NCBI RefSeq assembly: GCF_029961145.1
Contig: NZ_JASBRG010000007.1
Coordinates: forward strand, 1,096,155-1,160,154
Direction: 5' to 3'
From: Pinibacter soli
GTDB lineage: Bacteria > Bacteroidota > Bacteroidia > Chitinophagales > Chitinophagaceae
Length of the DNA stretch: 64,000 bases
The position numbers and the translations under genes are program-made. Below the pieces are notes generated by a model. It searched no databases and had not been told where the DNA came from. It saw only the letters and a program-made list of their open reading frames with translations. Positions 1-64,000 of this stretch are shown here, one piece after another; position 1 is the stretch's first letter; each line of letters starts with the position of its first letter.

Positions 1-32
1 GCCATGTATTTTCGTGCATTGTTTGGTGCAAC

Positions 33-57
33 AGGTCGAATGCGATTCGCACCTACG
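33..57. repeat. Short palindromic repeat, GCGAATCGCATTCG family
   Basis: A hairpin with arms AGGT-CGAAT and ATTCG-ACCT and a one-base bulge. Read on the minus strand it shares the core TGCCGTA..GCGAATCGCATTCG with the element at 27494-27518. It lies downstream of the esterase gene that ends at 117. Confidence 0.7.
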
Positions 58-61
58 GCAC

Positions 62-121
62 CTCATTTTCAATTTTCAACTTTCCCCGCCTGACTGACTT
101 CAGTCGGCAGGAACTTTCAAT
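62..121. repeat. AAAGTTGAAAATTGAAAATG word repeat with inserted hairpin
   Basis: On the minus strand the stop region of the esterase gene reads as repeated TTGAAA(A/G)TT words, interrupted by a hairpin with arms CCTGCCGACTGA and TCAGTCAGGCGG. The same words follow the next gene upstream (1583-1613). No gene is visible in this stretch. Confidence 0.6.
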
Positions 122-1499
122 TGTTCACAAACATTTTCGCCAACGCATCAAATCCTTTAATTGCGTTTGCCGGCAACTTCTCGCCTTTATCTCCAAACAC
201 ATACATCGCATTTTCCTTTTCGATCGTCACTTTCGTTTCATCAATCTCACCTGATGCAGTTGTTATTTTTTTCAAATCCAATCCAAAATTACCAGCGATG
301 AATTTGTACAACGGTGTGCGTTTATTGATTCCGAAATCATGGCCTTCCGTTGGCAGATGTACATTTTGCACCAACGCATCTTTTCCATAAAAGCTATACA
401 TTCTCTTTAAGTATGGCATTTCAATTTGCGGAACGTGGTCCGTCCAATCCTGTCCGTCGCTTACGACCAACATGGGGCGTGGCGCAGCCATGGCGGCAAT
501 TTCTACGTTATCGGTTCCCCCACCTGCGAAGTGAATAGGCATGCCGCTTTCGCAAGGGCAACCGCCATACATATAACATGACAGCGACACTACAGGTGCG
601 CTCAATTTTATTCTGTCATCAAGCGCTGTCATCAACACAGTAAGACTTCCTCCACCAGAACCGCCACTGATCGCTACTCTTGAAGTATCTGCTTCCGGCA
701 ATGTAAGTATGTAGTCAAGAATGCGAATCGTATTTAACACCTGGATCGTTTGCGCGAGGCTCTTGCGATGATCTTCATACGGAAACTGCAACATTGATTC
801 TCCCCACGCGAACAGATCATAACTAACGGCAATTGTTCCAAGCCTTGCCAGAGTAGCACATCTGTACTGACAATCCGGACGATAACGGCATGCCTGCCAA
901 TGTCCGTCGGGACAAAGCACTACCGGAATTTTTCCCTTGATCTTTGCAGGTTTATAAATTGAACCGGCAACATACACGCCCGGCAACATTTCAATGGCGA
1001 AGTTTTCAATAGTGTAATCACCTAATGTTCTTTTATTCGCCAGAATTGTTTTAGATGCAGGCTTTGCTGGCAACGGAGAAATTTCCAACGCTTCGAGCAT
1101 CTGTTGTTTCAATATTGCCTTTCTCTTTTCCCATGTCTCCTTGTCGTTGTATAAAGCAGCCAACTCGTTCAACTTCTTCTGTCCGTCTTCTACGCTCCAG
1201 CGATAGTACTCATACTCTTTCAGCTTGTAGGTTGAATCATTTTCTTTGTTCACCTTCATATCAAATGGCGTCAAGATATTGGCCAGCGTGGCATCCACAT
1301 TCTCCCTGTATCTCCAATCAGCATAGCTAACCCATTTATCGGCCACCATTTTATTATCGAACTTTATTCGCACATTGAATTTTGTCTGCACTTCCTGCAA
1401 AACCTGCTTCAATGGCTTCTTGTATTTTTCGTCGGCATTTTGCTGCGCAAATGTTTGCGAAAAAAACACAAGAAAAAGTATCGTTATTGTTGTGCGCAT
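117..1499 (-). CDS. Secreted alpha/beta-hydrolase esterase with an N-terminal STN-like domain
   Basis: This is a 460-residue exported esterase of the acetyl-xylan-esterase / dienelactone-hydrolase type. A signal peptide ends near residue 18 (TFA-QQ). Residues 28-95 resemble the STN (secretin and TonB N-terminus) fold, with a PLKQVLQEV helix, strands and a second helix. The hydrolase domain from about residue 140 has the nucleophile elbow GGSGGG (Ser281), a candidate acid in SDGQDWTD (around Asp351) and the histidine of EGHDFG (His387). In a pectin locus it would be expected to remove acetyl or methyl esters from galacturonan; the CE19 pectin methylesterase BT1017 of Bacteroides is one possible relative, not verified. 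It is the last gene of the minus-strand run that starts at 25280. Its TGA stop lies in an AATTGAAAGTT repeat word. Confidence 0.75.
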   Translation of the reverse strand: MRTTITILFLVFFSQTFAQQNADEKYKKPLKQVLQEVQTKFNVRIKFDNKMVADKWVSYADWRYRENVDATLANILTPFDMKVNKENDSTYKLKEYEYYRWSVEDGQKKLNELAALYNDKETWEKRKAILKQQMLEALEISPLPAKPASKTILANKRTLGDYTIENFAIEMLPGVYVAGSIYKPAKIKGKIPVVLCPDGHWQACRYRPDCQYRCATLARLGTIAVSYDLFAWGESMLQFPYEDHRKSLAQTIQVLNTIRILDYILTLPEADTSRVAISGGSGGGSLTVLMTALDDRIKLSAPVVSLSCYMYGGCPCESGMPIHFAGGGTDNVEIAAMAAPRPMLVVSDGQDWTDHVPQIEMPYLKRMYSFYGKDALVQNVHLPTEGHDFGINKRTPLYKFIAGNFGLDLKKITTASGEIDETKVTIEKENAMYVFGDKGEKLPANAIKGFDALAKMFVNN

Positions 1500-1582
1500 T
1501 GGTCTCTTTTTTGATCAAACATTTTTAATAGTTGAGCATGCAACCCTCAAATTCTTTTTGAATCTTTTATACCCCAAACATC

Positions 1583-1613
1583 TCACCTCTCATTTTCAAC
1601 TTTCAATTTTCAC
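1583..1613. repeat. GAAAATTGAAAGTTGAAAAT word repeat
   Basis: On the minus strand this follows the TAA stop of the sialidase-like gene by two bases. It is the same word array as downstream of the esterase gene at 62-121, without the inserted hairpin. Confidence 0.6.
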
Positions 1614-2747
1614 TTATTTATCGCTCGAATCAATTTCCGATCCTGCCTTCGGCGCTTCATATCCTTTCATTGCCGGCCATTCTCCTTTGATTATTTTTTT
1701 CATCTCAAGTTTAGTAGGATCGATCTTTACGTATTTTATTTTCTTTCTCCTCCATGTGTAAACAATATGCACCATTCCGTCTTTCGATTGTATCACAGAA
1801 GGATAAGAGTATTGACTGATAGGTGAATCTTCCAGTATTGCCGCTGCATACCATGTTTTGCCATCTTTGGACACTGCAACATTCAAAGGTGTTCTTGCGC
1901 CCTTACCATTCTTCAAACTGTCTGCCGGTCTAACATGGTTGTACACCAACAACTGGCGGCCATCCTTTAATGTTACAGCATCAGTCCCCGAGTTGTTATT
2001 AGGCATCTCTGTCGTTGTAACAGCGGACCACGTCTTTCCTCTGTCATGCGACCATGATTCCACAATTGCTCTATCCTTGCTTCTGCCTAGTGCTTGCAGA
2101 CTTCCATCTTTATAATTAAGAATAGATGGCTGAATGAATGATAACGTTTTGCCGTCGTTGATCGGTCCAATCATCTGCCATGTTTTTGCATTAACATCGA
2201 TCACCTCAAAATGCGCTCTCCATCCTCCTGCTTCCGTGCTGGAAGGACAAATAATTTTTCCATCAATCATTACCGGCTTGTTCTTAATGGGCCCTAAAAA
2301 GCTATCTGGCAAAGCTTCTGGTGATGACCATGTATTGCCATTATCTTTTGAACGCAGCATCCAACCTTTCCATCCCGCCACATTTGGACCTACTTTATAG
2401 AACAACCACAACTCGCCATTCGGCACTTGATACAACACGGGATTCCAACATGCGTAACGTAATGTATCGTTGATGATGCCATTGGCAACGTTCTGCGGCT
2501 TCGTCCATTGACCATTCATCATTTGGCTCACCCAAATGCAAACGTCAGGGTTTCTTTCTTTTGTTCCACCGAACCATGCAGCAACTAAACCTTGCGGGGT
2601 TTCCACAATTGTCGATGCGTGGCTTTCAGGGAATGGCGGATTGTCGCAAATGAATTCATCAACGATGATGCCTTTCTTCCAGGGCTTTTGTGCTTGTGTA
2701 GCAACAATGTTTAACGACGCTAATAATATCAAAAACAGTTTTTTCAT
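1614..2747 (-). CDS. Secreted sialidase-fold (BNR-repeat) beta-propeller protein
   Basis: A 377-residue protein with a signal peptide ending at about residue 19 (ATQAQ). It belongs to the widespread 'predicted neuraminidase' family (COG4692). The start of the propeller has the family signature FPESHAST followed by AAWFGGT, and three Asp-box repeats are visible (SKDNGNTW, SHDRGKTW and SKDGKTW), typical of six-bladed sialidase propellers. Family members in pectin and plant-glycan loci are not known to act on sialic acid, and no FRIP motif is seen, so the substrate is more likely a plant acidic sugar or rhamnose-containing side chain. It lies between a GH78 gene and an esterase gene in the same direction, 107 bases after the GH78 stop. 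The fold is secure; the specificity is unknown. Confidence 0.75.
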   Translation of the reverse strand: MKKLFLILLASLNIVATQAQKPWKKGIIVDEFICDNPPFPESHASTIVETPQGLVAAWFGGTKERNPDVCIWVSQMMNGQWTKPQNVANGIINDTLRYACWNPVLYQVPNGELWLFYKVGPNVAGWKGWMLRSKDNGNTWSSPEALPDSFLGPIKNKPVMIDGKIICPSSTEAGGWRAHFEVIDVNAKTWQMIGPINDGKTLSFIQPSILNYKDGSLQALGRSKDRAIVESWSHDRGKTWSAVTTTEMPNNNSGTDAVTLKDGRQLLVYNHVRPADSLKNGKGARTPLNVAVSKDGKTWYAAAILEDSPISQYSYPSVIQSKDGMVHIVYTWRRKKIKYVKIDPTKLEMKKIIKGEWPAMKGYEAPKAGSEIDSSDK

Positions 2748-2763
2748 GCTATTGTTTTTATTA

Positions 2764-2850
2764 CCACTAAGGCATTAAGGACACTAAGTTTCACTAAGAA
2801 AACTCCTGTATATTTTGGCACCTTAATAATGTTTAGTGCCTTAGTGTAAA
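2764..2850. repeat. CACTAAGG-family inverted repeat, copy 1
   Basis: The left side holds tandem CACTAAGGcattAAGGACACTAAG words and the right side their inverse (TTTAGTGCCTTAGTG). The element fills the gap between the GH78 stop and the start of the sialidase-like gene. Related copies lie at 11272-11409 and 31552-31645. Confidence 0.8.
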
Positions 2851-2854
2851 TCTT

Positions 2855-5602
2855 TTAGTCGTTGATCGTAAACGAATACACACCCGATCCAATTTCATAT
2901 ACTTCTTGTTTACCCTGCTCTCCAATATATTTTACTCCATCAGCAGATTCAATACTACTGCCACTTTCAACAATATTTTTCTTGTCTACCGGAAAATGAA
3001 TTTCAGCTTTGCAATTTGGCGGCACGACTACATTCCATTCAATTGCATTACTATTTCTTTTCCAACTGCTTTTTATCGTTCCATACATTGACAGGTATGA
3101 AGCGTTCGCATAATCCAGCCCCTTCACAAACGAAGGTTTCATGATGATCTTCTTGAAAGCAACTTGCTTATCGTCTGATTTAATGCCCGCAAGATTTTCA
3201 TAGTACCACACAATTAAATCGCCCAGCAACATAATGTGATTTTGCGAATTCATTTCCGGATTAGCAGTATTGCCGTTCCAAAGCTCCCAGATTGTGGTAG
3301 CACCATTTTCAACCATGTACCCCCAACTTGGATAGTCTTTGTTAGAAGCGAGTGTGTATGCAATATCTGCCTGCCCGTTGTAGGTCAATCCGCGCATAAG
3401 CCATTGTGTACCGATAACACCTGTGCTGATATGTGAATTATTTTCTTTTACAATTTTATCGGTGATGTTACTAAACACCTGCTGCCTGTATTGCTCAGGC
3501 ACCATGCCAAAATACAGCGGCAACAAATTCGCCGTTACAGTGTTGTTACTATAACGATTTGTATTTTTATCGAAGAATTGGTTATTGAACGCGATTTTGA
3601 TTTTCTCTCCTAATGAATCATATTCTGCAACATCATCTGTCTTGCCGAGCATTGTCGCAAAACCTTTCATCAATGTGAGCAATCGATAATAACTTGCTGT
3701 GGCAATCAAGACGCCATCAGTGTTACGCAAAGAATCTTTTGAATGAATCAACTCTTTAGATTCAGGAGGCACGCACCAGTCACCATATTTATCTTTAGTG
3801 ATCAAATCATTTTTCATGTATTTGCTGCGCATGTATTCCATCCATTTCTTCATGGACGGATAATGCTTTTCGATAGGTTTTGCATCACCAAACTGATGAT
3901 ACAGCATATCTGCAATGAGAAAATATGTTCCGGGCCATGTTACGTTGTCACTGTAATAATTCCAGTAAGCAGGAGCTACATCAGGAATGGCGCCGTCTGG
4001 CTTTTGAGCAGCTTCGATATCGTCCAGCCATTTTGCATACAACTTTGCATTATCAAAAATAAAACTCTCTCCGTAGGCACCTGTCGCACGATCGCCGAGC
4101 CATGGCATGCGTTCATTACGTTGCGGACAATCGATCGGCATTCCTTTATAATTTGAAGCAATGCCCCACCATGCGTTTTTATACACCTGGTTTATAGTTT
4201 GATTGGATGTTTCAAAAATGCTGATCGTGTTTATACCATCGTATACCACGTCGCCTTCAAAGTCAGCAACAGAAGGTATCCCCGGGTAATTTGAAATTTC
4301 AACAAACCTGAAACCATGGTATACAAATGAAGGTCGCCATTCTTCCGGGCCCTTACCTTTCAGAATGTATTTATCGGTTGAAATAGCATCCCGAAGATTT
4401 CTCGTATACAATTCTCCGTCTGGTTTCAAGCTCTCGCCAAAACGCAATACAACCGAATCTCCTGCTTTTCCTCTTACTCTCAACTTAATCCATCCCGCCA
4501 TGTTTTGCCCCATGTCCATTATATAAATACCGGGCTTCTGCTCTTTAATGGAAACGGGCTTCACGTGCCCCATGACTTTCACCAACTCATTCATTTGCGC
4601 TTCCAGGTTGCCGCCCGGAGCCTGTACCAATTCCGGCTTTCTCCATTTGCTATCGTTAAATGAAGTATTGTTCCACCCATTCATTTCTTTTCTCGCATCA
4701 TATTCTTCACCATCATATTCGTTGTTGGAACGGATAGGACCGTCGCCACTTAACTTCCACGTATCATCGCTAACTATTGTTGCACGTTTTCCATCCGCAT
4801 ATTCTATTTCGAGCTGCAATATCATTTTGGGAAAACCGAATGTCTTGATCTTTTGCGGCTTGTAATTCTGGCGCATGGTAAAAAATCTGCCATTGCCAAG
4901 CACTGTCGCAATCACATTTTTTCCACGCTGAATATTCTCTGTAACGTCAAACGTGTTGTACTTAACATTTTTTGTAAAATCCGTTGGAGAAGGAGCCAAC
5001 ACCTGGTCGCCAATCTTCTTACCATTAATATACAACTCGTACAGCCCCATTCCCGAAACATACACCGTTGCTCGTTTTACAGCGGCAGTTGTCTCAAATG
5101 GTTTGCGAAAATATCTGGCAGACAATCTTGAAAACTTTGTAACACTATCCCATGCAAATGGTTTCTCCCAACCGATCCATTTTGCTTTCCATTCTTTGCT
5201 ATTCAATATTCCCATACTCCAGCCATTTGCAACACTCCATGGCAATTCCATGTAGTTCGTCCATACTTTTACTTTCCAGTAATAGGCTGCTTTACTAACA
5301 AGCGGTATACCGTTGTATAGTACATGTATAGATTGCGAAGAATTTACTTTACCAGAGTTCCAAACGTCGCCATCATTTGCATTGAGTTTTTCGAGCGATG
5401 ACGACACGAGTATTTGGTACGCAGTCTGTACGGTATTTCTTTTTGAGCTCCCTATTTCCCAACTGAGCCTTGGCTGCGACACATCAATTCCTTCAGGATT
5501 GTCAAGCATCTCACAGCGCAGACTTGCCAACTCATTTCTTTGTGCGAGGCAACTCGTAGCGAGCCCAAGCAAGAAAACAATATTGATGATAATATGCTTC
5601 AT
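2855..5602 (-). CDS. GH78 alpha-L-rhamnosidase, first copy
   Basis: A 915-residue exported exo-alpha-L-rhamnosidase, which removes terminal alpha-L-rhamnose from pectic side chains or rhamnogalacturonan ends in the periplasm or at the cell surface. The signal peptide ends at about residue 20. The domain order is the usual one for bacterial GH78: an N-terminal fibronectin-like domain (25-135), a beta-sandwich (about 140-330, VYVSGMGLYELYINGKKIG), a second beta domain, an (alpha/alpha)6 barrel (about 460-810) and a C-terminal beta domain. Active-site segments are visible: DCPQRNERMPWLGD (Asp491, Glu497 as general acid) and NGATTIWELW (Glu773 as candidate general base). Asn496 replaces the aspartate most often found in DCPQRDER. 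The GH2 gene upstream ends 14 bases before this start, so co-transcription is likely. Confidence 0.93.
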   Translation of the reverse strand: MKHIIINIVFLLGLATSCLAQRNELASLRCEMLDNPEGIDVSQPRLSWEIGSSKRNTVQTAYQILVSSSLEKLNANDGDVWNSGKVNSSQSIHVLYNGIPLVSKAAYYWKVKVWTNYMELPWSVANGWSMGILNSKEWKAKWIGWEKPFAWDSVTKFSRLSARYFRKPFETTAAVKRATVYVSGMGLYELYINGKKIGDQVLAPSPTDFTKNVKYNTFDVTENIQRGKNVIATVLGNGRFFTMRQNYKPQKIKTFGFPKMILQLEIEYADGKRATIVSDDTWKLSGDGPIRSNNEYDGEEYDARKEMNGWNNTSFNDSKWRKPELVQAPGGNLEAQMNELVKVMGHVKPVSIKEQKPGIYIMDMGQNMAGWIKLRVRGKAGDSVVLRFGESLKPDGELYTRNLRDAISTDKYILKGKGPEEWRPSFVYHGFRFVEISNYPGIPSVADFEGDVVYDGINTISIFETSNQTINQVYKNAWWGIASNYKGMPIDCPQRNERMPWLGDRATGAYGESFIFDNAKLYAKWLDDIEAAQKPDGAIPDVAPAYWNYYSDNVTWPGTYFLIADMLYHQFGDAKPIEKHYPSMKKWMEYMRSKYMKNDLITKDKYGDWCVPPESKELIHSKDSLRNTDGVLIATASYYRLLTLMKGFATMLGKTDDVAEYDSLGEKIKIAFNNQFFDKNTNRYSNNTVTANLLPLYFGMVPEQYRQQVFSNITDKIVKENNSHISTGVIGTQWLMRGLTYNGQADIAYTLASNKDYPSWGYMVENGATTIWELWNGNTANPEMNSQNHIMLLGDLIVWYYENLAGIKSDDKQVAFKKIIMKPSFVKGLDYANASYLSMYGTIKSSWKRNSNAIEWNVVVPPNCKAEIHFPVDKKNIVESGSSIESADGVKYIGEQGKQEVYEIGSGVYSFTIND

Positions 5603-5616
5603 GATGTTATCTCATC

Positions 5617-8400
5617 TTATTTGCCTGTAAAATCAAAATACAGCGTTATCGCCAATGCTCTGTCTTTTTCTTTTTCGTAATCGTAAAAAATATTCTTTTG
5701 CGCCATCACGCCGGTTGTCAAAGGTTTCTGCGTCTTTGTTCCAATAGCTGAGATTCCCTGCATGAAGGAAATATCACCGCCTGGAAACACAGGCACAAAA
5801 TTTTGATACGGATCCTTTGAAACCTTCGGTGTGAACAGTCTTAAGAACAGATCCTCATTCTCTGTAATCACGGTAAAGTTTTGACTGCTCGTAAAGAACT
5901 TGCACCAATACATGTTTGCATAATAACCTTTAAATTCAGGATATACAAATGGCACTTCTCCCGTTGCCGTATTGTTGTATTCTTTTTCCCAGACGCCAAA
6001 CTGCGTTCCTTTCATTCTGTTTTTCCAAACCCTGTAAGGCCCGTCCCCCATATATTTAACAGACTTCATTGCATATTCAGGAAATGAAAAATTTACCCCC
6101 ACAACATCTGTTAAGTATGCGGCAGGAAAATAATTCACTTTCATTTTGATCCAACCGGAAGGATAGATCGTCCACTCAAGTGTGTTGTATGATTGCTTTC
6201 TATCGAAGGTTGATCTTATCACGATGTTATCGCCTTCTACAGTGTCTGTAAAACCAGCAAAGTTCGTAGCACCTTCATCCACAATGGGACCGTTATTGAA
6301 CGGAATAATGCCTTTATCATTCTTTACTTCTTTCAGTAACCCGGTATTGCGACTAAATGTCAACTGCACGGTGGCTGCATTGACTATGTACAAAGAATCA
6401 CTCTTTTCGATTTCCACATTTATACTACCGTCCTTCTTAACAATATTGTCCGCTGTTTTTGAAGGCAATGTTATTTTGAAGCTCCATGTAAATATTTCAC
6501 GACTGAACGGATCTTTGGCCGTTACATACAATACATCATAGTTTTGCCAATCTGCAGGAAGATCAATTTTCAACGATCCCTTTTCTGACGGTTTAATATC
6601 AGGCGCAGCAATGGTTCCAGACTTTGAGGAGAGATTCGCCTGATCATTTACACCACCAAGCTTTTGCAATTTCCATTGCAAAGAACATTGATTAACATTG
6701 GTAAAATAATACCGGTTTTCAATTTTCAAACTCCCGTCAAATGCTGGTGTAATATCTTTTCGTTCGAAAAATATTGGCGACCAAACTTCTTTAATGGTAA
6801 AGAAACTTCCTTCTTTTTCATGATATGGTCCAACGATTCCGTCAGGTGCATGTTCTTTGTCTGTATCGATGATTCCGCCTTTATCTGTACGCACCACGCC
6901 TTCGTCTGCAAACACCCACAGAAAACCTCCGGCACAGATTGGGTTGCGCCACATTTCTTCCCAATAATCATACAAGCCTGCGCCGTGGCCACCATCGTAC
7001 ATACCATGTAAAAATTCTGTTGGCATTACGATGTTATGACCGTGCATATAGTTGCCGATGCCATAGTCGAAATCGCGGTAATGCTGTGTATCAAATCCGC
7101 TAAACACCTGCCATGGATGAATCACAGGGCGGTGCTGAATATCCCATTGCCTGAAATATGGATCAAGTTCAAGATTATGCCCACCTTCATTTCCGTTGGC
7201 CCAAAAAATAATGGACGGATGATTTTCATCGTTATCAAACATTTCCTTCAGCAACTTCTTTCCGGTTGGTGTGTCATAATGTCCGTGCCATCCTGCTAAC
7301 TCATCCATTACAAACAACCCAAGAGAATCACATACATCCAGGAAATGACCATCCGGTGGATAGTGACTCATTCGCACTGCGTTCATGTTCATTTCCTTCA
7401 TTAGCAATACATCTGCTATGCTTATTCCTTTGCTGGTTGCCCTTCCTGATGTGGGCCAGAATGAATGACGGTTCACGCCTTTCATTTTCACTTTTACCCC
7501 ATTGACATAAATACCATCGCGCTCTTTTACTTCAACAGTCCTGAAACCGATGCGTTTGGAAACAGTGTGCAACACGTTGCCATTCTGCACTAGCGTAAAC
7601 ACTACGTTATACAAATCAGGCGTTTCAGGTGTCCACTGCTTTATATTTTTGAATGAGGTTTTTATGGAAGCAATTGTATCACCAACACCAATTTTATCAT
7701 TAGTGGCACTTCCTATCTGCCTGCCATCCAGTGAGAAAAGCTGTGTTCTTATTTCAGTTGCTTTATTGTTTTTTGAAAGAAAAACATTGGCATCTATATC
7801 TCCATTTGCCTTTGCATTTACAGCAACGTTATCAATGTGCTGTTGAGGCAGCATCTCTAAATACACGGGTCTGAAGATGCCGCCAAATATCCAGAAGTCA
7901 GCTTTCCGTTCAGCTTCATTTACAGATTTATTGTCGGAATGTTTTGCGACTGTCACCTCCAGCAAATTGTCTTTTCCGTATTTCAGCAACTTGCTGATGT
8001 CATGTTTAAACACATAAAAAGATCCCTGGTGTTTTGCGCCCGCAACCTTGCCGTTGATCTTTACATCCGTATCTGTCATGCTGCCTTCAAACACAATGTT
8101 CACCACTTTATTCTTCCAATCTGAAGGCACTTTAAAAGTGTATTTGTACAAGCCTTTCTCTTTGCCTTTTGCACTGTCTTTGTTGAAGCCGTAATTGTAT
8201 TTTCCAAAGCCTTGCAGTTCCCAGCAGCTTGGCACAGGGATGGTTGTCCATTTACCGGAGTTGCGACCTTCTGTGCAATAGAATTGCCAGTCAACGGTGT
8301 TATCGTTGCCAGTTCCTGAAAGGTATCGGATTTCCGTGTTCTGCGCAAAGGAATGCAGAACAGATAGTAAGGCGATGTATGTAAATAGAATTCGTCTCAT
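5617..8400 (-). CDS. GH2 glycosidase (beta-galactosidase / beta-glucuronidase type)
   Basis: A 927-residue secreted GH2 enzyme. The start is placed at the ATG at 8400, ten codons inside the longest frame, because the signal peptide (MRRILFTYIALLSVLHSFAQ) begins there and the extra codons lie in a palindromic repeat. The domain order is sugar-binding sandwich, immunoglobulin-like domain, TIM barrel (about residues 300-600) and beta-sandwich domains. The acid/base is in NGNEGGHN (Glu405) and the nucleophile is probably in PTEFLHG (Glu462). GH2 enzymes hydrolyse beta-galactosides, beta-glucuronides or alpha-L-arabinopyranosides with retention; sequence inspection cannot separate these. It is followed by the GH78 gene after 14 bases. 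Confidence 0.9.
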   Translation of the reverse strand: MRRILFTYIALLSVLHSFAQNTEIRYLSGTGNDNTVDWQFYCTEGRNSGKWTTIPVPSCWELQGFGKYNYGFNKDSAKGKEKGLYKYTFKVPSDWKNKVVNIVFEGSMTDTDVKINGKVAGAKHQGSFYVFKHDISKLLKYGKDNLLEVTVAKHSDNKSVNEAERKADFWIFGGIFRPVYLEMLPQQHIDNVAVNAKANGDIDANVFLSKNNKATEIRTQLFSLDGRQIGSATNDKIGVGDTIASIKTSFKNIKQWTPETPDLYNVVFTLVQNGNVLHTVSKRIGFRTVEVKERDGIYVNGVKVKMKGVNRHSFWPTSGRATSKGISIADVLLMKEMNMNAVRMSHYPPDGHFLDVCDSLGLFVMDELAGWHGHYDTPTGKKLLKEMFDNDENHPSIIFWANGNEGGHNLELDPYFRQWDIQHRPVIHPWQVFSGFDTQHYRDFDYGIGNYMHGHNIVMPTEFLHGMYDGGHGAGLYDYWEEMWRNPICAGGFLWVFADEGVVRTDKGGIIDTDKEHAPDGIVGPYHEKEGSFFTIKEVWSPIFFERKDITPAFDGSLKIENRYYFTNVNQCSLQWKLQKLGGVNDQANLSSKSGTIAAPDIKPSEKGSLKIDLPADWQNYDVLYVTAKDPFSREIFTWSFKITLPSKTADNIVKKDGSINVEIEKSDSLYIVNAATVQLTFSRNTGLLKEVKNDKGIIPFNNGPIVDEGATNFAGFTDTVEGDNIVIRSTFDRKQSYNTLEWTIYPSGWIKMKVNYFPAAYLTDVVGVNFSFPEYAMKSVKYMGDGPYRVWKNRMKGTQFGVWEKEYNNTATGEVPFVYPEFKGYYANMYWCKFFTSSQNFTVITENEDLFLRLFTPKVSKDPYQNFVPVFPGGDISFMQGISAIGTKTQKPLTTGVMAQKNIFYDYEKEKDRALAITLYFDFTGK

Positions 8401-8418
8401 TGTTCGATATCCCGGGCT

Positions 8419-8469
8419 CTCTTGGAACACATTGAATGTGTACCAAGAGACGCATTCAATGCGTCTCTA
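8419..8469. repeat. Double palindrome, GTAGAGAC family
   Basis: Two overlapping perfect hairpins. The first (8419-8449) has arms CTCTTGG..ACACATT and AATGTGT..CCAAGAG. The second (8446-8468) has 11-base arms AGAGACGCATT and AATGCGTCTCT. On the minus strand the repeat begins GTAGAGACG, and its TAG is the stop codon of the beta-propeller gene. Confidence 0.85.
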
Positions 8470-10314
8470 CGAGGCTTTAAATGATTTTATATAAAATATT
8501 GCTGCTTTTGTTTCCGGTGTTCCTGCGTCCAGCAAATCATATGTTTGCTCCGCAGGAGTATCAGGTGTCGGGAAATATCTTCTTGAACCTGTTCGGAAAA
8601 CAACTCTTTCAATTTTGTCAACCGGTGCAAATGTTAACGCCCGCAACACTTGTTTTCCATTCACATCAACGGTATACAATCTTGTAGATGTGTTGTACAC
8701 CAGCTTTACGTTATACACCTGATTTGCATCGTAACCCATAACATTCTTGTACTTCGCTCCTGCTTTCACTTGTAGCCTGCCGGTTGAATCTAATGTCATA
8801 CGAATAGCCACATCACCTTTTGCATCCTGACACTCGATGTCCATCATGCCATAATTATTTTGTGCGGCCATCAACGAAAATTCGATCATTCCGGTTTTGT
8901 TTGCTTCGATCACTCTTTCCGCTTTTGCATATTCGTATCTGTCTTCATCCTTCAGCATCAGCATCCTGTCATCGCCCTTCTTCTCAATTCGAACAGGCGC
9001 CCATAGCGGACTATAAATGTTCCATTCATTTAACTCTTCTCCGGCTTTCATTTTATTAAAATCTTCGTCAACAGCACCTTTTACTTCGCATTTAACAGGC
9101 ACAGCCACTTTCGCTATCCAGATGTCTTCTTTATTCACACTGTAACTCACCCACATATCTTTGCCCGGAGGCGTTCCGTCGCCTTCGATGATGCCGCGTA
9201 TGTATTGCGGACCGTATGACTTTTCATTTCCGCCATAACGCATCGGAGAAATTTCACCATGAAGCAACCACAGGTTGTAATAATTCAAACCATCATCACT
9301 CGTGGAAATCGCAAGTGGCCATCTGAATTCAGAAGGATTGTACACTGTTGCAAAACGCCCGTCTGATGTGCGTTGTCCCCACATCTTCGCGGAGCCGTTT
9401 ACAACACCGGGAGCCCTCGATGCCGCATCGGGCCATGTTTTGCCGTTGTCGTTGCTGATTGTGGTCAAACCATTTTTCCAAAAGCCAACTACTCTGCCAT
9501 CATTCAAATGATAGTAACAAAAGGCCTTGTAATCCAAATGCAAAGGAATGATTGGATCTTTTCTATCGGCCTCTTCCACCCACTGCATGGTTGTTAGCGG
9601 GCTTGATAAAATTTCATCGCAGACTTCTACAAAGCCTTTATCCTTGCTTGATTTATAAAACGGATACGACGTGTTCTTTTCGTTCCACAAATGATTGTAA
9701 CGAATGAAATAGATGGGCCCGAAACTTCCATCAGCGTATACTTCTCGTATTACACGACCTATGCCGTTGCCGTCGTTTGGATCGTCTTTCTTATCTAAAC
9801 AAATGCCATAAAACCCAAGCACCATCAGTCTTTTTTTCTTCGATACGTAAAAGCCCATGCGCTGGTGCATTACAGCTTTCAGGTTTTTAGCAACACCCTG
9901 ATAGCCTTCTTTTGTAGTACCGTCAGGAATATTGTATTGTGGGAAAACAACAACCGGTTTTGTCCATGTGTAGCCATCCTGTGAATTACACAATAATGTT
10001 TGTCCCGGAGGAATATGTTCACCAACGCGATCGCTCAAATATTCCAGGTAAAATTTGTTGTTCCAGTACGCAAGCATTGGCTGGTGATTGTAAGTAAATC
10101 CAAAACCTTCCGCCATTTCAGGATGCTCGCGGTTTGCACGAAACACCTGGATATTGTGAACACCAACCGCAGGCGTTAACTGACCGTGATGATAATCCAC
10201 ATTCACCAATGTATTGCCCAGGTAACGCACTGTATCTTTTTTCTGCGCGTACATCGATGTAGCGATACTTGCAGCACCGGACAACACGATCAATACTTTT
10301 TTTACGTTGTTCAT
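8467..10314 (-). CDS. Secreted beta-propeller protein with C-terminal jelly-roll domain
   Basis: A 615-residue exported protein. The ATG at 10314 is chosen because the signal peptide (MNNVKKVLIVLSGAASIATS, cut near MYAQ) starts there; the longer frame opens only at a TTG. Residues about 35-430 form repeated sheets with aromatic-rich turns (AYWNNKFYLEYL, STSDDGLNYY, NGKTWPD), consistent with a sialidase- or GH43-like propeller. Residues about 440-615 look like a LamG or concanavalin-type sandwich (DEDFNKM..GEELNEWNIYSP). I do not recognise a characterised family with confidence. The setting between a GH43 and a GH2 suggests an exo-glycosidase for a pectic side chain. Its TAG stop is supplied by the palindrome at 8446-8469. 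Confidence 0.65.
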   Translation of the reverse strand: MNNVKKVLIVLSGAASIATSMYAQKKDTVRYLGNTLVNVDYHHGQLTPAVGVHNIQVFRANREHPEMAEGFGFTYNHQPMLAYWNNKFYLEYLSDRVGEHIPPGQTLLCNSQDGYTWTKPVVVFPQYNIPDGTTKEGYQGVAKNLKAVMHQRMGFYVSKKKRLMVLGFYGICLDKKDDPNDGNGIGRVIREVYADGSFGPIYFIRYNHLWNEKNTSYPFYKSSKDKGFVEVCDEILSSPLTTMQWVEEADRKDPIIPLHLDYKAFCYYHLNDGRVVGFWKNGLTTISNDNGKTWPDAASRAPGVVNGSAKMWGQRTSDGRFATVYNPSEFRWPLAISTSDDGLNYYNLWLLHGEISPMRYGGNEKSYGPQYIRGIIEGDGTPPGKDMWVSYSVNKEDIWIAKVAVPVKCEVKGAVDEDFNKMKAGEELNEWNIYSPLWAPVRIEKKGDDRMLMLKDEDRYEYAKAERVIEANKTGMIEFSLMAAQNNYGMMDIECQDAKGDVAIRMTLDSTGRLQVKAGAKYKNVMGYDANQVYNVKLVYNTSTRLYTVDVNGKQVLRALTFAPVDKIERVVFRTGSRRYFPTPDTPAEQTYDLLDAGTPETKAAIFYIKSFKAS

Positions 10315-10327
10315 AATTATTTCTTCA

Positions 10328-10352
10328 TAGGGCAAATTCAATTTGTCCCTAC
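10328..10352. repeat. GTAGGGACAAATT palindrome overlapping a stop codon
   Basis: A near-perfect palindrome TAGGGCAAATT-c-AATTTGTCCCTA. On the minus strand it encodes the last residues (V-G-T-N) and the TGA stop of the GH43 gene at 10338. It is a variant of the GTAGAGAC family. Confidence 0.8.
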
Positions 10353-11255
10353 ATGCTTCTTTAAATTCTTCAAAGTCTTTTTCGATACCATGAATATAGT
10401 TCCATGCTTGTGTCCTTCGGGAACCGATGTCAAACTATCAACATTCTCAAATGTTTTAAAATCAGAGGTCCTCACCGCGCTGTATCTCTTTGCACGATAA
10501 GCGTCGAAATAAATCAACCACTCATTACCCGCCTTGGCAACACCGGGACCTTCACAAAAATTATCTGTAAAAGGTTGCGAAGCCTGCGTGAAAGGACCGA
10601 GCGGACTTTTCGCAAAACAAACTTTTATGTTTCTGTTTGGTCGCGTGTTGTCTTTTACTACCAGTACATAATCATCTTTCCCTCTTTTTATCATCGTTGC
10701 ATCTATGGCACTAAAACCCTGATCAAAAAAGAGTTTTGATGGGCTGAATGTCTTAAAATCTTTCGTTGTCGTGTAATACAATCTGTGATTATTGTCTTCC
10801 GCTTCTTCTCCTTTCGCAAAACGTCCCGGTACGCATGATGCCCAGATGATAATGTATTGTTTGCCTTCATCATCGTAAAATAATTCAGGAGCCCAAACGT
10901 TTACCGTTGTGGGCTCGTGTTCCATAACCGGAATAAATCGTTCTTCTGACCAATGAATGATATCTTTCGAACTTGCATATCCAAAGCCTTTGTCTTTGTT
11001 CCAACCGCTTGTCCACACCAGATGAAAGATGCCATCCGGTCCTTGAATCATCGATGGGTCGCGCATTACTTTTTGCCCAACTTCCGGTTTCAAAAAAGTT
11101 GTATCAAAAGCCTTCCAGTGATAGGCGTCTGTGCTATACATCAAACGCAAACCATCCGTTGCAGGCTCATGAAAAGACGTAAACATGTAGACGCTTTTTT
11201 CTGCGCTACATGCGGTAAGAAGAACAGTAAAAAATATTATCGAGATTCTCTTCAT
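10338..11255 (-). CDS. GH43-type five-bladed propeller lipoprotein
   Basis: A 305-residue protein with a lipoprotein signal: lipobox LLTAC with Cys16 as the lipidated residue, so it is probably anchored to the outer membrane. The rest is a GH43-like five-bladed propeller. Visible candidates are the base aspartate in MRDPSMI, the acid glutamate in VWAPELFYDD and the pKa-modulating aspartate in AIDATMI. GH43 enzymes in pectin loci act as alpha-L-arabinofuranosidases, beta-galactosidases or beta-xylosidases, and the exact activity cannot be read here. At 305 residues it is close to a bare catalytic domain without an accessory domain. The next gene starts 23 bases downstream. Confidence 0.82.
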   Translation of the reverse strand: MKRISIIFFTVLLTACSAEKSVYMFTSFHEPATDGLRLMYSTDAYHWKAFDTTFLKPEVGQKVMRDPSMIQGPDGIFHLVWTSGWNKDKGFGYASSKDIIHWSEERFIPVMEHEPTTVNVWAPELFYDDEGKQYIIIWASCVPGRFAKGEEAEDNNHRLYYTTTKDFKTFSPSKLFFDQGFSAIDATMIKRGKDDYVLVVKDNTRPNRNIKVCFAKSPLGPFTQASQPFTDNFCEGPGVAKAGNEWLIYFDAYRAKRYSAVRTSDFKTFENVDSLTSVPEGHKHGTIFMVSKKTLKNLKKHVGTN

Positions 11256-11271
11256 TGCTATCTTTTTTTCA

Positions 11272-11409
11272 CCACTAAGTCACTAAGGCCACTAAGCCAC
11301 ACTAATGGTTGTTTTATCAACCAGGAACTTTCTATTTCAGTCTACCATCGGACTTTAGAACACAAATAATTCTTAGTGAAAACTTAGTGTCCTTAGTGTC
11401 TTAGTGGTA
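11272..11409. repeat. CACTAAGG-family inverted repeat, copy 2
   Basis: Tandem CACTAAGT/CACTAAGGC words on the left and the inverse AACTTAGTGTCCTTAGTGTCT on the right, separated by about 70 bases. It lies between the GH140-like stop and the GH43 start. A small hairpin with arms ATGCGC and GCGCAT (11416-11430) sits between it and the GH140-like stop codon. Confidence 0.8.
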
Positions 11410-11433
11410 AACTTCATGCGCGAAGCGCATTTC

Positions 11434-12828
11434 CTAATCGCTCTCCAACACCAACACCCAATCATTCCCATCCTTCTGCTCACCCGGAGGATCAAATGAT
11501 TGAACGCCTTTATTGGCAAAGGTTCCGACAGAGGTGTATTTACCATCACGCGGACTATACCATGATGCTCGTACTTTGGCACCCGATATTTTGCCCATGT
11601 TCACACTAAATGTCCTGCCGGTATAAGTGTATGCAAAAGCATAATTTTTACCTCTTGTCGCAACCACATAGTTGTATCGTTCACCAGGATCACCGGCAAC
11701 CAATGATTGATCGGGAACACGGTCAAAATAAGGCTTTGATAACATCAGCTTTTTCAGGTAGATCATTTGCGAAGCACCAGGAGCATTCAATTCTTCCTGC
11801 CAGGTAGTGTTCACCCCAAATGAACCGCCCTTGTCTCCTTTTTTATGAAATTGCATGATAGCGTTATTACCATAAGTATAACCTGCACCGCCAGCAAATA
11901 CCGACCAATATCCATAGCGTCTTACATCGCAATCTTTCCAGCGGGGCGCAGATGAATCGTGCAGACCATGCGGAATGGTTTCGTAAGAAGGTTCTCCGTC
12001 CATTGTCGGTTTGACAGGAGTAAGTGCATAGTCCATTTGCACATACTTCCAGTTATCTTCTCCAAAATGTATGTCGCCAATGTTTTCTTTCCCATCGTTT
12101 TTCATCGCATCCTGCTCATAGTCTTTGTGGCCAGATTGAAACATATTGAAATCCAACCACCCTTCATTATGAAACCAAATAGATGAGGTGGAACGGCCAC
12201 GCGGATGAAACGTAATCAAATGATTTGGATCTTTTGCACACAGCGTGCTCCCTATAGTGTTCCAAACATCAATAGAATCGGCACCTTTCACATCACCACC
12301 ATTTAGCCAGATGATGTTTGGCCTGTCTCCATAGCGTTCAGCTAAAAATGTTGCGTAAGCCTTTGCCTGGGCAACTGTTACCTTGCCACTCTTCACGGCA
12401 CCGCTTCCCCAGGTTGGCACAAGCGCCATGTAGATGCCGCGCTGCGCAGCTTCATCAATTACGAAATCCATATGGTTCCAATAATTGTTGCGATCGGAAG
12501 ATGCTGCTGTTTTTACTTTTGAAATATCTCTGTTGATCAATGCAGAATCATTGTATGCATTCACGGCGTTCAATCCATGCAGCATCGACATTTGAATAAC
12601 ATTAAAACCTTTTGACTGTCTGTCGTTCAAATATTTCACCACATCTTCTCTGTTGAGCTTGCTGCACAATAACCATCCTGTATCGCCCAGCCAAAAGAAG
12701 GGCTTGCCTTTTCCATCAGTAAAATATCTGTGATTGGCAGAGACTTTTAAAGGCGTCATTTCCACAGAGCGTTTGCCTGCAGCGCAGCAAAGGAGAACGA
12801 TTGAAAATGTTAATAATATTCTAGTCAT
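11434..12828 (-). CDS. GH140-like (DUF4038) putative apiosidase
   Basis: A 464-residue exported protein of the DUF4038 TIM-barrel family with a C-terminal collagen-binding-like beta domain. The family hallmark is near the start: a strand (RYFTDGKGKPFFWLGDTGWLL) followed by DVVKYLNDRQSKGFNVIQMS. A conserved MDGEPSYE segment near residue 280 carries a likely catalytic glutamate. The founding GH140 enzyme (BT1012) is an endo-apiosidase that cuts between apiose and the galacturonan backbone in rhamnogalacturonan II. Most DUF4038 proteins in pectin loci are annotated as GH140, but activity is not established for all. The signal sequence is short and hydrophobic, with two cysteines (LLCCAAG) that could make it a lipoprotein. 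Confidence 0.78.
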   Translation of the reverse strand: MTRILLTFSIVLLCCAAGKRSVEMTPLKVSANHRYFTDGKGKPFFWLGDTGWLLCSKLNREDVVKYLNDRQSKGFNVIQMSMLHGLNAVNAYNDSALINRDISKVKTAASSDRNNYWNHMDFVIDEAAQRGIYMALVPTWGSGAVKSGKVTVAQAKAYATFLAERYGDRPNIIWLNGGDVKGADSIDVWNTIGSTLCAKDPNHLITFHPRGRSTSSIWFHNEGWLDFNMFQSGHKDYEQDAMKNDGKENIGDIHFGEDNWKYVQMDYALTPVKPTMDGEPSYETIPHGLHDSSAPRWKDCDVRRYGYWSVFAGGAGYTYGNNAIMQFHKKGDKGGSFGVNTTWQEELNAPGASQMIYLKKLMLSKPYFDRVPDQSLVAGDPGERYNYVVATRGKNYAFAYTYTGRTFSVNMGKISGAKVRASWYSPRDGKYTSVGTFANKGVQSFDPPGEQKDGNDWVLVLESD

Positions 12829-12863
12829 AGTAATTCAAAAGTCAAAAAATTCAGCAGCCTTTT

Positions 12864-15800
12864 CTATTTATGAATCCACGCAACAATAGCACCATTAGCA
12901 CCTTGCGGCTTTTTCAACTCCACCACTTTGCCTGTCTTTACATTTTCTTCTTTTATCAAACTTCCGTTTGAAGGGTTGATCCATTGCACCTTGTATTGCC
13001 CTTTTACATTTGTAAGATCAATCAATGAAGAGGTTGAAGACGCGTTGTACACAACGTATTCCTTTTCCTTATTGCTCAACATCCACTGGTCTTTTACACC
13101 ACTTGAAAGAGGAACGATATCCATTGTTGCCGCATCACTTAAAAAGTTTTTATCCGCAATCGCAGGTATCACCGGTAATGAACCGCCGGCCATAAATACC
13201 GCCCAGCCATAACTATCAAAGCTGTCGCCCGAGTACATTACCGCTTTCTCAGGATATTTTGTTTTGTATTCAGATACTGCACGATAAACCTGGTCGAACG
13301 ATGTTTTGCCAGGTTTAACTAAACGTGCATGCTGACGTGGCGCAAGATTCTGGCCGCCGAGTGGTGCGTACGCAGAACTGTCGCTTCTGTAATGCCAGTA
13401 GCGAATATCAATTACATCAATGGTTGCAGCGTATTTATTATCGGCAAGAATTGCGTCCTGTACATCTTTGGTAACGCTCAGTGAAATGATCTCTTTTTTA
13501 TTCTTCTCTTTTTCCCATGCAGCAATAGTGTTTACCCAGAACTGTACGAAATGCAACGGCCCTGTAAACTCTTCTCCTATCGTTTGTATCACGCCGTTGT
13601 TGTCTGCAAAGTTGTCGAGACACTGCCTGATGTAAGCTCTGTGCAAGGGCGCACGAACAGGGTGTGTGGTGTCGTAAAATTGTTCAGCCATAAACACACG
13701 CTTGTCACCTGCAAATGGTACAGGCTCAGGAAATCCTGTGTTATTGATATTGTTTACAGGGCGCCATGGAAAGTCAGCATAGTGCGCTCCTGCTTCAATG
13801 ATGTTGTGTTGAAAATAATCCTGGTGAACAAGCAGCAACCCTTTCTGATCCGCAAGGTCAGCATACTGTTTTAGTCTGCGCCAATACCATTTATTATATT
13901 TTGTAAGATCGTATTTGCTTAAACCATCCCATGCGAAGTCTTGTCCCGTTCTTGCAAACGGCAGCTCATAAAATGGAGGCCAAACCTCGCCGTCCATTCT
14001 GCGGATGCGCTCGTGATCATCTCTCCTTCTTTCGTACCACAGTGCATAGTTTTGCTCCATTCCTATGGCACCTGCCTGTTTCAATTTGTCTGTAAGTTCA
14101 TTCAAATCATCTGTTAGGCCTTCGCCTTCCCTTCCTGGCACGTAGCGGGTGATTGCAGGTTTTGATTTTGCTGTTTGCAAATCAGCAGCGTGTACACCGC
14201 CCGACCACCATGGAACAGAAATTCTTCTGCCAACAAGCAATTCATTTCCGCGAACAATTTTCCCGTTTACTATTTTCATAGCAGGAGCCAAAGCTGGCGT
14301 AACAGGCGTTTTGTAACCTATCGCATCAATTGTTTTGGCTGTGCCAACTTCCGTGCTGATAGGATTTCTCTTTGCAGACATATCGATCCACTCGGTCAAC
14401 TGCAAGCGTGGATTTACTGATTGCGCTGTTAACTCGGCAGCCACTTTTACAGATGGACTGCTTGATGCTTCTGTTTCTGCTTTTATAATTTGCGCTTGCG
14501 CTTCAACATTTTTGCTTAACCTTTCAGCAAGCTGTGCGTAGAAAAAGCTGCGTGGACCAATCGTGTTATTGGAGTTTCCCCAATATCCATCTCCTGAAAA
14601 TTGAGCCCATGAACCAAACGACCAGTTCTGCGCGGTTGGGGGTTGGTAACAATCTATTCTTGCAGCAGAGCAGTTCCAGAACACGCTGTTGGCAGCGCTC
14701 CAACCGGCGCCTTGTCCGTCTTGTCCGCGATTGCCAAAACGCAATGCATTACCATCGCTGCTTACAACGTCGAACAAAATTCCTGATGCCCAACTATCAA
14801 TGCCACCGCTGAAGTTATAAGGTAAATGATTTTCGCATTGTACAAATGCATTCGGCCCTGGTGCACAATAACCCACTGCAAAATCATGATAGCCAAACTC
14901 AGCATAGCAGCGCTGTACAAGGGCTTGCTGACCGGTAATTAAAAATGTATAACGACGCTGGCCGCCTATTTCTGAGACAGGCGCCAACGATTTACAATCT
15001 TCCACAGTGACACGTTTGGATGTTTCCAAAACACTTACAGCGGAACCTGCGAAGTGTTCAAATGTCACCTGGCGCACCCAGGCGTCTTGTGCATTTTCTA
15101 TAGTAATGGCCATCCATCGATGGCTCTCATCTTTCAAATTGTTTTTGTCGAATGTGGAAACGCAACGCAGATTTTCTACACCTGCATTGTTGATTCTTCC
15201 ATTCCATTGATACATGTTTACAGTGCCTCCGCCATATTGTTTATCAAGCGCTGTGGTTAATGGCGCATCGATGGTAATGGTGTTTCCTTTAATGGCTGTA
15301 ATTTTTCTGTCGAAGAAAATATCTCTTTCACCAGGCTTCCAGCCCAATGCAGTAATACCACCGCCGAAATGTGCAGTGCCCAATGTTTCGATCCATTCTT
15401 TTGTAGAGGGACGCTGGATAAAGATATCGTCTCCAACTTTGAGATTTGTTACAGATGCGAGTGTGAGTGTGGTCGCATTTACAGGAACGTAATTATCGGT
15501 AACAGCAATTTTATTGTTTTCTTTCTTATCGTTTTTACCAACGATGCGGATGAGTGTTTGTCTGTCATCTCCCGCGCCTAATAGCATGGTGCCATCCTCT
15601 CCCATTCCGCTACCGCGCAATACAACACCGGAAGCTTTGATCTGCAGACCGCCGAGCACTTCATAAGTTCCTTTCTCTAACAATACCGCTCCGCGAAAAC
15701 CGTTGTTGTCAACCGGTAGAGAAGCGACATAATCCAATGCTGCTTGTATGCGAACTGTGGCATCGCCTGTTTTTACGGGCACAACCACTTTTACTCCAAT

Positions 15801-16016
15801 TACGGGAATTTCTTTTCCTGAGGCCATATAACCACAGTAAGAGAAATCGGGTACACGGTTACCAAGTGAATCGGGTACATAAACAAGTTTTCCTTTAGCG
15901 TCAACATCAACAGGGTAAACCGGCTTAACAACATTTTTCTTTTGCGCTGATGCCATCTGCAAAGCAATGGCGATAAAACCAACTACAAGAGCGCTATGTT
16001 TTTTATACTGATACAT
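12864..16016 (-). CDS. Right-handed beta-helix protein fused to a TIM-barrel-like domain (DUF6298 type)
   Basis: A 1050-residue exported protein (signal peptide ending SAQKK). The N-terminal half to about residue 520 is a parallel beta-helix like pectate lyases and GH28, with repeated short strands and Asn/Cys-rich turns (SANSVFWNCSAARIDCY). Residues about 590-960 look like a (beta/alpha)-barrel glycosidase: YALWYERRRDDHERIRRMDGE, LLVHQDYFQHNI, and IGEEFTGPLHF with Glu815/Glu816 as possible catalytic residues. A small beta domain ends the protein. Such proteins are annotated as DUF6298 with no activity that I know of. The locus suggests an enzyme acting on branched galacturonan. It lies between the second DUF3826 gene and the GH140-like gene. 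Confidence 0.65.
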   Translation of the reverse strand: MYQYKKHSALVVGFIAIALQMASAQKKNVVKPVYPVDVDAKGKLVYVPDSLGNRVPDFSYCGYMASGKEIPVIGVKVVVPVKTGDATVRIQAALDYVASLPVDNNGFRGAVLLEKGTYEVLGGLQIKASGVVLRGSGMGEDGTMLLGAGDDRQTLIRIVGKNDKKENNKIAVTDNYVPVNATTLTLASVTNLKVGDDIFIQRPSTKEWIETLGTAHFGGGITALGWKPGERDIFFDRKITAIKGNTITIDAPLTTALDKQYGGGTVNMYQWNGRINNAGVENLRCVSTFDKNNLKDESHRWMAITIENAQDAWVRQVTFEHFAGSAVSVLETSKRVTVEDCKSLAPVSEIGGQRRYTFLITGQQALVQRCYAEFGYHDFAVGYCAPGPNAFVQCENHLPYNFSGGIDSWASGILFDVVSSDGNALRFGNRGQDGQGAGWSAANSVFWNCSAARIDCYQPPTAQNWSFGSWAQFSGDGYWGNSNNTIGPRSFFYAQLAERLSKNVEAQAQIIKAETEASSSPSVKVAAELTAQSVNPRLQLTEWIDMSAKRNPISTEVGTAKTIDAIGYKTPVTPALAPAMKIVNGKIVRGNELLVGRRISVPWWSGGVHAADLQTAKSKPAITRYVPGREGEGLTDDLNELTDKLKQAGAIGMEQNYALWYERRRDDHERIRRMDGEVWPPFYELPFARTGQDFAWDGLSKYDLTKYNKWYWRRLKQYADLADQKGLLLVHQDYFQHNIIEAGAHYADFPWRPVNNINNTGFPEPVPFAGDKRVFMAEQFYDTTHPVRAPLHRAYIRQCLDNFADNNGVIQTIGEEFTGPLHFVQFWVNTIAAWEKEKNKKEIISLSVTKDVQDAILADNKYAATIDVIDIRYWHYRSDSSAYAPLGGQNLAPRQHARLVKPGKTSFDQVYRAVSEYKTKYPEKAVMYSGDSFDSYGWAVFMAGGSLPVIPAIADKNFLSDAATMDIVPLSSGVKDQWMLSNKEKEYVVYNASSTSSLIDLTNVKGQYKVQWINPSNGSLIKEENVKTGKVVELKKPQGANGAIVAWIHK

Positions 16017-16327
16017 GAAACCTCTCTATTCTTTTTTGCTACAAGTTTTGTTACAAAATTGGCAAAGACGCTTTGCGGCGCCTCTGCTACTTTACAAAAT
16101 CAAAAATTACGAAGTAAAATATCAATGAACAATAAACGAAAAACTAATAAGATTTAAAACTATTGCTTGTTCAATAAAGTTTTTGCTAGGCGGTAAGAAA
16201 TCCGGATTTGACACTGCCATGCCCCTTAAGAACGCCCCAGGATATCTCCTTCTTCGGGATGATAAGCGAGCTTTCGTTGGTTTAGAGACGGATTATCGTC
16301 TGCTATGAGCCGGATTATCATCCGTCT
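16017..16327. other. 311-base intergenic stretch
   Basis: No coding sequence is visible. It holds a small hairpin with arms GCAAAG and CTTTGC (16062-16076) and, at its right end, the GTAGAGAC-family palindrome described separately. The AT-rich part at 16090-16190 could contain the promoter of the beta-helix gene, but I see no clear Bacteroidota promoter motif. Confidence 0.4.
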
Positions 16328-16331
16328 CTAC
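16283..16331. repeat. GTAGAGAC-family palindrome
   Basis: Perfect 11-base arms TAGAGACGGAT and ATCCGTCTCTA flank partly repeated GATTATC words. On the minus strand the element starts GTAGAGACGG, and its TAG is the stop codon of the DUF3826 gene. Confidence 0.85.
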
Positions 16332-17002
16332 TTATTCTTTTTCGCGGCTTCTTCTTTCTTCACTCTCTCGGCCCAATCTGCGCTTTCTTTTTTCATATCA
16401 TAACCACGGGATGCGAGGTAGTTGCCAATCCTTCCTTTGTATTTGCCGAACCACCAATGTTTTTTGTCAGAAGACTCTGCATCTACAGCATGTTCACGTG
16501 CTTCTGTCAGCCAACCTTTAATTTGCCTGAATTCCTCAGGAGTTGCTTTCAGCAACATGGACTGGTAGCCTTTATAAGTAATAGGCAAAACGTTGTACGT
16601 CATGCCGTCTTTAATTTGCTCTACCTGCTCAGGAGTAAGATCCACAGCCAGCTTCGCAAAATATGCACAATGGAGGTCGTAGAGTTTTGCATTTGCTTCG
16701 TTTTCCAAAGCAGCAACCTTATCTTCAGTTACTTTTTTATCTTCTGTTTTATTGCTTCTTACCTCTTTGGTTTTTGCATTGCGTGCGTCATGTACTGCAT
16801 TCAGGTCTTTATATTGCTGAACAACAGTTTGTAACACGCGATTGTACACCGCAGTGTCTTTTATGTTAAGTGTGGCAACAATTTTATCTGCGCGTTTTAC
16901 CAGTACATTGGTGTACTCAGCTTCCTTTGCTGCTTTGGTTGTATCCTGTGCATGTACCATGCAAGGAATAGCGAGTGTGAGGAATAATGCGTATAGTTTC
17001 AT
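16328..17002 (-). CDS. DUF3826 secreted protein, copy A
   Basis: A 224-residue exported helical protein. The ATG at 17002 is used because the longer frame starts at a TTG three codons earlier. The signal peptide ends at VHA-Q. The body is mostly helical and charged. The C-terminal 85 residues carry the family signature (YKGYQSM, IKGWLTEAREHAVDAESS, KGRIGNYLASRGYDMKKE), shared closely with the protein at 24582-25280. The function of DUF3826 is unknown; the domain is found in Bacteroidota beside pectin and hemicellulose enzymes. It lies between the PL1 gene and the beta-helix gene. Its stop codon is inside a palindrome. Confidence 0.8.
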   Translation of the reverse strand: MKLYALFLTLAIPCMVHAQDTTKAAKEAEYTNVLVKRADKIVATLNIKDTAVYNRVLQTVVQQYKDLNAVHDARNAKTKEVRSNKTEDKKVTEDKVAALENEANAKLYDLHCAYFAKLAVDLTPEQVEQIKDGMTYNVLPITYKGYQSMLLKATPEEFRQIKGWLTEAREHAVDAESSDKKHWWFGKYKGRIGNYLASRGYDMKKESADWAERVKKEEAAKKNK

Positions 17003-17053
17003 GTAATTCAAAAGTTAAAATTCAAAAGTCAAAAGGTCGCAACAAACAATATC

Positions 17054-17111
17054 AAAATTAAAAAGTCAAAAGTCAAAATGATTAGGTCCTGACTTTTGAC
17101 TTTTTAATTTT
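17054..17111. repeat. AAAAGTCAAAAGTCA inverted repeat
   Basis: A perfect 22-base inverted repeat (arms 17054-17075 and 17090-17111) built from AAAAGTC words with a 14-base spacer. It follows the PL1 stop after an A/T tract of AAAAAT words. Shorter copies of the same words occur at 12831-12857, 17005-17035 and 62214-62245. Confidence 0.85.
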
Positions 17112-17131
17112 TACTTTTTATTTTTTATTTT

Positions 17132-18820
17132 TTATTTCAATCCACCTCTAACAGCCAATACGTCTACGTTCAATTTAGAATCTTTCCAGTTTACTTTTTT
17201 CTTTGGATCGATACCGTTGATGTATTTTTCAATGTTAGTGTATCCGTCACCGTTGACGTCTTTAACAGCATCAGACGGATCTTTCGGATTCAGGCCGTTT
17301 GCCAATTCCCATGCATCAGGCATACCGTCTTTGTCAGTGTCTTTTGGAGCAGCTGCACTTTTGTATTCAGGGTAGCCGCCTACTTGTGATACGTCAGTAA
17401 TAATACCGATCTTGTAAGAATCAAGAGGCAAGCGACGATGTTTGAATTGCGTTGTAGGTGCCACTACATTTGGAGAAGTAGTGATTTTACCTGTACGCAC
17501 CTGTGCTACGATACGCTCGTCAACAGCATCGCGTTTTGGCAAAGTAGCACCGGCATTTGCGAGTACATAGTTGTATGCATCTGCAGCCGGCATAATTGTC
17601 AACTGAGGCATTGGTAATGGTTTGTTCCATTTCATGTACGGTGTATACTCACCTGCATTTGGCAGTTCTTCTACCTGTACGCCACCATCCCAGTTATCTT
17701 TTGTTACACGCTCGTTACCTTCCATGATGTTGCCATTTACATAGCAACGGCCATACTGTCTGTAAGGCAATTTACTTCTGCCTGATTCCGGTTTCAAAAT
17801 ACGGAAACGAAGATTGTTGTCAGGAGTAGCAGGACCTGGTTTGTAATAGTTGTTGATCATATTGTACATGGCAGTATAATCGCCACCATCTACTGAACGG
17901 TGTACCCAGTTGAACACAACGTTGTTTACGAAGTTAAAGATACCGTTCTCTCCCACTGATGGGTTACGACCTGTATTGTCGGCCCAAAGGTTGCGCATGA
18001 ACGAGCAGTTCACACCGCCCAATGTGCTACCGAAAGCGTGGTTATAAGTATCGAGAGATTCTGCGAAAATAGAATTCTGAATAGTGATGTTAGCAGTAGG
18101 AAATTTATCTTCAATTTTACCTGTGCTGTCATTGTACATGTGACGGTACATACTCATGTTCTCATCAAGTCCCCAGCTTGCGGAAACGTGATCGATCATG
18201 ATGTTACCAACAGGGTTACCACCGATCGCATCATCGCGGCGACCTACATTTGTTTCACCGCGGCGGAACCGCATGTGACGAATGATAACATCGTGTGTGT
18301 TTACCCAAAAAGTTTCACCTGCTACGCAAACACCATCACCCGGGGCTGTTTGACCAGCAATAGTGATATATGGCGCACGCAAAATGAGAGGCGTTTTCAA
18401 ACGGATGATACCGGAAACCGCGAACACAACTATTCTTGCACCGCCTGTTTCACAAGCTTCCCGCAATGTGCCTGGCCCTCTGTCTTCTAGGCTCGTAACA
18501 TAAATTACTTTACCGCCACGACCGCCAAACACATATTTACCACCACCTTCTGCACCAGGAAACGCAGGAATTTCGGCTTGTGGCAAATCCTCTGTTCTAT
18601 GCGCCCAGGGAACGTAAGGACGTTGATTGTGGGCCGCTTCATATTGAATAACCGGGTAAGCCTTGGCCCAGGCTTCATTAGAGCGTTTCCACTCTTCTTT
18701 CATCATTGAATCTGCTGATGCCTGAACATCTGCAGGTACTTGCGGATATTGGGCAGAAGCCTTGAATCCCACCCCCAATAATGAAGACATCACGAACATC
18801 GACACAAAGTGTTTTTTCAT
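17132..18820 (-). CDS. PL1 pectate lyase with C-terminal calcium-binding repeats
   Basis: A 562-residue secreted polysaccharide lyase of family 1, which cleaves alpha-1,4-galacturonan by beta-elimination with calcium. The signal peptide ends KASAQ. Residues about 88-400 form the right-handed beta-helix with the Bacteroidota PL1 opening FPGAEGGGKYVFGGRGG, followed by VTSLEDRGPGTLREA, ITIAGQTAPG and IIRHMRFRRGE. Residues about 490-540 carry DTDKDGMPDAWE and DVNGDGYTNIEKY, thrombospondin-type or dockerin-like calcium loops that often link a catalytic domain to the surface. It is downstream of SusC/SusD, and a terminator-like hairpin lies between, so it may be expressed at a lower level than the uptake genes. 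It is probably the main backbone-cleaving enzyme of this run. Confidence 0.93.
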   Translation of the reverse strand: MKKHFVSMFVMSSLLGVGFKASAQYPQVPADVQASADSMMKEEWKRSNEAWAKAYPVIQYEAAHNQRPYVPWAHRTEDLPQAEIPAFPGAEGGGKYVFGGRGGKVIYVTSLEDRGPGTLREACETGGARIVVFAVSGIIRLKTPLILRAPYITIAGQTAPGDGVCVAGETFWVNTHDVIIRHMRFRRGETNVGRRDDAIGGNPVGNIMIDHVSASWGLDENMSMYRHMYNDSTGKIEDKFPTANITIQNSIFAESLDTYNHAFGSTLGGVNCSFMRNLWADNTGRNPSVGENGIFNFVNNVVFNWVHRSVDGGDYTAMYNMINNYYKPGPATPDNNLRFRILKPESGRSKLPYRQYGRCYVNGNIMEGNERVTKDNWDGGVQVEELPNAGEYTPYMKWNKPLPMPQLTIMPAADAYNYVLANAGATLPKRDAVDERIVAQVRTGKITTSPNVVAPTTQFKHRRLPLDSYKIGIITDVSQVGGYPEYKSAAAPKDTDKDGMPDAWELANGLNPKDPSDAVKDVNGDGYTNIEKYINGIDPKKKVNWKDSKLNVDVLAVRGGLK

Positions 18821-18859
18821 CTGCTTATTTTTTATTTCTTTTTGGCCAGATGGAATTTG

Positions 18860-18911
18860 CCATAAAAATTTTCATCGCGGTGAATGTTAAGTTACCCGAA
18901 AATTTTTATGG
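18860..18911. promoter_or_regulatory. 14-base AT-rich inverted repeat upstream of PL1
   Basis: Perfect arms CCATAAAAATTTTC (18860-18873) and GAAAATTTTTATGG (18898-18911) with a 24-base spacer, ending about 40 bases before the PL1 start. It does not match the other repeat families in the window. It could be an operator, a leader hairpin or an mRNA-stability element. Confidence 0.4.
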
Positions 18912-19044
18912 TTCATTTCATCATGATCTTTTTAAAAAATGGTATAAGTTAAAATTGATTGCTATTTAATTCAGAAACATTTTGTGTTTCTGTAGCGTGA
19001 TAGAGAAGTAATTATTGAGGGTTATGTTTTCAGGGACTGTAAAG

Positions 19045-19065
19045 GAGGGAGAAGGAATCTCCCTC
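19045..19065 (-). terminator. Terminator-like hairpin after SusD
   Basis: An 8-base stem GAGGGAGA / TCTCCCTC with a 5-base loop, 22 bases beyond the SusD stop codon. The following T-tract is weak in the minus direction (CTTTAC), so it may attenuate rather than stop transcription into PL1. Confidence 0.4.
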
Positions 19066-19087
19066 TCCCTTTTTGTATTACTAAGAA

Positions 19088-21091
19088 TTAGTTATTCGGA
19101 ACAAATGTTCCCATGATGCCGCTGGCGTCTTTCCATTGTGTTGTTTGCGTGATCCACGTATTGGTAGAAATAATGGTAGAGTTGATTCCTGACAAATAAT
19201 AGTTTGGCCTGAACAAGATGTTTGACTGTGCACTGTTTACAGCATCCCATGGCTTATCCAATGGTGCTCTTGTGAATTTTGAACGATACAGTGTTTTCAG
19301 GTTAGCAATTTGTGTATTGAATGCTGCGGTTCCCCATGCATCAGGATCAATTGAGATGCTTGCACGGTCTGCTGCTGTAAGAGGATCTGTATTGTTCAGC
19401 ACAAGGCTTTGCCAGTAGTAACCATTTCTTGAAGATCCGTTCAATGGAGTTGTGCCAAGTTTAGAAGAGGTGCTACCTGCAGTATTGTCATACAGCATCC
19501 AGCGGTGAATATCCCAGAAACGTTTTCCTTCGTAAGCCAACTCAACACGACGCTCATACAAAACAGCTTCGATAGCCTGGTATTTTGTGGTAAGGTTACC
19601 AATACCGTAATTATTTGCAGCAGGTATACCAACGCGTTTACGTATTTTACCCAGGTAAGTGATTGTATTTCCGATGTCTCCGGTTGCAGCATAACACTCT
19701 GCAATGTTCAACAATAATTCTGCATAACGGTATTCGAAAATATCTGTTCCCGAGTATTGGAATATTGTTGAATCAGCATTTGTGTCTGTAAATTTTCTAA
19801 CAACAGCCGGGCTGTTTGTAGAGATGTTTGCATAGTACAGACCGGTTGTTTGACTTGGGTCTTTTTTCCATCTGTATAACCAAACAACTTTATTCGCATT
19901 TCCTTTAAGCGGCCATTTTTCTCCTGAGAAAGCAAATGTGCGATAAAAACGAGGATCTCTGTTTTCGAAGAAGAAAGTATCAACATAGTTTTTGTTGGCA
20001 CCAGATGCAATCGGACGAGAGCCATCTGCCAATGGAAACAGGTCAAGCATTTCTTTTGGCGCAGAAATTCCATTTCCTGATCCACCTACATCACTTAGAC
20101 GAATTGAGTTTTCCCATCCATTGTTCAATTGTGCTCCGGCAGCTGTAGAAGCGCTTGACATTAACTGAACCATGATCGCTTCGGGGTTGAATGTAGTGTT
20201 GTTTAAAATTTTAGTCATGTCTGCCCAATCTTTTGCAGATGTGCCATACAGACCATATCCTTGTGAGGTTAATGCTGTTTCAGCTTTTAAACTTGTAGCA
20301 AGTGCGGCCTGCCATTTTGAGCTACCTGCGTTATCCCAATCAGCGTTAAATAAAGGACTTGCGGCAGTTAACAGTACACGGCTCTTCATTGCTGTTGCAG
20401 CGGCGCCGGTTATTTTACCATAGTCAGAAGCATCGGTCCACGCACCCGGCTTACCTCTTGTTGGCAACAACGCTTCCGCAGAATCCAGATCCTTAATGAT
20501 TTGTGTAAAGACCTGTGTAGCCGTAGAACGAGGCACCTGGATGGAAGAATCGCCCAGTTGACCCGCTTTCAGCACAATAGGAACACCACCGTATGTTCTT
20601 ACCAGGTCATAATACTGGATCGCACGGAAAAAATACATTTGTCCTTTCGATGCAGATTTGAAGTTCGCAGAAAGATTTTGACCCAATTCTTCAACCTTCT
20701 CCAGGAAGAAGTTACAGAATCTTATACGTGTGTAGGGATAGTTCTGAACAGATGATGCTACTACACCAAAATAAGCATCATAATCATTACTGTTTGTTCC
20801 ATCAAGATTTTTGGTTGGATTGATCCTGTCAGCAACCGTTCCACCCATTTCTTCCGTCATCTTCGTTTTCGAATCATCATATACGCCTGCCAATGTTGCT
20901 GTCGGAAGCTTGTATGTATTATAGAAGTTATAGTACATATTGTTAATGTAAAGTTGTGCTTGCGCCTCATTGGTGAAAATGGTTTCATCAAATTGGTTGT
21001 AGCTTTTTAGGTCCGACAGAAATTTTTTGCTACAGCCCGTTGCCAGTATGGCTAGTGAAGAAAGTATATAAATTAGTTTTTTCTTGTTCAT
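19088..21091 (-). CDS. SusD-family outer-membrane glycan-binding lipoprotein
   Basis: A 667-residue SusD homologue. The lipobox LATGC places Cys20 as the lipid anchor. The SusD/RagB fold follows: an N-terminal helical segment (YNQFDETIFTNEAQAQLYINN), TPR-like helices (QMYFFRAIQYYDLVRTYGGVP, a typical SusD motif), and the C-terminal block ending in AYEGKRFWDIHRW. SusD proteins sit on the cell surface as a lid on their partner SusC and bind oligosaccharides before import. The gene follows SusC after 34 bases, the standard pair arrangement. It is somewhat longer than the usual 500-600 residues, which may reflect a bulky, branched ligand. Confidence 0.95.
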   Translation of the reverse strand: MNKKKLIYILSSLAILATGCSKKFLSDLKSYNQFDETIFTNEAQAQLYINNMYYNFYNTYKLPTATLAGVYDDSKTKMTEEMGGTVADRINPTKNLDGTNSNDYDAYFGVVASSVQNYPYTRIRFCNFFLEKVEELGQNLSANFKSASKGQMYFFRAIQYYDLVRTYGGVPIVLKAGQLGDSSIQVPRSTATQVFTQIIKDLDSAEALLPTRGKPGAWTDASDYGKITGAAATAMKSRVLLTAASPLFNADWDNAGSSKWQAALATSLKAETALTSQGYGLYGTSAKDWADMTKILNNTTFNPEAIMVQLMSSASTAAGAQLNNGWENSIRLSDVGGSGNGISAPKEMLDLFPLADGSRPIASGANKNYVDTFFFENRDPRFYRTFAFSGEKWPLKGNANKVVWLYRWKKDPSQTTGLYYANISTNSPAVVRKFTDTNADSTIFQYSGTDIFEYRYAELLLNIAECYAATGDIGNTITYLGKIRKRVGIPAANNYGIGNLTTKYQAIEAVLYERRVELAYEGKRFWDIHRWMLYDNTAGSTSSKLGTTPLNGSSRNGYYWQSLVLNNTDPLTAADRASISIDPDAWGTAAFNTQIANLKTLYRSKFTRAPLDKPWDAVNSAQSNILFRPNYYLSGINSTIISTNTWITQTTQWKDASGIMGTFVPNN

Positions 21092-21125
21092 TTTGATCAG
21101 ATTAATTCTTTAACAAAAAATCATT

Positions 21126-24100
21126 TTAGAATCCAAGGTTAACACCCAATGCCCAGGTTCTCAATGTAGGATAAGTCACATTTGGCGCATCATACATATT
21201 GCGGTAATGGTTAGGATATGGGTTATAAAGATCCCACAAATTCATTCCTGAAATGAATACTCTTGCATTTTCAATTTTTGCTTTCCTTGTTACTTGTGCA
21301 GGAATGGTGTAACCCACACTCATGCTGCGAATAACCATGCGAAAAGTTGGCAAAAGGAAGAAATCAGAGTTGGTGCCATTAAATGTATCATAATAGGCAA
21401 GGCCAGGATATTTTCCGTTCGGATTATCAGTTGCATCGAACATGTCATTCAGGTAAACCGGCTGTGACCACCAGAAGTTAGCAGAACCTGTTGCCTGTTT
21501 TATATAATCCAGTTTGTTTATACCGCCCCATGAAGTTCCGATCTGGGCCAGGAAGCTAATGCCTTTCCATGTAAGACCCAAATTAGTAGTAATACCGTAA
21601 GTTCTGTTCTTTTTAACGAATTGCACATAATCCTGGTCCTGAACGATCTGTCCATTTTGACCTGCTACTGTTTTTGAATTCAGATCTTTATTACCTGCAA
21701 TATCTTCATAAGCTAACATGCCGGGCTTAATGGCCGTTTTATCAACTATGCCCATATAAGATGGAGCATTACCTGCTTTTACAGCAAGATCACTCAGGTA
21801 TTGCCAGTATGCGTCTATATCAGCCTGGTTACGCAAAAGACCATCGTGTGTGGAGTTTTGTTTCCAGGTTCTAAATCCCCAGGCTGGAGTAATGGTTGAA
21901 TAACCTACCTGTCTTCTCGTAGTCGTCAAAGATGGATAGTCGAATGGTCTGTCGAAATACTTGGTCATTCGGTTATCTGAATAACCAAAGTTCATACCAA
22001 TAGAATAATTCACTTTACCAACGTGGTCCTTCCATGTTGCTGAAATCTCAGCACCCCAGGCATTCATGTCTACGTAGTTCATGTCCGCAAAGGCACCGCC
22101 TTCAGTGACAGGCACTGCAGGGTTATCGGTCAGGTACGTTAAGATGTCGTGGCCTGAATTGTAGTAGTAATCAACGCTCATTGCCAAACGGCTTTTCAAT
22201 ACGGCGAAATCGAGTCCGATGTTACGCTGTATTGTCCAGTCCCATTTAATATCTCTGTTAGGAGTAACGCTTGGACTTGCAGCATACGTGTATGTACCGC
22301 CATTGGTACCAAAAGCTAAACCTTTCTGAGTAAGATCGAACACCTGCATCCATTTCCATGGCTTAACGTTGTCGTTACCTGTTTTACCCAGGGATGCACG
22401 TATTTTCAAGTTATTCACCCAGTTCACATTATCCTTGAACCAGTTTTCTTCAGATATCACCCAACCTGCCGATACGCCAGGGAAAGTTCCCCAGTAGTTC
22501 TCTGGTGCAAAATGGGTAGAAGCATCAGATCTAATTACAAACTGTGCCATGTATTTATTGGAATAGTTGTAGCTCACACGTCCAAAGTAAGACAAACTTC
22601 CTCCCGCATATTTTGTCGTAAGAGTGGTAGTAGGATCAATCGTACCAAGAGAAGTAAAAGATGTACCATTGTAAACATCACCGTTTGGCGAAGCATAGTT
22701 TTGATAGTTGTCATCCAGGTTATTCGTTGATTTTTCAGCACCCGCCATTGCAGAAATGTTATGGCGGCCAAAAGAATGATCGTAAGTCAGATAGAAGTTT
22801 TGCTGCACATTCTTCGATACGGTATTATCATAAGTAACACGTGCATTGTTTGTGGCTTTTGCCGGTGGGGCCCACGTTATTGTAGGAGAACTATACAAGT
22901 GATTACCTGCAGTGTTCGTGTTGGTAGCACGCTCCAATATTGGAGCAAACGCATTTTGTTCAGTTCTGCCGCTTGTTCCAGCTATAGCGTAAGATACTTT
23001 CGCTGATAAGCCTTTAAGGAAAGGAAAATCATATTGCAAAGAGAAGTTTGCGTTGTAACCAAATGTGTTGTTGAAAGTTTTAGAATTGTTATTCAACAAT
23101 GCAAAGTAGTTGATGCTTGTTACAGCCGAGGATGTTACGTTACCTGCAACCGTTTTTGCACTTTGCGCGGGAGATATAAAATAATCCGTACCATTAACAT
23201 TGTACTTATAAGGAATATACTTCGGCATGTGCAGCAGTATACCATAGTCATTCTGCTCACCACCGTTTGCATAACCATCGTTCACACTTGTTTTGGTGAA
23301 AGACTTTTCAAGATCAGAGTTTTGGGCGGCAATGGTTGCAGACAATTTAAGATTGTTAACCAGTTTTACATCAACGCCAGATCTGAAAGTGAATTTCTTG
23401 TAATCCTGTGAACCAAGGTTTGCAGTTTGCGAATAGTAAGAGGCTCCGGTGTAGTAAGTTGCCCTGTCGCTACCACCGCTTACGTTCAATGAATGCTGCA
23501 TTGCATTTGCGGGTTTCCATGCATCACCCAGCCAGTCATAGTTCAGTGAATCCATTTTCACAAGCTCTGTACTGTCGAACATGTTAGCTGTTGTCCAGTT
23601 CAAGGCACGACCCATGCGGTTGGAATATATACCATAGTCATGCGCATTCATTACTTTACCATGGCTTATTGCATCATTTATTTCAAACTTGCCCGAGTAA
23701 GAAATCCTTGGCATGCCAAGTTTGCCTCGTTTGGTTTTAACAATGATTGCGCCTTGTGATGCTCTTGATCCGTAGATAGCAGCGCTTGCATCTTTCAATA
23801 CAGTGATACTTTCCACTTCAGAAAGATCAAGCAGATTGAACTGATCCATAGTCGGCTTGCCGGACTGGGGATCTAATTGTATCACGTCATCAATAATAAC
23901 TAACGGTAATGGACTACTACCATCCTTACCAAAGTCGAATTGCTGGCGAATGTTTAGTGTAGGCATTAGACCGGGACGGGTACTACCACCTACAACGTTT
24001 AAGCCAGGCACCTGACCCCTTAGGGCTTCGGTAACTGTTGCAACAGGCATATCCTCCAATTTCTTTGTGTCAACTGATACGATAGCACCTGTGATGTTTT

Positions 24101-24500
24101 TTTGTTTCTGTGTACCATAACCAATCACCACTACTTCGTCCATGTCTTTATTCTCTTGCTGCATGGTGATCACAATGCCATTCTTATTTCCCGCTAATGA
24201 GTAGGAAACATATTTCATACCCACTCGTGAAAGCGACAATTTGCCTCCCTCGGGAGCGCTTAATTTAAATGTGCCGTCTTCTGCTGTCTGAGTTGCGGTC
24301 GTTGTACCCTGAACCAGGACCGAAACGCCTGGAAGTGGCTTGCCGTCGGCATCCACAACTTTTCCGGATACATTAACCTTTGGTGCAGTTTGTGTCGTTG
24401 GTGTAGAAGGGTTTTGCGAAAAAACAGGGTTGGCTAACGCAAAGCCTGCTACAACGATAAGTGCGAGTTTTTTAATAGCGCCGTCGTCTATTTTTTTCAT
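21126..24500 (-). CDS. SusC-family TonB-dependent oligosaccharide transporter
   Basis: A 1124-residue outer-membrane transporter. After the signal peptide (ending VFSQ) come a carboxypeptidase-regulatory-like domain (about residues 43-115, VSGKVVDADGKPLPGVSV), the SusC signature DEVVVIGYGTQ around residue 122, a plug domain (about 130-260, with VESITVLKDASAAIYGSRAS) and a long 22-strand barrel ending in an aromatic residue (GVNLGF). It uses TonB energy to pull oligosaccharides bound by SusD into the periplasm. No FecR/sigma-interacting extension is present, so regulation by a trans-envelope sigma cascade is unlikely. It is preceded by a DUF3826 gene 81 bases upstream. Confidence 0.96.
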   Translation of the reverse strand: MKKIDDGAIKKLALIVVAGFALANPVFSQNPSTPTTQTAPKVNVSGKVVDADGKPLPGVSVLVQGTTTATQTAEDGTFKLSAPEGGKLSLSRVGMKYVSYSLAGNKNGIVITMQQENKDMDEVVVIGYGTQKQKNITGAIVSVDTKKLEDMPVATVTEALRGQVPGLNVVGGSTRPGLMPTLNIRQQFDFGKDGSSPLPLVIIDDVIQLDPQSGKPTMDQFNLLDLSEVESITVLKDASAAIYGSRASQGAIIVKTKRGKLGMPRISYSGKFEINDAISHGKVMNAHDYGIYSNRMGRALNWTTANMFDSTELVKMDSLNYDWLGDAWKPANAMQHSLNVSGGSDRATYYTGASYYSQTANLGSQDYKKFTFRSGVDVKLVNNLKLSATIAAQNSDLEKSFTKTSVNDGYANGGEQNDYGILLHMPKYIPYKYNVNGTDYFISPAQSAKTVAGNVTSSAVTSINYFALLNNNSKTFNNTFGYNANFSLQYDFPFLKGLSAKVSYAIAGTSGRTEQNAFAPILERATNTNTAGNHLYSSPTITWAPPAKATNNARVTYDNTVSKNVQQNFYLTYDHSFGRHNISAMAGAEKSTNNLDDNYQNYASPNGDVYNGTSFTSLGTIDPTTTLTTKYAGGSLSYFGRVSYNYSNKYMAQFVIRSDASTHFAPENYWGTFPGVSAGWVISEENWFKDNVNWVNNLKIRASLGKTGNDNVKPWKWMQVFDLTQKGLAFGTNGGTYTYAASPSVTPNRDIKWDWTIQRNIGLDFAVLKSRLAMSVDYYYNSGHDILTYLTDNPAVPVTEGGAFADMNYVDMNAWGAEISATWKDHVGKVNYSIGMNFGYSDNRMTKYFDRPFDYPSLTTTRRQVGYSTITPAWGFRTWKQNSTHDGLLRNQADIDAYWQYLSDLAVKAGNAPSYMGIVDKTAIKPGMLAYEDIAGNKDLNSKTVAGQNGQIVQDQDYVQFVKKNRTYGITTNLGLTWKGISFLAQIGTSWGGINKLDYIKQATGSANFWWSQPVYLNDMFDATDNPNGKYPGLAYYDTFNGTNSDFFLLPTFRMVIRSMSVGYTIPAQVTRKAKIENARVFISGMNLWDLYNPYPNHYRNMYDAPNVTYPTLRTWALGVNLGF

Positions 24501-24581
24501 GGCAGTATTAGTTAATAGCGTTCGTTAGTAAATAATAAAAGTTTATTTTGGTTTCGTACTCTCTTTTTTGTTTGACTGGTT

Positions 24582-25280
24582 CTATCCTTTTTTTGCCCTT
24601 GCTTCCCGTAATCGTGCCTGCCAGTCTTTTTCTTCTTTTTTCAGATCATACCCCTGCGTTGCAAGGTATTCGTTGATCTTTCCTTTGTATACTCTAAAGC
24701 ATGCATGCTTTCTCTTTGAAGATTCGGCATCCATAGCATATTCTCTTGCTTCAGTGAGCCAGGCTTTAATTTGCACTTTCTGCACAGCAGTAAGCGCAGG
24801 GATCATATCCTGGTAAGCTTTATAAGTAACATCCAACACGCCATATGTCATACCATCCTTTATCACTGTTACCTGTTGTTCACTTAAGTTTTCCGCGATA
24901 AGTTTTTCAATGTATTGTGCATGCAACCTGCGTACTAAATCCGATGTAGAATCTTCGATGGAATTGATGGTAGTGTTATTTACCGGGCTTGAAGCTTTGG
25001 CCAATCTCACTAAACTATCTCGGGATATATATAGAGCATTCAGGTTCCTGTATTGCTGCATCACAATATCGCATATTTTTTGATTTTTGGAACCGTCGAG
25101 ATTAAGAGGAGCGATTATTTTTTGGGATCTTTCTGTGATGGTGGTAGTGTAAGCAGCTTCATTTTCTTCCGATGAGTTGTTGTTTTGACCCAACACCACC
25201 TGACCTGTAATTAAGGTGAGTACCGTTAGCAGAACGGCAGGCAGTAAGTTGGCAAATGCATCGTTGTTATTAAATTTCAT
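24582..25280 (-). CDS. DUF3826 secreted protein, copy B
   Basis: A 232-residue exported protein and paralogue of the one at 16328-17002. The C-terminal blocks match it: YKAYQDM, IKAWLTEAREYAMDAESS, KHACFRVYKGKINEYLATQGYDLKKE. The N-terminus has a hydrophobic signal-like segment (LLPAVLLTVLTLITGQVVLGQ) after about 11 residues. It is the first gene of the minus-strand run and lies directly before SusC, divergent from the AraC regulator. Function unknown. The helical, charged body and position next to SusC could fit an accessory periplasmic or surface protein, which is only a guess. Confidence 0.8.
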   Translation of the reverse strand: MKFNNNDAFANLLPAVLLTVLTLITGQVVLGQNNNSSEENEAAYTTTITERSQKIIAPLNLDGSKNQKICDIVMQQYRNLNALYISRDSLVRLAKASSPVNNTTINSIEDSTSDLVRRLHAQYIEKLIAENLSEQQVTVIKDGMTYGVLDVTYKAYQDMIPALTAVQKVQIKAWLTEAREYAMDAESSKRKHACFRVYKGKINEYLATQGYDLKKEEKDWQARLREARAKKG

Positions 25281-25433
25281 GGCTGCTTTGATCTTTCAAA
25301 GATGATAATATTAACATTGGTTAACAATGACATCTTTTACTAATTGAATGGATTATTTTCCTATTTTTAGGCAAAATCCATCGTAAAATTCATACGAGAT
25401 TTTACGCAATCGTTCCCAAAGATTTTTTGCCAT
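25281..25433. promoter_or_regulatory. Divergent promoter region between the AraC regulator and the SusC/D operon
   Basis: A 153-base AT-rich region holding the start signals for both directions. On the minus strand ATTG, a 20-base spacer and CATCTTTG (25297-25328) approximate the Bacteroidota promoter consensus TTTG / TAnnTTTG. Two dyads are present: CATTGGTTAACAATG (25315-25329) and the CGTAAAAT dyad listed separately. Confidence 0.5.
25382..25406. promoter_or_regulatory. Candidate operator, CGTAAAAT-N9-ATTTTACG
   Basis: A perfect 8-base inverted repeat with a 9-base spacer in the intergenic region between the AraC gene (start 25434) and the divergent DUF3826/SusC/SusD operon. Its place suggests a binding site for the AraC protein or another regulator. 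AraC-family sites are usually direct repeats, so assignment is uncertain. Confidence 0.4.
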
Positions 25434-26345
25434 ATGCAAGAACAAACAAACAAGCGCGGTTCGCACAAAAATATCTGGTACGGCCAGGGCCGCCAGCGTA
25501 TAGAAATTCCAAAGCCTTTGGTGAAATCACATATCCAAAGCAATGTGTGGTTGAAACAGTTGTACCTCTGCAGCCTTGGATATTACCCACAGGCAGAGGG
25601 CCACTACACCTACAGAAAGAAAGGATTGCCCGAAAACTTCCTGTTTTACTGCGTTGACGGTAATGGCTTCTACAAAATAGAAGATAAACAGTACGAAGTG
25701 GGCCCAAACGAGTTTTTCATTTTGCCACAAAACGTTGAGCACAGCTACGGAAGCATGGAAAAAAATCCATGGAGCATTTACTGGCTACACTTTGGCGGAG
25801 AACTGCTGCCACATTTCAATTCGTTGCGTACTGTTCAGGAGCATTATAAACCCGCATATATAAAAAGCAATGAGGAAATTTTTACCCAGTTTAATAAAAT
25901 GTACAAAACGCTTGAACTGGGCTACAGTACAGACAACCTGCTCTTCGCAAACATGTGCCTGCCGCACTTTCTCACGCTTTTTGTATATGCCGCAAAACAT
26001 AGCATTGCAAATACAAAAGAGAAAAATGATTGTGTAGACAACGCGATCCTCTTCATGCGGGAGCATATTCACGAAAACATTTCACTTCCGGATCTTAGCG
26101 CCAGTTACGATTACTCCACCTCACGTTTCTCTGACATCTTCAAACAAAAAACAGGCTACTCGCCGATAGATTATTTCATTCAAATGAAAATGCAGAAAGC
26201 CTGTCAGCAACTGGATCTCACCGATCTCTGCATTAAAGAAGTGGCGTCGCAAATGGGCTTTGATGATCCGTATTATTTCTCCAGAAGATTCTCGAAAGTA
26301 ATCGGCATGCCGCCTACGAAGTATAGGAGTGTAAAGAAAGATTAG
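25434..26345 (+). CDS. AraC-family transcriptional regulator
   Basis: A 303-residue cytoplasmic regulator. Residues about 35-150 form the cupin-like sugar-binding domain (FYCVDGNGFYKIE, ILPQNVEHSYGS, WSIYWLHFGG). The C-terminal 100 residues are the double helix-turn-helix with the AraC signature (SRFSDIFKQKTGYSPIDYF and EVASQMGFDDPYYFSRRFSK). The cupin domain and position suggest it responds to a released monosaccharide, probably L-rhamnose or L-arabinose by analogy with AraC/RhaS, and activates the divergent operon. No hybrid two-component sensor, the usual pectin-locus regulator in Bacteroides, is in the window. It is convergent with the oxidoreductase gene, and the gap is entirely a palindrome. 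Confidence 0.92.
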   Translation: MQEQTNKRGSHKNIWYGQGRQRIEIPKPLVKSHIQSNVWLKQLYLCSLGYYPQAEGHYTYRKKGLPENFLFYCVDGNGFYKIEDKQYEVGPNEFFILPQNVEHSYGSMEKNPWSIYWLHFGGELLPHFNSLRTVQEHYKPAYIKSNEEIFTQFNKMYKTLELGYSTDNLLFANMCLPHFLTLFVYAAKHSIANTKEKNDCVDNAILFMREHIHENISLPDLSASYDYSTSRFSDIFKQKTGYSPIDYFIQMKMQKACQQLDLTDLCIKEVASQMGFDDPYYFSRRFSKVIGMPPTKYRSVKKD

Positions 26346-26421
26346 GTAGAGACAAGGCAGTGCCTTGTCTGCGCAGCCAACATGATTGATGAACCAAGAC
26401 AAGGCAGTGCCTTGTCTCTAC
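26346..26421. repeat. GTAGAGAC palindrome pair filling a convergent gap
   Basis: Two copies of a palindrome (26346-26370 and 26397-26421), each containing AGACAAGGCAGTGCCTTGTC, form a larger inverted repeat GTAGAGAC...GTCTCTAC. The plus-strand AraC stop is directly before it, and the minus-strand oxidoreductase TAG stop is its other end, so the element spans the whole gap and may act as a two-way terminator. Confidence 0.9.
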
Positions 26422-27452
26422 TGAATCTTCTCTCCTCCTTTCGCACTCGACGCATACGCAGCTTCCACACATGCCATCGTGTAAATGCAGTCGTCAACGG
26501 AATTATCAGGCGCTGGAATTTTACCATCGGCGGCTAGGAGCACTTGTTCCATGCTATAAATAAAGGCGTGCGGAAACCAGGTTCCGTTAACAGGAAGTGT
26601 TTTCCATTCCGGCTCTTTGTCTTCTTCAAGTATTACATATTCAAATACATCGGGCATGCCCTGCGGGTAGTTCATGTTCAAGCCCATTTGAATCTTAATG
26701 GCGCCACGGGTGCCTTCTATCTTTACATTCGAACATTGATATTTTGTACCAAAATCATGGCAGTGATTAACAAGAATATTCGCCCTGATCATTTCGCCGT
26801 AATCCAAAATAATGTTGGAACGTACAGACGCAAGCTCCTTCATGCGCGGATGCTTTGTTGTTTTGGCATAAACGCTTTTGGGATTGCCCAGGAAACTTCT
26901 GATAAGGTCGATGTAATGAATGCTGTGATATAAAATTTCAACGCGTGGTAATGAATATAAAAAGTCCCACAACTGCCAGGGCGTGTAAACATTGATATTG
27001 AATTCAATATCGCAAACCTCTCCTATATCTCCATGGGAAATGATTGAACGCGCCATAGCGACAAACGGCGCATAGCGCAATTGAAAATTCACCGCCGCTA
27101 ACATTTTCTTCTCATGGACAATTTGCCTGATCTGCTTTGCTTCTTCTAATGTGTTTCCCATTGGCTTTTGCAAAAGCACGTTAGCGCCATTTGGCAAAGC
27201 CTTTAATGTTTCAATGAAAGCACTTGCAGGCAGGGCAACATCAAAAACGGCATTGGCAGGAACACTTTTCACCAATGTTTCCAATGAATCAAAAACTGCG
27301 GGAACGCCGAATTTATGGGCTGTCGCGATTGCTTTTTCCTCATTCGCGTCAAAAATTCCGGCGACATTGTAACCAGAAATCTTATAAGCAGGCAAATGCG
27401 CATCATTCACTATTCCACCCGCGCCAAGAATGTATATAGGTCTTGTACTCAC
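26418..27452 (-). CDS. Gfo/Idh/MocA-family NAD(P)-dependent sugar dehydrogenase
   Basis: A 344-residue cytoplasmic oxidoreductase starting at GTG (27452). The N-terminal Rossmann fold has GAGGIVNDAHLP (residues 10-21), and the catalytic lysine lies in LLQKPMG (Lys96), here QKP instead of the common EKP. A histidine pair (His176 and His179, SIHYIDL) is in the usual active-site helix. Family members oxidise sugars or inositols to lactones or keto forms; D-apiose, D-galactose, L-fucose and L-rhamnose dehydrogenases are known in this or related families. It has no signal peptide, unlike the surrounding glycosidases. It lies 58 bases downstream of a lactonase-type amidohydrolase, so a sugar-to-lactone-to-acid sequence is plausible. 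Confidence 0.85.
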   Translation of the reverse strand: MSTRPIYILGAGGIVNDAHLPAYKISGYNVAGIFDANEEKAIATAHKFGVPAVFDSLETLVKSVPANAVFDVALPASAFIETLKALPNGANVLLQKPMGNTLEEAKQIRQIVHEKKMLAAVNFQLRYAPFVAMARSIISHGDIGEVCDIEFNINVYTPWQLWDFLYSLPRVEILYHSIHYIDLIRSFLGNPKSVYAKTTKHPRMKELASVRSNIILDYGEMIRANILVNHCHDFGTKYQCSNVKIEGTRGAIKIQMGLNMNYPQGMPDVFEYVILEEDKEPEWKTLPVNGTWFPHAFIYSMEQVLLAADGKIPAPDNSVDDCIYTMACVEAAYASSAKGGEKIQ

Positions 27453-27493
27453 TTGATCAAAGTAATGTTGAAGTTCAAATAATATTCAAGAAG

Positions 27494-27518
27494 ACGAATG
27501 CGATTCGCCCTTACGGCA
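27494..27518. repeat. GCGAATCGCATTCG palindrome overlapping the amidohydrolase stop
   Basis: Same core as the element at 33-57. On the minus strand CCGTAAGGGCGAATCGCATTCG begins in the last codon of the amidohydrolase gene, and its TAA is the stop codon. Confidence 0.8.
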
Positions 27519-28368
27519 ATTTATAAAACTGTTGCGCATTTTCGCAGAATATTTTTTTGCTAACAGCCTGGCCGAAAAGTTTTTCTATAACCTCCCTGTA
27601 GCATTGCCAGGTTTCCTTGTAGGATTCGGCTTTTAAAGAAACGGGCCAATCGCTTCCGCAGAAAACACGGTTTTCGCCAAACTGCTCCACGGCAAATGAT
27701 ATGCAAGGAGCGATTTCATCCCCCTTGCGCATTGTCTGGTTATCCTCGGCAAGCCCAAGTCCGGAAATTTTTGCGTAAAAGTTTGGATGCTTTGCGGCTT
27801 CTTTCATTAGCTCCGCCCATTTTTCGAATTTTTGGTTTTGATTAATCGGTGGTTGGCTAAGGTGATCAAACACCATGCGTAAGGACGGTATTTTTTTTGC
27901 CACAGCAATAGCTGCCTCGATGTGCTCCAGCTGCACAGCTACTATTTCGTAAGCTATGTTGTGTCCCGCCAGGATTTCAAGACTTTGCAAAACTGTTTCC
28001 TGCAACAGCCACTGAACGTTTGTTTCGTTGTGAATCAGGTGGCGAACACCTTTGAAGTATTTATTGGTAAGATATTTTTCGGCTAATAGCTGCTCCGTTT
28101 TTAACGGGTCCTGCAAAGGAAGCCAGCCGACTACTCCGGCAATCCAATCTGTGTGGCAGGCCACTTCCAGCATCCAGTCAGTATCTTCCAGGTTATTGGC
28201 AGCCTGTACAAGAACGCCTTTTACAATATTCAGCTCCTTGCGGTCGCTTTCAATTTCATGAATATTATAAGTGCGTTTGAGCACAGGGTTTTCGTTGTCC
28301 AACCATGCATACCTGGCATGATCAAGATCCCAAACATGAATATGTGTATCAATAATCGGATTAAACAT
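27511..28368 (-). CDS. Amidohydrolase-fold sugar lactonase (COG3618)
   Basis: A 285-residue cytoplasmic metal-dependent hydrolase of the L-fuconolactonase / L-rhamnonolactonase group. The metal-binding HxH motif is at the start (IIDTHIHVWD, His9 and His11), a second histidine sits in FDHLSQPP (His169), and the C-terminal aspartate is in FCGSDWPV (Asp240). The family opens 1,4-lactones to the free aldonic acid. It lies directly before the Gfo/Idh/MocA gene. The 240 bases between it and the CoA-transferase genes contain no other gene, so it could have its own promoter. Substrate cannot be read from the sequence; L-rhamnose, L-fucose, L-galactose or apiose lactones would all fit this locus. Confidence 0.85.
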   Translation of the reverse strand: MFNPIIDTHIHVWDLDHARYAWLDNENPVLKRTYNIHEIESDRKELNIVKGVLVQAANNLEDTDWMLEVACHTDWIAGVVGWLPLQDPLKTEQLLAEKYLTNKYFKGVRHLIHNETNVQWLLQETVLQSLEILAGHNIAYEIVAVQLEHIEAAIAVAKKIPSLRMVFDHLSQPPINQNQKFEKWAELMKEAAKHPNFYAKISGLGLAEDNQTMRKGDEIAPCISFAVEQFGENRVFCGSDWPVSLKAESYKETWQCYREVIEKLFGQAVSKKIFCENAQQFYKLP

Positions 28369-28608
28369 GGAGCCTCAAGCAATCTTGTAAATTGGTTAAA
28401 ATCAGAGTTTTGTGAGGCGACCATCAGTTAAGAAAGGTATGTAAATGACAAATCCGTTCTGTAGCCAGGTAACCTAGCTGCAATATAGCGCAATTGCCAT
28501 AATAGCAAGCACCGTTAGAACGAGATTACGACCATTCTAGGAGAAAATTGCCCGAAATTGGGCTCAATATGGTTAAACTGGTACTATAGAGAGAGGAAAC
28601 AGTATTTT

Positions 28609-29757
28609 TTAAGGTGTAACCGAAAATTGTTCTTCTATCTCTGCATTGTGTTCGCCTAACACAGGCGCACCTAAAGTTGAATCCAACATTTTGCCATCAA
28701 TGCGAACAGGGCACCGGGTTGTTCTCACCGTATGACCAGCGCCGGTACGCACTTCCATTTCCATGTGCAACAATTTGTAAGCATCTTTCTGCATCAGCAT
28801 GTCATAGTCCATGACTTCCGAGCACCAGATACCAGCGGGTTCCAGCAACGACAACCAATGTGCGGTTGTTTGCGGCCCAAGATGTTCCGTCAGGACATTC
28901 TTAATTTCATCACGCTTCGAGAACCATTCGTCTTTGTCTTGGAAACTATCTAATTCATTACAAACCAACGTCTTTCCGAGCATAGGTATATCTCCCATTG
29001 CCAGCGCAATGTAGCCGTCAGCAGTTTTGTAGATGCCGTATGGGGCGGAAAGATAGGCATTGCCATTACTGATGGCACTCCGTTGTGGCAATTGGCCTCC
29101 ATCGTTATAAAAACAAGTGAGCAATTCAAATTGGAAGTCGAGAATACTTTCCAGCATGCTTACCTGCACCAACCCTCCTATTCCCAAAGCGCCACGGCGA
29201 TACAATGCCGCCAGCAGTCCCTGGGCCAGATGAGTTCCGGTTAAAATATCTACAACAGCCACGCCTGTTGGCGTTGGCTTTTTGTCTTTGTTGTGACTCA
29301 GCCACGAAAGGCCTGAGATAGCTTGTAGCAGCAAATCCTGTCCCGGCAAGCCTTTCCACGGGCCTTCGTCGCCATAACCACTTACTTCGCCGTAAACAAT
29401 TTGCGGATTTATTTTCTTCACATCATCATAAGTCAAACCAAGTCTCTTCATTACACCAGGTCTGAAATTGTGAATCATTACATCTGCTTTTGCAATCAGT
29501 TGTTTGATTTTTTTCAGATCGTCTTCATCTTTCAAATCTGCAGCATAGCTCTGTTTGTTACGATTGATGGCGTGAAAAATAGTAGACTCACCTTCGATCA
29601 TTACGTCTGAAACGTAAAGCTGGCGGCAGATATCGCCTGTTCCCTTTTTCTCTATCTTGATTACCTGAGCACCCATGTCGGCCAACCTCAGACTGGCTGA
29701 GGGTCCCGATAAGAATTGACTAAAATCCAACACAATGATGTCCTGCAATAATTTCAT
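28609..29757 (-). CDS. Class III (CaiB/BaiF) CoA-transferase, copy 2
   Basis: A 382-residue cytoplasmic CoA-transferase of family III. The N-terminal motif is GPSASLRLADMGAQVIKIE, and the conserved HNFRPG block is at residues 96-101. The catalytic aspartate that carries the acyl anhydride is present in VVDILTG (Asp170). These enzymes move CoA from succinyl-CoA, acetyl-CoA or another ester to a carboxylic acid. The gene follows copy 1 after two bases, so translation is probably coupled. Paired class III subunits that act as heteromers are known (SmtAB, BbsEF). Confidence 0.9.
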   Translation of the reverse strand: MKLLQDIIVLDFSQFLSGPSASLRLADMGAQVIKIEKKGTGDICRQLYVSDVMIEGESTIFHAINRNKQSYAADLKDEDDLKKIKQLIAKADVMIHNFRPGVMKRLGLTYDDVKKINPQIVYGEVSGYGDEGPWKGLPGQDLLLQAISGLSWLSHNKDKKPTPTGVAVVDILTGTHLAQGLLAALYRRGALGIGGLVQVSMLESILDFQFELLTCFYNDGGQLPQRSAISNGNAYLSAPYGIYKTADGYIALAMGDIPMLGKTLVCNELDSFQDKDEWFSKRDEIKNVLTEHLGPQTTAHWLSLLEPAGIWCSEVMDYDMLMQKDAYKLLHMEMEVRTGAGHTVRTTRCPVRIDGKMLDSTLGAPVLGEHNAEIEEQFSVTP

Positions 29758-29759
29758 GG

Positions 29760-30932
29760 CTAAAGTTTTGGCTGCGTGAACAAATGCTCACTTAAAATTT
29801 CCTCCTGAATTTTTTGATTGTGTTCTCCTAACAACGGAGCTGGTGTGCCGGAATAAATTCTGCTACCGTCTATTTTGATGGGACATCTGGTTGTTGTAAT
29901 ATCTGCTCCGGGAACATTGATGGTTTGTTCCATTTCGAGGCACAGATAACCTTCATGTGTGGAAAGCTGTTGCCAGTCCATTATTTCCATTGACCACAAA
30001 CCAGCTGCATGCAACTTTTCAAGCCAGTAAGAAGAACGATTGCCTGCAACATGCTGTGCAATCAGTTCTTTTATTTCATCTCTTTTTGCAAAGGCATCGC
30101 TTTGCGAATAGCTATGTAAAATATGGCAATCAATCGCGGTGGCAAGTTGTGCAAGACTCATCATGGCAATTGCAAGGTACCCATCCTGCGTAGCATAAAC
30201 GCCGTAGGGCGCACTGAGCAAGGGATTGGCGTTGCTTATCTTGCTTCTTACGGGTTGTTGTCCGGAAGCAAAATAAGTGGTCAACAACTCAAACTGAAAG
30301 TCAAGCAATGATTCCATTAAGCTTGTTTCCACTAAAGCACCCTGACCTGTTTTTTGTCTTCTGATGAGTGCTGCTAAAATACCTTGTACCAGCTGTGCGC
30401 CACACAAATTATCACCGATAGATACACCGCAAGGCACAGGCGCATCACCCTGGTCGCCGCTTGCATATGCAAGACCCGTGATGGATTGCAACAGCAAATC
30501 CTGTCCCGGCTTGCCTTGCCAGGCACCGGCTTTTCCGTAACCGGAAATTTCTGCGTAAATGAGTGACGGATTAATTTGTTTTACAGTAGAATAATCCAGC
30601 CCTATTTTCTCCATTACTCCCGGTCTGAAATTGTGGATCAACACGTCTGCCTTTGCAATCAGCTGTTTAACCGTTTGCAATTCTTCCGCATCTTTAAGGT
30701 CGGCTGTAAAACTTTCTTTGTTCCTGTTGATGGTGTGAAATAGCAAGCTGTCGCTGCCCACCCAGAGATTCTTGATGGACAATTTTCTTCCGGCTTCTCC
30801 CTTTTCGGGATGCTCGATCTTTATCACCCTTGCGCCAAGATCTGCAAGTCGCAGACCGGCTGAAGGGCCTGAGAGGTACTGGCAAAACTCCAGTACAACT
30901 AATCCTTTTAATGGCAAGACAATGTCGGTCAT
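29760..30932 (-). CDS. Class III (CaiB/BaiF) CoA-transferase, copy 1
   Basis: A 390-residue paralogue of the next gene, aligned over its whole length (shared GPSAxLRLADxGAxVIKIE, HNFRPGVM, PGQDLLLQ). It retains the catalytic aspartate in SIGDNLCG (Asp174). The ATG at 30932 overlaps the MaoC stop codon by one base (TGATG), evidence of one operon. The longer frame starts at a TTG. The substrate is unknown; a hydroxy or unsaturated acid is likely because of the adjacent MaoC-type hydratase. Confidence 0.9.
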   Translation of the reverse strand: MTDIVLPLKGLVVLEFCQYLSGPSAGLRLADLGARVIKIEHPEKGEAGRKLSIKNLWVGSDSLLFHTINRNKESFTADLKDAEELQTVKQLIAKADVLIHNFRPGVMEKIGLDYSTVKQINPSLIYAEISGYGKAGAWQGKPGQDLLLQSITGLAYASGDQGDAPVPCGVSIGDNLCGAQLVQGILAALIRRQKTGQGALVETSLMESLLDFQFELLTTYFASGQQPVRSKISNANPLLSAPYGVYATQDGYLAIAMMSLAQLATAIDCHILHSYSQSDAFAKRDEIKELIAQHVAGNRSSYWLEKLHAAGLWSMEIMDWQQLSTHEGYLCLEMEQTINVPGADITTTRCPIKIDGSRIYSGTPAPLLGEHNQKIQEEILSEHLFTQPKL

Positions 30933-31378
30933 CAAGCAATTGTTTTTCGTTGAACGAGATACACGTGCTCACAAACCATCACCAGTTCGTTATGCTGGTT
31001 AAATGTTTCCACTGATTCAAATACTAATCCAAATCCAGGCTTCTTGTGATCTTCTTTCGCAACAATGGTCGTCTTAACGTTGATGGAATCGTCGATAAAA
31101 ACCGGTTTTACAAAGCGAAGGCGGTTATAGCCGTAAGTCATCGCCAATTCGTTGATATCCGAAGCTGTAAGTCCTATTGCTATGCTAAACACCAGTGTAC
31201 CATGCGCCATCCGTTTTTTAAAAGGCTGCGTCTCGCACCATTCTGCATCCATGTGATGAGGAAAAAAATCACCCGTCTGCGCGGCATGTAAATTAATATC
31301 CTTTTCTGTAATTGCCTTCGAAAGGGTTTGCCTGCCTTCGCCTAAAAGGATCTCCTCAAACCACCTGTTTTGCGCCAT
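30932..31378 (-). CDS. MaoC-type enoyl-CoA hydratase
   Basis: A 148-residue hot-dog-fold protein with the R-specific hydratase motif D-x-x-P-x-H-x-D: [10 protein letters not shown], with Asp37 and His42 as catalytic pair, followed by MAHGTLV. It adds water to or removes it from a CoA ester. It is the first gene of the cassette and has no signal peptide. MaoC with class III CoA-transferases is the gene pair used for mesaconyl-CoA / methylmalyl-CoA interconversion in other bacteria, but no CitE-like lyase is visible here, so that route is not demonstrated. Confidence 0.88.
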
Positions 31379-31551
31379 ACTCCGCTCTTTTGAATCTGGT
31401 TGTGATACAATGCGAACTTAGCGTGGAAAACAGTTTGGCGCAATAGATTATTTGCAAAAAGCGATGGATTATATTCCAATTTCGATTGTTATTACCCGGA
31501 GCGAGATGTGCTAGGTGCAACAGTCGAGAAAGTCTTAGACTCTAATGTTTC

Positions 31552-31645
31552 CCACTAAGGCACTAAGGACACTTAGCCGCACTAAGGGTTGTTCAACTTT
31601 AGACCTCCCTTAGTGGAACTTAGTGTCCTTAGCGTCTTAGCGATA
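31552..31645. repeat. CACTAAGG-family inverted repeat, copy 3
   Basis: Left words CACTAAGGCACTAAGGACACT, right inverse AACTTAGTGTCCTTAGCGTCTTAG, about 40 bases apart. It lies about 25 bases downstream of the five-bladed propeller gene that ends at 31670. The remaining 31379-31551 has no recognisable feature. Confidence 0.8.
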
Positions 31646-31669
31646 AGTCTTCGCGTCTCAAATAAGAAA

Positions 31670-32776
31670 CTATTTTACAAACTCCACCTTACTCTTGCCC
31701 TTATCAACCGATGTTGCCACGGCAATGCCGCGATGATCAGCTTTGTCAACCGCACAATAGAAATGATAAACTACGCCCTTGTACTTAACTACGTAAGATT
31801 TGTGAGCCCATTTCGCATCGAATGGCTCTGAAGATTGAATTAGATTATCGCCCGTCCAGCCGGTCCAATGTACAAGATCGTATGAACATGCAAAGCGATT
31901 GTAGGCGCCGTCCTTATTGCCTTTCCAGAAGGCACCGAAATAAAACATTACCCATACATCCCCAATTTTCTGGATCACCGGATCGCCGGTAATACCAACA
32001 GGATGATGCATTACAGGCTCCTGCTCATAGCGTTTCCATGTTTTCATATCATTTGATACAGCCATGCCGATCCTTTCATACCATCTTGTTTTAATATTGT
32101 TAATAGCAGAATCTCCATTTGCATTATAGAACATTACGAAAGGGTAACCCGTCAATTTTTGCTTATCCCAAATGATAGAACTTTTAAACAGCTTCTTATT
32201 TTCCCACCATCTCACATCTTTATCTTTCGCAGTTAAAACCGGTGCAGGAAACCGCTTCCACTCGTGCGCCTTTGCTGCATCGCCTGAAGTGTAGGCCATG
32301 CTTATCGCAAGCGCTCCAGCCTCATACCCTCTTTCATTGCCGCCAAAATATGACATCCAGTATTTGCCATCATACTTTTGAAGATTGCAAGAACCGCCCC
32401 ATGCATAATCTTCCAATGCCACATAACCGGCTTTCTGATGCGTATCCCACTGCGTTGTATCACTGAATGACAACATTTTTCCCAATGTTTTCCATTGCAA
32501 TAAATCATTACTTGTTGCAAGCCATGTTTCATACCCACGGCCGTCAAATTGAATGTAACTCATGTACCACTCATTTCCTTTGCGGAAGACGGTGGGGCAA
32601 TCAATTTTCTTTTCGTTGCTTTCCGGCACAACTACAAGCCCATATTTATAAGGCGTTTTGACTTCTTCATAAATTTTTTGCATTGTTGCCTGCGGCACTT
32701 CTTTCACGTTTTGTGCCTTCGCAGCAAAAGAAATTATTAATGCAAAAAAGAGTTTGAAATATATAAAGCGTTTCAT
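31670..32776 (-). CDS. Five-bladed beta-propeller glycosidase, GH143-like candidate
   Basis: A 368-residue exported protein with signal peptide ending AKAQ. The blades show repeated motifs (DCPTVFRKGNEWYMSYIQFDGRG, YDGKYWMSYFGG, YPFVMFYNANGD, GDVWVMFYFGAFW), typical of GH43/GH32/GH143-like propellers. The opening (IYEEVKTPYKYGL) resembles my memory of the N-terminal half of BT1020, the GH143 enzyme that releases DHA from rhamnogalacturonan II; this needs alignment. Other options are a GH43-type arabinofuranosidase or a GH130-like enzyme. It is last in the eight-gene glycosidase run. Confidence 0.6.
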   Translation of the reverse strand: MKRFIYFKLFFALIISFAAKAQNVKEVPQATMQKIYEEVKTPYKYGLVVVPESNEKKIDCPTVFRKGNEWYMSYIQFDGRGYETWLATSNDLLQWKTLGKMLSFSDTTQWDTHQKAGYVALEDYAWGGSCNLQKYDGKYWMSYFGGNERGYEAGALAISMAYTSGDAAKAHEWKRFPAPVLTAKDKDVRWWENKKLFKSSIIWDKQKLTGYPFVMFYNANGDSAINNIKTRWYERIGMAVSNDMKTWKRYEQEPVMHHPVGITGDPVIQKIGDVWVMFYFGAFWKGNKDGAYNRFACSYDLVHWTGWTGDNLIQSSEPFDAKWAHKSYVVKYKGVVYHFYCAVDKADHRGIAVATSVDKGKSKVEFVK

Positions 32777-32842
32777 TTTTTGTTTTTAATCGTAAAAAAT
32801 CATCAGGACATTTTTGAGCCCGGCCATATTGCTACTATTGAA

Positions 32843-32861
32843 CTTTTCTTGCGTCGCACTC
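32843..32861. repeat. CTTTTCTTGCGTCGCACTC dispersed repeat, copy 1
   Basis: A 19-base word matching the inverse of 62318-62336 exactly, with extra similarity on both sides (GGCC upstream, TATTGAGC downstream). It lies in the gap between the GH106 gene and the propeller gene. The opposite copy lies between the second SusD and the CE12 gene. Confidence 0.7.
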
Positions 32862-32909
32862 GTCAACTGTTGTATTCTATTGAGCATTGTGCTAGCAAGC
32901 AATGCCTCG

Positions 32910-35900
32910 CTATTTCTCCTTCAACAACACCACCGGCCCCAGCAAACCCGCCGGTATCAAAGGCTTACCTTCTAGTCTATACGGCGATTCTGTATTCGTA
33001 ACCCTTTCCGCTTCCGGCAATGAATGATCTCCGATCAATCTGTTTGCCCAAGTATTCGTTACTTCTATTTCCAACTTATTCACTCCAACTTTCAACGCCT
33101 TTGTGATATCCACCCGATAAGGCGCCGTCCACGCGACGCCGCAGTTTACTCCATTCACTTTTATTTGTGCAATGTTGTTTACCACTCCCACATCTAACCA
33201 TATTCTGTTGCTTACGGCCAACGCATTCCAGTTAAAAGTTGTCGAATAAATTGCGGTGCCTGAATAATACTTCACACTATCATTGCTATTGACCGTCCAA
33301 TCCGCAAGTGTTTTGAATTCCTGTGATTCTACCGGCCCACCATATGTTTTGTCAAACATAACATTCCACGAACTATTCATAGTAGAAAGTGTCGTAAACT
33401 CGAAACGATTATATCCTGTAGAAGATTTCACTTTCTTACCGACGTCTTTTTTTATGATCACAAACAAAGATCCACTTGCTTCAAGACCTAATGGCAGCAA
33501 TGTTCTTCCGTTAGCCACTTTCCAGTTTTTTGCAGACAACGTCCGGTTTGTTACAGCATCATAGATTTCTGCTACACCTCCTGATACCCTCAGCGAAGCA
33601 TTGACTGAAACAGGTTTATCACCCTGATTACTGATGAAATAAATATCCGTACTACCATCAACTCTATGCGTGTAAGCAATATTCTTAATCGGGCTATTCC
33701 GGTTGTCGGTAAAAATCACATCGCGCTGTAACCCGAAGTTTTCAAAATCACTTTTCAGATAAGGCACTTCTGCAACCCGCTCTTTGCCGGTACTACGAAT
33801 TTCGTCGAGGATACTTTTTAAAACCGCATCATCTTTTGAAGATGCCAATCCCGTCGTTTCTTTTAATCCATCAGGAAGCAAAATATTAGCGCCTTGTTTC
33901 ACCAATTGCAATATGTGCTTTGCAACTGGAAGGCTCATAATCGTACCATCGGTCAACATCGGATGTTTTGAAGGAATAACGAGCACCCGGTAAATCGCTC
34001 CGCCCGGCAATGCGATACGGCCATTCTTTACTTCAGCGGTCAGCAAGGCATCAACATTGATGCAATCATACGCATAGCCATTTAACGGATTTACCCAATC
34101 TTTGGGTTCTGAAATATTTGTGCTCCAAACACTCGCGGGCATTTCTTTAACAGGTACACCAACATTTTGCAAACGTTTTTCCTCCCTTTCAAACTCGTCT
34201 TTTCCCATCACACCGGGCAATGTATAAATAAGCCTTTCAGGCAAAATGGAACGCCTCGGAATTTCTTCTCCTGTAAATACTGCAACATCAGCGACAGGTA
34301 CTCCACGCTGCAATAACTTCTGACAACGTATCGCATACTCAACCCAGGCCGCACCGGGCTTCCACCATGTTTGATCGCGTTGAAAATACAAGCCAACAGA
34401 ATTGAGCGTCATGCCCGGCTTTCTATCTAACCACGGATTGTGCGCAAACACATGATATACCATGCGATTGATGCCTAAAGCATAATTGCGATCCAGCAAA
34501 GATTTTAACATGGCAGGGTGTTCATCCCATGCCATTCTTAACTCAGTAAAGCCTTCTGCCTGGATAATTCTCTTTTTATAGATATGTGCTGCAGAAATCG
34601 CGTCCAGCATATCATTGGGCTTGTCATGGGTTGGACTTCTCAACCAAAATTCACCCATTGGTATGTCAACATACTTATAGTGTAGCATACCATCACTTGT
34701 CATTGTTGGCGCTACACTTTCTGCAGTAAACAAGCATCCCTTTTCATGCGAAAGTTTCGCTAGGGTTGCATAAAATTTGTCCCCAATTAGATCAACGATC
34801 GTTTGTCTTACATCACGCAGAAAACGCTCTGAAACATCTGCGCTTTCGACGGGAACACCTGTCATCACAGGCAAATACCGCATCATGTCATACCCGCGTC
34901 GCTTTGCAAATTCTGCTGCAAAATTTGATGACCAGTTCTGACTGCCGCATTCCCAACTATCCACATGAAACACTTTCAACACCTGTTGCGCCAATCCCTG
35001 ATCTGTATTCTTATACACTGCTCCAAACCAATTGTCGAACTGCAATTTGATCGCATCTACATTAAACTTATCACACTCAAGTCCTTTACCGCCGCCACCT
35101 GTAGCATTGGTATGCTCGGTTGAAGTATGCCCTATTCGCAGGATTGTCCATTTGCCAGCCGGCACTTTCCATTGCAGGCGACCATCTGCATCTACAAATT
35201 TGGAAAGATCAACAATCGATGAAAGCTGCACACACATTGCATCAGACACTTGTTGCGATGTCGTTGGCAAACTGATGCGCCATACTTCTCCTGTTTTTCC
35301 TTCATACTGGTTGATCTGGGGTTTGCCAAACAATTCCAGCCCATTCAGTTTCAAAACTGGCTTCCACTTCGCCGCATCTAGGTCTTCAGACCCTGGTTCT
35401 GTTCCTTCTTTATCGTATGTAAATCGAAAATACTTTGCAGTAACGGGTTCTATCACATGCGTAACAGGTGCATCTGTATCCTGCCAGCCATGACGCGGAG
35501 GAGTTAGCTGCGTTACAAATCTGAAATTCGTTCCATCATCACTCACTTCTATTTTTAAGCGATGCGACTGGTAATTATTTCCCCCCGTTGTAATCAAAAT
35601 TGAGCGACAAGTAAATGGTTGCTGAAAGGAGTATTGAATCCAGCAAGGTTTATCACTTTTTACGCCTTCTTTATTTCCACGCTTAACCAGCAATTGTGCA
35701 TTCGCTCCCTCAATATTTGTTGTAACAACTGGCACTGTACTGCGTGTAGAAATATCTGCGTCATGAGGTGTAGGATACGCCAGAATTTTTATGTCGTGAT
35801 AATAATTTTCATTGTATTGCGGTTTTGGCAAGATTGCGTTAAAGGCTGCGTTGCCTTCTACAATAGTATCAACACTCACAATTTTCTGCATGGACATTTC

Positions 35901-36260
35901 AGGCTTTATCCAAGGGCCTCCACCCAATGCAAAACCATCACTATAGTGCATACCTATTTGCAATCCCAAACGTTTCGCTTCTTTAAAAGCAAAATTCACC
36001 ATCTGCCACCAACGCGGTGAAAGCTGAATGGTCGGTGTGTCTACCAAAGGTTTCTCTCCTGGGGATTGTATGGGCATCAAATAAGCGCCACCAATGCCGG
36101 ACGCTTTCATTGCCTGCAGATCAGCGGTTATGCCTTCCTTTGAAACCGCTCCCTGCATCCAATACCAAAACACCCACGGTCGCGAAAACGAAGTATCAGT
36201 CTGCGCAAATAACTGTACAGACAAAAAGGTGATAATGATGTATAATAAAACTTTCTTCAT
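32910..36260 (-). CDS. GH106 alpha-L-rhamnosidase
   Basis: A 1116-residue exported enzyme of GH106, which removes alpha-L-rhamnose with inversion. The start at 36260 is used because the signal peptide (MKKVLLYIIITFLSVQLFAQ) begins there. The GH106 opening PWVFWYWMQGAVSKEGITADL...GGAYLMPIQ is clear, followed by a catalytic TIM barrel with ESVAPTMTSDG, QAEGFTELRMAWDEHP and GINRMVYHVFAHNPW, then beta-sandwich domains ending in a galactose-binding-like sheet. Known GH106 enzymes act on rhamnogalacturonan I and II in Bacteroides. It precedes the propeller gene and follows the GH2 gene after a hairpin-rich gap. Confidence 0.93.
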   Translation of the reverse strand: MKKVLLYIIITFLSVQLFAQTDTSFSRPWVFWYWMQGAVSKEGITADLQAMKASGIGGAYLMPIQSPGEKPLVDTPTIQLSPRWWQMVNFAFKEAKRLGLQIGMHYSDGFALGGGPWIKPEMSMQKIVSVDTIVEGNAAFNAILPKPQYNENYYHDIKILAYPTPHDADISTRSTVPVVTTNIEGANAQLLVKRGNKEGVKSDKPCWIQYSFQQPFTCRSILITTGGNNYQSHRLKIEVSDDGTNFRFVTQLTPPRHGWQDTDAPVTHVIEPVTAKYFRFTYDKEGTEPGSEDLDAAKWKPVLKLNGLELFGKPQINQYEGKTGEVWRISLPTTSQQVSDAMCVQLSSIVDLSKFVDADGRLQWKVPAGKWTILRIGHTSTEHTNATGGGGKGLECDKFNVDAIKLQFDNWFGAVYKNTDQGLAQQVLKVFHVDSWECGSQNWSSNFAAEFAKRRGYDMMRYLPVMTGVPVESADVSERFLRDVRQTIVDLIGDKFYATLAKLSHEKGCLFTAESVAPTMTSDGMLHYKYVDIPMGEFWLRSPTHDKPNDMLDAISAAHIYKKRIIQAEGFTELRMAWDEHPAMLKSLLDRNYALGINRMVYHVFAHNPWLDRKPGMTLNSVGLYFQRDQTWWKPGAAWVEYAIRCQKLLQRGVPVADVAVFTGEEIPRRSILPERLIYTLPGVMGKDEFEREEKRLQNVGVPVKEMPASVWSTNISEPKDWVNPLNGYAYDCINVDALLTAEVKNGRIALPGGAIYRVLVIPSKHPMLTDGTIMSLPVAKHILQLVKQGANILLPDGLKETTGLASSKDDAVLKSILDEIRSTGKERVAEVPYLKSDFENFGLQRDVIFTDNRNSPIKNIAYTHRVDGSTDIYFISNQGDKPVSVNASLRVSGGVAEIYDAVTNRTLSAKNWKVANGRTLLPLGLEASGSLFVIIKKDVGKKVKSSTGYNRFEFTTLSTMNSSWNVMFDKTYGGPVESQEFKTLADWTVNSNDSVKYYSGTAIYSTTFNWNALAVSNRIWLDVGVVNNIAQIKVNGVNCGVAWTAPYRVDITKALKVGVNKLEIEVTNTWANRLIGDHSLPEAERVTNTESPYRLEGKPLIPAGLLGPVVLLKEK

Positions 36261-36464
36261 TCTTGATTTATCTGCTCTGCAAGACTTGTAGTCTTGCAGC
36301 ATTATTCTATTGCCTTTGGCAACTAGTATCGCCAGAGGCGATAGAATATTCCTCCGAAGCTAAAAGCTTCGGAGAGCGTGAGATTTGATGTTTTACGCAC
36401 TAGCATCTCAAATATCAAATCATCACTAATCTTGACAATCATGAAAATCAGCGTTCTTTCTCTC
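36261..36464. repeat. Four hairpins packed between GH106 and GH2
   Basis: This gap holds four dyads in a row: CTGCAAGAC / GTCTTGCAG (36277-36299); a 17-base imperfect stem, ATTCTATTGCCTTTGGC against its inverse (36304-36347); CTCCGAAGCT / AGCTTCGGAG (36352-36374); and a degenerate copy (about 36379-36455) of the inverted repeat at 54463-54638. No gene is present. Confidence 0.8.
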
Positions 36465-38867
36465 CTATTGCGCAGCAATCTTTACTTCGCCTTTCAACAC
36501 TCCACTTCTTGCTTTCAAAACAATATCGCCTTTTTGCTTGCTAGCTTTCACAATCACCAAACATCTACCCTGCCAAGCCTTACGTTGAGGTTGCTGGCAA
36601 CTTTCAACACTTTTCGGATTGGCGTTTCCTACACCTATAATCGTTCCTCCTTTAATTGAAAATTTCAGTAAATCTTCAGCACCAAAATTGCGAACACCTT
36701 TCGCATCTGTTAACTCAACCGTTACATAACTTAAATCCTGTCCATCCGCATGAATCACATTTCTGTCTGCCTGCATTTTAATTTGGGAAACCACACCTGC
36801 GGTTTGTAATTGAGTTTCTGCAATTTTCACAGAACCGTTGTAAGCAACAGCTTTCAATGTGCCCTGCGTATAAGGCACATGCCATGTGGCTGTGTAAGCA
36901 CTGTCTTTGCCACTATATTTTTTTCCTAATGATTTGCCGTTAAGGAAAAGCTCAATCTGCCCTGCATCGCTGTAAACACGTACAACTAAAAGCTTTCCTT
37001 CACTACCCTTCCAGCTCCAGCTTGGTTGAACATCCTGCCAGTCCCACGTACTCCACTTTTCCAATCCGGGATTTTTATCGGGGAACGTTGGCGTTGGTGG
37101 CGCTACAAAAATGGAAAGCGGCGTTCCGTTTTTCCATATTGCATCGCGATAATATGACTGAGGCCTTTTCCAACCGCAAACATCAATATCACCACAATAC
37201 GCTAAGTTCCAGGGATAGAACCAACCTCGCTGCGGATAACCGAGCCAACCAATGCTTGCTTCGCCGATATAATCATAAGCGGTCCAAACGAAATCACCGA
37301 TCACCCACGGATATTTTTCAACAGCGTTCCAGTAATTCAAGGCATCAATAGCAAAAGACTCCGATGCATACATTACTCTTTTCGGCACACGCTGATGATC
37401 TGTTTCATATTTATCGACTGCGTAGTTATAACCTGCAACATCCATTGTAGCGAACAATGAATCCTTATCCGGCCCCACTCCATTAACACCGCATGTTACA
37501 GGACGCGTTGCATCCAGTGAATGAATATGCTCCGTAAGCATTTTAGAAACAGCAGCCACCTCCGGTTTATCTCTGTTTGGTATTTCATTGCCTGTGCTCC
37601 ACATGATAATGGATGGATGGTTTCTGTCGCGCTTCACCATGCTTTCGATGTCGTTCTTCCACTCTTTATCAAAGAAGCGATGATAATCATCTGTGTTCTT
37701 TTTTTCGCGCCACATATCAAATGCTTCTTCCAGCACGAGCATGCCCAAGCGGTCACATGCATTCAATAGCGCCGGAGACGGTGGATTATGTGATGTCCTG
37801 ATAGCATTATAACCAGCAGTTTTCAGCAATTCAATTTTTCTTTCCTCTGCTCTGTCATAAGCTGCTGCCCCCAACGGCCCATTGTCGTGATGCATACAAC
37901 CACCTTTCAGCTTCATTGTTTTTCCATTCAATTGAAAACCGTTTGTCACATCAAATGAAATGGTTCTAACACCGAAACTTGTTGTTTCTTCATTTATTAA
38001 TTCAGTGCTTCGAAATAAAGACACAACGGCTTTGTACAGCACAGGACTTTCAACTGACCATAATTTTGGTCGATCGATATTAAACTGCTGTTCTAGATTT
38101 AATTCTGCCGAAGCGGCTATCTGTTGCGTTGAAGTTTGTTGTGCAACTTCTCTATTTTGATTGTCGTATATTTTTGTTACAATACGGATGTCAGCAGTTT
38201 GTTTAGTTTCATTCTTTACAATCGTGCTTAGTTTTACCGCTGCTTTTGCCTCCGACGCATTCAATGTAGTAACAAAAGTCTCCCAGTGCGACACATGAAC
38301 GGGATCAAAAGTTTGCAACCAAACATGTCTGTAAATACCGGAACCTGAATACCATCGGCTGTTTTCGCCCTCGTTCTTTACTCTTACAGCAATAATATTT
38401 ATTGTATCAGGTTTGATGAAACTTGTAATATCAAACCAGAAAGAAGTGTACCCATAAGGATGATTGCCTAAACGTTTTCCATTTAACCAAACATCGGCGT
38501 TCATGTAAACGCCGTCAAACTGAATAATGGTTTGCTGATCTTTTTTCTCTTTGGCAACAAAAAACTTTTTTCTGTACCACGCGGTACCACCCGTTGTAAA
38601 GCCGCCACTCACCTGGCTTATCGCGTAGGGGCTAAACGGAGAATTTGTACCCGGCATATCTTCAATACTCCAATCATGAGGCAGACTTACTTTTCTCCAA
38701 TCACCGTCTCTGTAGTCTGGCTTCTCTCCACCCAATGCACCGCCTCGCCAAAACAACCAATCATCATCAAACAAGATGGGGCCGCTTGCGTTTGCTTGCG
38801 CAAAAACATTTGCACATCCAATGATCGAAATAAAAACAAGTAAGTATAGCCTGATTTTCATGGTCAT
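36465..38867 (-). CDS. GH2 beta-galactosidase-type glycosidase
   Basis: An 800-residue exported GH2 enzyme. The start at 38867 overlaps the GH95 stop by four bases (ATGA); an ATG two codons later is the alternative. The signal peptide ends VFAQ. Sandwich, immunoglobulin-like and TIM-barrel domains are followed by C-terminal beta domains of the DUF4982 / GH2 C-terminal type. The acid/base is in STGNEIPNR (Glu428) and the nucleophile in YASESFAID (Glu503). The motifs fit beta-galactosidases best, and galactan side chains of rhamnogalacturonan I or galactose in II would be the natural substrate. Confidence 0.92.
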   Translation of the reverse strand: MTMKIRLYLLVFISIIGCANVFAQANASGPILFDDDWLFWRGGALGGEKPDYRDGDWRKVSLPHDWSIEDMPGTNSPFSPYAISQVSGGFTTGGTAWYRKKFFVAKEKKDQQTIIQFDGVYMNADVWLNGKRLGNHPYGYTSFWFDITSFIKPDTINIIAVRVKNEGENSRWYSGSGIYRHVWLQTFDPVHVSHWETFVTTLNASEAKAAVKLSTIVKNETKQTADIRIVTKIYDNQNREVAQQTSTQQIAASAELNLEQQFNIDRPKLWSVESPVLYKAVVSLFRSTELINEETTSFGVRTISFDVTNGFQLNGKTMKLKGGCMHHDNGPLGAAAYDRAEERKIELLKTAGYNAIRTSHNPPSPALLNACDRLGMLVLEEAFDMWREKKNTDDYHRFFDKEWKNDIESMVKRDRNHPSIIMWSTGNEIPNRDKPEVAAVSKMLTEHIHSLDATRPVTCGVNGVGPDKDSLFATMDVAGYNYAVDKYETDHQRVPKRVMYASESFAIDALNYWNAVEKYPWVIGDFVWTAYDYIGEASIGWLGYPQRGWFYPWNLAYCGDIDVCGWKRPQSYYRDAIWKNGTPLSIFVAPPTPTFPDKNPGLEKWSTWDWQDVQPSWSWKGSEGKLLVVRVYSDAGQIELFLNGKSLGKKYSGKDSAYTATWHVPYTQGTLKAVAYNGSVKIAETQLQTAGVVSQIKMQADRNVIHADGQDLSYVTVELTDAKGVRNFGAEDLLKFSIKGGTIIGVGNANPKSVESCQQPQRKAWQGRCLVIVKASKQKGDIVLKARSGVLKGEVKIAAQ

Positions 38868-41701
38868 TTTGTTTGGATCAATATCAATGCCTGGTTTAAT
38901 GAATATGTTCTTCCTTTCACTGTTTTAAACGTCACCGTTTTATCTCCGCACTTTACAACACAGTTGTTTCCTGCGTTTGACGTAATCCCGGCACGTTTAA
39001 GTTTTCCATTTTCCCATTGCATATTTATGGTAAAATTTCCTCTTGCACGAACACCTTTTATAATGCCGCTTTGCAAAGAAGACGGCAATGCCGGCAAAAG
39101 TTCAATATAACCCATATGGCTTTGCACCAGCATTTCAGCAACACCTGCAGCACCACCAAAATTGCCATCGATTTGAAACGGCGGATGTGCATCAAACAAA
39201 TTTGGATAAACGCCACCACTTTCACTTCCTTTGCCTGCAGTAGCATCTGACAATAACTTCTGCAACATTTTCATAGCATGATCACCATCTTTAAATCTTG
39301 CCCACAGATTTACTTTCCATGCAATGCTCCAACCAGTGCCATCATCGCCGCGATACAACAATGATTGCCTCGCGGCTTTCATCATTTTTTCATTACTCCA
39401 TGTAATGTCTTTTCCGGGATAAACACCCCACAAATGCGAAACGTGACGATGTGTGTCGCTTGAATCATCTTTGTCCTGCAACCACTCCTGCAACTGCCCG
39501 TATTTGCCGATTTGATTAGGCGCTATACTATCATATTTTTGTTGCAATAATTTTCTGAAAGATTCATCCGTACCTAAAACTTTAGCCGCTTCAATCGTAT
39601 TACTGAAGAGTTCGCGAATGATCTGATGATCCATCGTTGGCCCCGCAACCAATCCACCGTGTTCCGGAGAGTTGGATGGTGTGCTGATCAGCCAGCCTGT
39701 TGTTTCATCCTTGACTAAGAAATGAACGAAGAAATCAGAAGCCGCTTTCATCACTGGATAAGCTTCATTTTGAAGAAAACTTTTATCCTGTGTAAATAAA
39801 TAATGCTCCCAAAGATGCGTGGAGAGCCATGCTCCACCGGTCACCCAAATGCCGTGATTACTTGCGTTGATTGGCACTGTCCCCCTCCACTGGTCTGTAT
39901 TGTGATGCAACACAAAACCCGGTGCGTTGTAATATTCTTTTGCCGTTTCTTTGCCCGCTTCTGCAACCTCTTTGATCAATTTGAAAAGAGGTTGTGTACA
40001 CGCTGATAAATTGAGCGACTCAGATGGCCAATAGTTCATTTCCAAATTGATATTGGTCGTGTATTTGCTGCCCCATGGCGGCGTGAGCAAATCGTTCCAA
40101 ATGCCTTGCAGATTTGCCGCATTCGTTCCTTGTCTCGACGATGACAACATCAAATACCTTGCGTACTGCACATAAAGCGTCACCAACGCCGGATCTTTTG
40201 TTATCGAAAACTGTTTGATTCTTTCATCGGTTGGCACACCTGCATTTGCAGCGCCATTACTTAATTGAAGTGAAAATTTATCAAAGTATCTTTTGTAGTC
40301 GGCAATGTGCGCTGCTTTCACTTTTTCATAGACCAACTTTTTAATTGATACTAGTTTCGCTTTGCAAATAGCGTTCGCGTCTGCAGATACATCACGATAG
40401 TTTTTGAAATTGGTAGCAGCGATAAGATAGAGTGTCGCTTCATCGCTGTTGCTTATTTTAATTTCTTTGTCTGTCACTTCTACTTTGCCATTTGTATTAT
40501 CAACGTACAAATAAGCAGTTCCATTCATCGCACCATTTTTCACAGCAACGTCGAGTGCCAATGTATGACCATCTATTGCGTGTATCCTGTAATTCTTATG
40601 GACAGTAGTAAAGCTGGCGTTATAATTCAGCCTGCCTTTTGCAGAAGATTTCAACTGAATCGCAATTATACTCTCCGGATAATTTGCGAGATATTCCTTT
40701 GTATAAACAACATTGCCGCTTTTGTACGTTACAGTTGAAACGGCATTTGCTATGTCCAATGTTCTGCGATATTCAGTTGCGTTAGCCACGGACGTTTTTA
40801 ATTGCAATTCACCAAAAGGCTGGTAGTCCGCCTGGTATCTTGGCATTGCCGGCGCGTCATCATTCTGAACCCAGTATTGCCAAACAGGATTAAGTTTTAC
40901 ACTTTCTTTTCCGTTTCTTTCCTTTGGATAAACGGCAAATATTTCACGGTCACCTTTTGTTCCAGCAAAACCACCTTTGTCGAAATAATTGATAACTTGT
41001 ATTTCAATTTCATTCGTTCCTTTTTTAAGTATACTTGCAGGTATAGTGTACAATCTGTTGGCAGTAATATCTTCCGTGCTTCCGACTTGTTTGCCGTTGA
41101 TGTAGGTAATGTCAAGATCACGGATCTTTCCCAAACTGATCAGCAGATCTTTACCTTGCCAACTATCAGGTAAAGTGAAAGTTGTTTTGAACCAAACTGC
41201 GCCGTCCAATCCTTCAAGGCCAGCGGTTTCCCAGCCGTTCAGCGTTGGCAGTTGCATATCCTTCCATTGTGCATTGTTCCATTGAGAAGAGTTAATAATC
41301 ACATCTCCTTTCACTTTTACCAACCATTCCTTTTTCCTCGCTTCATAGCCTTCTTCATTACTTCTCATACCCATGAAATGTTCCTGCGCCAGTTCTTCTG
41401 CTTCTTTTTGTTTGCCTTCTGCCAGCAACTTTCTAATAGGATCAAGGTATAGATACGCTCCTTTTCGATTGTAATCTCTCGGCCCATCACTCCACAAAGT
41501 AGCTTCATTAAATTGAATTCTATCGTTCTCCACGCCTCCAAAAATCATTGCTCCCAAATACCCATTGCCTATTGGCAAAGCTTCTGTCCATTTCTCAGCA
41601 GGTTTGTTGTACCATAATTGCAGATTACTATCCTGCGCATTTGTTGTTGCACAACACAATGTTGAAAAAATGAGTAGCCGTAAAGATTTAAATTTCAGCA
41701 T
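38864..41701 (-). CDS. GH95 alpha-L-fucosidase / alpha-L-galactosidase with inserted beta-domain
   Basis: A 945-residue exported GH95 enzyme (signal peptide ending TNAQ). The family blocks are all present: WSDGPRDYNRKGAYLYL, YQPFGELQL, NINLEMNYWPSE, VTGGAWLSTHLWEHY (general acid) and QIDGNFGGAAG (aspartate of the active site). GH95 removes alpha-1,2-L-fucose or alpha-L-galactose with inversion; the Bacteroides rhamnogalacturonan II enzyme BT1010 is a GH95 that removes L-galactose. Between HFMGMRS (residue about 113) and YQPFG (about 293) an extra 180 residues interrupt the N-terminal domain. They look like a galactose-binding jelly-roll (VWFKTTFTLPDSWQGKDLLI, ITYINGKQVGSTEDI). It is translationally coupled to the GH2 gene. 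Confidence 0.93.
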   Translation of the reverse strand: MLKFKSLRLLIFSTLCCATTNAQDSNLQLWYNKPAEKWTEALPIGNGYLGAMIFGGVENDRIQFNEATLWSDGPRDYNRKGAYLYLDPIRKLLAEGKQKEAEELAQEHFMGMRSNEEGYEARKKEWLVKVKGDVIINSSQWNNAQWKDMQLPTLNGWETAGLEGLDGAVWFKTTFTLPDSWQGKDLLISLGKIRDLDITYINGKQVGSTEDITANRLYTIPASILKKGTNEIEIQVINYFDKGGFAGTKGDREIFAVYPKERNGKESVKLNPVWQYWVQNDDAPAMPRYQADYQPFGELQLKTSVANATEYRRTLDIANAVSTVTYKSGNVVYTKEYLANYPESIIAIQLKSSAKGRLNYNASFTTVHKNYRIHAIDGHTLALDVAVKNGAMNGTAYLYVDNTNGKVEVTDKEIKISNSDEATLYLIAATNFKNYRDVSADANAICKAKLVSIKKLVYEKVKAAHIADYKRYFDKFSLQLSNGAANAGVPTDERIKQFSITKDPALVTLYVQYARYLMLSSSRQGTNAANLQGIWNDLLTPPWGSKYTTNINLEMNYWPSESLNLSACTQPLFKLIKEVAEAGKETAKEYYNAPGFVLHHNTDQWRGTVPINASNHGIWVTGGAWLSTHLWEHYLFTQDKSFLQNEAYPVMKAASDFFVHFLVKDETTGWLISTPSNSPEHGGLVAGPTMDHQIIRELFSNTIEAAKVLGTDESFRKLLQQKYDSIAPNQIGKYGQLQEWLQDKDDSSDTHRHVSHLWGVYPGKDITWSNEKMMKAARQSLLYRGDDGTGWSIAWKVNLWARFKDGDHAMKMLQKLLSDATAGKGSESGGVYPNLFDAHPPFQIDGNFGGAAGVAEMLVQSHMGYIELLPALPSSLQSGIIKGVRARGNFTINMQWENGKLKRAGITSNAGNNCVVKCGDKTVTFKTVKGRTYSLNQALILIQTK

Positions 41702-41741
41702 CTGGATCGATTGTTACAGGCTTTTGAATTTTGGTTTAACC

Positions 41742-43298
41742 TTAGTCAGCTTTAATATTTTTTGTGTCGCCCGACAAAATCGTTTTCACATTTTTCAGGT
41801 TGTTGCCTTTTATAACAATCTCTGTAGAATCAACATTGTTAATTTGCAGAAACACGTCTGTACCTTTGACAGGAGAACAACCGTGAACAAATGCATCCGT
41901 TACGCTTTTCATTGTGATCAATGGCTTTCCTGCAACCGGCTGTAAAGTCTTAACACCATCCAGCTCAATGCCTGCAGTATTCTCAATTGAAAATGAAGCA
42001 GTTTTTTTTGCCGTTATCGCAACCTGGTGAAATTCTATATTCTTCGCATTTCGAACAGTTACTCCGGTTTGCATATCCATACGCAGATCATGAAAAGTGA
42101 CATTTTCAACCGGCATTTCCTCAATGCCATCGATCAGTATTGCCTCGTTACCATCTGCCGTAATATTGCTAAAATGACAATCTCTAAATATCGGAGTTTT
42201 CTCCGTAACCGGCTGCGGCGCGGTCTTTGTGTACTGCATATCAAATACAATTGCCTGTTGGCGAATATTTTTCATGATGATATTATCAACACGAATATCT
42301 TCCACAACGCCACCACGCCCTCTTGCTGTTTTTATGCGAATCCCTCTATCTGTGCCATCAAAAATACAATTGGAAATCGCAATCTTTTTTACACTGCCAG
42401 ACATCTCACTTCCTATCACCACACCACCATGACCCGAAAGCATTGTGCAATTGGTGATCGTATAATTTTCCGCAGGCACGTTCATTTTTCTTCCTGCACT
42501 GTCCTTACCTGATTTTATGGTAATGCAGTCATCACCTACGCTAATGTGACAATTGGAAATATGCACATAGCGGCAAGACTCCGGATTGATGCCATCTGTA
42601 TTTGGCGATACCGGATTTTGAATCGTAACTCCAGTTACCGTTACATTTTCGCAAAACTCAGGATTCACAGTCCAGAAGGGAGAATTGTGAATGGTGATAC
42701 CTTCTACCAAAACATTCTTGCAATACATTGGCTGTATAAATGGCGGACGAAGGAAGCCACGTTGAATCATATCAGGCACTTCAGGCATAATAACGTTCTT
42801 ATTATTCGCTGCAAAAATATCCTGCCATTTGCTGCGGGGTGCATTCTTGGCATACAAACCATGATGAAAATCCCACCACTTTTTCCCATGACCATCAATA
42901 ATACCACGACCACGGATAGCAATATTCTCCGCCTTGTAAGCATAAAACAAAGGAGAGAAATTTTGCACGTCAGTTCCTTCCCAGCGAGATTCTACCATTG
43001 GAAGATAATTGTCAAAATCGTCGCTGAAATGCAACTCAGCACCTGCATCTATAAATATGGTTATGTTGCTTTTTAAGTGAATCGGACCTGTAAGATATTT
43101 GCCGGCAGGAAAATAAATCGTTCCGCCACCCGCTTTTGACGCTGCATCAATCGCATTTTTAATGGCTTGCGTGCAGAGTTTGCTACTGTCACGTTTTGCT
43201 CCGAAATTAAGTACATTGTAATACTGTTGTGCAAACAAAGCATTTCCCAAAAAGCAAAGTATGCTGCTCGCTAAAAATAACTGTAATAACTTTTTCAA
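41742..43298 (-). CDS. GH28 polygalacturonase / rhamnogalacturonan hydrolase
   Basis: A 518-residue exported beta-helix hydrolase that cuts alpha-1,4-galacturonan or rhamnogalacturonan by inversion. All four family motifs are intact: NTDG (Asp235), GDDC (Asp256, Asp257), GHGG (His290) and RIKT (Arg321, Lys323). The signal peptide (KKLLQLFLASSILCFLGNALFAQ) is complete only if translation begins at the TTG at 43298. A stop codon in frame lies five codons upstream with no ATG between, so the TTG start is well supported. An AACGATCG motif sits just before it (43303-43310). Confidence 0.94.
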   Translation of the reverse strand: MKKLLQLFLASSILCFLGNALFAQQYYNVLNFGAKRDSSKLCTQAIKNAIDAASKAGGGTIYFPAGKYLTGPIHLKSNITIFIDAGAELHFSDDFDNYLPMVESRWEGTDVQNFSPLFYAYKAENIAIRGRGIIDGHGKKWWDFHHGLYAKNAPRSKWQDIFAANNKNVIMPEVPDMIQRGFLRPPFIQPMYCKNVLVEGITIHNSPFWTVNPEFCENVTVTGVTIQNPVSPNTDGINPESCRYVHISNCHISVGDDCITIKSGKDSAGRKMNVPAENYTITNCTMLSGHGGVVIGSEMSGSVKKIAISNCIFDGTDRGIRIKTARGRGGVVEDIRVDNIIMKNIRQQAIVFDMQYTKTAPQPVTEKTPIFRDCHFSNITADGNEAILIDGIEEMPVENVTFHDLRMDMQTGVTVRNAKNIEFHQVAITAKKTASFSIENTAGIELDGVKTLQPVAGKPLITMKSVTDAFVHGCSPVKGTDVFLQINNVDSTEIVIKGNNLKNVKTILSGDTKNIKAD

Positions 43299-43302
43299 AA
43301 GG

Positions 43303-43310
43303 CGATCGTT
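43303..43310 (-). promoter_or_regulatory. AACGATCG motif before GH28
   Basis: Read on the minus strand, AACGATCG ends four bases before the TTG start of GH28. The same word, in the same orientation relative to the gene, lies upstream of the divergent GH2 and GH78 genes. A shared regulator site is possible but unproven. Confidence 0.25.
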
Positions 43311-43356
43311 TTAGAGTTTATATTTTTCAGGTTTAACCGGCATGATTGATTCAATA

Positions 43357-44910
43357 CTATTTCAAATCAATTGTAACATGTTTCAACTGATTGCCGTGAT
43401 ACACTTCTTTATTATCAACATAAATGTGAAATCCTTTTCCCTTGTTGTATTTCTTGCCGCTCTTGTCCCAAAGGATACTTACCTGCTTGCCATGATACAA
43501 AACATTTTCAAGACAAAACCAATCCCATTCGTTAGCCGGCAGCAATGGATCAACATCTATCTTGTTATCCACCCTTGGCTTGAACCCCACCAAATCATTG
43601 ATCACAAGATCGCAAAATCCTGAGTGATTATAATACCTGCTGCGCGGATTGTTTCCTTTTAACCACGCTCCTGTTTTCTCATCCTGGTATTCCCCAATAT
43701 AAATCACACCATCCATTTGATGCGAACTTGCATAAGTGTGAAATGCATTATAAAAAACCTGCGGCGTCATCCCGCCTTTGTGTTTGTAATCTGTCAGCAA
43801 ATGTGACAATCCTTTTAAAGTTTGCGTGGAGGCAAATGGCCAGATCGCACCGTCCCACTCGCATTTACCAACGCCATGTGTGCGGAATTGCGGATGTCTT
43901 CTCTCTGCCGTAGTCAAACCCCATGGTGCCATAAAGCCCGCAGTGTCTACGATTTGCGACCATGCTTTAACATACTTATCATTGTCATCCGGTAAATTAA
44001 AATACCACGGCGTAAAACCAATTGCCTCTCTCGCATTAGCCAAAGTATCTCCTTTCTCCATTCCTGTTTCGAAAAAAGAATCCTTGTTGCTCCATAATTT
44101 ATTTTCCACGCCGTTCTTTAATTCTGCTGCTTTATTTCTGTAATGGTCTTTAAGAGAATCTACCCCAGTAAGTACCGCCATTTTCTCCATTGCCACCGCA
44201 TTACCATACATATAACTATTGATAGAAGGCCTTTTGTTTCTGAATTTACGTGATCCGCTTATCGATTCTTCCATCGCATCTTTTACATCGTATTGCCAAA
44301 ACAAACCATCAGGAAATCTTCTTTCTTCTTCCCACAGCTTGTAATCGGCATCCATTGCCGGAATTACCGATTTTACATAATTCAAATCATTGTTAACAAG
44401 ATAAAAATTATACACCGCATCTTCTACCCAACCACTAAAGCGATGCAAGAATTGTTTTTTCTCTTTGCTGTCTACAAAGAACCAGAAGTTCAGATATTGC
44501 TGTATATATTTTGGATCGTGCAACCAACGGCCTTCGTACACCTGGTGTCCCAGCGCACTGCTGATGGCGTTGTACTTGCCCGCATGTGAAACAGGAATAA
44601 TGAATTCAGTGAAAACAAACCCTTCAGGCGTTTGTTTTAAATGTTTGCGAAACGTCCACCAGCGATAGTTGTATACCGTTTGTATTGTGCTGTCGGGGCA
44701 TTCAAACAATGGCGTGTTCTGCAATATCCAGTCGTAAGCCTTGTCATTCGGCACGTAGTTCTGCACATCACCGGAATCAATCAAATTGAAGTATGTAACA
44801 TCTTTCTTCAGTTTATCTGTCTTGATAAACGAAGGCTTGTAATCCTGTGCAATCGACACTCGAAAGGTGAGCAAAACAATTGCAATCGTTATAGATATTT
44901 TCCTAGTCAT
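43357..44910 (-). CDS. MGH1-like six-hairpin glycosidase (possible GH142-type)
   Basis: A 517-residue exported (alpha/alpha)6-barrel glycosidase. The start at 44910 is preferred because the signal peptide (MTRKISITIAIVLLTFRVSIAQ) begins there. Family blocks include YNYRWWTFRKH, SALGHQVYEGRWLHDP, GSRKFRNKRPSINSYMYGN, CEWDGAIWPFASTQTL and YYNHSGFCDLVINDLVGF. These match proteins called mannosylglycerate-hydrolase-MGH1-like. I think this overlaps with GH142 (beta-L-arabinofuranosidase in rhamnogalacturonan II), unverified. It lies between GH28 and the putative galacturonidase. Confidence 0.65.
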   Translation of the reverse strand: MTRKISITIAIVLLTFRVSIAQDYKPSFIKTDKLKKDVTYFNLIDSGDVQNYVPNDKAYDWILQNTPLFECPDSTIQTVYNYRWWTFRKHLKQTPEGFVFTEFIIPVSHAGKYNAISSALGHQVYEGRWLHDPKYIQQYLNFWFFVDSKEKKQFLHRFSGWVEDAVYNFYLVNNDLNYVKSVIPAMDADYKLWEEERRFPDGLFWQYDVKDAMEESISGSRKFRNKRPSINSYMYGNAVAMEKMAVLTGVDSLKDHYRNKAAELKNGVENKLWSNKDSFFETGMEKGDTLANAREAIGFTPWYFNLPDDNDKYVKAWSQIVDTAGFMAPWGLTTAERRHPQFRTHGVGKCEWDGAIWPFASTQTLKGLSHLLTDYKHKGGMTPQVFYNAFHTYASSHQMDGVIYIGEYQDEKTGAWLKGNNPRSRYYNHSGFCDLVINDLVGFKPRVDNKIDVDPLLPANEWDWFCLENVLYHGKQVSILWDKSGKKYNKGKGFHIYVDNKEVYHGNQLKHVTIDLK

Positions 44911-44961
44911 TTTATATTTAAATATCACTTTAGTATTTATGAACCAAGCAGTTGGTCATAC

Positions 44962-44990
44962 GTAGAGACAAGGCAATGCCTTGTCTCTAC
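44962..44990. repeat. GTAGAGAC palindrome supplying a stop codon
   Basis: A palindrome of 29 bases, GTAGAGACAAGGCA and its inverse around a central A/T pair. On the minus strand the first TAG is the stop codon of the putative galacturonidase gene. Confidence 0.9.
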
Positions 44991-47773
44991 CGCTCGAACA
45001 ACCAATCAACATCTTCATTTTCGCCTGTAATTCCAACACCAGCATTGTAGCGCGGCACATCAGTTGAGCCGTCGAGAAAGCCCAGCACCAGACACGCACC
45101 TTTTGCCAACTTCAATGTATTTGTTCCTGCAGGAAAAGAAAACGTATGAATATTTACCAACGGAAAACCAGCAATAGTCAAAGCATTTGCCAGCTTTATA
45201 TCAGCCTGTCCAAGATCGTTTGCAGTCGCGTCCGTTTCAAGATCAGATGGAGCTAGATAGTTTGCCTTGTCCTTTACCTTGAAAAATCCCACCACTACCT
45301 TTACCGGCTTATCGCTTTTGAATGTTACTTCAGTGCCGGATTTTCGCTGTTCTGTTCTTGAGAAACGAATCCCTTTTAAATCCCTTATTTCCGCTGCAAA
45401 TGCCGTAATGGAAGAGGCCGTATCGCCAAATACAGAAGCTCCGCTCCCAACAACATATTCGCCGTCTGCTTTGCTTAACAACTTAACAGATACGTTCTTC
45501 AAAACAACAGGTTGCGTTTTAATTTTTACCGCGTGACTTGCTGTCTTTAATGAGTCAATGTTCTTCTTCAAATAGTTATACTCCTGCTGATAAACGGGCA
45601 AACATTCCTTCCATGTTTTAAATGTTCCATCCACACCACGAATTGGAATTTTGCGTTGAGAAGTTTGCATACTGTTTGCATACAGATACGTTCCGTTTGT
45701 CAGATCCGTTAACTCTTCATAAGCATCAACACTCTTCTTCAAATGAACCAGCGCTGTTTCCAAATCAGCTATATCCTTTGAGTATTTATAACGCAATACA
45801 GACAAAGCTGCAATTGCTTTCTCTGAATACGATCTTGCCAATGCATCATAACAATAGACATCATTTTTCAATCGATCAAACTCTGCTCTGTTCTTGGTTA
45901 CAGACGTTGCGGCTTTATCAATCGCTTCTCTTGCTTTTCGTCCGTGTTCAACTACTTCATTGGCAATTTGCACCGGCGTTTCACCAACATGGGGTTGATG
46001 TTTCCATTCCTTATCTGCATACTCGATCAGCATTTCTCCATCCGGACTTTCTGACGTATACAACAAAGTAAACAAGCCATACCTGTTGGGATTAATTAGT
46101 TGTGTCATCAACATACCAAGTGTCAATGTCTGGCGATTACCATCTGTAATACCATAACGTCTAAGCAATTTTGGGGCTATCTCTCCCGCCTGTTCGTAAG
46201 CCTCCAGTATATTTTTTCCCTGCGACAAATCACAGCCGTACTTATCACCCAGCTCGCAGCCCCAGTAATTGATTTCCCCGCTTCTGTCGCGATGACAATT
46301 CCATGCGTAACGTGACCATGTTTTGTACCATATCCAATCACGCTCAACCTGCAACAGGCGCGGAGAAGTTTTGTCGGCAGTGTAAGGCCAGTCCCAATAA
46401 GAAGCTTCAGGATACAAATGCAAACCATTCGCTTCATATACATTGTGCATAGCCTGCACACATTTTTGAATGAAGTCAGCCGAACCATAACGAAACGGTT
46501 CAAGATTGGCCATTATGTGTACATTTTCTATATGCACCGTTCCAATGCGACTTAATGTGCGATGCAATTCGGCCCAGGAACCGCGTGGCGTATAGGTTGT
46601 AAGAGCCTCACCATTATACTTTGCCATCGTATACAAATTCTTATACAAAGGCAATGCATACTTCATTACAGACGGTGCATCGGAATCATGCGCACGCAAA
46701 ACAATTGGTGGTTGTGTATTTGAACCTAACGCCTTCAGGCCATCCTGTACGCCGGGAATAATTGTTTTTGTGAACCAGTCGATATCATCTTGACCCACCC
46801 CTTCCATTGCTTCGCCCAATGTAACAAGTAATCCAACATTCGGATACTTCTCTACGAATGCAGCAATTGATTTTCTTGTATAATCAGCAATGATTGGAAT
46901 GATCGGCCTGTTCCTGTCTTGTGTCTTTAAATTATTTTTCTCTGCAAAAGGTTTTGAAACGATGATATTGTAGAATGATTGGATCACCCAAATGCCACGT
47001 TTATCAGCCTCTTCAGTTAGAAACGTAAACATCTCTTCGTTCTTTTTAAAAGTAGCATCGTCTACTTCCACGGCATAAGGATACTCCTTCAGTTTCACTA
47101 AAGAAGCAAACGGATGACCGTTCCATAAATACAATGAATTCAATCTGTAAGAAACGAGTGAATCAAGATATTGCAACCACAATTTTTTATCGTAGAACCA
47201 AGGGAATGTTTCTTCGGTGTACGGATACTCATATACATTTCGACCGGGCAAATACGCAGGCTTCTGCAAACCCACACAAGCGCCGCGAAGCACCATTTCC
47301 GGCTGATCGGTAACATTCAAATCTGCAGGAATTTTGTCGTATTTCCTGATACTATCTGCCAGCGCCAGCAATCCGTAAAGAACACCACTTTCATCTGCGC
47401 CAGCAACGAGAATTTTATTGACCGCAAGTTGCTTTATCACGAAGCCTTCCTTACCCGGTTGTTTTGCCAGGGCAATTCTATTCTGTGCAATTTCATTTTT
47501 GCAAATATCATCATCCAGTTTCCCAATAACAATGTTTACAACTTTCGCAGAAGACTTACCAGCCACAAGCGTTTTCACGCCATAACCCGATTGTTGCAAT
47601 GCGGCGGAAACTTTGTCCGCACCGAATTGTACACGTTTTGAAGCATTTAGAGAGATGAGAAGGTTGGCTGTTTTATCCGTCTTTTTATTTTGCGCAACAG
47701 CGAAAAGATTCATCGTAGCAAGCACGATGATCAATAAGTACAAACTTGTTCTATTCTTCAATACAGGCAGCAT
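44987..47773 (-). CDS. TIM-barrel glycosidase, putative alpha-D-galacturonidase
   Basis: A 928-residue exported protein (signal peptide ending VAQ). Residues about 35-150 look like the N-terminal domain found before GH20/GH67 barrels. A long barrel follows (about 160-520) with GACVGLQKPAYLPGRNVYEY, LWNGHPFASLV and, at the end of a strand, LLVTLGEAMEG (Glu321, Glu324 as possible catalytic residues). Helices and a C-terminal beta domain end the protein. Proteins of this type are annotated from memory as alpha-D-galacturonidases and may relate to GH138, which removes galacturonic acid from chain A of rhamnogalacturonan II; this was not checked. Its stop codon is part of a palindrome. Confidence 0.55.
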   Translation of the reverse strand: MLPVLKNRTSLYLLIIVLATMNLFAVAQNKKTDKTANLLISLNASKRVQFGADKVSAALQQSGYGVKTLVAGKSSAKVVNIVIGKLDDDICKNEIAQNRIALAKQPGKEGFVIKQLAVNKILVAGADESGVLYGLLALADSIRKYDKIPADLNVTDQPEMVLRGACVGLQKPAYLPGRNVYEYPYTEETFPWFYDKKLWLQYLDSLVSYRLNSLYLWNGHPFASLVKLKEYPYAVEVDDATFKKNEEMFTFLTEEADKRGIWVIQSFYNIIVSKPFAEKNNLKTQDRNRPIIPIIADYTRKSIAAFVEKYPNVGLLVTLGEAMEGVGQDDIDWFTKTIIPGVQDGLKALGSNTQPPIVLRAHDSDAPSVMKYALPLYKNLYTMAKYNGEALTTYTPRGSWAELHRTLSRIGTVHIENVHIMANLEPFRYGSADFIQKCVQAMHNVYEANGLHLYPEASYWDWPYTADKTSPRLLQVERDWIWYKTWSRYAWNCHRDRSGEINYWGCELGDKYGCDLSQGKNILEAYEQAGEIAPKLLRRYGITDGNRQTLTLGMLMTQLINPNRYGLFTLLYTSESPDGEMLIEYADKEWKHQPHVGETPVQIANEVVEHGRKAREAIDKAATSVTKNRAEFDRLKNDVYCYDALARSYSEKAIAALSVLRYKYSKDIADLETALVHLKKSVDAYEELTDLTNGTYLYANSMQTSQRKIPIRGVDGTFKTWKECLPVYQQEYNYLKKNIDSLKTASHAVKIKTQPVVLKNVSVKLLSKADGEYVVGSGASVFGDTASSITAFAAEIRDLKGIRFSRTEQRKSGTEVTFKSDKPVKVVVGFFKVKDKANYLAPSDLETDATANDLGQADIKLANALTIAGFPLVNIHTFSFPAGTNTLKLAKGACLVLGFLDGSTDVPRYNAGVGITGENEDVDWLFER

Positions 47774-47878
47774 TCGTAAATTTATTGCAGGTTAATAGCT
47801 TACAAATTTATTCGAACAACCACTAGCGAAAAATGCCTTTTTCTCGTTTGAGGATGGACTTTATTCCAATTTGAAAAT

Positions 47879-50800
47879 TTACTGCACTTCCAACGCATCT
47901 ACTCTCAAGCCTTCTCCATCTACAGGCGACAATATAATCCTGTACGTTCCGGCGTTGATAAATGTTCCCGTTGAACTGTCAACAACGCCCCACTTCCCTT
48001 CACGAACAGGAAACTCAACAATTGTGTCAGTTATCAGCAGCCCGTCAGTTGCCACCAGTTTCATTCTCATAGTAATCTTTTTGCCGGTGGTGTTCAGGTA
48101 TTTGAAATGCAGGGAATAAACGTCGGCAACGCCCGTGTAAATATTCCATGCGATAGAACCTTGAATGCCTTTCTCAAATTCAACAAACTGTTTGCCGTAC
48201 AATTCTTCTTTTGCAATTTGCAGATCAGTTAATGTTGCCTTCTCTGCTTCATACTTTGTTGTAGGCTTCAGATCGTAAGCGCCTTCCATGTTGGATGCAG
48301 GATTTACAAACACGGTGCAATTTTCTTTTACTTCGATCAAGGCATTTTTTGCTACACGCTTATGCTTCAACGAAAATTCTTTGCCGCCATTTTCATCAGT
48401 TACTATTTTCTTTTGAGCATCGCTAAAACCCGTTAACCATGAAGGCAGTTCTTTATTTGTATCAGCAACAGCGACATATACATCGGCAGCTTCGCTTGTG
48501 GTAAAGCTTGCCAGTACACTATTTCCAGCCTGATTCCCTGAAGAAACCTTCAGCCATTCAGCGCCATATAATTCAGGAGGCAATGAGGCAAATGAAACGC
48601 TTTTGTCAACAAACACTTTATCGCCTGTATTGAGCCATGAACCGGTTTCCCAATTGTTTGCCGCAGCGCTGGTTTTAAAATTAGCAATCATCGGCGATGA
48701 TGCAGATGAAACAGCAGACCGGACATTTTTGGTACCAATTGCAATTGCATTTATGATTGCCTCCCCTGCCGCAGCATCTGGAAACGATATTTTAATCCTG
48801 CCATTGGTCACATGCACATTGAAGGCTTTCTTTATCGCTTTTGCAAAACCAGCTTCTTTAAAAATATCAAAGTCCCTCAAAACAGTTTTATCATTGATTG
48901 CCACATCAAACATCCGCCAGCCTTTGCAATTCAATGAGCCGCCCGCTCCGTACCATGGCTCTGCAAAAAACAACTCCACAAGATAGTCCCCATTGGGAAC
49001 CGGAAAATCATATTGCAACTTATCCATACCATAACGGAAGCTTTGAAACAAAGCGTTATCACTCGTGTTCGCAATAGGTTCATTTGTTGTTCGCTGACTT
49101 GCATAAAATGGCGAAATACCCGGAAAATCTTTTGTCCATGACACCGAACCCCAATGAGAAGTTACCTTTTGATCAACATCTGCGTGCCAGATATTTCCAT
49201 TAACATCCTTGTAATTGCCGCCTCCGCAGTTAACACGATACAAATAATTATAACCAGCAACCCCTTTTGTAATGGCAGTTTCATTCGATGTACTTTTTTT
49301 CTTCGCCTCCGGCAAATGATGAAACACGATCATATCATGCGCCACGACTTTACCATTTAAACGGGCTTCAGCATACAACACATTGTATTGTACGTTGACT
49401 TTGTTCCATTCAAAGTGTGTACCAATACCATTCCTGTTTCTTTTACCAAGCGAGATAGTTTTATCTGCGTCATTAAACAGCTCTACTTCATCGCAATTGG
49501 AATACACGACTATTCCGTCTTTCATGCCTGCAGTCATCCATCTGTCGGGCCACGTGTGCGACACGATGTAAACCATAGGCTCTTTCACTTTATCCGCATA
49601 GTTTGAACGGTACATGTAAAATGCATCAGTTGGTTCTCCCCACGCAGTAAACAACCCTTTATAGTTTACCGGCCCGATTCTATCCAATTCACGCATACCT
49701 TCACCACCCTGCGATCTACCGGGATTTTCATGTGAGGCAAACAACCAGTGAAAATGTCCGCAGGTGGAATCCTTTACGGACTCCGCCAGCCTTACTTTCA
49801 GCTCCATCAATTCCGTCATTTTTTCTTCAGTGTTAGTCTTCTGATGCGAATCATTTTCGGCATGCAAACCAAGACTTCTCCAACCACCGTATTCTCCTAC
49901 AAGCAATTGCTTCTTCAAATCGTCTCCATATGTATTTGGATCACCGCCATAAGTACCTGTCCAGTTTTGCGGCACGTTCCAATCTGTTCCTTCGCCGCCA
50001 TTGCAGGTGGTTATCATTCTTTGATTGCTGGCAGTGGGATCAAGCTCGCGGATAATATCAGAACATTCTTTGGCAAAGTCAGCGGGCATTACACTTTCAT
50101 TTTGCAGGCCCCACAATATAGCGGAAGGGCTGTTGCGTCTTTCTTTTATCCACTCCCTCAGCAATGTTTTGAAATTCTCCCGAAACTCACGAGAATCAAC
50201 CCAAACGTGGGCTGAGAACTGTGGCCACCACAATATACCATCATGATCCCAGTATTTTTGATACAATAAATTATGTGGTTGATGGGCATCACGAAAAGCA
50301 TTGAAACCCGCGCTTTCAATTTGTTTAACCCTGGCTTTTATTTGTGCTTCGCTAAATGCGTGGCTTTTGCCCATCAGGTGTTCATACTCACAGGTTCCGT
50401 TAATAAAAACAGGTTCTCCATTTAACAGAAATTGTTTCGATCCATCGTTTCTGTTTTGTGGCCAGCTTATCCAGCGAATACCATATGTAACGGTATCCTG
50501 ATCGCTAACCTTTCCATTTTCTTCAATGGTGGTTTGAAGCCTGTATAAATAAGGATTTTCCAATGACCACAAATGCGGATTGGCTATCGTTTTAGTTTGC
50601 TGCGGAATTGTTTTCGTTTCTCCGGTTGTAAGCGTTACGTTCTGACGAAGCACCTCAACAACTTTATTAGATGCGTCCAACAAAGTATTCACCAATACTA
50701 TCTTTCTTGATTGCGATGCATAATTCCTCACTTCCGTTTCCATGTGTAATACAGCACCCGCACTGGAAATTTTGTTGTCATTCCAAACGTGCACACCAAA

Positions 50801-51382
50801 CGGTTCAACACGCACCGGGCCTGTAGTTATCAAATGAACCGGCCTGAAAATACCTAATGGCTGCGAGCCTTCAGAAAAACCACGATCATCCGAGCAGCCA
50901 CCGCAAACCCAGGGCAAATCGCTGATCATAGCGGGATGCGCCGCTTTCACGATCAAGGAGTTCTCTTTACAAATCGCATTTGTAATATCTATTGTGAAAG
51001 TTGTTCTTCCGCCCGCATGCTGCCCGATCTGCTTTCCGTTCAACCAGACCGTTGCATAAGAACCTACACCTTCAAACCAAAGAAAGTAGCGTTTAGTTTT
51101 ATCGATATCTTTTAAGGAAAAAGATTTGCGGTACCAGGCTGTGCCGTGCTTGTTGCCATGCTTCAGCCGCCTGTAGCCATCGTATTGGTCCCAATTGTGT
51201 GGCACATTGACCATTTGCCAATCCCTGGCATTGAAAGCTTCTGCTGCCACATCGTTGGATGTATCCATTTTTGTATACCAGCTTTTGTTCAGAGATTCAT
51301 CTTTCCGTAATCCCTGCGGAAAAACTATCGCACAAGAAAGAAGGAACAACAGGCAAGAAGCAATCCGTTTAAATTTGAACAT
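47879..51382 (-). CDS. Large GH2 glycosidase with malectin and carbohydrate-binding domains
   Basis: A 1167-residue exported GH2 enzyme. The signal peptide ends VFPQG. The N-terminal sandwich, immunoglobulin-like domain and TIM barrel occupy about residues 30-600, with acid/base in WGLQNESV (Glu429) and nucleophile in LLVGEYGGW (Glu497). A malectin domain (about 720-880, RVNCGGGNYKDVNGNIW and FFAEPWYGAGG) and a C-terminal CBM35/CBM6-like domain with AEKATLTD and RVDALEV follow. Malectin domains bind di- or oligosaccharides and would hold the enzyme on its branched substrate. It is the first gene of the eight-gene run, divergent from GH78. Confidence 0.9.
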   Translation of the reverse strand: MFKFKRIASCLLFLLSCAIVFPQGLRKDESLNKSWYTKMDTSNDVAAEAFNARDWQMVNVPHNWDQYDGYRRLKHGNKHGTAWYRKSFSLKDIDKTKRYFLWFEGVGSYATVWLNGKQIGQHAGGRTTFTIDITNAICKENSLIVKAAHPAMISDLPWVCGGCSDDRGFSEGSQPLGIFRPVHLITTGPVRVEPFGVHVWNDNKISSAGAVLHMETEVRNYASQSRKIVLVNTLLDASNKVVEVLRQNVTLTTGETKTIPQQTKTIANPHLWSLENPYLYRLQTTIEENGKVSDQDTVTYGIRWISWPQNRNDGSKQFLLNGEPVFINGTCEYEHLMGKSHAFSEAQIKARVKQIESAGFNAFRDAHQPHNLLYQKYWDHDGILWWPQFSAHVWVDSREFRENFKTLLREWIKERRNSPSAILWGLQNESVMPADFAKECSDIIRELDPTASNQRMITTCNGGEGTDWNVPQNWTGTYGGDPNTYGDDLKKQLLVGEYGGWRSLGLHAENDSHQKTNTEEKMTELMELKVRLAESVKDSTCGHFHWLFASHENPGRSQGGEGMRELDRIGPVNYKGLFTAWGEPTDAFYMYRSNYADKVKEPMVYIVSHTWPDRWMTAGMKDGIVVYSNCDEVELFNDADKTISLGKRNRNGIGTHFEWNKVNVQYNVLYAEARLNGKVVAHDMIVFHHLPEAKKKSTSNETAITKGVAGYNYLYRVNCGGGNYKDVNGNIWHADVDQKVTSHWGSVSWTKDFPGISPFYASQRTTNEPIANTSDNALFQSFRYGMDKLQYDFPVPNGDYLVELFFAEPWYGAGGSLNCKGWRMFDVAINDKTVLRDFDIFKEAGFAKAIKKAFNVHVTNGRIKISFPDAAAGEAIINAIAIGTKNVRSAVSSASSPMIANFKTSAAANNWETGSWLNTGDKVFVDKSVSFASLPPELYGAEWLKVSSGNQAGNSVLASFTTSEAADVYVAVADTNKELPSWLTGFSDAQKKIVTDENGGKEFSLKHKRVAKNALIEVKENCTVFVNPASNMEGAYDLKPTTKYEAEKATLTDLQIAKEELYGKQFVEFEKGIQGSIAWNIYTGVADVYSLHFKYLNTTGKKITMRMKLVATDGLLITDTIVEFPVREGKWGVVDSSTGTFINAGTYRIILSPVDGEGLRVDALEVQ

Positions 51383-51666
51383 AATCGTAAAGAATATTTA
51401 AATACCGCAACAGCGAGATGAGCGATAAGTACATTTTCACTGAACATACACCACTGCTTAAAAATAGGAAACTGTTGCAACCCAGCAATAACAAGGATTG
51501 CAAAAGATTTAAAATTCTCATCAAAAATTCGATCGTTGTAAAATAGTCCATCAAACCAGCAAAAAATGATATTGTTTTTGTTGAGATTTAATGATAGCAT
51601 TGCGTGTTTTTCATAACGTGTATTGATTAACTTTATCGCCTGCAATTCAATTAACGATCGCTGACT
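51383..51666. promoter_or_regulatory. Divergent promoter region between GH2 and GH78
   Basis: A 284-base AT-rich region with no gene, controlling two operons in opposite directions. AACGATCG occurs twice, reading toward each gene (minus strand 51530-51537, plus strand 51653-51660). No clear TTTG / TAnnTTTG promoter was found. The LacI regulator at the end of the plus-strand group is one candidate ligand sensor. Confidence 0.45.
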
Positions 51667-54456
51667 ATGAACAAATTCTGCCTGGCTTTATTGATCTGTT
51701 TTTTTTGCTGTGCCGTTTCTGCACAAAACATTTCCGTGCACGATCTAAAATGCGAAGACAAAATTGCACCTTTAAATATTGATGCTGTTCATCCAAGGTT
51801 TAGCTGGAAAATAAACGGCGACCGCGGATGCAGTCAGTCCGCGTATCAAATACTGGTTTCAAAAAGCAAGAGCAATTTGCAGAAAGGCATTGGTGAAATT
51901 TGGGACTCTCAAAAGATCAGTGCGACTGAAAATATTTTCATCTCTTATAACGGAAAGAAATTACAACCTGCGACTACTTATTTCTGGTGCGTGAAAATCT
52001 GGAATAAGCAAAAACAGGCCTCCCGGCGGGGCGCACCAACTTCATTTACTACGGGCCTTTTCACCAGTGATGACTGGAGCAACGCAAAATGGATCGGCTA
52101 TGAAGAACTGCCAGATACTTCGCGCATCGTTCCCGGTGTACATAGTCCGGATGTAAAGAAAAAATTAGGGCCGGATAAAGCGAAGGAGAGAACCGTTGTT
52201 CCTCTTTTCAGGAAAACTTTCGCTGCTGATAAAACGATTGTAAGTGCATTGGTTTTTATCAGCGGCCTGGGACATTATGAACTAAGTATGAACGGACAAA
52301 AAGTGAGCAACAGTTTTCTTGCCCCTGGCTGGACGTCTTATGACAAACGTTGCCTTTACAACTCCTACGATATTTCTTCATTGGTAAAAAAGGGACAAAA
52401 CGCGATCGGCGTTATGGTAGGAAATGGATTTTACAATATTAACCGCGAACGCTATTTCAAAGCAATTTCTGTTTTTGGCAATCCAAAAATGATCTGCAAA
52501 ATACAACTCACTTATTACGACGGAAGTGTTGAAAATATAGTATCAGATGAAAGTTGGAAAACCACAGCTTCGCCAATAACCTTCTCCAGCATTTATGGTG
52601 GAGAAGACTACGATGCCAGGCTGGAACAAAAAGACTGGAACACTGCATCCTTTTCTGATGCACAATGGAAGAAAGTTGTGTTGGTAAAATCTCCGCAAGG
52701 CAAACTGGAAGCTGAGCATGACTATCCTGTGGAGGTTTGTGAAACATTTAGCAAGCCGGCAATTTCCGAACCAGCGAAGGGCATTTACATGTATGATTTC
52801 GGACAAAACATTTCAGGTATTGTCGAGTTGAAAGTCTCCGGCAAGAAAGGACAAACCATTAAATTGACGCCTGCTGAATTACTCACTGATAGCAGTCTTG
52901 CTAATCAAAAAGCAACCGGCAAGCCTTATTATTTTTTCTACACATTAAAAGGTGACGGTGTAGAAACATGGCGACCACGCTTCACATACTATGGCTTTCG
53001 TTACGTACAGGTGGAAGGCGGTGTTCCCGCAAATGCAAAACAGCAGAATGATTTACCTTCGATTGTAAGCCTGTCGTCATTGCACACAAGAAACAGCTCA
53101 CCAACTGCGGGAGCTTTTGAATGTTCGAATCAACTGTTCAACCAGATCAATACCTTGATACGCTGGGCAATAAAAAGCAACATGCAAAGTGTGTTAACGG
53201 ATTGTCCGCACAGGGAAAAGCTAAGTTGGCTGGAACAAGACTATTTAATGGGCGATGGCATCAAAAGTAATTTTGAAACATACAATCTCTATCGCAAACT
53301 GGTGTTTGACATGATGGATGCACAAACCGCCGAAGGCCTTGTTCCTGACATCGCACCGGAGTTTGTATTCTTTGACGATCACGGTTTCGGTTTCCGGGAT
53401 TCTCCTGAGTGGGGAAGCGCCGCTATCATTGTGCCATGGCTCATTTACAAATGGTACGGAGATAAGGATATTCTTGCCACAGCCTATCCCATGATGCAGA
53501 AGTACACAAGTTATCTTCAAAGTAAAGCAAGCAATCATATTCTCTCTTACGGGCTCGGCGACTGGTACGATTATGGCCCGAACCATCCGGGAGTGGCACA
53601 ATTGACGCCCATTCCGCTAACGGCAACGGCAATCTATTACTATGATCTAAGTTTGATGAATAAAGTAGCTGCATTGCTCGGCAATAAATCAGATGAAGAT
53701 AAATACAGCGATTTATCACAACAAGTGAAGCAAGCTTTTAACGACAATTTTTTCAATGCTGCCACCAACGTCTATGCAACAGGTAGCCAAACATCAATGG
53801 CGATGCCGCTATGCGTAGGATTAGTACGTGAAGAAAATAAACCGGCTGTGATGAAAAATCTTGTCGATTCTATTTCTGCCTCCGGCAAAAAATTAACAGC
53901 CGGCGATGTAGGCTATCACTTTCTCGTGCGGGCATTGCACGAAGGCAGCGCCTCACAACTGATTTACGAAATGAACAATCGTGATGATGTTGCAGGTTAT
54001 GGCTTTCAGATTAAAAAAGGTGCAACCGCTCTCACTGAATCATGGCAGGCATTGAGCGATGTCTCAAACAACCATTTGATGCTGGGTCACATCATGCAGT
54101 GGTTCTACAATGGCCTGCTTGGTATCAATCAGGCTGACAGTTCGGTAGGTTATAAAAACATTGTTATAAAGCCTGAAGTGGTGGGCGACATTCATTTTGC
54201 CAAAGGCAGTTATGAAACGATGTACGGCACGATTGTGAGTGACTGGAAAAAAGAGAACGGTTCGTTTTCATTGCATGTGAAAATTCCTGGAAACACTACG
54301 GCACTAGTGTATTTACCGGCAACAGCGCAATCCATAATTTTCGAGAGCAATCAATTGTTATCAAAACAAAAAGACGTAAAAATCCTCGGCAATGAAAACG
54401 GTAGAACGGTCGTAAACATTGCTTCCGGGGAATATTGGTTCACAGTAAAAGATTAA
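51667..54456 (+). CDS. GH78 alpha-L-rhamnosidase, second copy
   Basis: A 929-residue exported alpha-L-rhamnosidase, first of the plus-strand operon. The signal peptide ends VSAQN. The same domain order as the copy at 2855-5602 is present. The active site differs: DCPHREKLSWLEQD replaces DCPQRNERMPWLGD, and the second block is KKGATALTESW with its glutamate. This marks another GH78 subgroup, so the two copies probably accept different linkages or neighbouring sugars. The C-terminal domain ends GEYWFTVKD. The next gene lies 200 bases downstream, across a long inverted repeat. Confidence 0.93.
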   Translation: MNKFCLALLICFFCCAVSAQNISVHDLKCEDKIAPLNIDAVHPRFSWKINGDRGCSQSAYQILVSKSKSNLQKGIGEIWDSQKISATENIFISYNGKKLQPATTYFWCVKIWNKQKQASRRGAPTSFTTGLFTSDDWSNAKWIGYEELPDTSRIVPGVHSPDVKKKLGPDKAKERTVVPLFRKTFAADKTIVSALVFISGLGHYELSMNGQKVSNSFLAPGWTSYDKRCLYNSYDISSLVKKGQNAIGVMVGNGFYNINRERYFKAISVFGNPKMICKIQLTYYDGSVENIVSDESWKTTASPITFSSIYGGEDYDARLEQKDWNTASFSDAQWKKVVLVKSPQGKLEAEHDYPVEVCETFSKPAISEPAKGIYMYDFGQNISGIVELKVSGKKGQTIKLTPAELLTDSSLANQKATGKPYYFFYTLKGDGVETWRPRFTYYGFRYVQVEGGVPANAKQQNDLPSIVSLSSLHTRNSSPTAGAFECSNQLFNQINTLIRWAIKSNMQSVLTDCPHREKLSWLEQDYLMGDGIKSNFETYNLYRKLVFDMMDAQTAEGLVPDIAPEFVFFDDHGFGFRDSPEWGSAAIIVPWLIYKWYGDKDILATAYPMMQKYTSYLQSKASNHILSYGLGDWYDYGPNHPGVAQLTPIPLTATAIYYYDLSLMNKVAALLGNKSDEDKYSDLSQQVKQAFNDNFFNAATNVYATGSQTSMAMPLCVGLVREENKPAVMKNLVDSISASGKKLTAGDVGYHFLVRALHEGSASQLIYEMNNRDDVAGYGFQIKKGATALTESWQALSDVSNNHLMLGHIMQWFYNGLLGINQADSSVGYKNIVIKPEVVGDIHFAKGSYETMYGTIVSDWKKENGSFSLHVKIPGNTTALVYLPATAQSIIFESNQLLSKQKDVKILGNENGRTVVNIASGEYWFTVKD

Positions 54457-54462
54457 AATACA

Positions 54463-54638
54463 GGGACGCAGATTTTCATGATTGTCATGATTTGATGGAT
54501 TTGAAATTTGAGATTTTGTGCAGCCAGATGAAAGTTTAATTTAAGCTAGTTGCATATCAGGAAGCATCAAATTTCAAATCTCAAATCAAAAATCAAAAAA
54601 TCTTAACCAATCATGACAATCATGAAAATCTGCGTTCC
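54463..54638. repeat. 176-base inverted repeat, CATGATTGTCATG family
   Basis: Arms of 30 bases match at 29 positions (54463-54492 against the inverse at 54609-54638); the arm core is TTTTCATGATTGTCATGATT. Inner GATTTGAAATTTGA words are also inverted. It starts six bases after the GH78 stop. A half copy lies at 56097-56142, and a degenerate copy near 36390-36455. Confidence 0.9.
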
Positions 54639-54656
54639 GTCTCTCAAATTCAACAT

Positions 54657-56090
54657 ATGAAACTTAAACTAACATCACTGCTGCTCATCCTGTCGATCGC
54701 TTACGGCTCAATGTCGGCGCAGGTTAAACTCGCATCTCTATTCACCGACAACATGGTATTGCAGCAACAAACAGACGTTGCGATTTGGGGCTGGGCAAAA
54801 GCCGGCGCAAATATTTCGGTCACATCTTCCTGGAACAAGAAAAAATATACTGCCCAGGCAGATGCAGACGGCAAATGGAAAGTAAAGATCGCGACGCCTT
54901 CTTATGGTGGTCCTTATGAACTTACAATTAGCGATGGCAAACCAATTACACTGAAAAATATTTTAATCGGCGAAGTATGGTTATGCGGTGGACAATCGAA
55001 TATGGAGATGGCCATGAAAGGCTTTAAAGGCCAGCCGCTCATCGGTTCCAACGAAGCGATCATTATGTCAAAAAACAAAAACATCAGATTGTATACTGTA
55101 CCGCGTTCGTCTGTTACTACGCCGCAAGAAAACAGTAAGCCTTCTGATTGGAAAGAAGCAGACCCGGAAACAGTGAGCAACTTCAGCGCTGTTGGTTATT
55201 ATTTTGGCAGACGTCTAAGCGCCTTGATGGACAATGTTCCTATCGGATTAATCAACTGTAGTTACAGCGGCTCTTCAATACAAGCGTGGATGAATCCTGA
55301 AACTTTGAAAGCATTTCCATCTATCACCATTCCTAAAAAAGATGACTCTATTAAATTAGCGAGCCGCACTCCTACTACGTTGTACAATGGCATGATGCAC
55401 CCAGTTGAAGGTTACACTATCAAAGGTTGTATTTTTTACCAGGGCGAATCTAATTACGAAGATCCTGATCTGTATGAAAAATTATTGCCAGCTGCAGTAA
55501 AGCAATGGCGCAGCGAGTGGGGCATTGGCGATTTTCCTTTTTACTACACACAAATTGCTCCTTATGGTTACAAGCAACTTGCTGATAAGAACGCAACAGA
55601 AAAATACAACTCCGCTTATTTGCGTGACGCACAAAGAAAGATGGCAGACGCAATTCCAAACGCTGCTATGTCTGTGTTGCTGGACGCCGGGGATGCAAAA
55701 ACAATCCACCCGATGAATAAAGAAACGCCAGGCATTCGTCTCGCATATATCGCATTGGCCAAAAGCTATGATATGAAAGGATTTGGATATCTCGCCCCGC
55801 TTTATGACTCAATAAAAATAAAAGATACAACAGCAATCATATCTTTTAAAAATGCTGAAAACTGGCTTACATCCTATGGTAAAAAACTATCCAATTTTGA
55901 AATTGCAGGAAGCGACAAAGTGTTCTATCCCGCTGCTGCAAGCATTTCAAAGAATACAGTGACAGTTTCTTCTCCGCAAGTGAAACAACCTGTTGCTGTT
56001 CGCTATGCATTTAAAGATGTTCCGGAAGACGGACTATTGTTCAGCACAGAGGGATTACCGGCTTCTTCATTCAGAACCGATGACTGGTAA
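54657..56090 (+). CDS. Sialate O-acetylesterase-family (SASA) esterase
   Basis: A 477-residue exported esterase. The signal peptide ends SMSAQ. The SGNH-like catalytic serine is in GGQSNMEMAM (Ser114), with a conserved FYQGESNYEDP block and an Asp/His pair in DAGDAKTIHP. In plant-glycan loci such enzymes remove O-acetyl groups from sugars such as rhamnose, galacturonic acid, fucose or aceric acid. It is expected to open acetylated side chains to the rhamnosidases and the downstream arabinofuranosidase. A beta-sandwich at residues 35-95 precedes the hydrolase fold, as is typical for the family. Confidence 0.88.
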   Translation: MKLKLTSLLLILSIAYGSMSAQVKLASLFTDNMVLQQQTDVAIWGWAKAGANISVTSSWNKKKYTAQADADGKWKVKIATPSYGGPYELTISDGKPITLKNILIGEVWLCGGQSNMEMAMKGFKGQPLIGSNEAIIMSKNKNIRLYTVPRSSVTTPQENSKPSDWKEADPETVSNFSAVGYYFGRRLSALMDNVPIGLINCSYSGSSIQAWMNPETLKAFPSITIPKKDDSIKLASRTPTTLYNGMMHPVEGYTIKGCIFYQGESNYEDPDLYEKLLPAAVKQWRSEWGIGDFPFYYTQIAPYGYKQLADKNATEKYNSAYLRDAQRKMADAIPNAAMSVLLDAGDAKTIHPMNKETPGIRLAYIALAKSYDMKGFGYLAPLYDSIKIKDTTAIISFKNAENWLTSYGKKLSNFEIAGSDKVFYPAAASISKNTVTVSSPQVKQPVAVRYAFKDVPEDGLLFSTEGLPASSFRTDDW

Positions 56091-56096
56091 CAACAT

Positions 56097-56142
56097 GAAC
56101 GCAGATTATCATGATTGTCATGATTTGTGATGATTTTTTGGT
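56097..56142. repeat. Half copy of the CATGATTGTCATG repeat
   Basis: One arm of the inverted repeat at 54463-54638, starting about six bases after the SASA stop, with its own inner dyad ATCATGA-TTG-TCATGAT (56108-56124). Confidence 0.75.
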
Positions 56143-56166
56143 AACGATTTCTTAAACTGAAACTAT

Positions 56167-58191
56167 ATGAAGAGAAGTCTTTTTGTTGGTCTGTTATTTT
56201 TAAGTGCGAGTGTTTTTGCACAGCAAAATCGCAGTTTGGTTAATACATCACAAAGTCCAAATGTAAAATTAGGTTCCACCAACATGGGTGATGTACAATG
56301 GACAAAGGGCTTTTGGGCGGAGCGCTTTGATGTTTGCAAAAACGAAATGATTCCCAATATCTGGCACGTTTACACCGATGCCAGCATCAGTCACTCGTTC
56401 GAGAATTTTAAAATTGCCGCGGGCATTGACACAGGCTCACATTCGGGCCCTTCTTTTCATGACGGAGATTTTTATAAAGTCCTGGAAGCCGTTGCAGCCG
56501 TGTATGCTGTAACAAAAGATAGGAAACTTGATTCAATGACGGACGAAGCGATTGCTGTAATTGCAAAAGCTCAACGTGAGGACGGTTACATCTATACACC
56601 GGCCTTGATAGAAGCCAGAAAAGATCCGGCCAAAGCTAAGGCGTTTGCGGAGCGCATCAATTTTGAAGCATACAACTTTGGACATTTGATGACTGCCGGT
56701 TGTGTACATTATCGGGCAACAGGAAAAAAATCATTGCTCAACATAGCGATCAGGGCAGCGGATTTTCTAAACAAGTATTACCAGCATGCTTCGCCTGAAT
56801 TGGCTCGCAATGCAATTTGCCCTTCGCATTATATGGGGCTCATAGAATTATACAGAACCACCAACAACAAGGCATACATGGAGCTTGCCAAAAACCTGAT
56901 CGACATTCGTGGATACACCAACGACGGCACGGATGACAACCAGGATCGCGTACCATTTCGCCAACAAACAAAAGCAATCGGGCATGCGGTTCGTGCAAAC
57001 TATCTGTATGCAGGTGCAACAGATGTTTATGCTGAAACAAAGGACGACTCTTTGATGTATTGCCTCGATCATATCTGGAACGATCTCGTGTTTAAGAAAA
57101 TGTACATTACCGGAGGTTGCGGCGCCATGTACGACGGCGTTTCCCCGAATGGCACATCATACAATCCTAACGAGATCCAAAAAACACATCAGGCTTACGG
57201 CCTGGACTATCAGTTGCCAAACACAATGGCATATAATGAAACCTGTGCCAGCATTGGCAACCTGTTGTGGAACTGGCGCATGTTCCAGGCTACAGCCAAT
57301 TCAAAATACATTGATGTGCTTGAACAGACTTTGTACAACAGTATTTTGTCGGGCATTAACTTAGAGGGCGATAAATTTTTCTATACTAACCCATTGAGTT
57401 CCTTTGATAATTTTCCTTACACACTTCGCTGGGCAGGTGGACGACAAGCGTACATCAAGTTATCCAACTGCTGCCCTCCTAATATCATTCGCACCATTGC
57501 AGAGATTTCCAGCTATGCGTATAGCCTTTCCGACAAAGGAATCTATTGCAATCTGTATAGCGGCAATGAGCTTTCTACAAAACTGAAGGATGGTTCCGTT
57601 GTAAAACTTTCCCAGGAGTCAAACTATCCATGGAGCGATAAGATCGTTATTAAAATGCAGCAGGCACCTTCTAAAAAATTCTCTATGTTCCTGCGCATTC
57701 CAAGCTGGTGCAGCAAAGCAACGATCACTGTCAACGAGCAACCTGTTGAAAACATACATGCCGAAAGTTACGTTGAAGTGGAAAGAACATGGAAGAAAAA
57801 TGACAGCATCGTACTTACGTTACCAATGAAAACGAAGCTAATGGAATCGAATCCGTTAGTAGAAGAATCCCGCAATATGGTGGCGGTAAAACGCGGTCCG
57901 GTTGTATATTGTTTGGAATCAACTGATTTACCAAATGATGAAAAAGTTGCCGACATCCTGATTCCTGCATCCATACAACTCACACCTCAACCGATCACCA
58001 TTTCAGGCAGCGAAGTAATGTCATTAACAGGCAAGGCAGAATGCCGCGTCAACAACAATAACTGGCAAAACCGTTTGTATCAGGAGTTTTCAAACAAGAC
58101 CAAAGAGACAACCATAAAGCTGATCCCTTACTACACATGGGCCAATCGAGGCCACAGCGAAATGAGTGTTTGGCTGCCGGTAAGCAGGTAG
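56167..58191 (+). CDS. GH127 beta-L-arabinofuranosidase
   Basis: A 674-residue exported GH127 enzyme (DUF1680 family) that removes beta-L-arabinofuranose. The signal peptide ends SVFAQ. The zinc and catalytic site is complete: Glu358 and Cys360 in NETCASIG, and the pair Cys435/Cys436 in NCCPP, matching the Glu-Cys-Cys-Cys arrangement of characterised members, in which a zinc-bound cysteine is the nucleophile. An (alpha/alpha)6 barrel is followed by beta-sandwich domains. Beta-linked L-arabinofuranose occurs in rhamnogalacturonan II and arabinan termini. A hairpin lies 19 bases downstream, before the LacI gene. Confidence 0.95.
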   Translation: MKRSLFVGLLFLSASVFAQQNRSLVNTSQSPNVKLGSTNMGDVQWTKGFWAERFDVCKNEMIPNIWHVYTDASISHSFENFKIAAGIDTGSHSGPSFHDGDFYKVLEAVAAVYAVTKDRKLDSMTDEAIAVIAKAQREDGYIYTPALIEARKDPAKAKAFAERINFEAYNFGHLMTAGCVHYRATGKKSLLNIAIRAADFLNKYYQHASPELARNAICPSHYMGLIELYRTTNNKAYMELAKNLIDIRGYTNDGTDDNQDRVPFRQQTKAIGHAVRANYLYAGATDVYAETKDDSLMYCLDHIWNDLVFKKMYITGGCGAMYDGVSPNGTSYNPNEIQKTHQAYGLDYQLPNTMAYNETCASIGNLLWNWRMFQATANSKYIDVLEQTLYNSILSGINLEGDKFFYTNPLSSFDNFPYTLRWAGGRQAYIKLSNCCPPNIIRTIAEISSYAYSLSDKGIYCNLYSGNELSTKLKDGSVVKLSQESNYPWSDKIVIKMQQAPSKKFSMFLRIPSWCSKATITVNEQPVENIHAESYVEVERTWKKNDSIVLTLPMKTKLMESNPLVEESRNMVAVKRGPVVYCLESTDLPNDEKVADILIPASIQLTPQPITISGSEVMSLTGKAECRVNNNNWQNRLYQEFSNKTKETTIKLIPYYTWANRGHSEMSVWLPVSR

Positions 58192-58209
58192 AAAACTTCC
58201 AGCTTCCGG

Positions 58210-58240
58210 ACCTGACGGGCTTTTGAAAACCCTGTCAGGT
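58210..58240. terminator. Hairpin after GH127, terminator or REP type
   Basis: A stem ACCTGAC-GGG / CCC-TGTCAGGT with TTTT/AAAA pairing around the loop. There is no strong T-tract, so it could act as a repeat or mRNA-end hairpin rather than a full terminator before the LacI gene. Confidence 0.45.
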
Positions 58241-58338
58241 ATAATAATCCGCTCTGCTTTCCAGCAACCCTTTAATTATCAACAAATTGGCGTATTCCTA
58301 AATTGTCTACTTTTAGCATACTGTATTACTGCCGGTTT

Positions 58339-59391
58339 ATGAGGTTTGACGCCATCACGATAAAAGACATTGCAAACGCATTGGGTTTCTCCAAATCCAC
58401 GGTTTCCCGTGCATTGCGGGATAGTCATGAGATCAGCCCGGAAACAAAAAAACTTATTTCCGCTTATGCAGAGGAACATAATTACAGACCCAATCCCATT
58501 GCTTTAAGTCTGAAGGAAAAACGAAGCCGCTCCATCGGCATAGTGGTTTGCGAAATCGCCAACAGCTTTTTCTCACAAGTGATTAATGGCATTGAATCCA
58601 TCGCATATGACTGCGGATACAATGCGATCATCTCCCAAACACACGAATCTTTCGAACGTGAAATAGTCGGCCTCAATTATCTTTCATCAAGGTCGGTAGA
58701 TGGTTTATTAATTTCCGTATCAGCAGAAACAACCAGTTTCAGCCATCTGAAAAGCCTGCACAACAAAGGTTTGCCGATCGTATTTTTTGACAGAGTGGCA
58801 AGCGATATCAAGACGCACAAAGTAACAGTTGACAACTTTACGGGCAGTTATGACGCAACAACGCATCTTATTGAAAACGGCTTTACACGAATTGCTAGTA
58901 TTTCTCTTTCACAACACTCTTCCATTACGCAAGGAAGATTGAATGGATACAAGAAAGCACTAACCGACCATTACATTCCTATCGATGAAAGCCTGATCAG
59001 GTACTGTGCGCATGGTGGTTTGTTTTATGAAGAGTTGGAGAAAGAAATGAATGTACTGCTAAACCTGAAACAAAGGCCACAAGCTATTTTCGCGAGTTCG
59101 GATAAAATCACGATGGGCGTGTTGCGATATTTTAAATCAACCGGAATCCGTGTACCGAATGATATTGCAGTGGTTGGTTTTTCAAATTCTGAGACCACAG
59201 ATCTTTTGCAACCCGCTCTCACAGTTGTCAGACAGCCCGCATTCGAAATGGGAAAAATTGCAACAGAAATGTTGATTAATCTAATGGAAGCAAAACGTGC
59301 AGTAAAGGTCTTTGAAAATCGTGTGCTTCCTGCAGAGCTAGTGGTGAGGGATTCGAGCGTGAAGCAAATGATTGAGCTATTGAATAACTGA
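58339..59391 (+). CDS. LacI-family transcriptional regulator
   Basis: A 350-residue repressor. The ATG at 58339 is chosen because the helix-turn-helix (ITIKDIANALGFSKSTVSRALRDS) starts five residues later; the longest frame would add 12 unlikely residues. The hinge and effector domain of the periplasmic-binding type follow (IGIVVCEIANSFFSQVINGIE, SVDGLLISVSAE, PNDIAVVGFSNSE). The effector is presumably a sugar released by the locus. It is probably transcribed with or just after the GH78, SASA and GH127 genes, and may control the divergent promoter at 51383-51666. Its TGA stop is part of an AACTGA repeat array. Confidence 0.92.
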   Translation: MRFDAITIKDIANALGFSKSTVSRALRDSHEISPETKKLISAYAEEHNYRPNPIALSLKEKRSRSIGIVVCEIANSFFSQVINGIESIAYDCGYNAIISQTHESFEREIVGLNYLSSRSVDGLLISVSAETTSFSHLKSLHNKGLPIVFFDRVASDIKTHKVTVDNFTGSYDATTHLIENGFTRIASISLSQHSSITQGRLNGYKKALTDHYIPIDESLIRYCAHGGLFYEELEKEMNVLLNLKQRPQAIFASSDKITMGVLRYFKSTGIRVPNDIAVVGFSNSETTDLLQPALTVVRQPAFEMGKIATEMLINLMEAKRAVKVFENRVLPAELVVRDSSVKQMIELLNN

Positions 59392-59808
59392 GTAACTGAA
59401 TAACTGACTACATTGTCGCCTTTTTATCAATGATTCAATAATTCTCCCGCAGCATATTTGGAAATCAGCAGCAGCGCCTTGATTAAGCATCGTTGCGACG
59501 CTCCGTTCAGCATTTGAATCTATATTGAACCGTGAATGTTACTTAAATCATTCTATCCCGCTTCCATTCAATCAACAAGCAAACCCGCACCGTCATTGCG
59601 AGACACTGCGGACAATGAATGCATGAATGCCTAAAACATGATTGATCTAACGCAACGTGGCGAAGCAATCCCCGACTGAGATTGCTTCGCCACATTGCTT
59701 TTATTGCAACCAACCTTTGCTTACCCAAGCATTGTTTCTATGCCGTGGCTCGCAATGACGATTCGGTGAGACTTCAGTAATTCAATTATTCAGTCATTCA
59801 GTTATCAG
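59392..59808. repeat. Nested inverted repeats in a convergent gap
   Basis: This 417-base gap between converging genes has no gene. The outer layer is AACTGAATAACTGA words on both sides, reaching into the stop codons of LacI (TGA) and GH43 (TGA). Inside lies a 170-base element (59591-59760) with 12-base end arms CGTCATTGCGAG / CTCGCAATGACG and a perfect inner stem GTGGCGAAGCAATC / GATTGCTTCGCCAC (59657-59693). The rest shows no feature. Confidence 0.85.
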
Positions 59809-61437
59809 TCATTTCTCCGTCACTCTGAACCAATCTACATCTGAATATCCAGCATCATTCGTCACAACGGTGCGTGTACAGAACAATCCCATTTTTGCGC
59901 CGATCCATTTGCCAGCTTCTGCCTGGAATGTTTCATTAGTGCTGGTGAATTTTTCACCATCAAGACTATAGCTGAATTCGCATTTTGCACCTTCGATTAC
60001 AGATACACGTAAGTAAACAGTTTTGCCGGATAAGCTTGCCAAAACTTTTTCTGTTTCACGTTCGCCGTTCACTGCGTTGCGACATGTCGCGTAAACAATG
60101 TTGATGCCATCTTTTGTAGAACGCAATCCTATGCTGGCATAGCTTTGTCCCATAATGATCAAACCTGTTCTTTCATCTTTTATTTTCGGATTTATGGTGA
60201 AAGTAAGTTTCGTTGTTGCAACAAATTTCTCCGCAGGAAACTTCTGAAGAAGCACGTTAGGAACATCCCAATAACTCTTGGCAGAATCAGGAATTTGCGT
60301 AGCATACAAGCGCAACGCACCTTTTGCTGTATTCATGAACGACCATGTCGCTTTTGGATTTGCCTGCCATTGCCATTGTAAACCAAGACCTGTTCCATTG
60401 AATTCATCGCTCTCGGCTGGAGTTTCGATTGGATAAACTTTTCCAACGTTTGGCTTCTTGTAAGTCACAACAGGTTCTCCTTTGCCATCGCCATCAGTAT
60501 CAACTCCAATAACCGGCCAATCGTTTTTCCATGTCATTGGTTGCAAATGCACCACACGTCCATATGCTTCTTTATCCTGGAAATGCAGGAACCAATACTC
60601 GCCTGTTTTTGTATCTACCCATGCGCCCTGGTGCGGACCATTGATGGGAGATTTCCCCTGGTCCATAGCCACCTTTCTTTCATAAGGACCATAAATATTT
60701 TTTGATCGTAAGATCAATTGCCACCCGGTGCTAACGCCACCGGCCGGAGCAAAAATGTAGTAGTATCCGTTGCGTTTATAAAATTTAGGGCCTTCTAATG
60801 TTGGATCAAGTTCGTGACCATCATACACAAGTCTGCCTTCGTCTATTACTTTAGTTCCATCGGCAGTCAGCTGTTTTACAACAACAATACTTTTAATGCC
60901 GGCGCGACTTCCGGCATATGCGTGCACGAGATAAACTTTTCCATTATCATCCCAAAGCGGACATGGATCAATCAGGCCCTTGCCGGCTTCAACTAAAACC
61001 GGATCGCTCCATGTGCCGTTAATGCTTTTTGCTTTCGTCACATAAATACCGTAATCAGGATCGGGATAGTAAATGTAAAATTCGTTGTTGTGATAACGGA
61101 TGGCGGGCGCCCAAACGCCATTTCCATGCTGTGTTGAAGAGAAGTGATCAAAAGGTGGCTGGCGCAGCAACGCATAACCCTGGATCGTCCAGTTCACCAG
61201 GTCTTTCGAATGAAGTATCGGCAATCCCGGCACTGCATCAAAGCTGGAAGCAACAAGATAATAATCATCTCCTACCCTTATCGCATCGGGATCTGAATAG
61301 TCGGCGTTGATCACCGGGTTTTTGTAGGTTCCATTTCCCTGATCGGAAACCCATACTTTTGATACCTGAGCGTTTGTTTGAATGGTGGATAAAAAAGTGG
61401 TAATTAAAAATGCACCAATGATTTTTTTGTTTCGCAC
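59809..61437 (-). CDS. GH43 glycosidase with C-terminal beta-sandwich
   Basis: A 542-residue exported GH43 enzyme. The start is GTG at 61437, directly followed by a good signal peptide (RNKKIIGAFLITTFLSTIQTNAQ). The propeller has the base Asp in YSDPDAIRVGDDYY and the acid Glu in LEGPKFYKRNGYYY, with WAPAIRYHNNEFYIYY between. A concanavalin-type C-terminal domain (about residues 345-535) is typical of beta-xylosidase/arabinofuranosidase GH43 subfamilies. It lies five bases after the CE12 gene, so the two are one operon. Arabinan or xylose side chains of pectin are likely substrates. Confidence 0.93.
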   Translation of the reverse strand: MRNKKIIGAFLITTFLSTIQTNAQVSKVWVSDQGNGTYKNPVINADYSDPDAIRVGDDYYLVASSFDAVPGLPILHSKDLVNWTIQGYALLRQPPFDHFSSTQHGNGVWAPAIRYHNNEFYIYYPDPDYGIYVTKAKSINGTWSDPVLVEAGKGLIDPCPLWDDNGKVYLVHAYAGSRAGIKSIVVVKQLTADGTKVIDEGRLVYDGHELDPTLEGPKFYKRNGYYYIFAPAGGVSTGWQLILRSKNIYGPYERKVAMDQGKSPINGPHQGAWVDTKTGEYWFLHFQDKEAYGRVVHLQPMTWKNDWPVIGVDTDGDGKGEPVVTYKKPNVGKVYPIETPAESDEFNGTGLGLQWQWQANPKATWSFMNTAKGALRLYATQIPDSAKSYWDVPNVLLQKFPAEKFVATTKLTFTINPKIKDERTGLIIMGQSYASIGLRSTKDGINIVYATCRNAVNGERETEKVLASLSGKTVYLRVSVIEGAKCEFSYSLDGEKFTSTNETFQAEAGKWIGAKMGLFCTRTVVTNDAGYSDVDWFRVTEK

Positions 61438-61442
61438 GTCCT

Positions 61443-62192
61443 TTACTTTTTGTTTTTTCCTTGAACTATTCTGTTTGTAATATCAAATTTCTGTTCCCTG
61501 ATTTCTGCGAGCACAAGCTCTGCCATTTTTCTTGCACCCAACTCGTTGAAGTGTGTGTTGTCTTCTTTTCCTTCAGGGTAGTTTGGGTGTTCGCCCGGCT
61601 GCAATTGATTAAAGAGCAATTTAGAGTTTTCCACGCCGAATTGTTGCAGTAAGGTTTTGCTTTTTTCATCCAGATCAATGAACAATACTTTTTCTTCTTT
61701 TGCAACGGTACGTACTACTGCTGCGTATTTTTCGTGTGTTTCTTCAACATTTCCTGCGCTGTCAAATTTACGTCTTGCAACAGGCGTTAATAAAACAGGC
61801 ACACCGTTTTTACTTCTTACTTCTTTTACAAATCTTTGAAGGTTGCTTTTAAAAACATCTTCCGTTACATAGCTATTTACTTTTGTCGGCACTTCATCGT
61901 TGTGTCCGAATTGTATGAACACATAGTCGCCTTCATTCAAGCCATCCATTACTGCCTGCCATCTTCCTTCTGAAAGAAAAGTTCTTGTGCTTCTGCCGTT
62001 CTGTGCACGATTGTCAACTACAACAGTAGAATCAAAAAAATACTTGAATGGCATGCCCCAGCCCGTTTCAGGATAGGCCGTTGTTAATTTATCCGACATT
62101 GTTGAATCCCCTACGAGCCAGATCTTAATTTTCTTAGGCGGCAGATTAAAAGAGACCAGTGCGACTAAAAGTACGGCGAGAAGTTTGTTCAT
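61443..62192 (-). CDS. CE12 rhamnogalacturonan acetylesterase
   Basis: A 249-residue exported SGNH esterase. The signal peptide is short (MNKLLAVLLVALVSFNLP). The four SGNH blocks are visible: VGDSTMS (Ser30), NGRST, FGHND and DNTHFNELG with the catalytic Asp and His. CE12 enzymes remove acetyl groups from the galacturonic acid of rhamnogalacturonan I, allowing PL and GH enzymes to cut the backbone. It lies between the second SusD and GH43. Confidence 0.93.
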   Translation of the reverse strand: MNKLLAVLLVALVSFNLPPKKIKIWLVGDSTMSDKLTTAYPETGWGMPFKYFFDSTVVVDNRAQNGRSTRTFLSEGRWQAVMDGLNEGDYVFIQFGHNDEVPTKVNSYVTEDVFKSNLQRFVKEVRSKNGVPVLLTPVARRKFDSAGNVEETHEKYAAVVRTVAKEEKVLFIDLDEKSKTLLQQFGVENSKLLFNQLQPGEHPNYPEGKEDNTHFNELGARKMAELVLAEIREQKFDITNRIVQGKNKK

Positions 62193-62317
62193 TATTTATG
62201 GTTTATGTTTTACGAATTCAAAAGTAAAAAATCAAAAGTCAAAATCGTGCAACATCCGACTACAATAAATCAGGCGGCAATTATACAATATCGCTCAATA
62301 AAGAACAAAAAGCACAA

Positions 62318-62336
62318 GAGTGCGACGCAAGAAAAG
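62318..62336. repeat. CTTTTCTTGCGTCGCACTC dispersed repeat, copy 2 (inverted)
   Basis: Exact inverse of the 19-base word at 32843-32861, with nearby similarity (GCTCAATA on one side, GGCC on the other). It suggests an interspersed element of about 80 bases. Confidence 0.7.
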
Positions 62337-62415
62337 CTTAATATTTATTCTATTGTCTGGCCCATAATTGTTCTGCATTCAACAAGCACTATTTCTGTTA
62401 AATCCTTTATGTTAT

Positions 62416-62463
62416 AAAACACCGACAAGCTAGTCAATTAAGACAAGCTTGCCGATGTTTTTT
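62416..62463. terminator. Bidirectional terminator-like hairpin after the second SusD
   Basis: Stem AAAACACCGACAAGCT against AGCTTGCCGATGTTTT with two mismatches and a 14-base loop. T-tracts follow on both strands (TTTTTT on plus, TTTT on minus). It lies about 53 bases past the SusD stop and may end or attenuate the SusC/SusD transcript before CE12. Confidence 0.6.
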
Positions 62464-62515
62464 CAAATAACTATATCAAGCCGGAAATCAGAAACTAACT
62501 CCTAATTTTTAACTC

Positions 62516-64000
62516 CTAGTTGTATCCTTTGTTTTGATAAAACTCGCTCTTGTTCGTTACTGCATCCAACTGTTTTTGCGGGATCGGACGCAAGGTATCA
62601 TCCAGCGTAACATACACTGCAGCATCCGGATTCAGGTTTTGCGTTTTGATACGGTCAACCAATTTGCCGGTACGTTTTAAATCGAACCAACGCAATTGCT
62701 CGCCGCCCAACTCTCTTGCTCTTTCATCTAAAATAAAATCGAGATTAACCTGTGCCGATGTGATCACCATATCATTTGTATGTCCCGGTAACGCAGCTCG
62801 CTTTCTTACAACGTTAATGAAATAAGCCGCTGAGTCAAGATCACCTTGTTTGTATTTTGCTTCAGCTGCAATCAGATACATTTCTGCTAAGCGAATCACA
62901 AATACATCTCTTGCACTTTGCGCTTCAGCCAAACTCGCACGGGTAGAATCTTTGAATTTGGAAAGAGAAACATAGAACAGGTTTTGCAAAAATCCACCAT
63001 TAGCCTTGTATACTTTTGTAGCATCATATACAGTATATTTTCTTGTTGCTATATCCTTGATTGTATCTGGAGTAGCCCAGCAAACAGTGTCGCCTATTTT
63101 GAAGCTGCCGCCTGCTTGATTGCATGTCCAAAGTGACTGGAACGAACCATTGTAACGTGAATCGAAATTTCTGTTAAACATTCTCAGATAAGACAGCGTT
63201 GGCATGTAGCGGTTGAAGGGACGGCCATTATTAATGTCGCGAATCAATACTGATTTATTCACCTGGTCATACACCATCAGGTACAAAAGGTGATCACTGT
63301 TTGAACCGCGTGAGTGACCATAAGGATAAGTCGGGGTTGTCATGTCATTGTAAGAAAGGTTGGTTGAATAATCAACTGCCCAGATCACTTCCTTGTTTTT
63401 GCCGGGGCCCATGTTGCCCATATTCCACAAATCAACATAGTTGGGAAGCAGGGAGAATCCGTAGTTTTTAATCACATCATTTGCCAAAGCAGCAGCTTGC
63501 ACATTCATACCGCGGGTCAAATACATTCTCGCTAAAAATGCTTTTGCAACAGGAAGTGTTGCGCGACCATAGTCGCTTGTTGTTGTTGGTAGATTGGCAA
63601 TAGCAAAATTCAAGTCGGTAAATATCTGGCGATAAAAACTATCAATCGGTGTGCGGTTTGCTGTTGTTTGCGCACCTGCAGAAGGAACGGTTGTAAAATG
63701 CACACCGCCCCATGTTTCTACAATGTGCCAGTAGTAGAAGGCACGAAGAAAACGCAATTCTCCTTCTCTCATTTTTTTCTGCGCATCGGTGTAGTCTGGC
63801 ACAGCAGCTATGCCTGCTATACCTGTGTTACACAGGTTGATGGCTGCATAAAAATTATCCCACTCAAGGTTAAGAGAGGCCGTATTACCACCTTGCAGGT
63901 TATTGTACTGTGTAAGTTGTGGATACACATCACCGCTTCCACTTGTCCAGATATCGGTACCCATTTCTGAAAGGCTCACGCCTTCTTCTTTTCCGTACCA
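62516..64000 (-). CDS. SusD-family lipoprotein, 5' end outside the window
   Basis: The 3' part of a second SusD homologue; 494 residues are visible and the frame is open to the window edge. SusD hallmarks are GELRFLRAFYYWHIVETWGGV, PVAKAFLARMYLTRG, FVIRLAEMYLIAAEAKYKQGD and ERARELGGEQLRWFDLKRTG near the C-terminus. The signal peptide and lipobox lie beyond 64000, as presumably does the partner SusC. Having a second SusD with CE12 and GH43 suggests a separate uptake system for another pectin fragment. The GTG at 63979 is internal and not the start. Confidence 0.93.
   Translation of the reverse strand, partial: WYGKEEGVSLSEMGTDIWTSGSGDVYPQLTQYNNLQGGNTASLNLEWDNFYAAINLCNTGIAGIAAVPDYTDAQKKMREGELRFLRAFYYWHIVETWGGVHFTTVPSAGAQTTANRTPIDSFYRQIFTDLNFAIANLPTTTSDYGRATLPVAKAFLARMYLTRGMNVQAAALANDVIKNYGFSLLPNYVDLWNMGNMGPGKNKEVIWAVDYSTNLSYNDMTTPTYPYGHSRGSNSDHLLYLMVYDQVNKSVLIRDINNGRPFNRYMPTLSYLRMFNRNFDSRYNGSFQSLWTCNQAGGSFKIGDTVCWATPDTIKDIATRKYTVYDATKVYKANGGFLQNLFYVSLSKFKDSTRASLAEAQSARDVFVIRLAEMYLIAAEAKYKQGDLDSAAYFINVVRKRAALPGHTNDMVITSAQVNLDFILDERARELGGEQLRWFDLKRTGKLVDRIKTQNLNPDAAVYVTLDDTLRPIPQKQLDAVTNKSEFYQNKGYN

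Follow-up and report, generated by a model that had tools for sequence, protein, structure and literature searches.

What are genes for CoA-ester chemistry doing within a locus for pectin degradation? The question arises at positions 26418 to 31378 of the window, by which we mean the whole 64,000-nucleotide stretch of Pinibacter soli DNA that was analysed. Five genes lie here on the minus strand, encoding a Gfo/Idh/MocA dehydrogenase (26418..27452; Pfam PF01408 and PF02894), an amidohydrolase of the fuconolactonase superfamily (27511..28368; PF04909, Amidohydro_2), subunits 2 and 1 of a class III CoA-transferase (28609..29757 and 29760..30935; both PF02515, CoA_transf_3, the former with E 1.2e-95) and a MaoC-type hydratase (30932..31378; PF01575). 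All five ORFs are intact and each scores above the Pfam threshold for its principal domain, in agreement with a preliminary description that had placed these genes here. They are tightly packed, with gaps of 58, 240, 2 and −4 bases, and the second codon of CoA-transferase subunit 1 is an ATG (30932) at the MaoC stop. The same description had held that none of the five proteins has a signal peptide and that nearly every neighbour is exported. By a simple hydropathy measure (best 12 residues within the first 40), the cassette proteins reach 0.22–1.91 against 2.13–2.89 in a control group of 11 exported proteins, including six encoded nearby in the window; the highest cassette value, 1.91, belongs to a CoA-transferase and comes nearest to the exported range. 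The absence of signal peptides is borne out, and the remark on neighbours holds for the six examined, all of which fall within the exported range.

The CoA-transferases score 321 and 315 bits for PF02515 (cut-off 23). Their motif aspartate, which we take to be the catalytic residue of class III CoA-transferases, is kept in 28/28 aligned sequences of each set. Each set includes the single CoA-transferases of loci L027 and L029; a fusion in L044 is excluded for its first half. In L044 both subunits form one ORF of 783 amino acids, and the PDB holds a two-subunit enzyme of this class, that for benzylsuccinate (9fn0 chains A and B). The MaoC protein scores 75.8 bits for PF01575 (cut-off 27) and has 4ffu as its nearest solved relative; its block GDFFPHHMD, with what are presumably the Asp and His of MaoC hydratases, is invariant in 7/7 aligned sequences, the window's included.

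The surroundings narrow the earlier designation of a pectin locus. The next gene upstream (31670..32776, minus strand) has an N-terminal match to NCBIfam NF049877 of 526 bits, short of the 1800 required over the full length, and we take it to be a GH137-type enzyme for chain B of rhamnogalacturonan-II (RG-II). Beyond it lie a GH106 alpha-L-rhamnosidase (32910..36302, minus strand; PF17132) and a relative of the BPa0997 structures (44987..47773, minus strand; E 3e-291), presumably a GH138 galacturonidase for RG-II chain A. With GH138, an apiosidase, a BT_1020-like protein, GH127, GH106 and GH95, the window combines several RG-II-type hydrolases with a SusD and SusC outer-membrane uptake pair (19088..24500, minus strand), and the cassette thus sits in an RG-II locus of a Chitinophagaceae. 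It does not lie between two glycosidase blocks, as had been proposed, since on the left its neighbours are a convergent AraC-family regulator (25434..26345, plus strand), a DUF3826 protein and the SusC/SusD pair. An AraC regulator also adjoins the cassette in L022, L024, L036, L038 and L042. In this genome 40 kb separate the CoA-transferase from the GH139 gene, which falls outside the window by 9.7 kb and has as its neighbour a Zn-alcohol dehydrogenase sharing 60% identity with that in the L-fucose cluster of L075.

Among 196 genomes (the window's own and those of relatives), 23 carry the cassette, the window's own included, as defined by a CoA-transferase at E ≤ 1e-80. Each of the 22 other loci has MaoC and the Gfo/Idh/MocA dehydrogenase next to the CoA-transferase (one dehydrogenase being split over two frames), and 20 have the lactonase there too; the remaining two have u5, a binding-protein-fold companion considered below. 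The five-gene grouping is not due to chance. GH138 occurs in 22 of the 23 cassette genomes and GH127 in 21, while GH139 is present in 24 of the 196 genomes, 21 of them with the cassette. Of the 20 genomes with cassette and GH139 on one contig, 18 have them no more than 100 kb apart; the 21st has them on separate contigs. In one genome (G031) the cassette is present but none of GH139, GH138 and GH127 is found at E ≤ 1e-150, another (G068) has all three RG-II markers without the cassette, and G002 and G008 have GH139 without it. Because the three markers track the cassette equally (21, 22 and 21 of 23), co-occurrence was rejected as a means of picking the sugar: the family data show RG-II, not which of its sugars.

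No fewer than three bacterial phyla contain relatives of the cassette. The Gfo/Idh/MocA orthologues adjoining CoA-transferases match at 92% in the sister species, 47–67% in other Bacteroidota and 41–51% in Proteobacteria and one actinobacterium. Distance correlations between cassette proteins (r 0.44–0.89) include shared ancestry, and we place no weight on them. In the fetched loci of Proteobacteria and Actinobacteria the core lies outside pectin loci, mostly with L-fucose pathway genes. Occurrence mostly outside pectin loci had been named in advance as grounds for giving up the idea; it is what we see in these two groups and not in the window's family, where all but one of the 23 cassette genomes have GH138. 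As the non-pectin loci mostly hold L-fucose genes, they sharpen the substrate rather than dissolve the system.

Fucose genes recur in several arrangements. Botryobacter (L028) and a Rufibacter plasmid (L112), both Hymenobacteraceae, share the order SusC, SusD, GH139, the second companion u0, two CoA-transferases, u5, Gfo/Idh/MocA dehydrogenase, MaoC and RhaT. GH139 lies within the fetched stretch of 8 of 48 CoA-transferase-bearing loci (50 were tabulated, L074 and L119 falling below the CoA-transferase threshold; L022 was omitted because it nearly duplicates the window). L075 carries an L-fucose dehydrogenase (NF052481, 353.9 bits against a cut-off of 300), homologues of which (51–94%) lie beside the cassette in L040, L071, L072, L073 and L076. 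All six of these Bacteroidota loci have fuconolactonase-like genes and five have an FAH gene, which was not detected in the L073 locus; FucP is above cut-off in L040. L-fuconate dehydratase adjoins the cassette, by annotation, in the alphaproteobacteria Roseibium (L111), Shinella (L113) and Sinorhizobium (L122), and at 63% identity in the actinobacterium Compostimonas (L027). An alpha-L-fucosidase is found beside it in L067 (Pfam), L114 and L115 (annotation), and a GH95-like protein in L046. Alginatibacterium (L026) has no clear fucose gene, and L023, L034, L038 and L041 have no RG-II or fucose gene in the fetched stretch beyond the cassette itself; the genomes of the last three nonetheless carry RG-II markers. 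An FAH homologue is encoded by 27 of 28 genomes, among them that of the window, where the FAH-type 2,4-didehydro-3-deoxy acid hydrolase homologue (G000:C11:111395-112246) is 74% identical to the L040 protein; a related copy in L066 has NF053535 as its best model, at 342 bits, under the cut-off of 500.

The substrate is very probably a fucose-type sugar, and with moderate confidence we take it to be 2-O-methyl-L-fucose (MeFuc). For the cassette as a whole we lean towards a cytoplasmic catabolic module for such a sugar, most likely MeFuc, working through a CoA ester. From gene content, intact ORFs, motif residues and recurring context, all directly established, we infer this substrate and every reaction of the following route. 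GH139 would release MeFuc from RG-II chain B, the Gfo/Idh/MocA enzyme would oxidise it at C1 to a lactone, the amidohydrolase would open the lactone to 2-O-methyl-L-fuconate, and the CoA-transferase heterodimer would load CoA onto this acid. MaoC would then eliminate the 3-hydroxyl to give a 2-methoxy-enoyl-CoA. MaoC hydratases are R-specific and C3 of L-fucose is 3R, so that the enzyme fits this step. Reaction of the enol ether with water would yield methanol and 2-keto-3-deoxy-L-fuconyl-CoA, CoA would be passed to the next acid, and a dehydrogenase together with an FAH-type hydrolase would convert 2-keto-3-deoxy-L-fuconate to pyruvate and lactate, as in the oxidative L-fucose route. A fuconate dehydratase of the ordinary kind relies on tautomerisation of an enol, a step that the 2-methoxy group would block; hence the proposed need for CoA. 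Loss of methanol by this route is put forward tentatively; with L-fuconate dehydratase already present at four non-Bacteroidota loci, L-fuconate may instead be where the CoA part ends.

In outline this supports the earlier suggestion that the set oxidises a sugar, opens the lactone and processes the acid as a CoA ester, now as an inferred cytoplasmic route, tied in this family to RG-II loci by GH138 in 22 of 23 cassette genomes. The sugars listed there (rhamnose, apiose, fucose or aceric acid) lacked what is now the best candidate, MeFuc. That no such pathway has been described also stands for the literature searched, in which we found no published description of the cassette, no account of MeFuc use inside the cell after release and, for Sinorhizobium meliloti and fucose, nothing on these genes.

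The alternative that survives best, although we consider it improbable, is a CoA-dependent route for ordinary L-fucose, in which MaoC would dehydrate L-fuconate-CoA in place of fuconate dehydratase. It draws on the fucosidase-type genes of L046, L067, L114 and L115, in whose fetched stretches GH139 is absent; these loci count against MeFuc. According to PMC12282258, the fucosidases known from GH29, GH95 and further families act on L-fucose and not on MeFuc. Four Bacteroidota genomes with L-fucose dehydrogenase and fuconolactonase-like genes (G355, G386, G218 and G406) each hold only two MR_MLE proteins, of 341–361 residues, and thus no obvious enolase-type fuconate dehydratase, in a search limited to MR_MLE proteins; however, G214 of the same group has a third, of 424 residues. 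The window's genome has three MR_MLE proteins. Where L-fuconate dehydratase lies in the same cluster, as at the four non-Bacteroidota loci, CoA would be superfluous for L-fucose. Doubled enzymes also point to two substrates: L040 encodes a pair of lactonases, with 51% and 33% identity to the window's protein, and a pair of dehydrogenases, and L071–L073, L075 and L076 have L-fucose dehydrogenase and lactonase beside the Gfo/Idh/MocA dehydrogenase and u5. The GH139 mini-loci, moreover, should yield MeFuc.

Less probable again is another RG-II sugar, namely 2-O-methyl-D-xylose, aceric acid or apiose. In the window's family 22 loci were fetched; GH138, for chain A, is present in 12 and immediately adjoins the dehydrogenase gene in 7; GH139 is present in 6, and both in two. 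GH138 is thus the commoner locus neighbour in this family, which counts against MeFuc, and the window itself has GH127, apiosidase and GH138-type genes. A known apionate route likewise begins with a Gfo/Idh/MocA enzyme and a lactonase, beside which D-apionate pathways have an apionate oxidoisomerase, a decarboxylase or a RuBisCO-like protein. Outside the family, however, GH138 was not detected in 27 fetched loci, where fucose genes recur, and C3 of D-xylose is S, against an R-specific MaoC. Aceric acid and apiose, first considered on account of the window's GH127 and apiosidase, would leave the fuconate dehydratase and fucosidase neighbours unexplained, and were set aside because the genes found repeatedly with the cassette away from RG-II loci are fucose genes, not theirs. 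The least probable alternative, a general sugar-acid adaptor of CoA-transferase, solute-binding-protein-fold protein and hydratase whose first dehydrogenase sets the substrate, which would make relatives uninformative for the window, is suggested by variants with crotonase for MaoC and aldehyde dehydrogenase or SDR for the Gfo/Idh/MocA dehydrogenase and lactonase (L025, L065, L068, L119), but it is exactly the window-type dehydrogenase and MaoC that these lack, and most loci with both lie near RG-II or fucose genes, the exceptions being L026 and, in the fetched stretch, L023, L034, L038 and L041.

The five-gene set of the preliminary description is incomplete, as most relatives also have u0 and, in many cases, a permease resembling RhaT or FucP. 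Absent from the window, u0 is a leaderless protein of solute-binding-protein fold found in 26 of 29 loci obtained through the CoA-transferase (the window and L022–L049) and in all five fetched by MaoC (L112, L114, L115, L117, L118); counts in loci fetched by u0 itself (L065–L076, L110, L111, L113, L116, L119) are circular. It matches PF01547 (SBP_bac_1), and its AlphaFold2 model (pLDDT 90.9) best matches MalE3, with a TM of about 0.8. No export signal was seen in 23 N-termini, whose maximum hydropathy is 1.19 against 2.13–2.44 in five exported solute-binding-protein controls. A profile search (E ≤ 1e-5), which gave matches in two positive genomes, found no u0 in the window's genome, its sister or G078, and this weakens the case for u0 as an essential methanol-releasing enzyme. 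In a 296-genome sample of the phylum, 4 of 15 u0-bearing genomes lack GH139 at E ≤ 1e-80, and four GH139 genomes besides the window's own lack u0. As for u5, it is present in 14 of the 48 loci and the cassette lactonase in 22, never together. Twelve loci have neither, five of them with a more distant amidohydrolase, and L115 has an annotated propeller lactonase as well as u5; for these reasons we make no claim that u5 is a lactonase. Conserved leaderless proteins of binding-protein fold are unusual in themselves. It is a doubtful extension of the MeFuc reading that at least three phyla demethylate methylated fucose without oxygen or methyltransferase, through an aldonate-CoA and a methoxy-enoyl-CoA to methanol, with u0, and u5 replacing the lactonase in many species, recruited as intracellular catabolic proteins, and with the configuration of the sugar at C3 setting the choice of MaoC or crotonase.

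The proposed MeFuc route shares its opening logic, C1 oxidation and an Amidohydro_2 lactonase, and probably its end, with the oxidative (non-phosphorylative) L-fucose pathway, which consists of a dehydrogenase, L-fucono-lactonase, L-fuconate dehydratase, KDF dehydrogenase and FAH-type hydrolase. Genes of that pathway adjoin the cassette in Bacteroidota, Alphaproteobacteria and an actinobacterium. In contrast to it, the cassette adds class III CoA-transferases, MaoC and, in most relatives, the solute-binding-protein-fold protein; its dehydrogenase is of the Gfo/Idh/MocA type, the SDR-type FucosDh adjoining the cassette in relatives only; and its lactonase, with 4dlf as nearest solved structure (E 4e-24), falls far under the equivalog level of its sole NCBIfam match, L-fucono-1,5-lactonase NF052480 (146 against 400 bits). 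Class III CoA-transferases, together with a hydratase, handle hydroxy or unsaturated acids in carnitine CaiB/CaiD, itaconate Ict/Ich and Chloroflexus SmtAB. These systems share with the cassette their enzyme families and the principle of passing CoA back from product to substrate, whereas the cassette would act on a sugar acid, is linked to glycan loci, has no lyase gene seen beside it and in most relatives includes the leaderless binding-protein-fold protein. Catabolism of an O-methyl sugar has been met differently in marine Bacteroidota, where a P450-based oxidative demethylation of 6-O-methyl-D-galactose releases formaldehyde (PMC10033563); the cassette would instead lose methanol from a CoA ester, and no cytochrome P450 was found among 34 window proteins scanned with Pfam. 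GH139 enzymes, described as 2-O-methyl-alpha-L-fucosidases (PMC12282258), would release the proposed substrate and are encoded by genes co-localised with the cassette, but account for the release step only.

If correct, the MeFuc route would bring CoA-thioester chemistry into sugar catabolism and provide a second way, besides P450, of removing sugar O-methyl groups, with methanol released without oxygen. It would also account for genes annotated as 'ABC transporter substrate-binding protein' or 'CoA transferase' that adjoin fucose genes. The cassette offers a testable answer for the fate of MeFuc in cultivable soil bacteria and rhizobia.

The intergenic stretch of 240 bases that separates the lactonase gene from the CoA-transferase genes (28369..28608) is conserved in the sister species; it matches no Rfam family and, with a fold z of −1.48, was set aside as a candidate regulatory RNA. 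A promoter scan gave 9 sites against 10.9 expected from shuffles. At 26327–26440, Rfam miRNA matches scored under the gathering level and were rejected; this stretch forms a strong hairpin (z −7.53) between the convergent genes.

The preliminary description had placed five genes at positions 26418-31378, and they are indeed found there, as a closely packed minus-strand group of intact genes. Their products are a Gfo/Idh/MocA oxidoreductase, an Amidohydro_2 protein, two class III CoA-transferases and a MaoC hydratase. The sole NCBIfam match of the Amidohydro_2 protein, L-fucono-1,5-lactonase, scores 146 bits, far short of the cut-off of 400. All 28 aligned sequences in each of the two CoA-transferase sets have the motif aspartate, and the MaoC motif block is kept in all seven aligned sequences. 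Judged by simple hydropathy, with exported proteins as controls, none of the five proteins carries a leader, as the earlier statement had it. Within the operon, a 240-base gap (28369-28608) is better conserved in the sister species at its centre than in its left part, and neither an RNA family nor a strong fold was found in it. The dehydrogenase and AraC genes converge on a very strong hairpin (26327-26440, z -7.53), probably a two-way terminator.

The CoA-transferase was detected at E<=1e-80 in 23 of 196 genomes, that of Pinibacter soli counted, with a second match adjoining in each; in G066 this second match is partial, and a fuller one was found by tblastn in its locus L049. Most Chitinophagaceae loci have the order MaoC, u0, CoA-transferase 1, CoA-transferase 2, lactonase, (RhaT permease) and Gfo/Idh/MocA, where u0 is a leaderless protein of solute-binding fold. 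MaoC is placed elsewhere in loci L030 and L038, and L047 and L048 carry a second such protein, u5, where the lactonase is expected. In L044 both CoA-transferases are fused in a single 783-residue ORF (stop-free frame 795 residues), which supports a heterodimer. The dehydrogenase gene of L033 (1282-2336, genome G107) is broken across two frames, which marks either a pseudogene or an error in sequencing.

u0 matches SBP_bac_1, and its predicted structure (AlphaFold2, mean pLDDT 90.9) resembles maltose-binding proteins, with a TM-score of about 0.8 to MalE3. A leader is absent from the 23 copies measured by hydropathy. Of 29 loci found via the CoA-transferase, 26 contain u0; it is missing from the window, from L022 of G001, a genome of the same genus (Pinibacter belongs to the Chitinophagaceae), and from L030 of G078. 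A profile search at E<=1e-5 found no copy in these three genomes and matched the positive controls G016 and G072, so u0 is common yet not indispensable. u5 occupies the usual place of the lactonase at L028:11162-12400 and in 13 other loci, and the two occur together in none of 48 loci. A u0 homologue (49%) lies near an IclR regulator and GH106 at L074:9397-10533 (G468), where no CoA-transferase was detected within the 20 kb fetched.

The 64 kb around the cassette is a locus of the rhamnogalacturonan-II (RG-II) type. It holds a GH138 relative (E 3e-291 to the BPa0997 structures), an apiosidase, and BT_1020-like, GH127, GH106, GH95, GH28, GH78 and SusC/SusD proteins; the numbers GH138, GH137 and GH140 and the RG-II chain assignments are used as labels. 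Two DUF3826 proteins are encoded here (16328-17011 and 24582-25280); G355 and G386 have such proteins in their RG-II loci as well. A DUF6298 protein (12864-16016), whose Collagen_bind_2 domain resembles that of the apiosidase, is a possible new RG-II hydrolase; a search for a relative of solved structure returned none.

A first pointer to the sugar comes from GH139. In several loci a DUF5703 protein adjoining the cassette matches PDB 9hyq and 9hmb, which PMC12282258 gives as structures of GH139, a 2-O-methyl-alpha-L-fucosidase. Two Hymenobacteraceae loci, from Botryobacter (L028) and a Rufibacter plasmid (L112), carry in this order SusC, SusD, GH139, u0, two CoA-transferases, u5, Gfo/Idh/MocA, MaoC and RhaT; in that of Rufibacter GH139 is followed by an extra small hypothetical gene, and further genes of RG-II type lie past RhaT on the opposite strand. 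In P. soli itself, GH139 (G000:C11:1084150-1086420) lies 9.7 kb beyond the window and is separated from the CoA-transferase by 40 kb; it adjoins a Zn-alcohol dehydrogenase 60% identical to that of an L-fucose cluster (L075). The GH139 gene at G351:C1:785239-787527 has one in-frame TAG.

For 2-O-methyl-L-fucose (MeFuc), we infer a mechanism in which the gene set would oxidize the sugar to a lactone, open it, transfer CoA and carry out beta-elimination. Once the 3-hydroxyl was eliminated, a methyl enol ether would remain, and its hydrolysis would give methanol and a 2-keto-3-deoxy acid, the expected substrate of the enzymes whose SDR and FAH genes stand nearby in several loci. L-Fucose is 2S,3R,4R,5S and D-xylose 2R,3S,4R; MaoC hydratases are R-specific and crotonases S-specific. 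Because C3 is R in L-fucose and S in D-xylose, an R-specific MaoC would suit the former and not 2-O-methyl-D-xylose, and the crotonase variants (L025, L065, L068 and L119) would suit the opposite configuration.

Several results tell against this reading. Among 22 fetched family loci (12-21 kb each, window and L022 excluded), GH138 occurs in 12, GH139 in six and both in two, and GH138 directly adjoins the dehydrogenase gene in seven. The 23 cassette genomes contain GH138 in 22 cases, GH127 in 21 and GH139 in 21. In a phylum sample of 296 genomes, u0 is found in 15, GH139 in 16 and both in 11, with P. soli scored as GH139-only since it lacks u0 though the cassette is present. u0 occurs without GH139 in G296 (an aldehyde-dehydrogenase/crotonase variant), G341, G398 and G468; the cassette is absent from G002 and G008, which have GH139, and from G068, which has GH139, GH138 and GH127. 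Three loci in which GH139 was not seen still point to a fucose-type sugar, with an alpha-L-fucosidase gene beside the cassette: L067 by Pfam (Alpha_L_fucos), and L114 and L115 by annotation. In L046 (G031), where GH139 was likewise not seen, a GH95-like protein (8897-11422) adjoins SusC, SusD and the cassette; it is distant from solved fucosidases (E 1e-15) and is a possible new methylfucosidase. PMC12282258 describes known GH29, GH95, GH141, GH151 and GH168 fucosidases as acting on L-fucose, not MeFuc, and we therefore argue that fucosidase loci without GH139 point to another substituted fucose or to plain L-fucose. The fetched locus of Alginatibacterium (Gammaproteobacteria, L026) has no clear fucose gene.

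A second pointer to the sugar is that the cassette keeps company with L-fucose pathway genes. Six Bacteroidota loci (L040, L071, L072, L073, L075 and L076) combine it with an L-fucose dehydrogenase (353.9 bits against a cut-off of 300 in L075, the one tested with the model; homologues in the other five) and a fuconolactonase-like gene. Five of the six have a FAH-type hydrolase, L040 has an L-fucose permease above cut-off, and L066 has FAH and SDR genes. Roseibium (L111), Shinella (L113) and Sinorhizobium meliloti pSymA (L110/L122) include L-fuconate dehydratase in the cluster, as does, judged by 63% identity, the actinobacterium Compostimonas (L027); UxaA-type hydrolases take its place in Ponticoccus (L116). 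A FAH homologue exists in 27 of 28 genomes tested, including P. soli (about 1 Mb from the window). In L040 the dehydrogenase and lactonase sets are paired, and the five other loci have L-fucose dehydrogenase and lactonase beside Gfo/Idh/MocA and u5; both observations speak for a cassette substrate other than L-fucose itself. A search for dehydratases of the enolase-type MR_MLE family gave only two proteins, of 341-361 residues each, in four of these genomes (G355, G386, G218 and G406), so that L-fuconate may be handled by the CoA route there as well; a fifth genome, G214, encodes a third such protein, 424 residues long.

No described system with this gene set was found among the matches listed from the open-access literature, nor any open-access paper combining CoA-transferase, MaoC and fuconolactonase. 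We accordingly class the cassette as a new form of CoA-dependent catabolism of acids, added to the oxidative route for fucose. Oxidative L-fucose pathways comprise dehydrogenase, lactonase and dehydratase, with no CoA step mentioned in the accessible part of PMC11378808, whereas the cassette has CoA-transferases. Oxygen-independent sugar O-demethylation, which would be categorically newer, we regard as a rather unlikely function; PMC10033563 describes a P450 alternative for a different methyl sugar.

Variants of the cassette were also observed. An aldehyde dehydrogenase and a crotonase replace the Gfo/Idh/MocA, lactonase and MaoC genes in L025 (Cellulophaga), L065 and L068, the first two of which also encode a protein with an agarase-CBM-like domain. 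On S. meliloti pB (L119:8795-17414), a sister module that probably serves another sugar comprises an aldose epimerase, an SDR, a CoA-transferase, a u0-like protein (32%), a crotonase-type hydratase and a ribose-type ABC transporter. A similar cluster, with u0 not detected, lies at L117:14797-22279.
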